From: Calliopum simillimum | Lineage: Eukaryota > Arthropoda > Insecta > Diptera > Lauxaniidae | Assembly (NCBI GenBank): GCA_951812925.1 | Contig: OX638370.1 | Location: 26,465,964 to 26,529,963 of the forward strand | DNA: 64,000 nucleotides | Direction of reading: 5' to 3' | In this document: piece by piece, positions 1 to 64,000 of the stretch | Numbering within the stretch: position 1 is the first letter of the stretch | Layout: the number at the start of each line of letters is the position of its first letter | Position numbers and translations under genes: made by a program | Notes under the pieces: model-generated | Seen by the model: only the letters and a program-made list of their open reading frames with translations | What the model was told of the DNA's origin: nothing | The model's database searches: none

Positions 1-598
1 GCAATATTATGATACGGCCCCAAAACTATTTTGGCAAATGTTGGGTTAGTAATTTTGAGAGAAAGTCACTATTGCACGTTGGAATATTTATAAAGGTTAT
101 ATCATAAAAAGTAAAAGTATCAGAAATGAGAGTTCTCTAGAGGCGCACTTAACTACTCTTAACTTTTCATGACAGAGGACTGACAATAATTTTATTAAAA
201 TATTCTTCTGTTATATAATTTAATTATTTATACTTTATAAAATTACGAAATTCTTTTAGTTTTACTGAACGCAAATACAAAACAATAACTGTTTATGTTA
301 AATAATCAATTTTAACCACTGCCAGGGGATTGATGCAGGGGTTAAAATGCGTTTTTGCCGATGCATTAGCAGGAATTACAAGAGTAATTAAAGGACGTGA
401 TGTCAAAAGTTAAAACTTTTTTTTCAAGAAATACCATATTGCAACTTGCTTTTCATGACAGAAGACTGACTGGGTGGAAAGACTAAATTATTATAAACAA
501 AATTAACATTTTTTAAAACTATGCCATTTTCTTTTACAAACTTTTTTATATTTTTATTTTATTTTAATAATTCCAATTTCAAACTCAATTTTTTAAAG
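1..598. other. Intronic or upstream DNA with a 22-bp direct repeat
   Basis: I see no gene. A 22-bp near-identical direct repeat containing TTTCATGACAG occurs at 163-184 and 449-470 (one mismatch). The last 100 bases are T-rich and end in TTTTAAAG at 598, which would serve as the splice acceptor for the following exon. Confidence 0.4.
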
Positions 599-1292
599 CA
601 AAATGAAGAAAATTCCAATGCTTCATCGGCGAATAGTGATGCTGGAGCTGCAACACCAACTACACCAACACCAGCTCAACAAGTTGCACCAACATTTGCT
701 GCAACAGTGAAAAATGGCTCAGAAGATTCCACAGGCGGAAATGTGTCGCCTTCATGCAATAAAAATGCCAACACCACCATTAATTCATCAGCAGCAAATT
801 CGTCAGCAGGGGCGGCAACAGTAACGCCAAGCGCACCAACAACAACGGAGGTGGCATGTTCGTGACCAACATTACCACCACCGATTCCACCATTACATAT
901 GCCGCCACAACATCATCAACAAAAATTTCGTAAAAATAACAATGCGGCTGCTGCCGCTGCATCTAATTTGAATAGCATATTTTGTCCAAGATCTGCTTTT
1001 AAGCAACAAAATTCAATACCATCAATTTATAGTAAAAATAATAAGTTTTTACATACAGCAACAACAACATTAACAACCACCACGACAACAACATCAAGTT
1101 CATTTCACAACAGCAACTTGACAACATTAACTTCTACCAATACCAATAGCGTCGCCGCCATTGCTGCCGCCGCCACTTCTCCAACTACAAATCCAAAAAA
1201 TGCGTTTGCTAAAAGTACTCACAGCAACGGCAACAACAACAACAATACAAATATTAACACTGATGTTGGCGAAACAATACCAACCATTACTT
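599..1292 (+). CDS. Asn/Thr/Ala/Ser-rich coding exon of an unidentified gene, interrupted by an in-frame TGA
   Basis: I do not recognise the gene. One reading frame runs from about 521 to 1372 with a single stop, TGA at 863-865, followed by C. The likely exon is 599-1292: acceptor AAAG at 595-598 and a perfect GTAAGT donor at 1293, entering in phase 0 and leaving one base over. It encodes low-complexity protein with poly-Ala, poly-Thr and poly-Asn runs, typical of disordered regions in fly developmental and neuronal regulators. Between about 838 and 930 a different frame (from AAC at 838 through ATG at 856) uses C-ending codons such as ACC ACC ACC GAT TCC and looks more coding than the frame holding the TGA. 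A one-base deletion near 837 and a one-base insertion near 931 would explain this. It may be a sequencing error, a decaying gene, or stop readthrough. Confidence 0.6.
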
Positions 1293-1884
1293 GTAAGTTT
1301 TTTTCAACTTCACTGCCAAGATATTTATACATTACATACCTACATATATATGATTTCTATTTTTCCTTTTAAATATTTATTTCTATAATTTCTATATAAA
1401 TTTTTATGTATTTTATGACAATATTTGCCTACCATATATATTTATTAAATCCTTTTATTTATTAATCCTATTCAAATCCTTTAGATTATTTATATATATT
1501 TTTTTAATTTCTTTTGAATTAAAAAAATAAAGACATAAAAAATTAAAAAATGAGAAAAAAAGAAAATAAAAAAGAAAAAAGAAAAAGAAAGAAAACAAAA
1601 AAATTAAAAAGATAGAAAAAATATATAAAAATGATTAAAAACAAAGAAATGATTTTAAAGGCAAGAGTTTATTTTTTTAACAAAATTTAAATAAAAATAA
1701 AAAAGCAAGAAAAAAAAGAAAAACTTAAAAAAAAAGCTAAAAACAAAAATTCAAAAGCGAAATATTTTATTTTTTGATTTATTCTTAACAAAAGATTGTA
1801 TGTTGCAACATCATATGGTTGTTATGTACGGCTCTTTGAATTGTTTGCATAAAAAGGGATGTTTGTAGTATTTATATACTTTAA

Positions 1885-2767
1885 GGGCCAATTTCACAGT
1901 GTGAGCTTAAGCGTAGTTTATCTGTTCAGTGTAGTTTAAGTAAAAATTTCAATTTCACAGTAATTTGAATTTAAGGGCCGCTTAAGCGCCAGTCTTTCGA
2001 CACTCAAAATAGTTAGGGCGGTTTATGTCACTATTGACTTTGTCATAAATGAAAATTAAAAAAAAAAAATAAAAATAAACAAATTATTTAAAAAATAACG
2101 AAATTAAATTTTCGTATATTTGAATTTTTTGAAATTTTCGTATTAAGTATTAAGTTATAGTTTTAAAAATTTACAAAAATGTACATATGATAAAACCTCC
2201 TATGTCAAAGGAACTACCTAAAACATTTTATCCTTGATTATCTAATGCGCTCACATAGCCAAGTCCATGAATATAGCTGGCCCTTCATAGCAAATTTTTG
2301 GTGCTTTTACATAAAGTTCAGAACTGCTTGAACTTCCAATTTCAACAACAAACAAATTATCTTTCGCTGTTTCTTTGATAACTTCAGGCGCAGATTTTCC
2401 GCTTTTTTGGCAATTAAACGTCCTCAAATGATTTTTTCCACCATTTTCCTCGTGACTTCGTTTCCGCCCATTTGAGTGTGACAAAAAATTTGTCCAAATA
2501 CCCGATGTGTGCGTGAATTTTCCCAAAAGTAGCTCACAGATTTAAATCTTTTTGAAATTTTATTGAAATATTTTTTCAATTGTAAACAATATCTTAGGTC
2601 AAAGTTGCTTACTGTCGAATCAATTTACCAGTATTTTTGGTTTGTTTCTATGCTAATGACAAATGTGAGCTAGTCAACTGTGAAATTGGAAATTTCTTAA
2701 GGGCCGCTTAAGCTTCACTAACGGTTTAGCTAAGCTAAAGCTTAAGCGAACACTGTGAAATTGGCCC
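1885..2767. mobile_element. PIF/Harbinger-like non-autonomous element, 883 bp
   Basis: Ends are inverted repeats of about 20 bp: GGGCCAATTTCACAGTGT at the left, its complement at the right. A 3-bp TAA duplication flanks it (1882-1884 and 2768-2770), which fits the Harbinger superfamily. An identical internal 17-mer TTAAGGGCCGCTTAAGC lies near each end (about 1972 and 2698). The inside includes a 91-aa minus-strand open frame (2251-2526) with a basic N-terminal half; it could be a remnant of an element protein but I do not recognise it. Confidence 0.7.
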
Positions 2768-3009
2768 TAAGTCTGAACTGTATACGGTAATATCTTCCTT
2801 TATTTACTTTTACGTTTTCACTTATTAAGATTACAATATAGTTTGGCGTAACGTAGCGCAACAATAAAAAAACAACGTCATTCGCTTTGTAAATTACATT
2901 TTACTGCTTGCGGACCAATTTTATATAATAACCATTTCTCACTGTTGTTTAAATTTTGACAGGCAGTCTTGCATCAAGCAACAGATTTATTTTTTAGCAT
3001 AGATTTGTT

Positions 3010-3500
3010 TATACATGCTTGTTGGTAGTAAAATATTGTAAATTAAATACGATTTCATTGAATTCAATCAAAACTGAATTCGTTCCAGAAACTTCGCGGA
3101 ACTTCGTCATGTATCTACATTTCCGAATAAATAATACAAGAGTTCGAACTGTTAACTTAAGCAGACAAATTCTCATTAGTAACTGTGTCTGTGCATTTTC
3201 TTTACATAAAAATAGATGCAGCAGTTTAGCCGTGAGTGCGTTTTTTCATTTAGGGGCGTGGCACTGCCCATATTAGGATCATATTATCGTTCCATAGCGC
3301 TAGCCCTAACTCCATTCCAAATTTCGTAAAAATCGATGCAACGATTTAGCCGTTTTTTGGGGGCGTGGTACCGCCCACTTAAAAAAGAAGAAGGAAATCC
3401 TATGCACATCATCTACTCCTCACAACCTTTCCAACAAAAAACAAACCAATCGAATGTAATCAGACTTAGGCATAGAAAAAGAGACTGAACCGATTTCGTT
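3010..3500. repeat. Dispersed fly repeat containing the GGGCGTGG..CCGCCCA phrase
   Basis: Contains AAATCGATGCAACGATTTAG followed by GGGGGCGTGGTACCGCCCAC at 3358-3378. Similar 'gggcgtgg(t/c)accgccca' phrases recur in the window near 16300, 35030, 35160 and 54340. Such phrases are common in fly intergenic repeats; the superfamily is not assigned here. Confidence 0.4.
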
Positions 3501-3523
3501 TGTCTATTTATATGTAAAGATTA

Positions 3524-4240
3524 TACGTAGGCTGCTATATATATTTCTGGCCTAAGCAACACTAATGTCAATAGCTAAAATCTGGCAACACCATAATAAA
3601 GTTTGACATTTTTTAGCATAAACGTACTCAGAACGTTTTGACGAACGACCATCATTTGTGTTGTTTACAGTGACTTGAAAAAATCAATTTAGCAAAAAAA
3701 TCGAATTAGCTCGTGAACATTTTCGTGCGATCATTTTTTACAACTTTCGACGTGGATTATCACAACACGAGTGCATCGATGAACTTAAATCTTTGTATGG
3801 CGATGAAGCATCATCCTATAGCACTGTAAAAAACTGGTTTAATGAATTCAATCGTGGCCGGCGCTCGCTCAAAGACATTCCATGAAGGTCGTCCAAAAAC
3901 GGCGGTTGTGCCAGAGAATATTGATGCCGTGCGTAAACTGATAATGCAAGATCGTCATGTGGCATACCGTGAGATAGAAGCATCCTTGGACATTAGTTCC
4001 ACTCCAATACATTCGATTTTGCATGAAAACTTAGTTGTAAAAAACGTTTGTCGCTTAAATCATCAATGGAAAAATTAATTTTCTTAACTCAAAGTAAACA
4101 AAACAAATAGCACTTGTACATAAAAATGTTGTGAGTACGTTTATGCTAAAAAATGTCAAACTTTATTATGGTGTTGCCAGATTTTAGCTATTGACATTAC
4201 TGCTTCCTAGGCCAGGAATATATATATAGCAGCCCACGTA
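3524..4240 (+). mobile_element. Internally deleted mariner element with about 107-bp inverted repeats
   Basis: Flanked by TA duplications (3522-3523, 4241-4242). Terminal inverted repeats of roughly 107 bp start TACGTAGGCTGCTATATATA and end at GTTTATGC near 3624/4135. Between them are the N-terminal third of a mariner transposase (next entry) and a large deletion. The unusually long inverted repeats set it apart from classical short-ended mariners. Non-autonomous. Confidence 0.85.
3700..4076 (+). pseudogene. Mariner transposase N-terminal remnant, frameshifted
   Basis: Reading on the plus strand gives the mariner helix-turn-helix region, with pieces such as FYNFRRGLSQHECIDELK, STVKNWFNEFNRGRRSLKD, then after a one-base frameshift near 3880 EGRPKTAVVPENIDAVRK and REIEASLDISSTPIHSILHE. 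These are the signature phrases of mariner DNA-binding domains. The frame ends at 4076 after about 130 codons; the catalytic D,D(34)D half (normally to about residue 345) is deleted. No functional enzyme can be made. Confidence 0.9.
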
Positions 4241-5255
4241 TACATTACATATTGGAAGATAGGTTTTATGAATATTTTTGTTTACCACTGGCAACTTAAA
4301 ACGAAATACTTAAAAATCCGAAAAACTTTAAAGTGCAAACGGAAAAATAGAAATTTTTGGGTTGTGTCGATTTAAAATTGGTTAAACAAATTCTGATATG
4401 TATTTAAATAAAGCAAGATGGGCACAATACTTCTACATTCAAGTATGGGTAAGTTGGTTACACTAGCATAAAACTCGTAACGAAAGAAACCGTCAGAAAA
4501 TTTTGAAATCTCTCCACTTAACCCTAGCTTTCGTGGAATCCCAAAAGGCGGCAAGTCATACTTTGTGGTCTTAAAGGCTACACATCTATTTTGCTGTTTT
4601 TATAATTTTCAATGCTTAAAATATACGCCGCCGACTCGCGCAGCATCAAGTTAGTAAAAGTTATGGCATCATTTGTTGAAATTTTTACGGAAAAAAATGT
4701 GTGAATGGGTTAAGGTCTTACATATTTTATGAACGGCCACAATCTCACTCCATACAAGGTTTAATCATAGTACGGAAGAAGCCTCATTGACAAGTTTCAA
4801 CCAGTCCAATTTGTGTGTAGTGTACGGTTGGGCCATTTTTTTTCCGCATTGCTTTTGGTTATATTTTTCTTAAATAGCTTTCTTCTGGCGTGGTAGGGTC
4901 AGATTTGTGAAAAAATATTTTTCGAAACTGCCTTCAACTACATACTTCATTATTCAGTACTGAAAATATTCATTGCACGGTAAGCAGAATCTTAAAATTT
5001 TATTTTATAAGATCAGCAATATTTCTGTGGCAAAATAGAAAATGCGGTTAAGTCGACTTTGCAAGATGTTAAGTTAAGAAGTTAAGGACACCATGACGAC
5101 CTTCGTATATAAAAGAGCTGCCGGAATCAAAGCTACAAAAAACTCTATACAAAATTCTGGCCTTATTTCCATTTTGTTTTGGATATAACACCATATTTTT
5201 TTGGCTTTATTTCTAAAAAATTTTTTGTGGTTATATCCATCGAATATTCTGGCAT

Positions 5256-5480
5256 GTTCTGAAATCCGATTCACTTCGGAATCGCAATGAAACCAATCTT
5301 TAAGAGCTCCGCATTTCGATAATTAACACCAAATCAGATTTATGTTTCGGTAAGTCGAATAGGAACCATAAGTAAATTTAATTTGTTGAAATACAAATCT
5401 GATTCCATCTTATTTGTCGCAATGCAGAGCTCTTGAATGTTGCTTTCATTCCGATTCCGAAGTGAATCGGATTTCAGAAC
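5256..5480. repeat. Hairpin repeat with about 100-bp inverted arms
   Basis: The left arm starts GTTCTGAAATCCGATTCACT and the complement ends the right arm (…GTGAATCGGATTTCAGAAC). Similarity continues inward for about 100 bases with mismatches. No transposase; a foldback-type MITE is likely. Confidence 0.6.
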
Positions 5481-6040
5481 CTGCCTGATAATATCTAAAA
5501 TTCAAAATCCAAAAGTATTGTGGTTTTCAAAAATTTATCAAAAATCGCCAAAAAAGTTCTTGGCTTTATTTTCAAAACAAACTGGAAACAAGGCCAGAAT
5601 TCTATGCGGGTATTTTTCTGGCTCTGTTCCGAAAAATTTTTCTGGCTTTATTTCCCATGGTGTTAATTCCAAAAATGCTAGCGTAATTTCCTGGTTAATT
5701 TTTGGGTTTATTTCCAAAATTAATATTATAAAATTTCTGTCTTTATTTCCAAAAAAGTTTCTTTCGTTATTTCCGTGAGATATGCAAAAGTATCCTTGAA
5801 CAAAATTTCAATAATATTGTAGTTTTTTGGGAAGTTAAAGATGTGGGAACTTTGACTTATTAAGACTTACAATCTCATTTGGAATAATAACTTAGTCGTC
5901 TTATAATTTATTGCATACGAAATTGTGTTCAGGAACAAGAGCTTAAAACAACATAAACCATCAAAATTAAGAGTTTAATGCTCACAAAAAGCCAAGTTGG
6001 AAAAATTACACAATGCAAAAAAAAAAAAAAAAAACAGTAA

Positions 6041-6161
6041 GGGCCAATTTCACAATGTTCAGTTGAAATCTAACTTTCAGATAAATAAAAATTTTTTATG
6101 AAATTTTGTGTCAAAGTTAAAGTTCCAGTTAAAGCTTTACTGAACATTGTGAAATTGGCAC
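6041..6161. mobile_element. Short Harbinger-like MITE (121 bp)
   Basis: Starts GGGCCAATTTCACAATGTTC and ends with its near complement GAACATTGTGAAATTGGCAC. The ends match those of the 883-bp element at 1885, so this is a deletion relative or MITE of the same family. It lies just after a poly-A run. Confidence 0.65.
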
Positions 6162-6169
6162 TTACAATA

Positions 6170-6400
6170 ATTTATTCTCAACCTACAGCAGCTATCGTTA
6201 TGAAACTTGGTATATAGATTACTATAAATGTGGAGGAGATTGGAAAGATTTCCAAACCTTAATTTGATTCGAGTAAAGTCAATTTTGATATGGAAAAAGT
6301 TGATTTTGACTTGGAAAAAGTTTATTTTAATTTGGAAAAAGTTTAAATTGAATTGAAAAAAGATCAATATGGAAAAGGTTTAACTTGGAGTGTTAATCCT
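6170..6400. repeat. GGAAAAAGTTTA-type repeat, relative of the block at 12150-12810
   Basis: Four degenerate copies of 'ttgatttggaaaaagtt' in a row. The same phrase, partly in the opposite orientation, fills 12150-12240 and 12500-12810. Both blocks also share a phrase reading 'tttcataacggtagctgct' (complement at 6183-6203, plus strand near 12692). Confidence 0.5.
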
Positions 6401-6556
6401 GTGTATGAAAATGGGCTTAGAATGACAATGGTGAAATTAAATTTTTTTTTAACCAAATTAAGTTAAACCAAAGAATGTGCTCCTGCGTTGATACATTTTT
6501 TGAGAATATTAATGAGGCACTGCTGAGTAGCTGTGTTCCATAGATGAGAGAAACCT

Positions 6557-6697
6557 GGGGTCGGATCGCCGCATCCGTGAACGTACAGCTCGTTACGTAA
6601 AATCACAATACGTTTCACATGTATTTCGCATTGTTAAATACATGATTTTACGTCACGAATTGTACGTTCACGGATGCGGCGATTCAGCTCCAGGATC
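6557..6697. mobile_element. MITE with inverted repeat CGCCGCATCCGTGAACGTAC (copy 1)
   Basis: CGCCGCATCCGTGAACGTAC at 6568-6587 is repeated in inverse at 6662-6681, with imperfect matching continuing outward. A second copy sits at about 11718-11817 inside a mariner. No coding capacity. Confidence 0.7.
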
Positions 6698-6901
6698 CCT
6701 ACTTAAGTAAATCAAACAAAACAAGTCCACTGTTTAAAATGACAGTGGAGCAAAGAAAAAGAATTGGAAATTTTAGTCGCTTGCCTTTCTCCATTGTCAT
6801 TCTATGGCCCTCAAATGTAAACGATTAAATATTCATTTATATTTTATTTCCTTTTATGTTTAATTATAAATAATTCCCAGAGTTAAAGCTAAAAACTTAA
6901 G

Positions 6902-7516
6902 TCTTTAAAATGGCTTTTCTTACTGTCACTCTTGGCACCAAAAAGGTAAAATTAAATGTATAGTATGTATTTAATGGTAAAAATGTATTTTGGTGTAATA
7001 GCTAAAAATAGAATATATTTGAAAAATTCATATTAATGTATTTTATCTCTTTTTTTGCTTCTTCTTTTCTTATGTCTTACAGTGTAAATATATTTAAACG
7101 CAAAATTAACAAATATTTAAAAGGACTCACTCGTATGTGTGTAGGAAACGTTTGACGTGAGATGATGATATTACATAAAGTGTAAATAAGTATTTATTTG
7201 AACTATTTTGAATGATCAATTGAATTAATTTTTTGTACTTTCTTTCATTCTCAGAATTATTTTGATGAAACTGAACAGTGGAAAAGTCCTTCGAGAAGTA
7301 AAACAATTTTATTTCTTTTTTTTAATATGGGTTCATATACAAACGCATATGCATTTGAATTGTGCCGTTTTTTTTTTTTTTTGGATCCCCATACAACCAG
7401 TCTCCGTTTCGAGAAGCAACAGCAAGAATTGATTCATTATTTTTTTTTGTAGCAAAAAAGTATAACAATTATAATAATTGTTATTAACTCTTTTTTCAGC
7501 CAAGTTAGCACTTTAG
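6902..7516 (+). CDS. Candidate small 3' exons (6902-6945, 7255-7297, 7500-7516) of the plus-strand gene
   Basis: Three short exon-like pieces agree in phase. Exon 6902-6945 (weak acceptor TTAAG, donor AAG|GTAAAA) would accept the one base left over from 1292 and reads MAFLTVTLGTKK after a short lead. Exon 7255-7297 (acceptor TTTCATTCTCAG, donor GAA|GTAAAA) reads NYFDETEQWKSPSR plus one base. Exon 7500-7516 has a strong TCTTTTTTCAG acceptor and ends TKLAL-stop at 7514-7516. The phases chain 1, 0, 1 without conflict, which is the main support; the pieces are too short to be sure. A polyadenylation signal AATAAA at 7884-7889 follows. Function unknown. Confidence 0.35.
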
Positions 7517-7883
7517 ATATATACACACACACAACAACAAACATTCTTCATCGAAGCAGCCATGATACATTTGGATTTATTCGGGGTATCATTGTCATTT
7601 GTTGCGCCAACAACTTGGAACAACGCTGTGCATATGCTTATGCTTATTCTACTGCTACAATCTATTGCTGCTGCTCGACCCCTCATCTTTATTGTCAATC
7701 CCTCGGCTAACATTGGAAAATTGCTAGAATGCAAAACTTTTATTTTTACTTCTATTATAGTGTGCAACATTACTGCAAGAAAAAACAAAAAAAAAAAAAC
7801 TTAAAAAGGTAAAAAATATAAATTTCAAAAAATGGTTTATGAAATACATATTTATTAATTTTTAAAATACATATTAAATACTA

Positions 7884-7889
7884 AATAAA
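7884..7889 (+). terminator. Candidate polyadenylation signal AATAAA
   Basis: AATAAA in A-rich DNA about 370 bases after the candidate stop codon at 7516. A-rich surroundings make chance occurrence likely. Confidence 0.3.
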
Positions 7890-8039
7890 AAGTAAAATAA
7901 AATATAACAAAAAAAAAAAAAAAAAAAAATAAAAATAAAGAAATAAAAATCTAATTAAATTTTGTTTCATTTAAACAAATTCGAAAAAAAGGCTTAAACA
8001 AGGCTTCTAAAATCTCTAAAATTCAGAAATTACCCCATG

Positions 8040-8240
8040 GTATCATGGGTCATATCATAATAAAAATTCTCGACAATATTTCGATGCCCCACATGAAAAG
8101 TATATAGGATGATTCCATAATAGGCCATAATAATAAAAGTTGGCAAAAAGTAAGACGTTTTAAAATTTCGTCGAAAAAGTAGGATGTTTCTCGATGCCTC
8201 TGACGAAAAATAGAATGTTTCATACTGAACAAGTACTCAT
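8040..8240 (-). repeat. Short block of the AAAAAGTAGGATGTTT repeat
   Basis: Phrases such as 'gtcgaaaaagtaggatgttt' and 'gacgaaaaatagaatgtttcat' are the complement of the unit that forms the large array at 47.07-49.02 kb. Confidence 0.45.
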
Positions 8241-8319
8241 CCTAATACGGTAGGAGGCATCGCTGACAACCCAGCAACCCTCTAGCTGCAAATTAATAAG
8301 CTTAAACAATTTTTTCAAG

Positions 8320-8489
8320 TGGGACTTGAAAATAAATGCTGAAAAATCTAAGAGCACAGGACCGGAATGGTAGAAGTGAAGGAAGATGAAACCTCGATGG
8401 CAATAATATAGAGGTACTCAACGAATTTAAATATCTTGGATTTCTACTAACTTATAATTTCCGCATTCCCCCTCACATTGAAGAACGAA
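8320..8489 (+). pseudogene. Non-LTR retrotransposon reverse-transcriptase remnant, 5' piece
   Basis: Reads in broken frames with LKINAEKSK-like and FKYLGFLLTYNFRIPPHIEER phrases, the thumb-side 'F-K-Y-L-G' region of non-LTR reverse transcriptases. It is interrupted at 8490 by the foldback element and resumes at 9880. Confidence 0.6.
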
Positions 8490-9879
8490 CACGGTGTGCC
8501 TTAACCCGTTCTAAATCGGACGTCGTAGCACATCAAATTTTTTTCCAGATTCTGTTTATTTATCGTTCAAATGATGTATAAAAAAATTTTCACTCGTGAC
8601 TCCTCGACTAAATTTTGAGATTATCGCTTTTCCAATTGGGGCATTTTCCCATACAAAAAAAAAAAAAAAAAAATTTTTTTAACTACATTAAACAAAAATT
8701 AAAATAATCACAATCGATGTGTTTTGCGATGCTTAACGCGAAATCAACCTCAGAATTGCTCTATCGTGTATAGTTCATGAGATATTGTAACCTAAAGACC
8801 AAAAAAAGTTGTTTTTTGCCATTTTTTGAAGCTATATAACTATGTAACATATCATTTATTCGTCAAATGTGGCTTAGATTTTGAAAAGTCCCAATCTTTT
8901 CCTTTAAAACCTAATTTAAATTATATTTAGATCTTCATGCTTCTAAGAGATATCGTAGACCGAAATATTGTCAAAACGGGTTTTTTGCACTTTTGTGTCT
9001 TTTTAGGTTAAGATATCTTTGAGGAAAAAAAAGATATCAACATAATTTAAATTAGGTTTTAAAGGCAAAGATTAGGACTTTAAAGTTTCTTACCAGATTT
9101 AACGAAATTAAAATTTCTTTCACATTTTTAACATGTTCAATGAACCGACTACTTCAAAATTCAGCCGTTTGACACCCCGATGTTGTTGTTACGTGTATGG
9201 CATACGGCTGAATTTTGAAGTAGTCGGTTCGTTGAACATGTTTAAAATGTAAAAGAAATTTTAATTTCGCTAAATCTGGTAAGCAACTTTAAAGTCCTAA
9301 TCTTTGCCTTTAAAACCTAATTTAAATTATGTTGATATCTTTTTTTTCCTCAAAGATATCTTAACCTAAAAAGACACAAAAGTGCAAAAAACCCGTTTTG
9401 ACAATATTTCGGTCTACGATATCTCTTAGAAGCATGAAGATATAAATATAATTTAAATTAGGTTTTAAAGGAAAAGATTGGGACTTTTCAAAATCTAAGC
9501 CACATTTGACGAATAAATGATATGTTACATAGTTATATAGCTTCAAAAAATGGCAAAAAACAACTTTTTTTGGTCTTTAGGTTACAATATCTCATAAACT
9601 ATACACGATAGAGCAATTCTGAGGTTGGATTCGCGTTAAGCATAGCAAAACACATCGATTGTGTTTATTTCAATTTCTGTTTAATGTAGTTAAAAAAATT
9701 TTTTTTTTCTTTTTGTATGGGAAAATGCCCCAATTGGAAAAGCGATTATCTCAAAATTTAGTCGAGGAGTCACGAGTGAAAATTTTTTTATGCATCATTT
9801 GAACGATAAGTAAACAGAATCTGGAAAAAAATTTGATGTGCTACGACGTCCGATTTAGAACGGGTTAAGGCACACCGTG
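8490..9879. mobile_element. 1,390-bp near-perfect palindromic foldback element
   Basis: Starts CACGGTGTGCCTTAACCCGT and ends with its exact complement. The two arms, each about 670 bases, match nearly throughout; the centre is near 9180. A 4-bp direct duplication CGAA flanks it (8486-8489, 9880-9883). There is no transposase. It is inserted in the non-LTR reverse-transcriptase remnant. The terminal CACGGTG recalls Transib/RAG heptamers (CACAGTG) but Transib makes 5-bp duplications; 4 bp would suit Chapaev-type elements. Confidence 0.85.
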
Positions 9880-10440
9880 CGAAGTCTAAAGCTAAAACAG
9901 CAATTAATATTTTATGGTACAATTTCTTTGCAAACAGACATGTTGGATCTCAAATCTAAGTCCAGAGTATTTAATACCACAATCAAAAGTTGGTTCTGCT
10001 ATGCAAATGGGACTTATGGTCAGCAATATACGGAAGAAATGGAAACAATTCAACGATAATTTTTTCAAATCTGTCTTCAAACTACAGCACATACTCCAAG
10101 TTATGCAATAAATGTAGAGTCAGGTCTTCCTTTTATTTACATAACTTATCTGAAAGCAAGTGCAGACTACATTTGCAAGATCAATCAGAGACCAACCCAT
10201 AATCTTCAAAAAAGAATCCTCCAAGTTGCGTTTGCTTGTAGTCAATTTCCTTTCAACGAGTGGTACAATGTCGCTAGTACTTTTTATTCCACCTGCCACT
10301 TTCGAGTGATAATGCAGATGAGTGAAGGAATATCTTTGATGACAAGCCTTATCACCAATGCCTTAAAAGAACAAGAGCAACAGAAATGAGATCTATATAT
10401 TAACAGCTAAATTACTATTTAGACCCCAACAATTATTTTA
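9880..10440 (+). pseudogene. Non-LTR retrotransposon reverse-transcriptase remnant, 3' piece
   Basis: Continues the element interrupted at 8489. From about 9880 a frame reads SLKLKQQ, then WFCYANGTYGQQYTEEMETIQR, matching the 'LLY-G-.-WG ... le.iQr' layout of the reverse-transcriptase C-terminus. After a stop comes GLPFIYITYLKASADYICK and NEWYNVASTFYST, the usual post-RT region. Stops and frameshifts show it is dead. Confidence 0.55.
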
Positions 10441-11336
10441 ATGAAAAATTCACTGCCACAGAAATGTCAATGTTAAAATTCGCACCGAAATTATTGAAAT
10501 AAATTACAGACCACATAGGGGTGATATAAACCCCTTGCGCACACTTTGTAATTTGAACCAAAGTGAAGATGTTTTGCACTTTTTGGCGATATGCCCATGA
10601 ATAAAATCTCAAATACGTAGAAAATTGATTCCGCTCTGTTATAAATTTCCTTACCAAGCAAAGAAAATTAGTTCAAATCATATTCAAAGAGATGTCATCC
10701 GTTTAACCCATATCGTACCTTTGATGCGTTAACGAATCACGAATATTGCTTATGTTTGCCAATTTTTTTCGGTGTAATAGATCTATATACTCGAAGGTTT
10801 ATGTTTTTGATATTAAAGACCAATCTATTAGCTCGTTTGTGATTTTTTTTTTCACGCCATGTCCTATTTTAAAGGTTAAATGGGCGCCAAAGCGAAACCA
10901 TAGTTTTTGGTACTTTTTTTGAAAATTAGTCAAAAATATTAAAATCTATCAAATGTGGACAATACCCACACAGAATGGATTGAAAAGATCTAAACTTATT
11001 TTTCGCAGCAATGACTTACATTGCAGATTTCTTAGGTGAGTAATAAATATAAAGCGCCGAATTAGGTGATGGGTTAAAAATAATTTTTCACTATACCTAA
11101 GATAAAAACAACAGCAGCTGTGAAGTCCTTTAGCGGCATAAAACCAACAAGTTTTTTTTTGTGTAAAAGTGGCTATTAATGGGTTAAAGCATCAATCTTA
11201 AATTTTCAGTTTTATATATGGGCATTTTTCGATGAGGCTCAAACCAATTTTCCGCCACTTTTTTACTCAATTAACCTTTTTATTATTACAAAAATTAAAA
11301 AAAAAATTGCTGAAATTTTTGGTACGGTATGGGTTA
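10441..11336. other. Intergenic, no gene seen
   Basis: AT-rich, several homopolymer runs, scattered stop codons in every frame and no recognisable motif. Confidence 0.4.
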
Positions 11337-11339
11337 AGG

Positions 11340-11960
11340 TGACTGTTGTCAGAGTAAAACTATGGCTTGCAAGTGGTATAAATTCTTCAAGCTAAACAGG
11401 GACTCACTTGAAGACGACCGACGGCCAATCGAGGTGACCATTCTGTAAATCATTTAAGAAGTCCAAAAATTAACATTGGAAGACACAGCTCACAAAAATA
11501 GGTGGAGCATCAATTACAACCATTTTTAAAATTCTTCAAGATAACCTTGGCATGACTAAATTCACCGCAAGATGAATGCCGGGAATGCTACGAAGCCTCA
11601 AAAAAACGTGCTTGAAATATTTCTAGCAAGTTTTTGAACCTCTAGTGAAGACAGAGATGGAGTATTGACTAGAATTGGTACTAGGGAGAAAACTTAAGTT
11701 CATCATTATGAACCTGGAGGGGTCGAATCGACGAATCCGTGAACGTACAACATTACTACTTATATACATGATTTTACGTCGAGAATTGTACGTTCACTGA
11801 TGCGGCGACTCAGCCCTTGAGTCGAAACAGGAGTCTATGCAGTTGCACAAAAAAGCACGCTACCACCTAAGAAGTTTAAGGTGTCACAGTGGGCTAGGAA
11901 AATCATGGCGACAGTCTTTTGGGACTCAAAAGCGATCCTGTTGATCGATTACAAAGATAC
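11340..11960 (+). pseudogene. Mariner transposase remnant carrying a MITE insertion
   Basis: Plus-strand fragments read KTMACKWYKFFK...LEDDRRP at 11360-11445, then degenerate text. At the catalytic region VHHYEPESKQE is split by the MITE at 11718-11817, and MATVFWDS follows near 11905. These are mariner signatures (the HHY-(D/E)-P-E-(S/T)-K-Q block follows the first catalytic Asp). Many stops; long dead. Confidence 0.75.
11718..11817. mobile_element. MITE with inverted repeat AATCCGTGAACGTACAA (copy 2)
   Basis: Left arm GGTCGAATCGACGAATCCGT..., right arm complement ending ...GTTCACTGATGCGGCGACTC. Same family as 6557-6697, shorter. It sits inside the mariner remnant between the codons for EP and ES, giving a clear empty-site reading. 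Confidence 0.75.
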
Positions 11961-12149
11961 TATTGAAAGCTAACAAAATACACCCTAGTTTTCGACAAAA
12001 ACCGGGTGGAATATGCTACTTTTCGCCCGCAAGAATTAACGACATACTAGTTTTCGTAAGACAAATGAATTATCCCACGTTTTGTAAGAAGCATCGACAA
12101 GACTTATCCTTTTCATTTTACAATCAAATAAGGATTCACCTTTGCAATC

Positions 12150-12810
12150 AAAAGAATTGAATCTTATCCCAGCCAGTAAAAAGAAGCTCAAAATACTCTG
12201 ATACAGGTTTTCCATTCCAAGATAAACCTTTTCCATATCATCAGGCCTGTTCCGTAATCCGTGTGGTTTCAATTACTTCTCATTCAGGAGGCTTTTTGAT
12301 GCAAACAGTGAGTCAAACGATAAAAAGTATGAGAATCTCTTTAGTGGAGAATTACAGGTTCTACAAATAATATTGATTTGCATTAATGAAAAAGCAACCG
12401 TTAAGGAAATATTCTTAAAAACCCGCAAAAAGTCGAAAAATTCGATTTTACCGAATATTTCCTCAACCATACGGATTACGGAACAGGCTTGCATATTGAG
12501 CTTTTTTCAAATCAAATTAAACTTTTTCCAAATCAGGTTTATTTTTTAAATCCAATTAACCTTTTTCCAAATCAAACTAAACCTTTTCCAAATAAAATTT
12601 AAGTTTTTCCATACCAATTTATCCTTTTCGCTTGGTTAACCCTCACCACATTTTGGAAGGTGTTTGATACAATACTCATCCATATACCAAGTTTCATAAC
12701 GGTAGCTGCTATATAAACAGAGATATATAATTTTAAATGTACCTTTTGCAAAGTTAAAGTTGATTTGGAAAAGTTTATTTAATTTGGAAAAAGTTTAACT
12801 TGGAGTGGAA
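12150..12810. repeat. CTTTTTCCAAATCAAA repeat block with a nested MITE
   Basis: Repeated 'actttttccaaatcaaatt' phrases at 12500-12640, the inverse phrases at 12760-12800, and a partial block at 12200-12240. The nested hairpin element is listed separately. Confidence 0.5.
12245..12488. mobile_element. MITE with inverted repeat GCCTGTTCCGTAATCCGT
   Basis: GCCTGTTCCGTAATCCGTGT at 12245-12264 is complemented at 12469-12488. 244 bp, no coding capacity. Target duplication not evident. Confidence 0.7.
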
Positions 12811-13204
12811 AACCTGTATCAAAACCTGAAAATTCTCCTGTAGACCAAACAGCTTCTTACCAATTCGATTTAAAGCCTTCGAAGGAGTTTTCTTGTAGTA
12901 CCTGAATGCGATGGCTTGAAGAAAAAAATCACATTCCGTCATTACTCCACCGTAGAACAAATAAATCGAGTGTTCCAGATCATCAGAGTTGCTCTTGAGG
13001 ACGAACCGGCACTTCTTTTTATGTCCCAGTCCTCATTCTCTTAAATACGATGTCAAAATACTGAAGAATAAATAAAGAAAAAATAAATATAAATTCAAAA
13101 GCTTAGATTACAATCTCTTAAGGACCAAAAAATTAAAAACTGTACCATGAGCGATAAAACCGACAAAATCTACAGCAACAGTAAGACCCATTCAATGCTC
13201 AATA
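12811..13204. other. Intergenic, no gene seen
   Basis: No splice-bounded frame or repeat recognised. Confidence 0.35.
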
Positions 13205-13877
13205 TATGTACATTAGGGAGTCTCTTATTTGGGAAAAGTCAAAATTTTATGTCGCGCTCCCCCAGAATCGAAAGACTTTGAGAAAAAAATGAGATCCCCT
13301 AAACGGCCGGTTTTTTTAAACGAATTAACCTGTGCCACGAAGACATTCAAATTTAAATGAAAATTAACATAGATTTTATATACTTCTTGTTTAAACTTGC
13401 TGGGAATCGCGTTGCCTGAAATATTTTTCGCCATCAAATGTATATCTTATTGTTTTTGGGTCGCTGAACACGATACAAGTGTCAAAATTAAATTTTGACA
13501 GCTGTCAACGGCTACAGAGCTGTCACCATTTGACAGAGTTTTGACAGCTCTGTAGCCGTTGACAGCTGTCAAAATTTAATTTTGACAAAATTTAATTTTG
13601 ACACTTGTATCGTGTTCAGCGACCCGAAAACAATAAGATACACGTTTGATGGCGAAAAATATTTCAGACAACGCGATTCCCAGCAAGTTAAAACAAGAAG
13701 TATATAAAATCTATGTTAATTTTCATTTAAATTTGAATGTCTTCGTGGCACAGGTTTATCATTTAAAAAAACCTGTCGTTTAGGGGATCTCATTTTTTTC
13801 TCAAAGTCTTTCGATTCTGGGGGAGCGCGACATAAAATTTTGACTTTTCCCAAATAAGAGACACCCTAATGTACATA
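13205..13877. mobile_element. 673-bp near-perfect palindrome with a nested central hairpin
   Basis: Arms run from ATGTACATTAGGG at the left to CCCTAATGTACATA at the right and match almost base for base. At the centre (13497-13590) CAGCTGTCAACGGCTACAGA and its complement make a second, tighter palindrome around TTTGACAG. The internal edge CATTAGGG...CCCTAATG is flanked by TA on both sides, as for Tc1/mariner-type MITEs. Confidence 0.8.
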
Positions 13878-14850
13878 AAAGATTATTGAGAAACAGAATA
13901 AAGAATAGCGAAACAAAAACAAATTGTTATGGTGTTCAAATATTTACGAGTATTTTGGTGAACTTTAAATTAAAACAAAAGAAACACAAAAATCGCTGCT
14001 TAATGAAACCCCGCAACCATGCACTAGCGAAATGATGGCCAGAAGTTACAACAAAAACAACAGCAGCAAAAAGAACAACAACTATAAGCCCTCTGCAATG
14101 ACAACAATATTCACACAAAAGGATACCCGTCGTCATCGTTGTTGTTTTTGTCTTGGAATAACCCTGAGCAAAGATTTTAAGTAAAAATCGTTTTATTGGT
14201 TTTCCTTCCAAGTTGTCCTGCTTTTATAGCTGTAACGTGGTCTTTTTACAAATGGTTTATGATGTATCGACGGTCGCGTTGAATTTTTTGCAATTCGTTT
14301 GACAAATCTCTTTCATAAGAGTTTAGGAAAAGGACTGTATTAGTACAAGACCTTACAGTATTTAGTTTTAAGAGGTTGAAAAAATGGTTTATGATCTCAA
14401 TTCGTGATAAAAAACCCGTAAGGGTGTTGTCCTTTTGTCCTCCACCGTAAAAAGAGGTTTCATCCCACACTGACGATTTGTCTGTGGACTTTATGATTAA
14501 AATTATGTTAAAACTATAAAGCGATTACAATTCTGAGCTCCTCATCTATGGTATTATCTAAATGGAAACAGGAAATGTTCCATTGAGGTGCACTGCGAAA
14601 GCTTCAAATGCCGCATCGTCCAAAAAAACTATTACCACCAATTCAATCAAACACAGGGGTCAAACAGGGTTGCTTGAATGTCCATCTCCGAGTGCAAAAA
14701 AAAAGGTTGAACTAATCTTCCCGGCAACAACAAGAGATTAAAGTAATGTGCTTTTTTGGGTATCTTGGATTCGGCTGATTTTTGAAGATCTTGTGAACAT
14801 TCACTCCCCTGTAAAATAAGAAAATTTCGACTTACCTACTACATAGTTTT
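13878..14850. other. Intergenic, no gene seen
   Basis: Contains (CAA)n-like stretches at 14045-14085 and no supported coding region. Confidence 0.35.
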
Positions 14851-15084
14851 TTCCCGTGACCATCGAAACATTCAAGAGAATATTTTCTCAGACTGTAATG
14901 AATACTGCAAGGCAGTCTGAGAAAAAATTCTCGATAAGGCCCAATGTCAACAAAAACGCTTCCTTCAAATTCGACCATATGTGCGAACAATGTAAGCACT
15001 TTGACATATTTCTTACTATAAAAAGTGGCCATTTAATTTCCAAATCGGAGGTCATGTTAACAAACAAATTTTCCACAATCTTAC

Positions 15085-15233
15085 AGATAGTCTTAAAGAA
15101 GCCAATGAAGCCCGAAAGTGTGACTGTTTGGTATTGTTTTTGGAGCGCTACTGATCCATTTTGTTTTGAAAATTATGGTGGTAAGAGTGTTTCATTTAAC
15201 GAAGAGCTATATGATGTCAGAATAATTGCCTAA
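15085..15233 (+). pseudogene. Mariner-type transposase fragment
   Basis: The end of an open frame reads KPESVTVWYCFWSATDPFCF followed by SVSFNEELYDVRII. This matches the 'vtVWcgfws.giiGPfFFe...g.svtvnge.Y..mi' block in the middle of mariner/Tc1-type transposases just before the second catalytic Asp. Upstream of about 15085 the frame stays open to 14856 but I do not recognise it. No flanking inverted repeats seen. Confidence 0.65.
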
Positions 15234-15344
15234 ATTTTACCTTACTGTTTTAGTAAATTTCGTATAACCTTACAGAATAGTATTTTTTTTTTTAATTTAA
15301 GTTATATTTACCTTACTGTGAAATTTTAACAAAAAAAAAAACCC

Positions 15345-15620
15345 TATATGAGGCGCTCTGAAGCCAATGCGGATAAATCCAAAACTGAAATTGAGAAAAT
15401 TTGTGTTTTTAATTTTGCTTATTTTTAAAATTCTTCTGAAAAATATTCCGAAGCTATAAGAAAAAGAGATTTTTAACCTAGAAAACATATAGAATCGAGC
15501 AGATCCTTCAATAACCAGGAATAATATGCAGAATATTGTTTATTCTACTGAAATTTGCAAAAATCAAAAAGTATGAAAAAATGGACTTATCCGCATTGGC
15601 TTCTGAGAGGACTCATATGA
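15345..15620. mobile_element. MITE with inverted repeat GAAGCCAATGCGGATAA
   Basis: Left TATATGAGGCGCTCTGAAGC... and right inverse ...GCTTCTGAGAGGACTCATATGA pair over about 35 bases. The phrase TTACCTTACTGT occurs just outside on both sides (about 15308 and 15687), suggesting insertion into an older repeat. Confidence 0.6.
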
Positions 15621-15714
15621 TGAAGAGGTTTAAAATTTGTATTAAAAGCAAATTTCTGTCCAAACATTAATATTTTTCTAATATTTACCTTACTGTAAAG
15701 TTCATCAAACAACA

Positions 15715-15840
15715 AAAAAAAAAAAAAAAAAACCAACCAATTGGCCCGCACAAGGATTTGTACCGGGGTCCAGCCGTGTGATAGATAGAAACATATTGGG
15801 GGTTATTGTGAATGCATGACACAATGCAAGGATATCTTGA
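15715..15840 (-). repeat. Possible tRNA-related SINE tail and a MITE fragment
   Basis: On the minus strand a sequence with GGTACAAATCC (B-box-like) is preceded by GGACCCC. A pure A run lies at 15715-15733. At 15797-15822 the phrase ATTGGGGGTTATTGTGAATG matches one end of the MITE at 60949. Confidence 0.3.
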
Positions 15841-16014
15841 AAATTTAAGTCAATTCAAACCAATATTTTATTCCCTGGGTACTTAATACCTTTACAAAAT
15901 CAGAATTCAGTCAAAAACTAAGGCCGCAGTATCGGTCAAGCCTCTTTTTGACAAACATTTACATATTTAAAACAAAAAAACTAGAAAAGGTGATACATTT
16001 GGCCTGCTGCATTT

Positions 16015-16700
16015 TGAAAATTTTACTTGTACAAGGGGTGCCATACCCTCACGCCCAAATTCACTTAGTTTTTGGTCAGATCTTGTGTTAACCATTCTAA
16101 GTGGCTGAGTGAAATTTGGTTAGATTCTCTCAGTACAGCATTAAGAAACTTTTGTTTATATGGGAGTTGCCACACCCTCCTTTTTGTGTTCACCCAGTTT
16201 TTGCTCAGAGCTTGCGTTCACTGTGCTTAGGGTTTGACTGAAATTTGAATGGATTATCTCAAAAGACGATTTTAGTAGAAAAATTTGGAACTTTTGCTTA
16301 TATGGGTGGTACCACGCCTTTTGTTCGAATTCACCTAGATTTTGCTCTGAGCTTGCACCTTCTATTCCTAGTATTTATGTTTATTTTTGTTGTGTTATAG
16401 TTAATAATGCTCATTTAATGACCTTTTAAATGATTTTTTGTATGAGCGGAAGATGTGTCCGTTGACCGATTTCGCTCATTTTCAATCTGACAAGCTAACT
16501 TTAATGACGGAAGCAGTGTATCAATTCCCCACAAACAGTCTTGATCCCAAAAAACATTAAAATGATTTCAACAGACGAACAGACAGACAGACGGACATGG
16601 CTATATCGATTCAGGAGGTGACGCTGATCAAGAATATATATACTTTTATATATTTGTCACGCCTCCTTCTCTGCATTGCAAACGGAAGGACATCCATACC
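16015..16700. repeat. Dispersed fly repeat with GACGGACATGGCTATATCGA
   Basis: Three internal modules share 'cacccagtttttgctcagagcttgc' text, followed by ACAGACGGACATGGCTATAT and a terminal stretch around GTCACGCCTCCTTCTCTGCA. An opposite-orientation relative lies at 34590-35210. Similar phrases are widespread in fly genomes; I do not assign a superfamily. Confidence 0.55.
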
Positions 16701-17783
16701 CTAACTATCTCCACTACTATAGTAGGAAAAAAATTTGAAATGTGTGATGTAGTTTGAGAAATTCAGTTTGCTACCGCACATTAGTTTCCTATTGCTTTGT
16801 TATTGTTTTTGGTAATCGATTAGCCAGCTCGTTGGGCAATTTGTCGGTAATTTTCATGGACGCTATCTTTATTTTTTTTGTGATGTTTTTGGTATTTTAA
16901 TATTCCACTCTTCAAATGATTTTAATGGGCATCGATTTAGTGGACGTCTTTTAAGAGCTGTCCGTAAATTTTATGACGCTCCGAAGTGGGATGGGGCTTG
17001 GTGTCTGTGTTTTTAGCATCACGAGTCTTATGGCCTCATAGTGGGGGGAACAACTTTATAAAAAATTTCAATTCCTAGAAGTTATTCGAACTATCCGAAT
17101 CCGGGTGAATAAAAACATGAACTTTATGGTACATCTGGGGCGATTTTATAGCATATTTCAGACTGAAAGAACTAATCAAAGTCTAATCTTTCGTTGGGAA
17201 ACCGTCGTCATTTTCCAAAATCACCCATAAAATGCGCCATGTGCACTTGAAACACGTCGCGATTAACATAATCATAATTTACTGGATTTCGGCCAAGATA
17301 TTAAGTGGGCAAATGCAACAAATTTAAAAACTCAACAAAATGTGAGATACCATCTGCACACTCTGTTTGAAGATGACAAAACATCTGCACACATCCTGGC
17401 AGATTACGTGTCACTCTATCGTTAAATAAAATCTTTTTGGGTTCAGGTGCTTCTATCTCCTAGTATCTAGCTGAGCTTAGGCTAAAATGCATTCTAAGGA
17501 CGAAAAAGGTTTAGCATCATAGGACTCTAATTGAGAATGAAGTGCCTGGACTATATGAAATGGAAAGATAAAACTTTAGTGCATATCTTGCTTTGGCTTG
17601 TAATCGAGTGGATGTAGGTATCTATGTATTTAATTACTTATCATAAAATAATTTATTACTTAGTATAGGTACACATATGATATATTTGCATATAAATAGC
17701 AGCTGCATCGTGTGCCACCATGACAGTAACAACTTGACTGTCCTCAAATTAGAGGTTACGATTTCTTTACAGAATCACTCATA
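16701..17783. other. Intergenic, no gene seen
   Basis: No supported frame, repeat or RNA gene recognised. Confidence 0.35.
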
Positions 17784-18006
17784 CACAGTAAAAATTTTAG
17801 TTTAATTTTAAAACCAAAAAGTATTTATATAGAACAATGCCAAAAAAAGGATTAAATTTAAACTTTTTTTGGAATAAATTTTATACTTTTCTGGAACAAA
17901 TTTCAAACTTTTTTTGAAAAAGATTAGAATTTAATAACAAAAAAGTTTAAAATAAATACTAAAGGAAATCAAAACTAAGGAAAGGAAACTATCATTTTTT
18001 AGTGTG
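17784..18006. mobile_element. TA-flanked MITE, CACA(G/C)TAAAAA family, copy 1 (223 bp)
   Basis: Starts CACAGTAAAAATTTTAGTTT and ends ...TTTTTTAGTGTG, with TA duplications at 17782-17783 and 18007-18008. Interior is a run of 'aaaaagttt'/'aaactttttt' phrases. The inverse-orientation copy at 42793-43016 is closely similar; a partial copy lies at 61077-61262. Confidence 0.85.
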
Positions 18007-18369
18007 TACCTAAAATATACAATATACCTAAAGAAGGCATAGGCCTGTGTATATAGCGCATTTATGGAATGTTTTAATATCATTATTGAACATGATTGCC
18101 AACTTTATAATAATATATATAAAAAGATCCATGCTAACAGATTTTACATGTGAAGTGTGAAACCTAACAACTACTGTATGGGTACAGTTTATACAAATCA
18201 TCACTGTATACTGATTAAATAGAAGGCTGTGAGAATTTCATACTAAAAACTTAATTGCTGGAAAGTAGCAATTTATGTCCTTCAAAATGCCTACAGTGAA
18301 AAACCTTTAGAGTGCAATAAAAATGCAACGAAATCCCAAGGAATAGCGAAATAAATCCATTTATGATCA

Positions 18370-18640
18370 GTGGATTAAGTAATGCCAAAAAAGGTTTTTT
18401 CAGTTTTTACAAAAACCAACACACACAGCTTAGTTAGCGCTACTAAGCCAAGTAGTGACAAAAGTAGGATCAGATCATAATAGCAAATTTTACTAAACTC
18501 AAATGATGAACGTAGCAGAAGGACATGACACGAAATGTCTGCGAACTTCTAGGAATTGATGTATTGATCATCACTGCTACATAGCGCAGGTAAGCGCGCT
18601 AGTGATACAAATTAAATGCGACCCGCAGACGGATTAAGGA
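18370..18640 (+). promoter_or_regulatory. Candidate upstream regulatory region of the mir-309 cluster
   Basis: CAGGTAA at 18587-18593 is a TAGteam/Zelda-type site, about 106 bases before the predicted start. GGATTAAG, a K50 (Bicoid-type) homeodomain site, occurs at 18372-18379 and again at 18631-18637. In Drosophila this cluster is an early zygotic Zelda target; here the sites are seen but their use is inferred. Confidence 0.55.
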
Positions 18641-18658
18641 GCGCCGAATTTGCGTGCG

Positions 18659-18696
18659 TATAAAAGCATGCGCGGGAAACGCTTGCCATATCAGTT
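18659..18696 (+). promoter_or_regulatory. TATA box and initiator of the mir-309 cluster
   Basis: TATAAAAG at 18659-18666 and the initiator TCAGTT at 18691-18696, with A at 18693 as the likely first base. The spacing (34) is close to the fly norm of about 30. It lies 200 bases before the first microRNA arm and on the same strand. Confidence 0.7.
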
Positions 18697-18892
18697 ACAA
18701 ACAAGCTATAGATGCTGTCGGTGTGAATATTTAATTGCTGTGAGTGTAAAGTGTGATTTAGAAGTTTCTCGATTGTGATATTACTACCAAAATGTTGTTT
18801 ATTAATTAAAGTGGGGAATATTCTGCTACAAATCACTGTGATATCTTTTTGTTTCATTTGTAAAAGTTGTGATATTTTACGCTGCGTTGGAA

Positions 18893-19020
18893 AAACTTTA
18901 TTATACGACAAACTTTGTTCAGCATTGATGTTGATTTGCATAAAATTCATGTGATATATCACTTTGAATTTTATAAATTTTTTTAAAGTTTCATCACTGG
19001 GTGAAGTTTGTCTTATAATG
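18893..19020 (+). ncRNA. mir-309: mir-309 precursor
   Basis: Mature-like arm at 18994-19015 begins TCACTGGGTGAAGTTTGTCT, close to Drosophila miR-309 (first base and two others differ). The 5' arm at about 18899-18924 (ATTATACGACAAACTT...) pairs with it over some 22 bases. The loop is about 70 nt, far longer than usual, and contains its own hairpin around GTGATATATCAC at 18951-18962. Seed CACTGGG. Confidence 0.9.
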
Positions 19021-19092
19021 GCTTGTATACTTAATCGAATGTGTTTTCAACGACAACCAAATTTTGTATTCTATCAGTGACAACATTTCCCC

Positions 19093-19176
19093 ATGCTGGG
19101 ATGCAAATTGCTCAGTTTTGTTCTAAATACAAACTCAATGCTCTATTCAACACTGGGCAAAGTGTGTCTCAAGATT
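19093..19176 (+). ncRNA. mir-3: mir-3 precursor
   Basis: 3' arm at 19150-19171 carries CACTGGGCAAAGTGTGTCTC, identical to Drosophila miR-3 apart from the first base (A here, T there). The 5' arm has CTGGGATGCA and CAGTT as in the fly precursor. Shares the CACTGGG seed with mir-309, its paralogue. Confidence 0.93.
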
Positions 19177-19228
19177 TGGTGAAAATAACAACAACTGTTG
19201 AAAATGTTCAAGTGTTTCACAAATTTCG

Positions 19229-19337
19229 AAATTTTAAAATTAAATAGCGATTGTCGGCTTAGTCGTTTGTAAAATCTAACAATTTTCTTTTGTACCAAAG
19301 TGACTAGACCGAACACTCGTGCTATAATTTTAGAATA
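19229..19337 (+). ncRNA. mir-286: mir-286 precursor
   Basis: Mature arm at 19301-19323 beginning TGACTAGACCGAACACTCGT is identical to insect miR-286. The 5' arm has GCGATTGTCGGCTTAGTC, and outer stem bases ATTTTAAAAT/ATAATTTTAGAAT pair as in the fly precursor. Confidence 0.95.
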
Positions 19338-19390
19338 TACGACAACATTGAAGTGATATAATTTTGTTTTTGTTTTTAAAAAGAAAAATA

Positions 19391-19472
19391 TGCAGCAATT
19401 AGCTTCTTTGGTAGTCTAGCCTTAAGTGATATATTTGGTCATAAAGCTAGACAACCATTGAAGTTCGTTGTA
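19391..19472 (+). ncRNA. mir-4: mir-4 precursor
   Basis: Mature arm at 19441-19461 beginning ATAAAGCTAGACAACCATTG is identical to Drosophila miR-4. The 5' arm TTAGCTTCTTTGGTAGTCTA pairs with it across a short loop. Confidence 0.95.
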
Positions 19473-19574
19473 CAAAAGCTACTTTGTGTTAAATTGTTTA
19501 TGTTTTCTATAAAAAAAATCTTTTAAATGAATCCCTACATATTATTTGTATACGTGCACACCATAATATGTAAT

Positions 19575-19648
19575 ACATTTAAAGGAACGATCGTTGTGAT
19601 ATGTTTTATATGCCAACACATATCACAGTGATTTTCCTTTATAATGCA
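19575..19648 (+). ncRNA. mir-5: mir-5 precursor
   Basis: 5' arm at 19581-19603 beginning AAAGGAACGATCGTTGTGAT matches Drosophila miR-5. The opposite arm at 19621-19643 begins TATCACAGTGATTTTCCTTT and has the ATCACAG (K-box family) seed. Short loop TTTTATATGCCAACA. The hairpin is a paralogue of the two mir-6 hairpins downstream. Confidence 0.95.
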
Positions 19649-19754
19649 TTGCTTTGCATAACAACAGTTGCTTCATAGTGCTCTTTCCAGATGTGTACGT
19701 GTATTTGTAGTGCTAAAATTTCATTGTTTTTTTGTGTGAGAAGCCATTTAAGCA

Positions 19755-19826
19755 GCGGGAATAGTTGTTGTGATGTGTGTTCTTTTATCATTAATTATAT
19801 CACAGTGGCTGTTCTTTTTGTTTATT
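19755..19826 (+). ncRNA. mir-6-1: mir-6 precursor, first copy
   Basis: Mature arm at 19798-19819 beginning TATCACAGTGGCTGTTCTTT is identical to Drosophila miR-6. The 5' arm GGGAATAGTTGTTGTGATGT pairs with it. Numbering as copy 1 is by position only. Confidence 0.95.
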
Positions 19827-19898
19827 TGTGCCAAGCTACAAAATATAATTTTTGTTAGTAAAGTTGTGTTTAAACTACATAAATCAGACTGTGTTTTA

Positions 19899-19973
19899 TT
19901 GAAGGGAACTTTCGTTGTGATGTTTTTTTATTGAATTCATAATGATATCACAGTGGCTGTTCTTTTTAGTTGT
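19899..19973 (+). ncRNA. mir-6-2: mir-6 precursor, second copy
   Basis: Mature arm at 19946-19967 is identical to the first copy (TATCACAGTGGCTGTTCTTT...). The 5' arm GAAGGGAACTTTCGTTGTGA is closer to that of mir-5 than of the first copy. A stray TTGTGATAG 25 bases downstream (19991-19999) could be the start of a lost third copy. Confidence 0.95.
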
Positions 19974-20039
19974 ACAGTTTAATCAACAAGTTGTGATAGA
20001 CATTTTTTTTTTTTGAATTTTATTCAACATTTTAAAAAT

Positions 20040-23000
20040 TTTATGGCCTTCTTAAATTTTTTTTAACTTTATCAGTATTTTTTGACTGCAACATTTTTCA
20101 AATACTTCTTACGACACTTGCAACATTTTTTTAACTTCTACAGTATTTATTTGACTCTTGCAACATTTTTCAGATTCGATAGCTCCTTAGGATATTTGAC
20201 ACATTTTTGGTATATTGCGACAGTTCCTTAAGCCTTGCAACACATTTTGATATTTGCAACATTTTTCAACCTTACACAATTTTTCGGCAACGACAAATTC
20301 CTATGACATTTGCTATATTTTTGGAATTTTATAATTTGGAGATTCTTAACTTTCTTCGGCTTTGCAACATTTTCCGGATTCGACAACTTAGGACATTTGC
20401 CACATTTTCGGAACTATGCGACATTTTCTTAACTTTTACAAAATTATTCGACTTCAGCAACATTTTGCTAGCTTGCTATATTTTCAAATGCTTCTTACGA
20501 CACTTGCAACCTTTTCTTAACTTCTACAGCATTTATTTAACTCTTGCGACATTTGTCGACTTTTGCAACATTTTTCAACTTTACAAAGTTTTTTGGCTTC
20601 GACAATCACATTTCGAATTTTGTTATTTGGAGTTTTGATTCGACAACTTATTGCGCAATTGCGACATTTTTGGATCCATGCAACATTTTCTTAACTTCTA
20701 TAATATTTCTTGTCTTTTGCAACATTTTTCGACTTCGCAACATTTTTCGGAATCGACAACTTCTTAGCACATTTGCCACATTTTTGGAACTATGCGACAT
20801 TTCCTTAAATTTTGCAACATTTTTCGACTTTTCAACATTTTCCGGATTCGTCAACTTGGTACGCAATTGCAACATTTCTGGAATTATGCAACATTTTCTT
20901 TACTCTTACAAAATTTGTCGATTTTAGCAACATTTTGCTAGCTTGCAATATTTTCTGGATTCGACAACTCCTTATGACTTTATCGGCATTTTTTGTCTGC
21001 AACATTTTTCAAATGCTTCTTACGACACTTGCAACTTTTCTTAGCTTCTACAGCATTTTTTATCTCTTGCAACATTTGTCGACTTTTGCACCATTTTTCG
21101 GATTCGACAACTTCTCAGGTGATTTGACATATTTTAGGAATATTGCGATATTTTCTTAAATCTTGCAACATTTTTTGATACTTGCATCATTTTACGACTT
21201 TTTTCAACATTTTTCAACTTTTCGAAATTTTTCGGCTTCGACAATGTGATTTTCTTAACTTTCTTCGGCTTTGCAACATTTTCCAGATTCGACAACTTAT
21301 TGCGCAATTGCGTCATTTTTGGAATTATGCAACATTTTATTAACTGCTATAGTATTTCTTGTCTTTTGCAACATTTTTCGAAATCGACAAATTCTTAGGA
21401 CATTTGCGACATTTTTGATTATCCGGATTCGACAACTTATTGCGCAATTGCGACATTTTTGGAATTATCCGACATTGTCTTTACTTTGACAACATTTTTC
21501 GGCTTTAGCAATATTTTGTTAGCTTGCAATATTTTCTGGATTCGACAACTCCTTATGACTTGACCAGCATTTTTTGACTGCACCGTTTTCAAATGCTTCT
21601 TATGACACTTGCAACATTTTCTAAACTTCTACAGCATTTTCTGTCTCTTGCAACATTTGTTGACTTTTGCAACGTTTTTCGGATTTGACAACTTCTAAGG
21701 ACATTTGACACATTTTGGGAAAGTTGCGACATTTGCTTAAATCTTGCAACATTTTTTGATGCTTGCAACATTTTTCGACTTTTGCAACATTTGTCAACTT
21801 TAAAAAATTTTTCAGCTTCGACAACTTCCTATGACATTTGCGATATTTTTGGAATTTAGTAATTTTGAGTTTCTTAACTTTCTTCGGCTTTGCAATATTT
21901 TCCGGATTCAACAACTTATTGCGCAGTTGCAAAATTTTTGGAATTATGCAACATTTTCTTAATTTCTGTAATATTTCTTGTCTTTTGCAACATTTTTCGA
22001 CTTTTGCTGCATTTTTCAGAATCGACAACTTCTTAGGACACTTGCGACATTTTTGGAACAATGCGAATTTTTCTTAACTTTTGCAACATTTTTGGATTTT
22101 TCAACATTTTCCGGATTCGACAACTTATTACGCAATTGGGAATTTTTTGGAATTATGCGACATTAACTTCACTTCTTTAACATTATTTGTCATTTGCAAC
22201 ATTTTTCGGATTCAACAAGTTCTTACGACATCTTTGGAACAATGCGACATTTTCTTAATTTTTACGACATTTTTCGACATTTCTCTAGCTTGCAATATTT
22301 TCTGGATTCGATGACATTTGAAACATTTATGGAATTTCGCGACATTTTCTTTCGACTTACCAAAATTTTTTATGTTCGACAACTTCTTATGACGTTTGCG
22401 ACATTTTTGAAATTATGCGACATTTTCGTTTTTTTTGTAACATTTTTCGACTTTGCAAGATTTTACGGAGTCGACAATTTCTATGGAATATGCGACTTTG
22501 TAACATATTCTTGACATTTGCACAATTTTACGACTTTTGCAACATTTCCGTTTTCTTTCAATATTTTTCCACTCTGCAACATTTTTCTAATTTGACATAC
22601 AATAATTTATTCGACTTTTACAACATTTTCGATTTTTTATATATTGTATTTTTCGACTTTGCAATATATTTAGATTTCTGGAACATTTTTCGACCTTGTA
22701 TCATTTTTCGGATTCCACAACTGCGAATGACATTTGCGACATTTTTGGAACTATGCAACATTTTTTTAACTTTTGCAACATTTTTCGACCTTGTATCATT
22801 TTTCGGATTCCACAACTGCCAATGACATTTGCGACATATTTGTGGTTATGCGACATGTTAACGACTTTTGCGTAATTTATTGATTTGCAACGTATTCTTA
22901 ACATATTTGATTATTTCAATATTTTTCCACTCTGCAACATTTTTCGAATTTGACAAAATTTATTCGACTTGTGCAACATTTTCGACCTTTTCGATATTTT

Positions 23001-23545
23001 TTGACTTTGCAAATTTTTTTGATTATTTATGACAATTGCGAATTTTTTGGAACTATGCGACATTTTCTTAAATTTTTAAACTTTTTCGACTTTTGCAACA
23101 TTTTAGAACATTTGAAGTTTTTTCTGAATTTTGCAACTTTATATGACATTTGCTACAATTAAACTTTTGCCAAATTTTTTAACATTGTTCGACTTTTGCA
23201 ACATTTTCGACCTTTCGACATTTGTCGACTTTTGCAATGTTTTCAACCTTTAAATCTTTTTCGACGTTTTTCACATATATCTCTTTGGATTTACAACTTT
23301 TTTCAATATTTTTGATATTTTTCAAATGCTGCATGCAACATATTTTTTTCTTTGGCAACAATTTTGTAATTTATGCAACATTTTCCAAAATTCTATTCGA
23401 TCCTTGTTAGACTTTATGACTTATTCAATGTTATTTAACTTTTGCAAATCTTTTTCCTCTTTTTCAATGTTTCGCGAATATTTCAACATTTTTTCGATTT
23501 TTGCAACATTTTTTCAACATCAACAAAAACCGCACCACAACTTTG
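20040..23545. repeat. 3.5-kb degenerate tandem array, GCAACATTTTTCGACTT units
   Basis: Built from 15-20-bp pieces such as GCAACATTTTTCGAC, GGATTCGACAACTTCTTA, GGACATTTGCGACATTTTTG and GAACTATGCGACATTTTC, combined in irregular higher-order groups. Units diverge 10-25%. Both strands stay open for 60-145 codons in several frames only because of the repeat; none is a gene. It starts right after the mir-6 copies. Confidence 0.9.
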
Positions 23546-24673
23546 TTTGATGAAAGTTTCCTTTATTTTCTGTATAAACAAAAACAAATTGTAAACCAAT
23601 TACGTAATTGTAATTACATTAAGCGGCACACATTTTGTTGAACTCCTCCTCCGGTAGCATTAAGCTTTAACTCTCTTGTTCCTTTGAACTCAAGAATTTC
23701 ATATGGAAAAGTTTTTAAATTCGTTTAAAGTTGCATTCAGAGAAAATTATGCATATCCTTGAAAGGATATACGAGTACAGTATAGAGAAATTTTTAATGA
23801 AATTAAAAATGCAACAAAATTAAAATTAAATTGCACCAGAACAAGCACTGATCGTTGCAAGAACATTTGGCGGCATTCAACATTTTTTGTTTAGAAACTT
23901 TTTAATTTTATTGAAATTGCGTGGAAAAATATTTAAGGAATAGTTTCGTTTGTTTATAACTTTTTGTTGTTGTTGTTGTTGTATTCTGGAAAACTATTTT
24001 AATGCTTTTGGTATCGGTAGTGGTAGAGTTAAGTTCTTCGTTTAGTTTTTTTTTGGTTTTAAAATTTCTGTCATGCAATTTTTGTTTACTTTGTGACATA
24101 TCAAGGAGATACGGCCTTTAAATTAATTTACAAATTAATACGCAAGACAAAAATTTGTCCTACCATTTTTACTATTTAAGAAATGGAGCATGACTTTGAA
24201 GTATACACCATTAGAAAGGTATTTGTGTGTAAATGTGCACAAAGTTAAAATTATTTTAATATTTTTTTAGATAAAATTAAATGCAAATTAACAACGACAA
24301 AATACGCGGTCACACAGAGGTGAAAAGAGGATAAAGGACAAAGAGAAGAAAAAAAAGCTGGACTGACACTGACTTTATGCTTTTTGGTTTCTTTTCGTTT
24401 CACATTTGTCATTGTACCAGAGATGATAAATGAGCTTTTCTATGTTGTACCAAATAACAAAAAAAGTACTAAAGTTGTCCAAAAAGTATCAAACTTATTT
24501 AATACATTTGTTGTAAAATTTTGACCATTGGGCGATTCTAGTACATATTAAAGAATGATTCTCCAAATTCGCATTACAAATATGCTAGCTGTTATACCCG
24601 GCGTTGCTCGGGTTTTGATAAAGAGCAAGAAAGCACTAAAAAAGTTAATGACGAAAACTATTTTTTTAAATAA
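23546..24673. other. Intergenic, no gene seen
   Basis: Contains a (TTG)n run at 23963-23980 and a direct phrase AAAAGTACTAAAGTTG/AAAAAGTATCAAACTT at 24462-24495. No supported coding region. Confidence 0.35.
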
Positions 24674-24833
24674 GGGGCTGTTCATAAGCTCCGTGACGCT
24701 CCTAGGAGGGGGGGGGGGGTTCGAGCAAGCGTCACGCTTGGTGTATTTTATTTATTTTTTGTATGAAGCTACCGTAACATGGGGGTGGTTCAATATAGCG
24801 AATTTTAGCGTCACGGAGCTTCTGGACAGCCCC
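24674..24833. mobile_element. Harbinger-like MITE with GGGGCTGT ends (160 bp)
   Basis: Ends GGGGCTGTTCATAAGCTCCG and complement ...CGGAGCTTCTGGACAGCCCC pair over about 28 bases. TAA flanks both sides (24671-24673, 24834-24836). A G run at 24709-24719 is notable in this AT-rich window. Confidence 0.75.
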
Positions 24834-24904
24834 TAATGTGCCACAAACAGATGCTCCAATATATTTATTTCATTTATTTCCATAAAATTTTTATATCTTA
24901 AATA

Positions 24905-25630
24905 TCCGTAAGGGCCCAAATGCATCGAAAAATATTGAAATACATTGCAGAAATCGGTAAAGGTCCAAATATATCGAAAAACATCCAAATTATCGGTAAA
25001 AGTTCAAAAGTACCCATTGCATAATATTGAAAAACATCGGTAAAGATCTAAAAATGTTGAAAAACATCCGAAAATCGGTAAACGGTAAAAGTCCAAAAGT
25101 ACTGTAAAAGTCCAAATATATCGAAAAACATCCAAAATATCGGTAAAAGTCCAAAAGTAATGAAAAATATTGAAATGCATCGCAGAAATCGGTGAAAGTC
25201 CAAATATATCGAAAAACATCGAAAAAATTGGTAAAAGTCCATAAAGTATCGAAAAACATCCAAAATACCTATAAAAGTCCAAAAGTACCCATGGCAAAAT
25301 ATTGAAAAACATCGGTAAAGGTCTAAAAATGTCGAAAAACATCCGAAAATCGATAAACGGTAAAAGTCCAAAAGTATTGTAAAAGTCCAAATACACCGAA
25401 AAACATCCAAAATATCGGTAAAAGTCCAAAAGAAATGAAAAATATTGAAATGCATCGCCGAAATCGGTGAAAGTCCAAATATATCGAAAAACATCCAAAA
25501 TATCGGTAAAAGTCCAAAAGCATTGAAAAATATTGAAATATGTACATCGAAAAAATTGGTAAAAGTCCAAAAGTATCGAAAAACATCCAAAATATCGGTA
25601 AAAGTCCAAAAATATCAAAAAATATAGCAA
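24905..25630. repeat. Tandem array of CGGTAAAAGTCCAAAAGTATCGAAAAACATCCAAAATAT-type units
   Basis: Units of roughly 36-42 bases, with a higher-order repeat of about 310 bases (compare 25010-25160 with 25285-25430). On the minus strand it stays open as LDFYRYFGCFSI repeats for up to 208 codons; this is a by-product of the array. Confidence 0.9.
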
Positions 25631-25970
25631 ATCACTTATAAAATCACTCCTTCCTCAAAAATAAAATAAAAAAAAACAATAAATGAAAGAGACGGAAAAG
25701 AAAACAACACTTAACTCATGAAGCAGCATAAGCTGTAGCGACGCAAATGCAAACGAACATTTTTATGCCAGCATTTATTTTATTTTTCATCAACTTCGTA
25801 CTAAAAAAAAAGGTTTATCTTATAAAAAATCAAAAAAATAAGTATGTAAGTTTCTTCCTTAGCACACGTAAAATGTTTTAAAAGAAAAGCAATTAAAATT
25901 GGTTTGGTATATTTTGCACAACAGCGTTACATAGGTTTTTCATAATAGCAATTTTTTACAGAGTGTATCG

Positions 25971-26359
25971 CGTAAGGTTGCAAAGCTTCTGGGAAGTGAT
26001 AGAGGCGGCCTAAGCTAACAAAAAACTGCAGCTGAGGGAGGTCTAAAATGTACTCTGAGGAATTATGGGGTTAAAACTGATTTTCTGAATTGTTTTAGAA
26101 AAAATATTTTGTTGGGGTCACCCTAGCGTTTTGAAAAAACTATTTTATAAAAGCTTTTAACAAATTGTATGAGCTTCCTTAGAAAATATTTGGTATACTT
26201 ATAAGGCTTACAAGGATTTTGCAAAGTTCTCAGCCTTTAAAATTGATATCCCTATTGCTCTTCAAGGGCACATTTTAGACCCCCACCCCCAGGTGTAATT
26301 TTTTGTTAGTCTTAGACTCCTCACTACCCAGAAGCTTTGTAACCTTATGTAATACACGC
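25971..26359. mobile_element. MITE with about 100-bp inverted repeats (389 bp)
   Basis: Left GAGTGTATCGCGTAAGGTTG..., right inverse ...AACCTTATGTAATACACGC. Pairing continues through AAGCTTCTGGG, CTAACAAAAAA and GGTCTAAAATGT. No coding capacity. Confidence 0.75.
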
Positions 26360-29258
26360 TATATAGTGAACCCTATGAACAACTTTTTTGATACTTTTCT
26401 CGAGACTATTCTCGATATACTTCGAGATCAAATCAGATTGTCGACCGAGCGGGGATACTCTACAAAATAAAACATGACCATTTGAGTAATACAATATATG
26501 TGTACAAAAAAATTAAATTCATCCTACGAAAATGAGAGATATGCAAGTATGTTGATACAAGTAAAACTAGCGCCTTAAGATATACACCAAATATTTTCCA
26601 GTATCTCTTAAAGAATAATGCAAAAATACACAAAAAATAAAGCAAAGATGGCGACAAAAAAATGTGTGACACAATTACACACACACACACACATGTTTTT
26701 GCTATCACACACGAACATCTGCAACATCAAATGTGTAGACGACAGTGTTGTCGAGTTAATGTAATAAAGAAATGTCACGTGACAAAAATGCATACAAACA
26801 AAGTTGGAACATAAAAACACACATTTATACACATCAGCGAATAGTATATAAAATATACACATGTAAAATATGGTCTGTGTGTACAGACATACATATAGAC
26901 CTGTATGTGAGATTTACAAATTCAATTCACTTTGCACGAGTGAGGAATATCACAAGAATAACAAGATGAAGGTGAACAAAAAATAAAACCGCTAACAAAC
27001 TTGTGTGCGACGACTTATCACGCATGCAGTTGTTGTTGTTGTTATTGCTGTGGTAGTTGTTTTGGTTAACACATACATACATGTGAATTTGGTTAAATAC
27101 ACTTATGGAAAGAGGACTTAGTTTCGTAATCAATGAAAAACGAATAAAAGACTTAGATCCCAAGGGGAAGAAATGAAGCGCTTCTGAAGATGTGCATCTC
27201 CGCTAGGACATGCTGTGTTAAAAAAGATAAGCAGTGAGAACAGCACTTGAAGCAGCTTCTTGCGCAACTGAAGTTGCTTCAATGCGCTTCCGTTTCCTGT
27301 TGGGTTATAACTCCACGAAAGTAGAGCTGAGTGTAGCGTTTGGAGAAGGCGTGAAATAGGTAGCCCGTGATTTGAAGATTTTTTCACATAAAACGACCCA
27401 AAACATATCGAATACAATTTTTCCGAGACATCACCTTGTTTCCGAGATATCGAGGCATAATTTTAAAAAAAGCTCTTAAATCTCGTAGGTTGTTGAAATG
27501 CCTTGCTTTTGACAGCAACTCCTTTCAAATCCATTTAGAGGTATCCAACTTATAGTGCTATATGTAAATACTCCCATGGCTATATTTCCGAAACAGGAAC
27601 CGAGTAACACTTTTTGTTGCAATGTATTTTAAAGCCCTTTAACCCCTAAAAAAATTGGACAATGAACTAACCATAGACTGTAATGGCTCTCTTAAAGCTT
27701 ACAATCTCGAGATATCTCAAAAGTGAAACGAGATATCGAAAGATCGTATTAAATTTTAATGCGAAAAAATTGTCAAATAGTGAGGCCACGAAAATCGGAA
27801 GTCGTGCCGGGAGAAAGAGAATGGGAAGGGAAAGGAACAATATAAGAGAATAAGAGTTGGTAGAGGAAAAATAAGAAACTGATGAAAGTAGAGGATGAGA
27901 GAAGAAGAGGTTGGGAAGGAATAGAGTAATATTGGAGGAAAGGCGTCAGAGAAGAGGTGAGAGAGGAGGAGATGAAGGATGAGGGCTGTCAAATGAAAAA
28001 GTTGGTTCATGAACAAGAGTGTATTCTTCTGTAACTCCTTCCCCTAGAAAGGGGACCAAACTAAAATAGTACACTGTGTTCTAAGTCTATAGGTTATGAG
28101 GTGCTTGAGTAGTTTAGTAATAGAATAACTTCTGGCAGCTCTCAAGTGAACTGCGATCAGACAGCTTCCCGCACAAGTACACCTCCTTGGACTACCACGT
28201 TCCTCAAAAAATAGTGCGTGAGGGATAAAGTGTCTAGTAGAGAAAGATTTTGATAGGGATAGAGAATGAAAGAGCAAGGGTGTGTTGCAGTGGTAACCAA
28301 ATAGAAAATAAGTTCTAATAGTTGCCAACTTACTTAAATCAAAAAGAATAGGGAAGAGAGAGCAAAAGAAAAATTAGGAACCGTTCTCTCCGAGAGGACA
28401 AGAGTCTGGGCAAGAGTCCCAAATTTTGGTATTTTGCTTCACTTTACGGTCACGGAGGAGGGTTTGTGGTCAATTTAAGCAACTCAAGAATTATGGACAA
28501 GCTCTAAAAGTGGTGGCTGAGGATAGAGAGAGGAAATAGCGGAAATAGCGAATACAGCTATCGAAAAAAAAGAAAATGTATGAGGAAGTTAAAAGATGAG
28601 TTTGGTAGTATGTTAGAGGTGAGGCAGGTTTGTAATGAGAGAGCGGAAGAGAGTGTGGCAGTGTGGAAAAATAGAAGAGGAATGTGTTAAGCAAAACACT
28701 AATATTAATCGCTACAGTGCTTGTTTTAGAGATCATGACGGAAAAACTGTACTTTACTCTACAAATGAACTTGTGTGGAAATTAACACATGTATGTATGT
28801 GTGTCCATTATAACAGTGTGTGTGTTTTACAGTTAAAGAGTTAATGTCATTCAGAGCAGAGAGAGAGAGAGTTGTTAATTAAGTTATACACCGTACTACG
28901 TATATGTATGTATAAACGAGCCATGGCTATATCCGTATGTGTTATGTCGGTGTGAATTAGTATATGAACACAAACATACGAAATTTATTCGCTATTCTGT
29001 CTTGCAGAATACCTTTGTATTTAATCAAATGTATTGGAGTGTGGAAAACTTTGCATGAATTTAATTTCAAATTCAATCTTATTTTGATAACTGAATGGTG
29101 ACAACAAAATAAAAATACAAAAAAATAAATTAAAAGAAGAATAGTTTTATAAATAAAAAATAACACGATAATTCAATAACACTCATATGTACGATATTAA
29201 AGGTTTAATCTGGAGAACTTTAAAAATGTGCAAGTGTTTTTAAATGCAAGATTTCTAG
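26360..29258. other. Intergenic, low complexity, no gene supported
   Basis: (CA)n at 26676-26693, telomere-unlike short repeats, and a purine-rich GAGAAGAGG stretch at 27790-27990 and again at 28350-28690. Open frames here follow base composition and show no domain or splice structure I trust. Confidence 0.35.
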
Positions 29259-29361
29259 TTCAACGCCGCTACATCAACAATATCATCAGCATCAAAGTGC
29301 TCCCCATCATTTTATCCTTAGCGCTGATAACGAAAATTTGATAAAACCAACAAAATGGAAG
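29259..29361 (+). CDS. Weak candidate exon, Gln/His-rich
   Basis: After the acceptor TTTCTAG (29252-29258) and one base completing a codon, the frame reads STPLHQQYHQHQSAPHHF then ILSADNENLIKPTKWK, ending at AAG|GTAAAT (29362). The composition is that of fly regulatory proteins rather than random AT-rich DNA. It has no ATG and no partner exon identified. Could be chance. Confidence 0.3.
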
Positions 29362-29387
29362 GTAAATTAAGGTTTATTTTTTTACAG

Positions 29388-29702
29388 TGTAAAGTCACGC
29401 GTTCTCTACGAAAAAGAAGAGAAAATTATTTAATACTTACAATAATGTTGCCCTCGTTTAAAACTGTGGACTTTGTGGAGGATAATGTTGACCTCGTATG
29501 TATTTTTTTCAATCTGTATGATCGACCCACTCATCCGTTAACAGGTAGTACAGGCAAATATGGTAAAGCAACTTTCCCATTTTGCTCAATATCTGTTTTC
29601 GTTTATAGTGATCTGAGAAGTTGTAGTGAAAGTGGAAGTGCGTACAGTGGAATTATCATTCTAGAGGGATTGCTCTCCAATTCACTTGACATCAGGCAGT
29701 AA
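29388..29702 (+). CDS. Unrecognised open frame, possibly exonic
   Basis: A frame open from 29355 to 29702 (115 codons). TTTATTTTTTTACAG ending at 29387 is a good acceptor, and GACCTC|GTATGT at 29496 a good donor, which would give a 108-nt exon reading MLPSFKTVDFVEDNVDL at its end. It cannot pair with the 29259-29361 candidate because only 26 bases separate them. No family recognised. Confidence 0.2.
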   Translation, partial: CKVTRSLRKRRENYLILTIMLPSFKTVDFVEDNVDLVCIFFNLYDRPTHPLTGSTGKYGKATFPFCSISVFVYSDLRSCSESGSAYSGIIILEGLLSNSLDIRQ

Positions 29703-31777
29703 TTTGAGTGGTTTCGTTCTGTCCTTCATAATGCAGCTTTTAGTCTGACTGTTCAGCAAAAATATCAATCGTTATAATATATCAAAAGTAATGGAGTAAA
29801 TTAAAGGCTCATTTAGAGCCATATAGCCAAAGCAAAATGTTGGGTTGAAATCTCCCAACATTTGGCAATAGTATTCTTATATGAGCAAACTTCCATACAA
29901 GGCTTCCTTTCATGAATAATATTTTGGAAAGTAAAGTTATTTGAGAAAACTACTTTTACTCCATCAATTGTGAAAGATTTGGTGATAAGACATTTTATAT
30001 TTCCTACCAAAGGGAATGTGGACTAACTCGCAGACGTGCTGAATTATCTTGACAATTAGAGAAATCCCAAATTGTAGGTAATTCGGCAAAAATTTACCCC
30101 CTCACCACTGTGCGATGGAAGCATTAAGTAGTAAATATACAAAGCTTTCACCCTCTCTATAGTTCAATCACAGGCTGTTTACTATCAAGTGCAATGCTGG
30201 TGGATTATAAGACCTCATTATTGGTTCTACATTCGGCATTACCTGAATGAACGGCGGGTGTCTACATTTAAGAGAATGTCAATGTAGAGGCTCCTTCAGT
30301 ACTGACAAACATAGTATTTTCTCAGATAGTCTGGTGATTCTAAAGTCTTTAATGACTCAAAGCTAGCGTAGTAGTGTTTTGAAATTCTTTAACCCCTATT
30401 CAAACCCCTTAGCAAAAGCAGAAGCAAGTAATACTACTTTCTTACATCCGGAAGCCTTCTGTAGAGTAAGCACTAGAGTCAAGAACAACTTAATTTGAGG
30501 ATGGGAGTATAATAGCCTAATCAACAACTAGGAAGCCCAAATTTGTGTGCAGTTGAAAGTCTAATCAAGTCAAGAGGCACTAAGGTGGAAACTATTTAAA
30601 GAAGCAGCAGAAAAGATATTTAAATTTAAACTGAAATACTGGACTAGACAATGTAGGCTTAAATGCTACCTATAGCAAATGGGGTTTAGTAGACGACGAT
30701 TCAAGAGAAACTCAAAACAAGCAAAACTTGCCTTGCTGCGGTGAGACAATAATCAATTTATCTACGTGTCGGGATCTTGGAAAGTTTAATCACACTGCGC
30801 AGAGTGGCCTAGAATGCAAATGCGGTTTCGGTGTTGCGGACTCCAAATCTGGAGGCCATTTTATTTTTAAATAAATAGAACGAATCCAAAATGGTGTACA
30901 ATTTTCTCCAAAAACGATGAACGACAAAATTGAGGCAAGAGGAATTTTCAAGGTAGCTGATTCGGAATTCCGAATAAAATTTTTTCAAAACAAAATGGTG
31001 GATAATTTCTCAAAAAGATTTCTCAAGAGATTTTCGAGCTTGTTGATTCAAATTCATGATAGAAAATTTTCGAAAACGAAATAGCGGATCCAAAATGGCA
31101 GACAGTTTTCTCAAAAAAATGATTTTATCACGAGAAAATTGGGGGTTTTGAGGTCACTCTGAATCCGAATTCGCGGTCAAATTTTTCGAAATCAAAATAG
31201 CGGACAATTTCTCAAAAATAATTATATCAAGACAAAATGTGCCTAGAGGAGTTTTTGTTAGTGGAGTTCAAATTCGGAATAAAATTTTTCGGAAACAAAA
31301 TAACGGACAATTTTCACCTATGTCCTAGATGCTACCGCTTATATCTTAGACATTGAATTTTATTGCTTTGGCTGTTATTAGTTAGGTATAGTGTTTTCGT
31401 TTTTTGCTCGAAATGGGGTGCTTAAATTCAAAAACATCAAAGTCAATTTATTTTCTGTCAAGGAATTTGTTTGAATTTTTTCAAAATATTAGGACCTGTT
31501 ATGTGGCCGTAATGAGCGATTTAGACTTTTTAACCCATTCTGTCGCCACGACCCACAAACGATTTTTCTGAATTTTACTACAGAATATCACTTCTGAAAT
31601 ATTTTCGGATATGCTGATATGCTCATGCTGAGAAAAAAGAAAAGTAGTGAAAAATGTTGTTGGAAGTGCAATGAGAAGAAAAAGAAACAGAATAAGAGCA
31701 CGAGGATAATCTCATGTAGCTCAAGTAGAGACAGCTCAGGTGCAAACACAAAAGCTGCGTGAGGCGCCTTAAATCTA
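29703..31777. other. Intergenic; degenerate AAAATGGCGGACAATTTTCTC repeats
   Basis: Between 30870 and 31310 the phrase 'caaaatggcggacaattttctcaaaaa' recurs about five times with divergence and a spacing near 100 bases. The rest shows nothing identifiable. Confidence 0.4.
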
Positions 31778-32318
31778 ACGGGTGATCCAATAAGAGCTTC
31801 CTACTTTGTTTTCTAAATAAAATACATAAAAATCAATGTATTGTTGCAAATCTTTATCTGCAATGATAGTTCGGTTCCTACAACTTAAAGTTTAAAAATT
31901 ATTTCATTCAAATGTTGTCCACGACTAGCTCTTAAATGGTTTATTCTGTGGGTCCAATTTTCGACCACTTTTTCGAGCATATTGGCCGGTATTCTTTGAA
32001 TAACATGAGTTATTTGGTTTTTCATAATGTCAATAGTTTCGGGTTTGTCGACATAAATAAGTGATTGAACATATCTCCGAAGAAAGTAATCCAATGGCAT
32101 CAAATCACATGATTTCGGTGGCCAATTAACCGAAGCATTTCTTGAGATGATGTTTTCATCGAACGTTTCCCTTAATAAAGCGATTTTTTCTCCAGCTGTA
32201 TGACATGTTGTGCCATCCTGTTGAAACCAGAGGTCGGCTACACTGAGCACAAACGTCATATAGACAAGCCTGTCAAAACAACCCAATTGAAAAAGGAACC
32301 TCGTATTGGACCACCCTT
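31778..32318 (-). mobile_element. 541-bp mariner deletion derivative with TA duplications
   Basis: Left end ACGGGTGATCCAATAAGAG, right end inverse CTCGTATTGGACCACCCTT; TA at 31776-31777 and 32319-32320. It retains the C-terminal third of the transposase on the minus strand. Confidence 0.85.
31885..32235 (-). pseudogene. Mariner-type transposase C-terminal part
   Basis: Reads LWFQQDGTTCHTAGEKIALL, NWPPKSCDLMPLDYFLRRYV and MLEKVVENWTHRINHLRASR, ending at 31885. The QQDG-(A/T)-CHT block holds the second catalytic Asp and CDLMPLDYFL the third. The N-terminal two thirds are deleted, so no active enzyme. The frame stays open to 32493 but beyond 32318 that is flanking DNA. Confidence 0.9.
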
Positions 32319-32758
32319 TATAACCTATGATTCTACAATCTTTTACGCCGGATAGTAATAACTTGCAAACGATAAAAATTCCAACGTTGCTTATGTAATT
32401 GAAGTCAAGGTAAAGTGTAGTGAGTAGTAGCATTTGTTTGTAACCTTCGCATTCGATACAAAATATATTTACTATACATCCTAATGCCACCAATTGTTAA
32501 CTGCAAACATAATGCCCTCCAATTGGCAACATATTGATTTCCCATCAATCTCTTGGCAATTATTATTGATATGCGTGCAAAACTACTGACAGACAAACCG
32601 ACAGACTGGCAAGTGCGTGTGTAACAATTTTCCTCGGAATACATTATTCCTTTCGCATAGCAAGTGAGTCCTTATTATGCCAATTATACTGTGTTATTGT
32701 TAGATATTGTTGAGGAAAAACTTTTTAGTCTGCTTGAGACTTTCAAACGGCTAACGAT

Positions 32759-34138
32759 ATGCGTTTGCTAAAAAAGTTAACAAAGGAGGAGCGCGAAGGC
32801 ATACGAGAACAGCGCAAGGAAACCCAATTAATTGTCGCCTGGGCAAGAGAAAGAAGTAAATGGGGGGAGGGAGGGATTTAATCACACCTCTATCTACATT
32901 TAACTTTAATTAAAATTTATGTTTATTTCACGTTTTTGCAGGCTTTGAATATGTCGTCAATCCACCGGAAATACCACGTGTATGTTTCGGTTCTGGCATG
33001 GAACGTGTTACTTTGCCACTTCGAGGTCCTGGGCTTAGTTCCTTTATGCGTTCAATTGTCGGTGAGGTGCGCTCATTTCCTGGACCATTGGATTATGAAA
33101 CAACAAAGGGAATGGAAAAAAAGGTAAGGTATCTTAGAACAGCTGCGTTCAGCTTTGTCTTGACCAAAAGAAATTAAAACGGAAAGATTTGCAAGTCCAA
33201 CACACATTTCGAAACTTTGATGCGTGGGGGAAGATACGAATCCGACTTTAACTCACTCATATTATCGAAAAAGCACCTATCCAAACACATTAACAAACTT
33301 CCATGGTCTGAAGAGAGGTTTGTAAATTGAGCTCTTGCGAGAATATACCTCCCTCTACTTTAACTTCGATTCTTGAACCATCAGTGAAAACCGGAATAGC
33401 GTTTTCTCTAGGAGGTGTAGGTACCTTATTTCAAAAACCTTTTTTTCTTCTCTTCCAGTACACCACTATATTGGGTTTCAGTGCATTTGCCAGCAAAATA
33501 CCACGGCTCCCTGCCACACATATATCAACATTTCCACCAATTGGTGCTTATGATTTGGATAAATGGACAATACCAAGACAATGCGCGAAACCATTTAATT
33601 CGGGTACAGAACGTGTAAAACAAGTGAAGTTTCTAACGCCAGGGTGACTACATTAATCATTTTATTTTCTGGCCCACTTATATACGTAGCAACTAAGTAA
33701 AAATTTCTTAATTTTTTCCCCAGTCCACCGACTTATCCACATCATTTGTCTGGTAAAAAGCCCAGAAAATTAAGCAGCGCTTTTGGCAGCCGCCGCATTA
33801 TCTGGCCGGAAGTTGCAGTCTTTTGTTCACCATATAACACATCGAAATGCTATAAATGCAATAAGACCCCATATGGTGATTATTGGCATAACTTCAATTC
33901 CAATCTCGATATGTGCCGGCCATGCATGAAGACGGAACAATATCGTCTGAAACAATGTTCGATTGATACATTCCTGAGAATACGTTTGAAGCGTGAATTG
34001 GGACAATTTCATCCGATGCGCTACTGTGGTTTCTTTCATAATCACAATGGCACCACGGCGGCAATGCAACTTATACCGACGAAGGAATTGCGCTTTAAGA
34101 GGAAACAAGAAAATTATTTGAAGTTATATATGAATTGA
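32759..34138 (+). CDS. Four-exon gene, SHIPPO/sperm-tail-like protein with paired CxxC motifs (292 aa)
   Basis: Exons 32759-32855, 32942-33123, 33459-33643 and 33724-34138 join in frame (phases 1, 0, 2) with consensus sites: AA|GTAAAT, TTTTTGCAG, AAG|GTAAGG, CTCTTCCAG, GG|GTGACT, TTCCCCAG. The start ATG at 32759 opens MRLLKKLTKEEREGIREQ. The middle contains PPEIPRVCFGSGMERV, RGPGLSSF, FPGPLDYE and, across the last junction, FLTPGPPTYPH: PGP-x-x-Y motifs resemble the SHIPPO (STPG) repeats of axonemal microtubule proteins. The C-terminal exon has CYKC and CRPC 30 residues apart, a possible zinc-binding pair, then KRELGQFHPMRYC. A role in sperm tail or cilium is inferred from the motifs only. 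I do not recognise the exact orthologue. The gene looks intact. Confidence 0.88.
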
Positions 34139-34280
34139 TGTGAAGATTTTTATTTTTTTTTATTTTTATAAAATATGTTTTTATATACTACTTATGTCTC
34201 TGTAATTCTATATATATATATTTTTTTTTTTTATAAAAATACTTTCATTGATTGATTGATTGCATTAAAACTAAATGAAA

Positions 34281-34340
34281 TTACAAATCGTATTGTCTCC
34301 AATAAGCATCTTCAAATATTTTCTTGTAATTGGGAGCACC
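34281..34340 (-). CDS. Candidate 60-nt terminal exon of a minus-strand gene
   Basis: On the minus strand TGTTTGCACAG (acceptor ending at 34341) is followed by exactly 20 codons, GAPNYKKIFEDAYWRQYDL and stop TAA at 34281-34283. The peptide looks conserved-gene-like (Tyr, Trp, acidic and basic mix). It would place a minus-strand gene tail to tail with the gene ending at 34138. Upstream exons were not found in the window; the next intron would be long. Confidence 0.4.
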   Translation of the reverse strand, partial: GAPNYKKIFEDAYWRQYDL

Positions 34341-34589
34341 CTGTGCAAACACAATTGACAGCTGTTAAAGCACTGTCAGTATAATGGGACCGTCCTTAAA
34401 ACATTTTGTTTTTCTTATGAACTTTCAGTATATATCCGTAATAATTGCGGAATCCTTTGAGCACTTAATAAATAAATATTACACACTGCAATCAAACCGG
34501 TACTGAATACGTGCAGTGCTCAAACCATATATGCCATCCGTTGCTTCTTATCGCTGCTTTCAATCGCTCGCTGAATTTGCCTTCTCGTT

Positions 34590-35210
34590 CATTTCTCTAG
34601 TTGTTTTTATACCCAGGGTATATTCACTTTGTCCTTCCGTTTGTAATGCAGAGAAAAATGCGTGGCAGACAGAAAAGTATATATGTATGTTCTTGATCAG
34701 CGTCACCTCCTGAGTCGATGTAGCCATGTCCGCCTGTCTGGCTAGCTGGCTGGGTGTGCGTGGAAATATATTTTTTGAAAAAAACTGAGCAAGATGAATC
34801 AACGAAATTTGGTATGCTGCCTCCATCATCAAAGTTAGCTCGTGGGATTCAAAATGAGTGAAATCGGTCAACGGACACGCCTACCACCCATACAAAAAAT
34901 ATATTCAAAATGCAATTTTAAAAGTTTTTTCACGACAATGCAACCAAATTACACATAAATGCTACGAATTGTAAGTGCAAGCTCTGAGTAAAAACTGGGC
35001 GGATTCGGACAAGAGGGCGGGGCACCTCTAATATAAACAAAAGCTTCAAAATGCTATACTGAAAGGGTTTTTTGAGATAATCAAACTAAATTTTACTCAG
35101 AAACTAAGGACTATAAATGCACGCTTTGAGCTAAAACTAGACGAACTCGCAAAAGAGGGCGTGGCACCTGCCACATAAGCAAGAGCTTCAAAATACTGTA
35201 GTGTAGGGTA
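34590..35210. repeat. Dispersed fly repeat, opposite orientation to 16015-16700
   Basis: Contains TCCTGAGTCGATGTAGCCAT and TGTCCGCCTGTCTGGCTAGC at 34709-34747, then three modules with 'gcaagctctgagtaaaaactgggcgga' text. Same family as 16015-16700. Confidence 0.55.
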
Positions 35211-35957
35211 TTTAATGTTTGGCCAGGCCAAGAGTTACCCCCTTACAAGTTTATAGATTGTGGTGATAAATTCCAAAGTTGGAATTACGCAATTTTGTGT
35301 AATAACAATTGAGAGAATTTTTTGGCTAAGTGCAAAAAAAAAAAATGAATACCCAAATTGGTTGACAAATTGCCACAATATGTCGCACCACAATATTCTA
35401 CTTCGTTGCAACCAAAGTAAGAAAAATCACATGCTCTACCCAACACCTGAACTCAATGCATTTTCATCGCAATTACCGTCTGAATAATTGACGATATTGA
35501 TTCGCTGCATTCGCACGGTTTACAATTCAATCAAAATGCACCACATAATCAAAAGTAGTTGAGGCGCAATGAAAACGGGTCCAAATGGTGTGTAGAGGTA
35601 GCAACAAACTGTAGAGAAACCAAAAATGAAATTTGTGGCAAGAAGTGCACCACCGCCAAGTGACGAGTAACAATTCATCATGAAATAATTCCATCAATGC
35701 AATTTGATACATAATGGGTTAATATGTTTCTATGTAGGCGTGCAGTCCATGTTTTGATGTTGATGTGTTCAATATGGTGCAATTTTCACTCAATAGGAAA
35801 TTGTACAAAATTTGAATTAAATTAGCTTAGCGATACAAAACACGAACACACTTTCATACGAGGGTATATGTATAAATAGTACCAAAGCGAAAAAAAATCA
35901 TTTATGATACGTCTCCAAATGTAATTCGGTAGGATCTTTGTCACTGCAAACCCGCTC

Positions 35958-36331
35958 TTTTCTATTCATAGTTAGTTCAGTCGTATGTGGCTTTGTACAC
36001 GAAGGGGCTAGGGTTCAAATCCCAATGTTGAACTGAGAGATCCCAACGTACGCTAACTCTTATACGAACGATTCCTTATATACTATGTCAATTACCAATG
36101 GTCGTCTTCCTTCTAGCATTAGAGGACTGAAGCTCTAAGTTAACGAGAAACGGAGTTTTGTGGCCTCCAAAAAGCGTTCGTTCAATGCAAATCATTAGCA
36201 TCCTTGTAGCTCCCTAAATAGATCGCTCTAATATTTTCACTTTAGGTTGCTAATAAAATTCAATTAAATAGTTATTGTAGTACTCGTATATTCGAAATAA
36301 ATTATCAAAACAAAAAAAAAAAAAAAAAAAC
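35958..36331 (+). repeat. Possible tRNA-derived SINE
   Basis: A-box-like TTAGTTCAGTCG at about 35970 and B-box-like GGGTTCAAATCCC at 36011-36023 are followed 280 bases later by a pure A run (36310-36330). Not a functional tRNA: no cloverleaf. Confidence 0.35.
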
Positions 36332-36790
36332 AATGGCATAACCATAGGCTGACATCATTAAAATTATAGTATATTGAGGCAATTTTACGCTTCATTTAAA
36401 TGTTGCAGTTTTACCATTTGTCCTTTATGCTGCTGCCGCCGCCGCACACAATTCCCACAATAAATGCAACAAAAATAATTGTACCTCCTCTAAATCGGAA
36501 AATCCAGCAAGTCGCTCTAGCTGTCAGTTGCGCCTAAAACCACACTACAAGAGCTAACCAACGTTCTCGCACACAAAACTTGGTGCAAAACTTTGCAACG
36601 CGCAAAGCAGCAATCACTTCACCATTTGCATTTGAAGTTTTGTTGTTGCACTGTGGTTCGTTGGCATACATTTTTGATTTAAAAACAAAATTGTGGTAAA
36701 GATTGGTAGGTACTGATATTGGTAAGGGTAGGTGACAATGTGTTTTATATAATTTAATTGAATTTTACTTTGTTCCATTTCATTTCACTT

Positions 36791-37495
36791 CATTTCATTT
36801 CATTTCATTTCATTTCATTTCATTTCATTTCATTTCATTTCATTTCATTTCATTTCATTTCATTTCATTTCATTTCATTTCATTTCATTTCATTTCATTT
36901 CATTTCATTTCATTTCATTTCATTTCATTTCATTTCATTTCATTTCATTTCATTTCATTTCATTTCATTTCATTTCATTTCATTTCATTTCATTTCATTT
37001 CATTTCATTTCATTTCATTTCATTTCATTTCATTTCATTTCATTTCATTTCATTTCATTTCATTTCATTTCATTTCATTTCATTTCATTTCATTTCATTT
37101 CATTTCATTTCATTTCATTTCATTTCATTTCATTTCATTTCATTTCATTTCATTTCATTTCATTTCATTTCATTTCATTTCATTTCATTTCATTTCATTT
37201 CATTTCATTTCATTTCATTTCATTTCATTTCATTTCATTTCATTTCATTTCATTTCATTTTATTTCATTTCATTTCATTTCATTTCATTTCATTTCATTT
37301 CATTTCATTTCATTTCATTTCATTTCATTTCATTTCATTTCATTTCATTTCATTTCATTTCATTTCATTTCATTTCATTTCATTTCATTTCATTTCATTT
37401 CATTTCATTTCATTTCATTTCATTTCATTTCATTTCATTTCATTTCATTTCATTTCATTTCATTTCATTTCATTTCATTTCATTTCATTTCATTT
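36791..37495 (+). repeat. (CATTT)n microsatellite, about 141 units
   Basis: An almost perfect pentanucleotide tract of 705 bases; the only change I see is C to T at 37261. Because 5 is not a multiple of 3 the plus strand reads HFISF without stops for 249 codons, which is not a gene. The leading 20 bases (36771-36790) are imperfect units. Confidence 0.98.
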
Positions 37496-38616
37496 CGTCA
37501 AATTTAACTTCGTACCCACAGTTCAACGCGGCCGCTACCGCCACGGTAGCTTATGAAGTTGTTAAAATTTCGCTGCCAAATTTTCTGGCTCAACTTGTGG
37601 TAATGTGCTTGTGTCGATGCGGCCTCAGCCTCAGCTCATCACTTTGACCCCGACAAAGAAAATATGCTTTCAGGTTATGGGAAGTGAGTGCACACGAAAC
37701 ACACGGAACATTAGACAAATACAAACTTTTTGACTGCAACAATCTATTTAATTGTGAAATTTCTGTACATCCGTTTCCATTTGACTTTTTCAACTCACAC
37801 GAGTGGTCGTCGAGTGGGATGCACTTAACCATATAACATTTTACTCTTTAATGTTGCAATAAATCTACTTTGTATGTTGGAAGCTTAAAGGTGTCTTAAT
37901 AAATGTATATCATAAAATAATAAAGTATAATTTTAAACTTTTTGAAATGGTATGAAATATTCGCAGAAAGTTTGCAAAGCCTTCTAAATTTATATTCTAC
38001 TTTTTTGGCTTAAGCTAAGATTTATCACATTTCTAAAAATTAAAGTTATGCACATATGTATGCCCCCTTAATCAAAATTCCATACAAAAACATTATTTTG
38101 TCACTCGCTATAGTTCTAACCGCAACATAGTAGCAAATGCATAAGAGAACATCTCTAAAAGCCACCGTCAATCAACCAAACATAAAGTTACATTCCAGAA
38201 TTTCGGAAGTGTAGGAGGAGGGGTAGGGGAACAATGGGACGTGTAGTAAGTCACAATGCAGCACATAGTCCTCGCAAATATACGACACACGAATAATCCG
38301 TTTATTTCCGTCGAGAAGAATGCAAATGCAAATTCAACGTGAACACACCGGCAGCTTAAAATGCAACTCTGTAACTATTAGAGTGGTGATGCCATCACCC
38401 ATACAGCCCCTCCGAAACACAGAAAAACACACGCACATTTACATCTTCAAGTAACTCGTTTTGTTGATCCTTTGGCTTAGCTGATGGTTTTGTCCGCAAA
38501 TTCACCTTTTTTGCGCTTGGTTATGCAAAATACACGAGTTATTCCAGAATGCAATGTTGTTTTGAATAGAAGATGAACTGCATAGAATGAGATCTAAAGA
38601 TGAGGGACATTGGCTT
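37496..38616. other. Intergenic, no gene seen
   Basis: 37520-37580 is locally GC-rich (GCGGCCGCTACCGCCACGG) but without a supported frame. The remainder is featureless. Confidence 0.35.
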
Positions 38617-40386
38617 ATACGTATATGAAGCACTCCATGCCAAGTGTACCAGCTCAAAAATTTTTTTCTCTGATTTCGCCCAAATTTGGCAATATGGTGT
38701 GCAAGAACAACAATCCGGGAGGATTAGGTCCTAGTACCATTTGTTGTTAAAATATAGGGTGCTGAAGTTGGCGTTTTTAGTCATTTTCATGAAAAGGGTG
38801 TTTTTAAACTAAAGTTTGGAAATTGATAAATCTAAGTTACTGGTCCCATTCATTTTTAAGTGTTCTTTTTATAAAAAAATATTTCTTGGTGAAAAAAATT
38901 TATTCACCAAAATTTTTTACACTTAAAAATACTTTTGATTTTTTTTTTTAAAAAAGGCCACCTTAGATTTTTTTTAAAAGTAATTTAAATTAAAGTATAA
39001 TTCATAAGCTTTAAAATGATGTATGATTCAAGATGGGATTCGGACGCTAAATAGGAGTATTTGGCTTTTGAACGTCCGCGGAAGGCAAACATTTTTTTTT
39101 TACTCAAGAGGAAAGCATCTTACGAAAAAAGTGTACAATGCGAAAAATGCTTAGAATCGTCCAAGCAATACGTAAAATTTTTTGAATTTTTTTTGTAAAC
39201 TTTTTTTTTTAATAATTTTTGAAATTTTTTTTTTTAATTTTTTCAAAAAATTACTCAAAAAAAAAAAAAAAAATTTTTTTTAACTTTCCAAAAAATTTCA
39301 CACTTAGCCCAGGAAAATAAGACATTTTCTGCGAAAAAATTCCCAGTGGAAATTTTTCACCGGAATTGTCTTTATTTATGCATGATACACAAACAGTGAA
39401 AAGTCCATTGCAAAGTCGTGTGCGCATAAAAAATTATTCGGGCTCAAAGGTCGCTAAAATCAGTTTTTTGCAAATATCACGCTAATGCAAACTTTAACAG
39501 AAAAATGGTGGTCTCCAATTTTGTAGCACAGGAAATTTCCTACAAAAGTATGTTAAAAGTATTTGCGTACAACTTCTAGTTTAGGAGATCACCTAATTTA
39601 AAAAGTTGTTAACAGTTATGATATGAAATACTACCTATGAGTTCATATTAAAATATCTTACTTTTTAAAAACAAAATTAAAATACCGTTTGAAAGATAAT
39701 TTAATTTTCTATATACCGTACAAAATTTTTTTTTTCGAACGGCTCATGACCTTAAAAATATTCTTGAATAACCGTTAAGGCTTCGAAATTACTGGTTTCT
39801 TAAGGATATCTGCGAATTGGTAAGTACTACGATAAAAAGTAATGATTCTAAGCATTCTATAACTTGTACACTTTTTTCGTAAGATGCTTTCTTCTTGAAT
39901 AAAAAAAGATTTTTGCCTTCCGCGGGCGTTCATAAGCCAAAAACTACCATTTAGCGTCCGAATTCCATCTTGAGTCATACATCATTTTAAAGCTTAAAAA
40001 TTATGCTTTAATTTAAAGTGCTTTTAAAAAAAGCCCCCTTTTTTTAAAAAAAATGCAAAAGTATTTTTAAGCGTAAAAAATTTTGGTGAAAAAAAATTTT
40101 TTAACAAAAAAAACATTTTAAAATGAATGGGAGCGGTAACTTAAATTTTTTAATTTATAATTTTTAGTGTAAGTTATAAATTTTTGAACAAACACCCTTT
40201 TCATGAAAATTTCTAAAAACGCCAAATTCAGCACCCTGTATTTCAATAACAAATGGTACTAGGACCAAATCCTCCCGAATTGTTGTTCTTGCACGTCGGA
40301 TCTACCATATTGCCAAATTTGAGCGAAATCGGAGAAAAAAAAATTTTGAGCTGGTACACTTGGCATGGAGTGCTTCATATACATAT
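38617..40386. mobile_element. 1.77-kb foldback element, arms about 550 bp
   Basis: Left arm from ATACGTATATGAAGCACTCC, right arm complement ending GGAGTGCTTCATATACATAT. Pairing is strong to about 39165 and 39840 (CTTCCGCGG-type core at 39070 and 39918), with a less matched 670-base centre. Poly-A/T tracts vary between arms. No transposase. Confidence 0.8.
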
Positions 40387-40389
40387 GAG

Positions 40390-40740
40390 GGGTTCAACAG
40401 GCTTTGAGTCCCCGAAATGTTAACTTGCAGTCTTGGTCTTGATTTTGACATTAAGTTTCGGTCTTGGAAATTAAGTCTTAGTCTCGGTCTTGGTCTTGAA
40501 AAAATTTTCAAAGATTTGGGTACTTATTCAAATTTTCCAAAACTTATTTATCCAAAGCAATTGGGTTTTTAAGATGCTAAATTTCGAAGCAAGAGTTGAT
40601 TTTATGCTTGAAAGGGGCGTGACGTACCAATATACTATAAACTATCAAGACTGAAAAGCAGTCATGGTCTTGATGAACATCGTGACCAAGATCAAGACCA
40701 TATCAGCGTCTTGGTCTCGAAAAATTTCCAAGAACAATTT
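40390..40740. repeat. Low-complexity TCTTGGTCTTG stretch
   Basis: Imperfect copies of 'tcttggtcttg' and 'gaccaagatcaagacc' at 40428-40500 and 40655-40725, the second block inverted relative to the first. Confidence 0.4.
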
Positions 40741-40879
40741 TGTTCATCACTAACTTCAAGCAAGGATATCTCGAAGTTCTGCAGGTTTGTGAGCAATTCT
40801 GAACTCTGATTTGGATTTAGCGTCAAAAAGCACGTAAGGAAACGTGTGTCTAGTCAAAATTTCATTCCATTGTGAATTA

Positions 40880-41850
40880 TGGATAAAGACTGGTGAAAAA
40901 GGAATGATTATGGATGAAAGTTAAGTAATGAATAGTGAATAATATATGATAAATGATGAAAAACGAATAATAAATTATAAATAACGAATAATGAATGAGG
41001 AGTGTGAATGATGAATGATGTATGATTAATGATAAATGTCATATATGATGAAAAATTAATGATGAAAGACGAATGTTGAGTGATGTATAATGAATAAAAA
41101 ATGATAAATGACGAATGATGAATTATGAATAACGAATAATGAATGATGAATGATAAATAACAAATGATAACTGATAAATTATGAATGATGCATTATGAAT
41201 GAAAAATGCAAAATTATGAATGATGCCTATTGATTAATGAATGATGCATAATATATGACGAATCATGAATATTATAAGTGATAAATGTCAAATGATGAAT
41301 AATGAATTATGAATGACGAATGTTGGGTGATGTATGATGAATAATAAATGATAAATAACGAAAGAATGATAAATAACAAACGATAGTTGATAAATTATGA
41401 ATACTAAATGATGAACAATGCCTATTGATTAATGAATGATGCATGATGAATAACGAATGATAAATGATGTAATATGAATCATAAACGACAAATGATAAAT
41501 GTAGAAAAACAGATGAAGAATGATGAAAAGTGAAAGATAAAGGACAAATGTTGAGTTATGTATGATGAAAAATAAATGATAAATGATGAATGAAAACTGA
41601 TGAATGTTAAATGACAAATGAATGGTGTATGTTGAACGGTAATAATGAGTGAATAATAAATGATAAATAACCAATGATGAATTATGAATAACTAATAATG
41701 ATTGAAAACTGATGAATGATAAATGACAAATGATAAGTGATAAATTGTAACTGATAAGTTATAAATTATTGAATGATGCATAATGAACAACAAATGACGA
41801 ATATTTAATGATGGACGATGAATGATGAACGATGAATAGTGAATGGTATG
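40880..41850. repeat. Degenerate ATGAATGATAAATG minisatellite
   Basis: About 950 bases of 7-11-base units (GAATGAT, AATAATG, GATAAAT). Two longer phrases, 'cctattgattaatgaatgatgcat', repeat at 41225 and 41410, showing duplications of larger blocks. Confidence 0.85.
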
Positions 41851-42792
41851 CGCGATACCTTACAGGTGCTCGCTGAATATTCAGTGAATATCAAGATTAG
41901 TATAGCCGAGGGCTCTGCTTAGATCATCCTTCAGTATTATGAAAGTTTCCCATGCAGCGAAGTAGCGAAGTTTGTCACTCATGAGGCTATTCCATCATAA
42001 GTAATCAAAGTATTACCTCCTCAAAATGAAATATTGCACAATATCGATACTTTTTCGAGGGTACATTGTAGATACATTTGCAGAAATGATAAAAAATTCG
42101 AAAACAGGAAAAAAATGAAAATAAAATTGACACGTTTGCATGCGAACGACCGAACGGATGAACGAAATAACGAAAAAACTGCCATCACGGTCATTATCTC
42201 ACAAAACTTCCGGTCACTCAGATTTGTTGTTATTGTTGTTGTAGCGTACTTTTTCTTGTTGTTGTTGGTGTTGTGTTATCACTATTGAAATTCAAAACAC
42301 CGAAAAATTCGTTCGTACACGTTTCGTTGCTTTGTTGGCCACAGCATAATAAATGAGTTACCGAAAAAGTGCATTTCCATTCAGCGTGAGCTGTGCAAAA
42401 GGAGAGATAGAAAAACCAAATGCATGTGTGTGTCTGAGAGAGAGAGAAATAAATGTTGCGAATTGTGTGGCTGTTGCGAGATTTTTGTATGAAAAAACGA
42501 GCCATTACATTTTATTAAGCTGACATAATAACATTATTTCATGTTTTTTATTCTGATTCTGTCCGAATTTCCATTTTGTAACCGGAAGTTGGAAAAAAAT
42601 ATTTAATACTTTGGTTTCCGTTTTGTATAAAAGAACGTTAAATGTAATGTTACCACTTTTTAATTTGAACTAAGTCCTTGTGATTAACATTTTTTATTTT
42701 TAATAGAAAGGGCTTATAGCATTTATGGTAATTTTGATAAATTTAGTACGGTAGGCGACAATAAGCAACAAGTTGCCTAGTTAAAGTAAGTA
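41851..42792. other. Intergenic, no gene seen
   Basis: Contains (TTG)n at 42223-42270 and a short GA run at 42435-42446. No supported coding region. Confidence 0.35.
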
Positions 42793-43016
42793 CACACTAA
42801 AAAATTAAAGTTTACTTTTCTTACTTTTGATTCCTATCAGTTTTGATTTAAACTTTTTTTGTATTAAATTCCGATTTTTTTCCAAAAAAGTTTGAAATTT
42901 ATTCTAAAAAAGTATGAAGTTTATTCCAAAATAGTTTAAATTTAATACTTTTTTTTGTGGCATTGTTCTATATACATACTTTTTGGTTTTAAAATAAAAC
43001 TAAAATTTTTACTGTG
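42793..43016. mobile_element. TA-flanked MITE, CACA(G/C)TAAAAA family, copy 2 (224 bp)
   Basis: Starts CACACTAAAAAATTAAAGTT and ends ...AAAATTTTTACTGTG, TA at 42791-42792 and 43017-43018. Inverse orientation relative to 17784-18006. Confidence 0.85.
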
Positions 43017-43516
43017 TAAAGATAGTCTACCTTTAACCGAAACCTCTACAGATATGTCCAGAGAAGCTCCAAGGAGAGCCAGTAAATTCACAGGCCTTTT
43101 CATTCCCTTCTTTGTTCCTATCAGTGTTGCCAAAAAGTAGTAAAGTTAGCTATATAAAATGGGTAATTTCAGTTCAATTAAAATAGAAAAACCGCCGTTT
43201 CATGCCTAGCGTATCAAGAATTGATCTCACCCCCTATGACTTCGCTGAAATTTGGTACATTGTTTTCTTTCATGACAAAAGAGAACTTTGCAGGGGTGGA
43301 AAAACCGGTAAATTGTGGCAAACACTCGCACAAAACTCACAAAATGGTCAATAACTAGGGCATTTTTTAGCTGATTTTCTGACCTATTTTGGAAAAGTTT
43401 CAGCACAAAGTAAGTTTTCTGCTACATAGCAAAAAGTATTATTTTTACTACTCTTTTTGCAGTAAGATCAATAAATAATAGCATATGGCAAAAAGTACTA
43501 TTTTTACTACTTTTGG

Positions 43517-44227
43517 AAAAAAATTAGTAAATTGTGCATGCCGCTGAGAAGTAGGCACAGTGATGTGTTGAGTTTAAAATTACGATAACTCATGAACGGT
43601 GAGTCACACGTTTAAAGTAAAAATACATATTTATAGTGAATTTGCACTACAAATCACGTTTTGCATTTTTTCGTATGATTTATAGTTTAGGAGATATTTT
43701 TTTAACAAGCCTGAAACTAAGCAGAAAACCGTCTTTTCAAAATATCTCAAAAACGGTTTATCCTAGAAAAAAAATTTTTCATGCATTTTGTAGAGATGAG
43801 ATATCGCGACTTGAAAATGATTCAAAATTGAATACTCGTGTATGTAGTAGTGCACTTAGTACAATGTTCAATTTTGAATGATTTTCAAGTCGCGATATCT
43901 CATGAACGGTAGGTCAGACGAAAAAATAGTTCAAAGAGACCATTATAGGAAATTAAACGTTCTATAAAAAGCGATAAATTTTTTTTTGAGATATTTTGAA
44001 AAAACAGTTTTTTTTCTAAATTTCAGGTTTGTTAAAAAAAATATCTCCTAAACTATAGGTCATGCACAAAAAAAAACCATATGTAGCTTTAGTGCAAGTA
44101 ATTCACTATAAATAGGTATATTTACCTTAAACTTGCGATTAACCGTTCATGACTTATCGTAATTTTAAGCTCAACACAACACTGTGCCTACTCCTCAGCG
44201 GCATGCACAATGTACTAATTTTTTTTT
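43517..44227. mobile_element. About 710-bp palindromic foldback element
   Basis: Left AAATTAGTAAATTGTGCATG..., right complement ...CATGCACAATGTACTAATTT. The inner part GATATCGCGACTTGAAAATG pairs with CATTTTCAAGTCGCGATATC (43801-43901) around a 30-base loop. Confidence 0.8.
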
Positions 44228-44929
44228 AAATTTTGAATTAGGATTTCTGCCGAGTTATAAGTCGTAAGAAAAAAATTAAATTTTATATGCTACAATATTG
44301 CACCACAATATTTTTCTCTGAATGTAACCGTTAAAGAGATATTTGTAAAAAACTGATTTTGAACGCCATTTTACCAATATGGCGGTGCGAGCGAACGCAA
44401 TTCGAGGTAGCAAAGTTGAAATTCTGAAAGAGCACATCAAAATCTATATAATATATAAAATCTATATATATATATATAATAACTTATTTGCAAAAATCCC
44501 GCAAAACTTTCCAGGTAAAACTACCAAATGACGGTACCTACTAAGGGTCACACATTTTTTTTTTTTTAAGTATAATTTACTCTACATAAAGTTAAATATA
44601 GGAAAATTTGGAGTAATGCTTGAAATTAAGTAGTGATTACTTTAATTTTTTGACTACCCGAGTAGAATAACATTCGTATTTTTCTCCGTATACAAAAATT
44701 TAATGCTTTTATCCACAAAATATATTTAAGATGATGAAAAAGTAGGCAATGAGGCAATTTTTGTGATTTTAGTACCAATATGAAACTAAGTTTAGCACTT
44801 TTTACCAATAATTTTCATTTGTGCTTATGGTCTGACTCCTTCCCATAACTGGTTGTTTGGTTGGGGACCAAATTTATAGTTTTCACTATATATAAAATTT
44901 CATTATTGTATACCTTTTGATAAGACTCC
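44228..44929. other. Intergenic, no gene seen
   Basis: A (TA)n stretch at 44465-44480; otherwise featureless. Confidence 0.3.
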
Positions 44930-45580
44930 ACTTCGGCTGCTGCTGCTGCTGCTACGGTGTATGTAGAGGCGCTCTTAGCCCGCTGGGCATACACACGATG
45001 GCTATGGAAAGTCTCTGGCGATGACCATGAGTCTGTTCCTGAGACCAGCAGTCGCTGTGCAAGACCTGGAGTCACTTTGGAGGTCGCTTTTTATGAGCTG
45101 GAATCGTTGCTGTTGGCGACGATGAAACTTCGAAGGGAAGCAATGAATTGCATCTGCTTTTACGTGATCAATTAAGAATTTTTCATAAAAAAGGATTACC
45201 CAAAACACTTTGGTTTAGGTTGATTTTACTTTTATTGAAATATTAACTTCATAAAATTAAAAATTAATAATAAAATTTACGAATTAAGAGAGCTGCAGTT
45301 GCTTGCTGCGTGGATAATTTTCGACGAGTGAAGTTTTTTCCAACTTGAACTTAAGACTCGCTAAAACGTCAAGCTGAGAATTCTGCTGAGCACTTGTCAG
45401 CAATAAACATTGATCACGAGTGAGCGAGACGGCAACATTCGTCAGTGCTAAAAAGCATTCTATATACATAGTTCAGTTTTGATCATCGTCTGTAACGAGT
45501 AGTTACAGATCGAGTGCGTGGGTAGTGTTGCCGTTCGTCGAGGATTCATGCTGGAGTTTGGGAGTTAAAGTTTACGCATA
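44930..45580 (-). other. Unexplained GC-richer block, possible retroelement or LTR remnant
   Basis: Base composition differs sharply from both sides. Both strands are open for 60-85 codons around 44957-45208. The 45230-45540 part, read on the minus strand, has TGTTGCCGTCTCGCTCACTC and later AATAAAAG, as an LTR might. I cannot fix its ends or identify a protein domain. Confidence 0.3.
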
Positions 45581-45759
45581 TCCAAGCTTTGAAATATTAT
45601 GTAAAGGAGTGTTTATCACAATTTACCGAAATTCCACTTTTGCTTCAAAAACTAAAAAAAAAAAAAAAAAACAGCAAAATTTTTTAACGTAAATATGGCA
45701 ACGCTTTATCTACTTATAAAGTAGTGATCCCCACATTACGAAAAAAATAAATTTATTGT

Positions 45760-45824
45760 TCGGAATCAAACTCACAATGCGCGCATTACTAGGCGACGTT
45801 CTAACCAACTGAGCTAATAAGCCC
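45760..45824 (-). repeat. tRNA-like sequence (pseudogene or SINE head)
   Basis: Minus strand: GGGCTTATTAGCTCAGTTGG, then TTAGAACG, CTAGTAA in anticodon-loop position, and GTGAGTTTGATTCC (B box). The A and B boxes are near perfect but the anticodon stem does not pair and the acceptor stem is not closed, so it is not a working tRNA. Confidence 0.55.
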
Positions 45825-45999
45825 GTCAGATGTCGCATGTTCACCTTAATGCCATGCTTCTTCCATTTACTAAACATAATCATATAATTTGAATTTTCTC
45901 TTGTAAAATGTACAAATATTTCGCCATAAAAAAAACCCTAATTGTGTTGCATTGTTTCTGTACATAGCAGTACATCTGGTCACTTTATTGCTTTTTGCA

Positions 46000-46788
46000 A
46001 TATCAAAAGCTGTTAAATAGGTATCGCCTAGAAGTGGGCGCTCTATAAAAATTTTAAAAATTTTACAACTTTCTTTTAGAGCAGCGCACTTACTACTTTT
46101 TTACAAGCATCCTAGTGATAATTTTGTTTGACAACAGCAATCGCAGTAAAAATGGCAAACAAAAAGGAAAAAGGAAATTTCAACTTAAGCGTTTCAGTGC
46201 TGAAAAAAACCCACTATGTACAAGGAAAAAAAAAGAAAAGTCCTGTAGCAACGAAATTACCGCATTTTAAGCTGTCGTAGAATGACATAAAAGCCACTTG
46301 TGCCAAGAACAGTGATGGCGAAATGTACGAAAAAAATAATAGCATCAACAACAGAAAGTACAACTGGCATAACAACAACAACAACAACAACAACAGCTAT
46401 ATCCTTAAAATAAATATCTATATCTGCAACAGTGCTACAAGCAACACCGCAGCGCAGCAGCTAAATGCTCACTTGAATGCGTATTTCCGGTTTCCGCTTT
46501 GTCTTTTACTTTGTGTCGTTTTTTGTTTTGTGAATATATGTAGGTGCCCAGTTGGAATTTATCAGATAATGACTTGTGAAGCTGTTACACGTTAAGTGTC
46601 CAAATTGCCATCGGTGGAGTACATAATCAATAGTAAAAGTGATATTTAGCAATATTTTCATGACACATTGTTAAACTCGAACTATGTATTGACTTGGTCT
46701 CAATAGACCAGATCGAGTTTTATTACCATTTTTTTTTACGAAAACTAGAGCATTTCGATGCATCTTACGAAAAATAGGGTGATTCATT
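46000..46788. other. Intergenic, with a (CAA)n tract
   Basis: (CAA)n at 46371-46396 gives a poly-Asn open frame from 46323; no other support for a gene. Confidence 0.35.
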
Positions 46789-47057
46789 ATATGAGTTTTT
46801 CATTATGAAAGTGGGACAAGTCCAAAATGAGGCAAAAGTAATGGCATAATATGGATTGACTAATATTCTGTTAGAAATAAGTAAAATAGATCGCAGTTTT
46901 CACGAAGAGTTTACTTGATGATATGGAATTGATGGCATCAAGTTGAAAAAATGATATCGGTCCAATAATTTGTCATTATGGCACATAATGTACAATATAT
47001 GATATTACTTTTGCCTCGTTTTGGACTTGTCCCACTTTCATATTAAACGGCTCATAT
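46789..47057. mobile_element. MITE with inverted repeat TATGAAAGTGGGACAAGTCC
   Basis: TATGAAAGTGGGACAAGTCC at 46805-46824 and its complement at 47021-47040, extending inward through CAAAA(T/C)GAGGCAAAAGTAAT. Total about 269 bases, just before the repeat array. Confidence 0.7.
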
Positions 47058-47074
47058 ATTCATTCAGTATTCAG

Positions 47075-49020
47075 AAACATCCTACTTTTCGTTAAGAAGT
47101 ATAAGAAATATGAAACAACCTTTTGTTCGTTAAAAAGTATAAAACATCCTATTTTTCGTTAAAAACTATGAAATATCCTACTTTTCGTTAAAAAGTGTAC
47201 AAAATTCTACTTTCGTTAAAAAATATAAATCAACCTTTTACCCGTTAAAAAATATAAAACATCCTATTTTTCGTTAAAAAGTATAAAACATCCTACTTTT
47301 TGTTAAAAAGTATAAAACATATTGCAATACTTTTGTAAAAAATCCTACTTTTCGTTAAAAAATATAAATCATCCTGTTTTTCGTTAAAAAGTATAAAACA
47401 TTCTACTTTTCGTTAAAAAGAGTAAAAAATCCTACTTTTCGTTAAAAACTATAAAACATCCTCCTTTTCGTGTGTACAAAATCCTACTTTTCGTTAAAAA
47501 GTTTACATCATCCTATTTTTCGTTAAAAAATTTATAAATCCAACTTTTCGTTAAATTATAAAACATCCTATTTTTCGTTAAAAAGTAAAAAACATCGTAT
47601 TTTTCGGTTAAAAGTAAAAAACATCCTACATTTCATTGAAAAGTGCACAAAATCCTAGCTTTCGTTAGAAAATATAAATCGTTTCGTTAAAAACTATAAA
47701 ACATCATATTTTTCGTTAAAAAGTAAAAACATCCTCCTTTTCGTTAAGAAGTATAAAACATCTTACTTTTCGTTAAAAAGAGTAAAAAATCCTACCATTC
47801 GTTAAAAATATAAATCATCTTATTTTTCGTTAAAAACTATAAAACATCCTATTTTTAGTTAAAAAGTAAAAAAACATCATCCTTTCCGTTAAGAAGTATA
47901 AGACATCCTAATTTTCGTTAAAAAGAGTAAAAAATCCTACTATTCGTAAAAAATATAGGGGAAAGTGGGGAATCGTGGGCCATGGGGAATCGTGAGCCAC
48001 CGCCACCTTTTGGCAGTATGTCGAGATAAATAGTTAGATGCAACTGTAATCGTTTTCTCTTAGCCTCAACTTATTTTTACATTGGTTGTTGACAAACGTA
48101 CGCGTTTTATTTGCTTTGTACAATACTTGCCCAAAAAAAAGTATCTGCAAAACTTTTTTTGCGTGTTTGATTTCCATCATTCTTGGACGAATTGCTACGA
48201 CAAAACACAGGTAAATATGTTTTTTATTATCGTTAGACCTTTGCCTTTCAACATACAAAAGTAATTTTGCATGACACTTACACAAGTCAATTACACGCCG
48301 TTGTTTTGCAAAAAGTAGCCTGTGGGGAATCGTGAGCCACTTCGTGGGCCACCCGTTTTTTGACAGTTTTCGTATCAATACACATTTGTATGTTGTGTTT
48401 ATGATGTTTTGTGCAAAATGGAGGCTGTGAATCAATAAATAAAACAATAAATACATATTTTGTATCAAATTTTCCTATTTCTTTGTTAACGTATCTGATT
48501 GATCGTGCATAACCCTTCGTCTTCATTTTGTCGATTAAAATAACTTTACTTGTCATTTCAACTAATTCAATAAAGTTTTGCATCATAATTGTTTGATTTT
48601 TACTTAATTACGGCGGTGGCCCACGATTCCCCACCATTTTTGAAAATCGCAAAAACACTAATTTTTTTCAAACCACGAAAAGTCGGAAAAAACAAAAGAG
48701 TTGTTAGAAAGTGTAATAGTCAAAAGTTACCTAACTTCATGTAGAATAACATACCATATTACAATTTGCAAAATTTTTATTTTTTTTTTAAGATATTTAA
48801 CAAAATAAAAACGTGGTCCACGATTCCCCACCTTCCCCTAAATAATGCTATTTTTCGTTAAAAAGTAAAAAACATCCTCCTTTTCGTTAAAAAGTATTAA
48901 AAATCCTATTTTTCGTTAAAAAATATAAAATATCCAATTTTTCGTTAAAAAATATAAAACATCCTACTTTTCGTTAAAAATACAAAAAACCTTACATTTT
49001 GTTAAAAGATATAAAATACT
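47075..49020. repeat. CCTACTTTTCGTTAAAAAGTATAAAACAT minisatellite, split by an insertion
   Basis: About 29-base units, degenerate, at 47075-47955 and again at 48841-49020. The two halves are separated by the 881-bp element at 47958-48838. Related short block at 8040-8240. Confidence 0.88.
47958..48838. mobile_element. 881-bp DNA element with GGGGAA..GTGGGGAATCGTGG ends
   Basis: Left GGGGAAAGTGGGGAATCGTG, right complement CACGATTCCCCACCTTCCCC, with TA on each side (47956-47957, 48839-48840). The left subterminal region has two further GTGGGGAATCGTG copies (47983, 48324) and the right one a complement at 48618. No transposase; a 144-codon minus-strand frame (48034-48468) has no recognisable domain. 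Confidence 0.8.
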
Positions 49021-49024
49021 TGAA

Positions 49025-50145
49025 GATCAAAGACGGAAGGCCAAACAAAGATCAAAGACCAAAGGTCAAAGACCAAAGACCAATAAAGACCAAAGGCCAA
49101 AGACCAAAAACCAAAGACCAAAGAAAAAGGACAAAGACCATACAAAGACCAAATGTCAAAGACCACAGACTAAGACCAGAGACCAAAGACCAAAGACAAA
49201 AAAAGACCAAGGAACAAAGACCAAAGTCCAAAGACCAAAGGCCAAATACCATAGACTGAAGAACAAAAACCAATGACCAAAGACAAAAGACCAAAGATCA
49301 AAGACCAAAGGTAAACCACCAAATATCAAAGGCCAAAGATTAAAGACCAATGATCAAAGACAAGAGACCAAGTATCAAAGACCAAAGATAATAAACCAAC
49401 GACCAAAGGTCAGAGATCAAAACTAAAGATTAAAGATCAAAGACCAAAGGCCAAAGACTAAAGACCAACAAATACCAAAGACCAACAAAGACCAAAGACC
49501 AAACAAAGACCAAAGACCAATGGCCAAAGACCACAGACTAAGACCAAAGACAAAAAAAAAAGACCAAAGACCAAGCGACAAAGACCAAAGTCCAAAGACC
49601 AAAGGCCAAATACCATAGACTGAAGAACAAAAACCAATGAACAACGACAAAAGACCAGAGATCAAAGACCAAAGGTCAACCACCAAATATCAAAGGCCAA
49701 AGATTAAGGACCAATGATCAAAGATAAGGGACCAAGTATCAAAGACCAAAGATAATAAACCAACTACCAAAGGTCAGAGATCAAAACTAAAGATTAAAGA
49801 TCAAAGACCAAAGGCCAAAGACTAAAGACCAACAAAGACCAAAGACCAACAAAGACCAAAGACCAAAGTCCAAAGACCAAAGGCCAAATACCATAGACTG
49901 AAGAACGAAAACCAATGTCTAAAGACAAAAGACCAAAGGTCAAGGGACCAAAGGTCAAAGACCAAAGGTCAACCACCAAATACCAAAGACCAATGACAAA
50001 AGACCAAAGTTCAAAGACCAAAGATAATAAACCCACGGCCAAAGATCAGAGATCTTAGATCAAATTTCAAAGACTAAAGGTCAAAGACCAAAAAACCAAA
50101 GATCGACAGCCAAAAACCAAACACCAAAAACCAAGACCAAAATTT
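49025..50145. repeat. AAAGACCAAAG(G/T)CC minisatellite, 1.1 kb
   Basis: Built on 7-base AAAGACC and 14-base units. A larger block containing CCATAGACTGAAGAAC recurs at about 49250, 49613 and 49893, so higher-order units of roughly 280-365 bases are present. Minus-strand open frames reading LWSLVFGLW are by-products. Confidence 0.92.
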
Positions 50146-51589
50146 ACTCATTGTCCTTTGACTAAACCAGCTGTTTTCAGAACATGCGGCAAAATCCATA
50201 TTTCCAACTGGGTATCCTAGTAAACATATTAATGTATTTATATTAGTTGGTGTAAGTGCTTGCATGCCTATGTATGTATGTGCGGATATATACACGTACA
50301 TATATTGCGCATTCATCCAGCGGAAACACTCAGTTGAAGTATAAAAGTTGCTACACATGAAAATTTCATAAAGTTTTATTTATGCAAGTGTTGAAAGCAA
50401 CTGTAGCCTTTGGTGGCATGCATTGTAACACAGCATCCAAACGTAGCCTTGGTCCAAAAAAAGCCCAATGAAAGTTTTGGTTTTTTTTTTTTTAATTTTT
50501 GGTAGATCATGTTGCAGGAATGATAAAAAATACACCAACCATTGGATTTTGTGTCTTTTGCCTGCTGTTACACTGTTTTTTTTTTTTTTGTGTGTGATTG
50601 TTGAGAGAAAATTTCCTTTTCCGCATTGGTTTTTCATACAAATGTTGACCAATTGTTGCTTGGACAGTTCGTGTAGTTTCATTGTTTTTTGTTGGCTTGT
50701 TGAATAAAACGACAAAACTTGGCCTTCTTGTTGGCTGTGCTGCAGTGTGTTTTCATTATGACTTAGTTTCATAACACACAGCACTTTCTTTGTGTTGTTT
50801 TTGCATCGTTTTTGTTCAACTGTTTCATTCTCTTTCCGGCGAAGGTTTTACTTTTGTCTTCTTTTGTCTATTGTCCGTTTCTCGACAATCGTTCGAATTT
50901 CCTATGTATGTACTTTGTGTGTATTTTTTTTGTCTTTCTAGGATTAGTTATTTTTTTTGTGGTATGCCCCATGTAAAACAATACATTTACAATTTGCGAT
51001 CCAGTTGAATTCTTAATTAAAATAGTGTAGTCTATTTTTCGGCGCTTGGAGTTACAATTTATGAACATGTGTGGGTTGTTTATAAAAGTTTTCTTTATTC
51101 GTAGCGATTTTGGTTGAGTGTGAAATGGAATTGTTGGAGGATTTGAATTATTAATGGTTAAATTTTATTAGCTGAGATTACAATTGTATTTTTTTTTTCG
51201 TTGGGAAATTTTTTTTATAAAATATGCTCTTTTGAGCTCAAGGTAACATTTGTGTGCCCATTTCAATAAACCCTGTATTATGTTGTTTTTGCAATGAACA
51301 ATTTGTATTCAATTTAAATGTTAATTTCCATATATGCATTGAAATTTTCACATTACAAAATTAAGTTAGTGATTTGGTATTAGTAAAAATTTAGTCTTTA
51401 AATTAAGATTCAAGCGTTCGATGAAATAAAAGTCATCAATTTTCAACGACCTAACGACTGTTCCAGAAAAATTTGATACTTTTGTTTCTTTAGATTATGA
51501 TTTACCTTATAACCGTGTAGGTTGAAATATGGGTGCTATTTTCTATATAACATGACAATTACAAAAAACATACAACACTTGGTGAACAC
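50146..51589. other. Intergenic, no gene seen
   Basis: Several poly-T runs and no supported exon. The longest frame (50380-50784, minus) has no recognisable features. Confidence 0.35.
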
Positions 51590-51596
51590 TCTTCAA

Positions 51597-52470
51597 ATGA
51601 TAAAGATGTCTAGTTATCAAGAAAAAAGGCGCAAAGTCGTTTTGTCCACTTACCTGAAAAAACAGAATTAAAATATTCAGCTAAAGCTAAAAAAAAACAG
51701 GTGCATCAAAAATCACTGTCCAAAGAGTTATTTTGAATTATAGAAGGGGTCAACTTATTGTGCGAAGAAAGGGTAATCGGTAAGCATATAGACCCACAGT
51801 TGGTGGAAAAATTGAAGCACCCTTTTAAGCTGAATTCCAACACTTTAGTACGAGATATGGCTGCTAGGGCAGATACCTCAAAATTTTCTATACAAAGACT
51901 AAAGAAAAAAAGTAAGCTGAAGACCTACAGAGTTCAAAAAGTACTAGACTGTTCCAATGAAGAGCAGTTGGAAGCTCGAAAGTTATAATAAGGTTACCTT
52001 ACTAAATTTGACTGGTGCATAATGGACATATGTTAAGGCAGATTTCAAACAACTACTAAGTCACGAATTTTATACCTGTTTGGAGAAGAGGCAGTTACAG
52101 AACAAATTTAATGAGAAGAAATTCACAAAATTTCCCAAGCAGTATATGGCTTGGCACGCCATATGCACCTGTGGTCTGAGAAATATTTTTATTTTTAGCA
52201 GAGGGCACAGTTAACTCGAGAATTTATATTGACGAATGCCTCGAAAAACATCTTTTGCCATTTATTCGTGGGCACGGGGGTACTGTAATGTTCTGGCCTG
52301 ATTTAGCAACCTCTCACTACTCTAGAGCCACCATAGAACGGTACAATAGCAATAATGTAAATGTTGTTCCCAAAAATGCGAATCCACCTAATGGCCCAAA
52401 GCTTCGACCTATTGAGAGATATTGGGCTCTAATGTTGTCAAACGTACCCCAGCTTACTCTATTCAGTTAA
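51597..52470 (+). pseudogene. Tc1/mariner-family transposase remnant
   Basis: Begins near MIKMSSYQEKRRKVVLSTYL at 51597. 51758-51988 reads ERVIGKHIDPQLVEKLKHPF and NTLVRDMAARADTSKFSIQR, a helix-turn-helix region. Later pieces are FWPDLATSHYSRATIE (the conserved second catalytic Asp context), NVNVVPKNANPPNGPKLRPI and ERYWALM. Several stops and frameshifts; the 3' end is interrupted by a foldback at 52467. Confidence 0.8.
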
Positions 52471-52744
52471 GCGAGAAACACATAAAAAGTATGCATGCAT
52501 CAAGAATTGTCAAATTGAAGTCAAATACATGTCTCCTTATGAGAGCGCCCAGATAGAAAGCATGCTTCGAGCATGCTTCGAGCATGCTTCGAGCATACTT
52601 TCTATCTGGGCGCTCTCATAGAAAGCATGCTTCGAGCATGCTTCGAGCATACTTTCTATCTGGGCGCTCTCATGAGGAGACATGTATTTGACTTCAATTT
52701 GACAATTCTTGATGCATGCATACTTTTTATGTGTTTCTCGCTTT
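52467..52744. mobile_element. 278-bp foldback inserted in the transposase remnant
   Basis: TTAAGCGAGAAACACATAAA at the left and its near complement at the right. The centre has five copies of GCATGCTTCGA in two runs and a duplicated TTTCTATCTGGGCGCTCTCA. Confidence 0.75.
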
Positions 52745-53345
52745 ACTCTTCAATTGTATTCAACACTAAGCCATATACATGTGGGAACAGAGCTAAACGG
52801 ACGACTTGGCAACACTGACAAATTTGACGAGACTTGAACGAAACAAGCTTGACGAAAAGATTTGGATAAACAAAGAAACGACAGTTGAACTCGTCATTTT
52901 TAAATCATCATAACTGTTTATACAATAATCATTTATGATTGTTTTTGTACCTGTTTTCAAAAACTGCATAAGTCTTAACCCTCTAACTGGTAAGAGTTTC
53001 ACATCTGCATCGTAAATAATATAATAATTGCTGTAAACCGTCATGGGTTTCCATGGTTAAACTTTTTATGCCATGTTGAACCCCGTAAAAATTCATTCTG
53101 CTGCTTAGTTTTGCTTTCGTCATAAGTTGGGTCTGCCAATTCAGAATAAAATCTCAAAAAATTTCTTCTCTCTAAAAATATTTTTCCGAAGTAATTTAGA
53201 AATAGTTTTAACAATAAAATTTTAGTGAATAATTTCTTCTTGGGTAGAAAACATTTTCTTTTTTCAATATAAATTGAAGTGATTGAGAAAAAAATTTCAT
53301 ATTACGTTTTAGAAACGTAAATAATAAGGGGTCCCTTAGGACCAC

Positions 53346-53579
53346 TTGCCCGTTTATGGGAACGAAATTGCTCCAGTTGGAATGATTTCGATCTGCCTGA
53401 GAGCTCTGCAGACAGGTAACACAAGTGATTACTTTATCCAAGACCATATTATGTGTGATACTATAGCTCAAGAAACCGTCGAAACTTTAGTAGAAGAAGA
53501 AACTCTGATGTTTTCTTCTATATCATCAGCATTGGATAATTTCGTCTTTATAGAAGCAATGACACGCCCACTAAAATAG
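53346..53579 (+). CDS. Unrecognised acidic open frame, 77 codons
   Basis: Reads DYFIQDHIMCDTIAQETVET followed by LVEEETLMFSSIS and IEAMTRPLK. Codon use and acidic composition look more coding than neighbouring frames, but there is no domain or splice site I can assign. May be a transposon or retro-gene fragment. Confidence 0.2.
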   Translation: MPVYGNEIAPVGMISICLRALQTGNTSDYFIQDHIMCDTIAQETVETLVEEETLMFSSISSALDNFVFIEAMTRPLK

Positions 53580-53640
53580 TTTTATATATTTTCTCTTAGA
53601 GTGCAGTATATTTTCAACTTAAAATTCATAACAATCTTTG

Positions 53641-53694
53641 TAGTGCCCCGAATAGACTTCTAGAAGGGTTTTAAAAGCTCTATTCGGGGCACTT
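53641..53694. repeat. Short hairpin AGTGCCCCGAATAG..CTATTCGGGGCACT
   Basis: A 14-base perfect inverted repeat around TTTTAAAAGC. Unlike a terminator in context (no gene directly upstream); probably a small MITE. Confidence 0.5.
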
Positions 53695-53722
53695 TGCTAA
53701 ATTAAGTGCACATATAATATTA

Positions 53723-55557
53723 CACTGTGCAACAAATTTTGGGTCACTAAATCTTTCCCGAATGAAACCAACGGGAAATGAAAATAGACTATCAGTAGGC
53801 AAAAACCCCCAAAGGGTTTTTAAAAGTTAGCTCGTATTGTTAAGTTCTAGCCTTTCAAAGTTGGGATGTTTTGGGACAAATTTTCCCATATATATTTTAC
53901 ATGTAGTAAATCAATATAAAAATTAAACAATTTGTATTAAATATTTATGGCCTTAGATATTTAAATCTATTCATTTTAATAGTTTTTGGGATTTTAATTT
54001 CTTTTTTGTTCTATCTTTTCCAGTTTTTATGAGCGTTTTGTTTGCTATTTTCTCTAAAAATCGTGTATTTTTAACTATATATTTTTTATTATACATATTA
54101 AATTACAAAGCTTTGCAGATGATTTTTAGGTAATAACAAGGCTTTTTATACATGTTTCATTAAATCAATTCTAATGAATGGTTTCATTCCCCAATGAAAT
54201 TTTTAATTAGGTATGTGATTTTTTTCATTAATTTTAGCCCAATCGTTATGAAAGTATTAATGAATAAAATTCATTATTTGTGTGAAAATTTTTCCGGAAA
54301 CTACTATGGGCCACTGCTTGTATCTTGATTGGACAAAGGGGCGTAACACCACCCACATAAAAGTACATTTTCAAACAAGTACTTTTTCAAAGTAAGCACT
54401 TTTTTCAAAAAATCAAAAAATGTACTTTTTTTTAAAAAAAGTATATTTTTCAATAAAAATCGTTTTGCAATAGAAAACATTAATTTTCAATTCCCTGTCG
54501 AAAAGGGGTCGTGTCCGCCAAAAAGTTTTACCCCTGGCATATCCAGCGTTGAAATCTTAATCAATGTTAAATTTTCATTTTATTTGTTTCAAAATTTTTA
54601 TTCAGTTTAACAAAAAAATTCAATAATTTTAGAACAAAAAATGTAAATAAAAAAAATCACTAAAACTTTTAGCATATTAACCTCGAAATAAAATTTTTTT
54701 CATTGATTTAATGATTTTTTAATGAAACTATGAATGAAAATATTTAACAAAATTAAAAATATAAATGAGTTTTTGTTCAGTTAATTAACATTTTCATTAA
54801 ATCAATGAGTTCTATACGATCTATTAGTGCTTTGAAGAAAAATTATATCAGTCTATGAAAATCATTTTTTTTTTATTTATTTCTTTATATAGTTGAAAGT
54901 CTTTTTGGGTGTACAAAATAATTGTGTGGTAAAAAAAAATTTGTGGTGAAATAAAAATATTTGTGGTGAATAAAATGTTTGAGGTGAAATAAAAATTTCA
55001 GGCGATTTACAAATATTATTCAATTACAGCCGTCTGCTGAAAGATTTTGTAAATCAGTGGGCCCTTTAACAAAGGTGTACTCAATATTTGTCCAACAGTA
55101 AGTTCAAACTTGGTGATATCGCTTAACTATGTTCGGCAATAATGTTCATAAGAATACGATAAATAAGTTTTGTGAACATATTATGCCAAAAAAATATTTC
55201 CTTTCTAGACGTTTTTTAAAAAAACACTTAAAAAAATTAATTTTTTCAAACTTTTTTCAGCATAACTTGCAGGGACACGTTTTTTTTCGCTAACAACATA
55301 TAACAATATTGTAGTCACTGTAAATCTGAACAACTTTTGTGAATATACCAATACAATCTGATTGTGTCTAAGCACTCTAAATAGCTCATATAGACCACTA
55401 TAACGCACAAAATGGTCAAAAACACGCTAACTTCAAGAGGCTATAAAAATTGAATAAGAGCTAACTTCGGAAAACCCTTTGAGGGTTTTGATATACTAAT
55501 GGTCTACTTTCATTTCCCGTTGGACTCATTCGGGAAATTTTTTCTTGTTGCACAGTG
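53723..55557. mobile_element. 1,835-bp DNA element with CACTGTGCAACA ends
   Basis: CACTGTGCAACAAATTTTGG at the left and CACAGTG at the right end, inverse similarity extending about 110 bases (CATTTCCCGTTGG, AAACCC..AAGGGTTTT, AGCTAAC). TTA flanks both sides. CACTG ends with a 3-bp duplication suit the CACTA/CMC group. The inside has ATGAAATTTTTAAT-type text and no transposase. Confidence 0.7.
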
Positions 55558-55624
55558 TTATTGGAGTATAATACGTAGTTTTGATTAAAAACAGATATTC
55601 TTTTGTAAATTGTGCAATGTGCAT

Positions 55625-55630
55625 TTTATT
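55625..55630 (-). terminator. Polyadenylation signal of the ionotropic receptor gene
   Basis: AATAAA on the minus strand 82 bases after the stop codon, correctly placed for 3' end formation. The second copy has the equivalent at 61398-61403. Confidence 0.6.
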
Positions 55631-55711
55631 TGAAAAATTAAGGTGATTAATTACAACGTTTAATACAAATATTTATGTTTATATTTGAACATTAACTTTC
55701 ATTGATATTCT

Positions 55712-57966
55712 TTAGGCTACAATAGTCCTATACTCAGTCAACTTTTGTTTTTTAAGTAGCTCTTCTTTGACTCTTAGTTTAAGCTTTATCTGATAATGAA
55801 AAATTTCAAAAATCAAGACCACGGATGCAATCAAATATGTCCATATCAGATGTGTAAAAGGCATTACAAAATGTGAAACAGTTAATGGCTTTAACTGTTC
55901 CTGATCGTCAATAAGAACTTTAATTAAATTTAGTTCAGAAGCCTGATGAATACTCAAATCTTCCCATTTCTTCGAAAGTCCAGACTCTTGTACAATTATT
56001 GAAAATAACGAAAGGCTACTCGCGAATGGTGAATCCCATTGTATGGGAAATTTTTGAAAATAATTGGCCGTACAGAGTGCATCTGAAGCAATGCGAAATT
56101 TATGTTTCCAAAGATTATGCTGTTTTTGGCTCAACATACGCCATTGCTCGCGAGTGACTACGTAAGCATATGAAGTATTCAAGGCGTCACGATGTGCCAG
56201 TAAATTTTCCAAATCCGTAACATACAAACGACTTTGTAAGCTATGTGGCAAGCGTTCGGCATCAAAGTACATCTTTGGCTCATATTCGTGCAGCAATATT
56301 TGTAGACCTGATGCCAGAAAATCTGCTTCCGTTTCAATTTGTACGCCCAATATAGTTGTGCTTAATAGCGAGGTCAACGAGGTGGTCAAACTGCTTTGTA
56401 TGGCGAAAATCGTTAACAATACGATCACATGAAAGAGTTTTAGCGGCATACTCCAATTTTTAAAATAACTCGAAGGTAGTGATTGCTGATATGAGACTCC
56501 ATGACTGTACACAAGTGAAAGTCCATAGTTATCGTAGAAACTGCTATGTTTACAATATAATAGCAGGTGGAATAGTAAAAGTCCGAAGGTTAAAAGTGTT
56601 CCCAGTAACCAAGTTATTGGCTCGAAAGTACGATTTAAATACTCCGAGCGATCAATTTCTTGTACTACCGGAACAATGACACAAGCATTTGTCTGAGACA
56701 GTGGATAGCTGCCCTCGGTTTGATTGGCAAATTCCAATAGCTCCGAAAATGGATGTATACCAATGTCAATGGTTTTATTAGCTGTAAGGCGTAATGCACG
56801 CTTATGGTATGAATAATAGCTTGCATTAGTCTGTGGTAAGAGACGGATTGTTCCATTAATTCTGTACACGTACTCATCATATATGTGTCCGGCAGTTCCA
56901 CTAATAGCAAAATCTTCTTCACCTATATGATGACGATGTTTCTCAAATGGTGTCTAAAATTAAGAGAAGAGTTGGAGTTAGTTATTATAAAAACAGTGCT
57001 TAGATACGAAGATTTTTGCATCAATTTTAACGTTAGTTATACTAGGCATGTAAGCATAAATCCTAACAAAAATTAAATTTGTCTTTAAAAAATCTAAACC
57101 GTACTTATGCCAGTTTCTTCATTGGCACAAATACATGTGGTTTCCAATAATTTACTAAAATCAATTCAGTTTATTTTGGGCCAAAGCGTTACATACGATC
57201 TCGACTTTATTTAATACGATATACTCACCATAAATGCTGTTGGTGGATCCATAAAAATTGGTGTATTAAATCTATATCCATAGACATTGGTAATTTTTTC
57301 GGGCAGAAACACCGTTGTCCTATATCCTTTCGCTGTCAAATTACGCACCGTGATGCGTGGAAAAGGCGTATAGTTGAATATTTGATATTGCATAAAAAGT
57401 ATTTTAGCCTTACAACCCGATTCTAGTGTAAATTGCATATCAAGAAATGTAAACACAACATTTACAATATTAACACTCCAACACCAAGCGAAAAATCGTT
57501 TGATATCTGCCATATTGGGTATAGCATAATCTGGACGTTTGAAAATGAAAATCATTGGCATAAAATGTAGACCCTCTAGGGTTGTATTGACTGTTGCCAT
57601 CATAGGATCATCAACGCTGGTTATATCAATGAATGCCAAATTATTTAAACCAATATGATTGCGTAACTTCATGTTATTGCCTGGACCGAGTATGAAAATC
57701 GATTGACCAAACTCATTCATGAGCGTTTCCTCAAGCGATAGTGGTATTAAGCAGGGTGGTGTCTTTGCAATGCCCAAATCACGATATATTAAAAAGTTGG
57801 TAAACTGATGTGTGTGATGTAGATATTTTGTAAAATTATAAACAAACTGGTAAGCAATTGAGCCCACAATTATTGGCTTTTGTATATTCCTTTGGCTCTT
57901 TGCTGGGTTAATTGCCAGCAGCAGCAGCAGCGTTAGTGTCAAAAGGAAAATCAGTGAGTAATGCAT
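55712..57966 (-). CDS. Divergent ionotropic receptor (IR), two exons, 659 aa
   Basis: Exon 1 is 57229-57966 (ATG at 57966, donor ATG|GTGAGT), exon 2 55712-56953 (acceptor TTAATTTTAG), joined in phase 0. Residues 1-24 are a signal peptide (MHYSLIFLLTLTLLLLLA). The ligand-binding lobe S1 ends in VYGYRFNTPIFMDPPTAF and continues across the junction. First membrane segment about 359-380 (WLLGTLLTFGLLLFHLLLY), pore and second segment about 403-440 (NWSMPLKLFHVIVLLTIF, SSLTTSLTSLLS), lobe S2, last segment about 614-639 (HLIWTYLIASVVLIFEIF). This is the layout of insect IRs, ligand-gated cation channels in chemosensory neurons. The glutamate-binding residues of true glutamate receptors are not evident. 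Probably related to the Drosophila IR56 group (inference). Polyadenylation signal at 55625-55630. Confidence 0.9.
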
Positions 57967-60175
57967 TGTGACTGACGCTTTGATGGTTAAGTAACAACTA
58001 ATGGTGAAAAATATATGCAGTATTATTTATAATCATTTTCACTTCTTACATATTGTCGTAGTAGTCTGGAAAAAGGTGTCATATCCATAATATGTGATGG
58101 ACAATTTGTAAACAATCTTATGACATTTAGAATGTTTACATTTAGATCAAACTGGTGGAAAGTGATTAATACAGTGGTGGAATTATTAGTTTTTGTATGG
58201 TATGTAACAATCACTGAGAAAATTTGTGAATATACATATAATTTTTAGAACCAAAAGTTTAAGTTTAAATTTCTAATTTCATAAAAATCTGTGTAGGGCT
58301 TAGCCTTGAAGGCAAATTTTTCGAATAAGGACGGTGTCAAGTCCATTTGAATAAAAAAAGTGTCTCTATAGCCGCTCCAAGAAAAACCAAGCGAATATGT
58401 TGAGATTAAGGTAGTTAAAAGAGGGTCTGAACTAAGTATATGTTGGCTTAGCCTATTTATATAAGATATATTAAAAGAACTTTTATTTTCGATGTATCAA
58501 TGTAAAGAAAAAGGTTCAGCTTTCGCTACGTATTACAATTTTGAATTCAACATTAAAGAATAAAAGTTTTAATTTGATTAGAGAACTAAAAATTTTCTCA
58601 AATCGAGAACTGAGTTCTATTTTTATTGAGAATGTTATGATTCTGTAAGGTTTTTCGTATCGCATTCTAATATTCGACATTAGAAAAAATGGTTCATTCT
58701 TGAATCACTCTCTAATCCAGCTATGGCATATAAATTCAAATCCAATTTTCATCGGGAACAGCGAACCATTAGACTATCTGGATGGGATAAATCTAGCACC
58801 AAGTATTGACAGGGTTGTCATTACGGCAAATGAAGGTATTGGAAAAAATCGAAAAGTATAGAACTAGTCGAAAATTTATGAAATTACGAAAATCAACAAA
58901 TTTTTATAATGAAATTTTGAGTTGAAATATTTTGAAAATGTCGAATATTGTAAGGAAAGTTGAAAATTTCTGAAAACATGAAAAAAGTAGAATTTTTGAA
59001 AGAAGCGAAATTGCTGAGATTTCAAAATTATTCAAATAGTCGGAAATTGTCGAAATTGTTGAGGTGTCCCCGGCAGAAGATAGTATCATCTGGCAGTCTC
59101 TCTTATTTCGTAGAATTTAGAGTTGTAGAAAAAGATTATCTCTTCTACAACTCAGGAGGTATGCAATGGTTAAGCATGGTGCAACCTTTCTATCTTATTG
59201 TTGTGTACGGCGGTTTTAAGGGGTGTCGAAGTTTTGACTGAAGGCACAATATTGTTGGTAAGACGATTGAACTATTGACTTAACGTTGGTTAACAGGAGG
59301 TTAACGAAGTATTAAAGGTAAAACGGAACTTGAAAGGTTGTTGGCCAGACATTGTCCCATGTCTGGACCCAAGCAGCCTGCTGCCTCCCAGCGGTAACCC
59401 CTAGAAATGGTGATTGGCAGTGTCGCTGTCAGCTATCAGCCAAAGCCGGAATGCGGAAGAGCGTGACTTTTTGCGCATATGGCAAAGCGATCAAGAGCAA
59501 TCCAAGATAGTATTTCGAAGCTTTTCCTGAGAAATCCGCACTTGGTAACGTGTTCCCACGACCCATAGTAAGTCGAGTTGTAGATGGTAAATTGGTTATA
59601 GCTACCATAGATAGGACTACTTCTCCTAGAGCTTTCTTGAAGAGAGGGATGCACCAAGAAATGTGTTTCCACAATTATGATAAATCGACATGGGTGATAA
59701 GTCCCAGGCTGATCAGATCTATACTAACGGAAGCGTTCTGCTACGAAATCTGACCAGAGATTATTCTGGTTAGATTTGTAAGTTGCCCTCATTTAAAAGT
59801 GGGCGTGGAACTCACTTGATTATGCCCATTATTACGGTCAGTTAATGGCATTTATGTTCGGTAGCTATCTACCAAATTTCAAAGAAATAGCACATATACT
59901 TTACGAGTTATAACATAATAAAGTTTGGAAAACGCTGCTCTAATGATTGACTGAACTGAATGTTTACTAAGATACGACATATTTTTTTTTGAGAAAACCT
60001 TAAATAAAATTGTCTGTTACGGCTGAATTAAGTTTAATAAACTTATTATTTAACGTTCTGTCAATTAATTAACATAAAATACAAAGCAATCAATCCTTTA
60101 ATTAAACAATTTTTAATAATAGTGCTAAGCACACAACACGTCTTCACGCATTCTAATAATAATTTGTGCAATATA
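57967..60175. other. Intergenic between the two receptor copies, no gene supported
   Basis: 58850-59060 has GTCGAAATTG/GAAAATTTCTG-type repeats. 59340-59760 is more GC-rich with short overlapping frames on both strands, perhaps a decayed retroelement. 59800-59890 carries GTGGGCGTGG repeat text. Confidence 0.35.
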
Positions 60176-60512
60176 GAGTGTCCCATAAATCTCGCAAGAT
60201 TTGAATTTGCCGCCATTTGTGCATTTAAGTGCTACCGAACAAAAAATAAAAAATAAAAAAAAAAAAACAGTTTAACATTTGATAACTACAAGCTATTAAA
60301 AATTTATTGCAAGAGAATATACAACGCTGTATCAACGAAACTCATATACATTTGTTCAAAATGGTCATGAAAAATTTCTGCAAAAGAGTATGTGCAAGCT
60401 ATATTATACAAAACCTTATTTTATATTTTTTATGTTACAATAAATAAATAAGAAAATACAAGTCAAAAATTTTTATTCAATTTAAATTTTGCGTGAATTA
60501 TGGGACACCCTC
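60176..60512. mobile_element. TA-flanked MITE with GAGTGTCCCATAA ends (337 bp)
   Basis: GAGTGTCCCATAAATCTCGC at the left, inverse GCGTGAATTATGGGACACCCTC at the right end, TA at 60174-60175 and 60513-60514: Tc1/mariner type. No coding capacity. Confidence 0.8.
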
Positions 60513-60948
60513 TACAAACACAAAAGTTAAGATAAGTATTGGCGCTTTATGTTTTCTTGTTTGTTTACGATTGCCACATTTTGGTCTAGTGACCCCCGTA
60601 CCGACTGGGCACAGTAAGAGGGGAAAAATGCTCAAGGCAAATAAATTTCAAAAAATTTGAGTAAAACGCATTTTAAGCTTTCAATTTATATATGAATCAT
60701 GTGAATTGATCTTGGGTGGAACTTTTAACCTATTGACTAGCCAGAAATGAACACTACTTCGAGTTATGATGCTTTTATTGCAAAGTTTTAAATGAGTTAT
60801 AGGTAAAATTATGCCGATTTTGTAGAAAAGATTGAAGAATGCATTTTTTTTTATAAAATTGCACAGTATTGTTCAAATTAAGAAGCACAGACAACTACTA
60901 TTGTCTTGCAACAATATTGACACAACACAAAATTTGTCACCGTTTCCA

Positions 60949-61066
60949 TATTGGGGGTTATTGTGAATAAAGATTCCCGAAGAATTTTCTACAGACTGCC
61001 GTGAATTTTTGCATTGCTGTATAAGCAAAATTCCCCGGGAATATTCATTCACGATAACCCATAATA
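60949..61066. mobile_element. Short MITE with ATTGGGGGTTATTGTGAAT ends
   Basis: Left TATTGGGGGTTATTGTGAAT and right inverse ATTCACGATAACCCATAATA pair, with AGATTCCCG/CGGGAATATT inside. About 118 bases. One end is also found at 15797-15822. Confidence 0.7.
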
Positions 61067-61076
61067 TGTTATCATT

Positions 61077-61262
61077 TCTTACTTTTGATTCCCTTTAGTG
61101 TTGATTATAAACATTTTTGATATTAAATTCCAAAAAAGTTTAAAATTTATACCAAAAAAGTATGAAATTTATTCCAAAATAGTTTAAAATTAATACTTTT
61201 TTTGGCATTGTACTATATAAATACTTTTTGGTTGTAAAATTACACTAAAATTTTAACTGTGC
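61077..61262. mobile_element. CACA(G/C)TAAAAA-family MITE, copy 3, 5'-truncated
   Basis: From TTACTTTTGATTCCCTTTAG to AAATTTTAACTGTG it follows copy 2 (42793-43016) closely. The first about 27 bases are missing where it abuts the preceding MITE. Confidence 0.75.
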
Positions 61263-61483
61263 AGGCGATTGTACCTACAAATAGTATTAGCGTGATGGAG
61301 TTTGGAATCCAGACGAAAGCGAAAATGCCATTTTGCAATTTTAGTTTTAATTGAAAAGAAAATAAGAAAAATAGATTGAAAGTTGTGCAAAGTACATTTT
61401 ATTCTACAAAAAGTGGTGTCCATTAAAACATATATTTTTATCGATATTTATGCGGCTACAATAGATCCATTCCCACACAACTT

Positions 61484-62692
61484 TTAATTCTTACGTAGCT
61501 CTTCTCTGACTCTTAGTTTGTTCTTTATCTTGTAATGAAAAATTTCAAAGATCAAAACCACGGATGCAATCAAATATGTCCATATCAGATGTGTCAAAAT
61601 CATTACAAAATGGGAAACAGTTAATGGCTTAAGCTTTTCCTGGTCTTCAACAAGAACTTTTATAAAATTCATTTGAAGAGCCTGATGAATACTCAAATCT
61701 TCCCACTTCTTCGAGAGTCCAGACTCTTGTACGATTATGGAAAATAATGAAAGGCTACTTGCAAATGGTGAATCCCATTGTATGGGAAATTTCTGAAAAT
61801 AATTTGCGGTACAGAGTGCATCTGAAGCAATGCGAAATTTAGGTTTCCAAAGATTATGCTGCTGTTGGCTCAACATACGCCATTGCTCGCGAGTGACTAC
61901 GTAAGCATACGAAGTATTCAGGGCGTCACGATGTGCCAGTAAATTGTCCAAGTCCGTCACATACAAACGACTCCGTAAGCTATGCGGCAAGCGCTCGGCA
62001 TCAAAGTACATCTGTTGCTCGTATTCGTGCAGCATTATTTGTAGGCCTGATGCCAGAAATTCTGCTTCCGTTTCAATCTGTACACCCAATATAGTTGTGC
62101 TTAGAAGCGAGGTCAGCGAGGTTGTCAAACTGCTTTGTATAACAAAAATCGTTAATAATACGATCACATGAAAGAGTTTCAGCGGCATACTCCAATTTTT
62201 AAAATAACTCGAAGGTAGTGATTGCTGATATGAGACTCCATTACTGTACAACACTGAAAGTCCATAGTTATCGTAGATGCTGCGATGTTTAAAATACAAA
62301 AGCAAATGGAATAGCAAAAGTCCGAAGGTTAAAACTGTACCTAAGAACCAAGTTATTGGTTCAAAAGTACGATTTAAGTACTCCGAACGATCAATTTCTT
62401 GTACTACCGGAACAATGACACAAGCATTTGTCTGAGTCAATGGATAGCTGCCCTCGGTTTGATTGGCGAATTCCAGTAGCTCCGAAAAAGGATGTATTCC
62501 TATGTCAATGCGTTTCTGAGCTGCTAGTAGTAAGGTGCGCTTATGGAACGAATAAAAACTTGCATTTATCTGGGGTAAGAGTTTAATTGTTCCATTAATT
62601 CTGTAGATGTACTCATCATATATGCGTCCAGCAGTTCCAGTAATGGCAAAATCTTCTTCTCCTATATGGTGACGATGTTTCTCGAATGGTGT
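61484..62692 (-). CDS. Second ionotropic receptor copy, exon 2 only in window (402 aa)
   Basis: Acceptor TAAATTCTAG (AG at 62693-62694) then an uninterrupted 402-codon frame starting TPFEKHRHHIGEEDFAIT and ending VREELRKN. By eye about 90% identical to exon 2 of the gene at 55712, with the same membrane segments and pore region. The C-terminus is shorter. No stop or frameshift. Exon 1 (about 246 codons in the first copy, 275 bases upstream there) is not found in the 1.3 kb up to the window end. So this is either a gene with a longer first intron, a partial duplicate, or an alternative second exon for the same first exon lying further away. Polyadenylation signal at 61398-61403. Confidence 0.88.
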   Translation of the reverse strand, partial: TPFEKHRHHIGEEDFAITGTAGRIYDEYIYRINGTIKLLPQINASFYSFHKRTLLLAAQKRIDIGIHPFSELLEFANQTEGSYPLTQTNACVIVPVVQEIDRSEYLNRTFEPITWFLGTVLTFGLLLFHLLLYFKHRSIYDNYGLSVLYSNGVSYQQSLPSSYFKNWSMPLKLFHVIVLLTIFVIQSSLTTSLTSLLSTTILGVQIETEAEFLASGLQIMLHEYEQQMYFDAERLPHSLRSRLYVTDLDNLLAHRDALNTSYAYVVTREQWRMLSQQQHNLWKPKFRIASDALCTANYFQKFPIQWDSPFASSLSLFSIIVQESGLSKKWEDLSIHQALQMNFIKVLVEDQEKLKPLTVSHFVMILTHLIWTYLIASVVLIFEIFHYKIKNKLRVREELRKN

Positions 62693-62694
62693 CT

Positions 62695-63040
62695 AGAATT
62701 TAGAGTAGAATTAGAGGAGTTAATAATTATCGCATAAATGATACTGCAATTCGAAATTTTTTTAAAATGCTCTAAAGTAGGATTTTTAGAGAATAAACAA
62801 GGATCGTCTTATTTTCAAATTAAGCTTTCGGAAACGTATCAGCGAAAATGTATGGTAATGCTGTTGCGAGAACCATCGAAAAAATTGCACCAAACGTCAA
62901 CTGAAGGCAAATGTGTAAAAAGCGGTAGGGAGACTGGAATCAAATTTTAAATTTTTCGATTGCTATGTAAATTTTGGGTTAGCATTAGGGATGCCTTCAG
63001 CAAGCGATATATAATTATAATTTATTTATTGACTTAGAAA
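62695..63040. other. Intron or intergenic DNA upstream of the second receptor copy
   Basis: The first about 30 bases resemble the intron of the other copy (AGAGTAGAATTAGAGGAG), then similarity ends. No first exon recognised. Confidence 0.4.
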
Positions 63041-63044
63041 AATT

Positions 63045-63830
63045 AAGCCTTTCATGACCATTAACCCTTCTGAGGACAAATTCGAAAAAAATATTATTTT
63101 TATTTTATGTAATTTGAACCACAATATTTGTGGACGGGATAGGTAAAAATATTGTTTATTAAAAAAAAAAGCCCATTAACCCTTCTGATGTAAAAAAATG
63201 AATAATACAAAAATTTTGTTTTTTATAACTTCAATCAAAACACTTAAGATAGGGACAAGTAAGAATATTGCTAGCAAAAAAAATTAACCCTTCTGTGACC
63301 ATCAACCCATCTGGGCACAAAACTTGATTTAAATTAATTTTGATTTTATGTTATTAAGTTAAAAAAATTTAAGAAAGCGATAAATACGAATGTTATGAGT
63401 TCAAAAAAAATTTATCCCTCTGTAACCATTAACCCTTCTGAGCACAAAACTTGATTAAAATTAATTTTGATTTGATGTTATTGTAACCAAAATATGCAAG
63501 AAAGAGCTAAGTAAGAAAATTGTGAGCTTAAAAAATTAACCTTGTGTGACCATTAACCCTTCTGAGCTAAGAATCGATAAAAATGAATTTTAGTTTTATG
63601 TTATTTGACCCAAAATATGTTAGAAAGGGCTAAGTAAGAATATTGTGAGTTCAAAAAATGTAACCTTTCTGTGACTATTAACCCTTTAGAGCTATAAATT
63701 GAAAAATATTAATTTAAGTTTTTAGTAATTTGAACCAAAAAATATAGGAAAGCGCTAAGTAAGAATGTACTTAGTTATAAAAATTAAACCTTTTGTGACA
63801 ATTAAAGCTTCTAAGAAAAAAATTAAAAAA
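63045..63830. repeat. About 124-bp tandem repeat, roughly seven units
   Basis: The phrase ACCATTAACCCTTCTGAG recurs near 63056, 63174, 63297, 63425, 63549, 63674 and 63799, spacing 118-128. Each unit continues with AAATTAATTTTGATTTTATG and (G)AAAGGGCTAAGTAAGAAT. Divergence rises toward both ends. Confidence 0.88.
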
Positions 63831-64000
63831 AAAACAAAAAAAAAAAAGAACTTGAATAGTAAAAGCGATAATGGAATAATGTTATTAAGTATTTCAAAAA
63901 GTATTAACCTTTCCAAATTATATAAATTGTAAATCGCATAAAATCGCCATTGAACATACTCGTATAATGCAATAAACTCATAATAACTAAATATATTCAT
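63831..64000. other. AT-rich end of window, no gene seen
   Basis: A poly-A stretch then unremarkable sequence; the open minus-strand frame from 63755 has only low-complexity Phe/Leu/Ile content. Confidence 0.4.

What the first reader, a model, noticed from the sequence alone, without database searches (positions are those of the whole stretch)
18693..19971. Complete mir-309~mir-6 microRNA cluster in Drosophila order
Seven hairpins on one strand (mir-309, mir-3, mir-286, mir-4, mir-5, mir-6, mir-6) with mature arms identical or nearly identical to Drosophila. This cluster drives maternal mRNA clearance at the onset of zygotic transcription, so it is the functional heart of the window and is invisible to protein-based annotation.
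Basis: partly seen in the sequence, partly recalled or inferred. Interest (0 to 1): 0.9.

Follow-up and report, generated by a model that had tools for sequence, protein, structure and literature searches.

The report
Fly embryo microRNA cluster, mir-309~6
This is a fly's version of a well-known set of microRNA genes that, in fruit flies, helps clear the mother's messages from the early embryo; it is real but mostly expected, with small differences from the Drosophila set.

Summary
Seven plus-strand microRNA hairpins lie at 18900-19971 in the order mir-309, mir-3, mir-286, mir-4, mir-5, mir-6, mir-6. Five pass Rfam's curated cut-offs and nothing else in the 64 kb does. The two mir-3-family hairpins score below the cut-off (53.1 and 42.6 against 54 bits) but are supported by mature arm, fold and position. 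"Complete" is too strong: Drosophila has eight loci with three mir-6 (PMC3923130); here there are two, with no third at E<=0.05. A CG15125-gene tree puts the fly outside nine sampled Drosophila, unresolved against tephritids and calyptrates. Drosophila-like order there bears on the published view that the arrangement is drosophilid-only, but tsetse was already reported with most of it (PMC9710702). Details found here: a TATA/initiator pair and one Zelda-type site upstream; a CNNC motif at +16-18 behind five of seven hairpins (P about 1e-4); a roughly 110-nt pre-mir-309 with a second hairpin in its loop and no CNNC. Expression, processing and maternal mRNA clearance are inferred by homology, not shown. 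An ordinary member of a known kind.

The parts
18587..18593 (+). CAGGTAA, TAGteam/Zelda-type site, 106 bp before the putative start site
   Evidence: the only match to the eight TAGteam-like strings tried within 16500-20600; CAGGTA occurs 5 times on each strand of the window, so one within 200 bp has roughly a 3% chance; motif meaning recalled
18659..18665 (+). TATAAAA, putative TATA box
   Evidence: the only + strand TATAAA with TCAGTY placed 26-37 bp downstream in the window (one more on the - strand)
18691..18696 (+). TCAGTT, putative initiator with start site A at 18693
18900..19019 (+). mir-309 precursor (mature-like 3p 18994-19015)
   Evidence: RF00716 42.6 bits, below cut-off 54; z -6.0; 2 differences in 21 nt from B. 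dorsalis miR-309
18940..18974 (+). second hairpin nested in the mir-309 loop
   Evidence: -10.9 kcal/mol for 18936-18978, z -4.1; 270 of 12792 windows of 43 nt fold as well; no second copy in the window at up to 11 of 35 mismatches
19093..19175 (+). mir-3 precursor (mature-like 3p 19150-19171)
   Evidence: RF00716 53.1 bits against cut-off 54; z -2.5
19234..19335 (+). mir-286 precursor (mature-like 3p 19301-19323)
   Evidence: RF00789 91.2 bits; mature identical to B. dorsalis over 23 nt
19393..19473 (+). mir-4 precursor (mature-like 3p 19441-19461)
   Evidence: RF03258 84.1 bits; z -5.7
19578..19646 (+). mir-5 precursor (mature-like 5p 19581-19603; 3p arm 19621-19642)
   Evidence: RF00854 75.8 bits; z -6.7
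19750..19823 (+). mir-6 precursor, first copy (mature-like 3p 19798-19819)
   Evidence: RF00143 63.2 bits; z -6.9
19897..19971 (+). mir-6 precursor, second copy (mature-like 3p 19946-19967)
   Evidence: RF00143 61.7 bits; z -5.0; mature identical to the first copy
32914..34138 (+). gene in the same window, CG15125 homologue (exons inside the open frames 32914-33177, 33312-33647, 33701-34138; further 5' exons not sought)
   Evidence: 24 homologues, best Anastrepha ludens at 58% identity, one named CG15125 (D. busckii); used to place the fly

Best explanation
A polycistronic microRNA gene, the orthologue of Drosophila mir-309~6, in a higher (schizophoran) fly outside the sampled Drosophila species. 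One Pol II transcript starting near 18693 (TATA at 18659, Zelda-type site at 18587) is most likely made at the onset of zygotic transcription. Drosha cuts seven hairpins from it; Dicer-1 and AGO1 take up miR-309/3 (seed CACUGGG), miR-286 (GACUAGA), miR-4 (UAAAGCU), miR-5 (AAGGAAC) and two identical miR-6 (AUCACAG); these speed decay of maternal mRNAs. Shown here: the hairpins, order, mature-like arms and seeds. Inferred: start site, timing, processing, targets and function.
For: Five hairpins at Rfam's curated cut-offs and none elsewhere in the window; two mir-3-family hairpins in the expected places; fold z-scores and in-context folding; mature arms differ from B. dorsalis by 0 of 23 (miR-286), 1 of 22 (miR-4), 1 of 22 (miR-5), 2 of 22 (miR-6), 2 of 21 (miR-309); order as in Drosophila (PMC3923130); CNNC 16-18 nt after the assumed 3' end in 5 of 7, background 9% in the window and 12% locally, binomial P 1.1e-4 and 4.0e-4, 5 of 7 reached only at shifts 0 and +1 of 54 shifts; TATA-initiator pair 207 bp upstream of the first hairpin, one of two such pairs in the window counting both strands; Zelda-type site upstream. 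Zelda activation of the cluster and its need for decay of about 400 maternal mRNAs are reported for D. melanogaster (passages of PMC6303782); AGO1 loading there is in passages of PMC6066331.
Against: No expression data could be examined. Two of seven hairpins miss Rfam's cut-off. miR-3 differs by 4 of 22 from its nearest B. dorsalis relative. One mir-6 fewer than Drosophila. mir-309 has an unusually long loop and no CNNC in the next 30 nt. The single Zelda-type site has about a 3% chance of standing there by accident. In tephritids and tsetse the cluster is also ovarian or female-biased, which does not fit a purely zygotic role.
Confidence: 0.85

Rival explanations
1. Same microRNAs, but in this fly the cluster acts mainly before or around egg laying (ovary, maternal loading), not as a strictly zygotic clearance switch. 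(Not exclusive of the identity claim above.)
For: B. dorsalis cluster members were abundant in embryos and also found in ovary (PMC4593211 passages); the tsetse cluster was reported as female-biased (PMC9710702 passages); only one Zelda-type site here.
Against: In D. melanogaster and D. virilis expression is early and zygotic (PMC3923130 section 10); a Zelda-type site and a TATA/initiator pair lie upstream here.
Confidence: 0.2
2. The cluster is present but mir-309 is no longer processed normally: the nested hairpin and missing CNNC mark a decaying or altered member, with mir-3 supplying the shared seed. (Not exclusive of the identity claim above.)
For: About 110-nt pre-miRNA by assumed cuts, with a nested hairpin; no CNNC in the 30 nt behind mir-309, while five of the other six have it at +16-18; lowest Rfam score of the seven.
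Against: The stem is long and intact (z -6.0); the mature arm differs by 2 of 21 nt from B. dorsalis miR-309 and keeps the seed, which suggests selection. The nested hairpin is matched in energy by 270 of 12792 windows of 43 nt, so it may be unremarkable in this AT-rich DNA.
Confidence: 0.1
3. Chance hairpins in AT-rich DNA, not genes.
For: 29 of 34 strong-hairpin groups lie outside the cluster, and AT-rich palindromes elsewhere get low Rfam E-values.
Against: Only the cluster passes curated cut-offs; mature arms and order agree with known clusters; CNNC positions.
Confidence: 0.01

Closest known systems
Drosophila mir-309~6 cluster (PMC3923130, passages and section 10 read)
   Same: Same families, order and strand; compact, 1.07 kb here; upstream Zelda-type site.
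   Different: Two mir-6 instead of three; pre-mir-309 enlarged by a nested hairpin (comparison with Rfam's 74-position mir-3 model); miR-3 begins with A (Drosophila U, recalled) and miR-309 with U (Drosophila G, recalled), if the assumed 5' ends are right.
Glossina pallidipes mir-309~6 cluster (PMC9710702, passages read)
   Same: miR-309, -3, -286, -5 and -6 listed together in one region, outside Drosophilidae.
   Different: Spans 4.31 kb there; mir-4 is not in the list given there.
Bactrocera dorsalis mir-309-6 cluster (PMC4593211, passages read)
   Same: mir-309, -286, -4, -5 and -6 relatives in one 3.5-kb region; 0-2 differences in those mature arms.
   Different: By the printed coordinates the order along the transcript is 5c, 309, 286, 5b, 6, 309b, 4, 5; no mir-3 listed (the window's miR-3 is 4 of 22 from mir-309b); extra mir-309 and mir-5 copies.

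Membership tests
[quoted passage not shown]
   all above gathering scores
mir-309~6 cluster (flies in general) | mir-309 and mir-3 at the 5' end | tested here: met
   seed CACUGGG in both and expected positions; but both score under RF00716's cut-off
Rfam RF00716 (mir-3) | score at least 54 bits | tested here: not met
   53.1 and 42.6 bits; called homologues on mature arm, fold and position, not on Rfam's threshold
Drosophilid eight-gene form of the cluster | three mir-6 loci | tested here: not met
   two loci in this window, no third at E<=0.05; the rest of the genome could not be searched
Drosophilid eight-gene form of the cluster | order 309-3-286-4-5-6 | tested here: met
   against PMC3923130
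canonical animal microRNA genes | hairpin with the mature sequence in one arm | tested here: met
canonical animal microRNA genes | basal CNNC motif 16-18 nt after the cut (offset recalled; motif described for mammals in PMC4730277 passages) | tested here: met
   5 of 7; mir-5 has it at +20 and mir-309 has none; cut sites assumed
canonical animal microRNA genes | precise small-RNA reads | not testable with these tools
   no small-RNA data held
mir-309~6 cluster (flies in general) | Zelda-driven early zygotic transcription | tested here: inconclusive
   one CAGGTAA upstream; expression not testable
mir-309~6 cluster (flies in general) | destabilises maternal mRNAs | not testable with these tools
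   reported for D. melanogaster, inferred here

The most novel reading that the evidence does not exclude
The Drosophila arrangement with mir-4 between mir-286 and mir-5 is ancestral to schizophoran flies, so the tephritid order is the derived one; and in this lineage pre-mir-309 has gained a second hairpin in its loop and lost CNNC, giving miR-309 separate control of processing from its cluster mates.
Probability: 0.25. Interest if true: 0.4.

Novelty: new member of a known kind. Interest (0 to 1): 0.22.

Why it matters
The cluster's content and organisation were described as unique to drosophilids (PMC3923130). A near-identical arrangement in a fly outside the sampled Drosophila, together with tsetse's partly listed set, points to an older origin, with gain or loss of mir-6 copies and rearrangement in tephritids. 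It also gives a compact outgroup for testing which parts (promoter site, loop, CNNC) are conserved.

Tried and rejected
Third mir-6: no match at E<=0.05 in the whole window; the extra mir-6-model hit at 19576-19645 is mir-5 itself. Extra hairpin upstream at 18815-18885: does not fold better than shuffles (z 0.39, 127 of 200 as good). Hairpin 19515-19587: folds well (z -4.7) but overlaps the mir-5 base and has no family match of its own; left unexplained. Nested mir-309 hairpin as a repeat: no second copy with up to 11 of 35 mismatches in the window.

Placement of the fly: the six ionotropic-receptor relatives found are 33-41% identical; the three that bear names are Calliphora vicina, Lucilia cuprina and Musca autumnalis. 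The CG15125 homologue is nearest to tephritids at 58%. Trees put the window outside nine Drosophila (branch 100/100), but grouping with tephritids (p-AU 0.389) or calyptrates (0.391) is not rejected, and the best tree joins it to Drosophila at only 75/78; an earlier tree with Anopheles had it near tephritids plus Drosophila at 83/95. Drosophilids outside the sampled species are not excluded. Of 24 homologues 18 went into the first tree (P0011 and P0025-P0029 left out, being partial or from genera already represented) and 17 into the second (Anopheles also dropped as a long branch). Pfam on 11 open frames, the ionotropic-receptor frames among them, gave nothing above cut-off.

Literature: searches that required the word mir-309 with a fly name were Musca domestica: 2 papers, the tsetse paper and a B. 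dorsalis paper; Lucilia: 1 paper, on a bee; listing only. Searches were capped lists (20 of 206, 15 of 1306, 15 of 147) that need not hold every paper on the point, so absence from print in Calliphora, Sarcophaga or Stomoxys is not claimed. One search (six mature sequences as text) found one paper. That CG15125 lies beside mir-309 in Drosophila is recalled and comes from no call; none of the 10 of 174 papers listed names CG15125.

Full report
Observation. Rfam at curated thresholds finds five microRNA hairpins in 64 kb, all within 19234-19971 on the + strand: mir-286, mir-4, mir-5, mir-6, mir-6. With an E-value threshold two mir-3-family hits stand before them, at 18900-19019 and 19093-19175, with 42.6 and 53.1 bits against a cut-off of 54. 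True 5' ends would need reads.

Is it more than chance? Folding by itself would not decide it: of 34 strong-hairpin groups on the + strand of the window 5 are in the cluster, and that scan missed mir-309 and mir-286. Near-perfect AT-rich hairpins near 13.5 kb reach low E-values against unrelated families, and the minus strand of mir-5, mir-286 and mir-4 gives weaker matches below cut-off. What decides is that only the cluster passes curated cut-offs, that mature arms differ by 0 of 23 (miR-286), 1 of 22 (miR-4), 1 of 22 (miR-5), 2 of 22 (miR-6) and 2 of 21 (miR-309) positions from those printed for Bactrocera dorsalis, while miR-3 is 4 of 22 from its nearest (PMC4593211 passages), and that the order matches Drosophila (PMC3923130 section 10). 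All seven hairpins form in the predicted fold of the putative primary transcript 18693-20010, with mature-base pairing inside the precursor of 0.73 to 0.94. z-scores of single precursors run from -2.4 to -6.9.

An independent sign of processing. A CNNC motif stands 16-18 nt after the assumed 3' cut in five of seven hairpins (mir-3, mir-286, mir-4, both mir-6); mir-5 has it at +20 and mir-309 has none in the next 30 nt. The background is 9% in the window and 12% over 18000-21000, binomial P 1.1e-4 and 4.0e-4; with the wider range 15-21 it is 6 of 7, P 1.9e-4 and 1.0e-3. Five of seven is reached only at shifts 0 and +1 of 54 shifts. The offset is recalled, the cut sites are assumed, and the motif's role is described for mammals in the passages read (PMC4730277).

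Promoter. TATAAAA at 18659 and TCAGTT at 18691 form one of only two such pairs in the window, counting both strands, and put the start at 18693, 207 bp before mir-309. A CAGGTAA lies at 18587. Zelda is reported to activate the cluster in D. melanogaster (PMC6303782 passages). With one site this is suggestive only.

What differs from Drosophila. Drosophila has eight loci with three mir-6; here two, with no third at E<=0.05 in the window. Pre-mir-309 is about 110 nt by assumed cuts because a 35-nt hairpin (18940-18974) sits in the loop; 270 of 12792 windows of 43 nt fold as well, so it is unusual but not extraordinary in this AT-rich DNA. miR-309 appears to start with U and miR-3 with A (Drosophila G and U, recalled); the seed CACUGGG is the same in both. 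One study reports that in Drosophila miR-3 and miR-309 decay about 3-10 times faster than the others and that the 5' nucleotide can influence stability (PMC6066331 passages), so the changed first base is a testable difference.

Which fly. The gene at 32914-34138 is a CG15125 homologue, 52-58% identical to tephritids (58% Anastrepha), 51-52% to Musca and Haematobia, 41-49% to Drosophila and 39-44% to Glossina. Trees place the window outside nine Drosophila species with full support but leave it unresolved between tephritids, calyptrates and the stem of Drosophila. Named ionotropic-receptor relatives are from Calliphora, Lucilia and Musca, at 33-41%. It is therefore a higher fly outside the sampled Drosophila; its family is not settled, and a drosophilid outside the sampled species is not excluded.

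Meaning. PMC3923130 held content and organisation to be unique to drosophilids; PMC4593211 found a rearranged cluster in tephritids; PMC9710702 listed miR-309, -3, -286, -5 and -6 together in tsetse. The window adds mir-4 in the Drosophila place in a compact cluster. That makes the Drosophila order more likely ancestral among these flies, but with one unidentified species it is an inference. Function in maternal mRNA clearance rests on D. melanogaster work; ovarian or female-biased expression in Bactrocera and tsetse leaves room for a maternal role. Verdict: real, correctly named apart from 'complete', a new member of a known kind, of low to moderate interest.

Noticed in passing
window 19515-19587 +: A hairpin with z -4.7 whose 3' arm overlaps the base of mir-5; no Rfam family of its own. 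It may compete with the mir-5 hairpin or be a chance AT palindrome.
   Followed up: partly
window 20539-23520: About 3 kb of degenerate 18-19-bp repeats (TTGCAACATTTTTCGAC-like, with a 95-bp higher period); similar units are visible from about 20090, just after the cluster; strong T and C strand bias.
   Followed up: no
window 24928-25622: Another degenerate array (39-bp and 275-bp periods, GTAAAAGTCCAAA units).
   Followed up: no
window 36776-37496: 144 nearly perfect copies of CATTT, open in three frames.
   Followed up: no
window 55712-58026 - and 61484-62692 -: Two divergent ionotropic-receptor-like genes in tandem; the first has 33-41% identity to Calliphora, Lucilia and Musca proteins among six hits; Pfam gave no match to the three frames.
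   Followed up: partly
window 13438-13647: Near-perfect AT-rich inverted repeat (-59.5 kcal/mol in a 90-nt window), perhaps a small mobile element; draws low-E-value matches to unrelated miRNA families below their cut-offs.
   Followed up: no
window 3830-4078 +, 31885-32496 -, 51737-52470 +: Open frames that look by eye like fragments of Tc1/mariner-type transposases; Pfam gave no match to the three pieces scanned, 3830-4078, 31885-32496 and 51737-51988.
   Followed up: no
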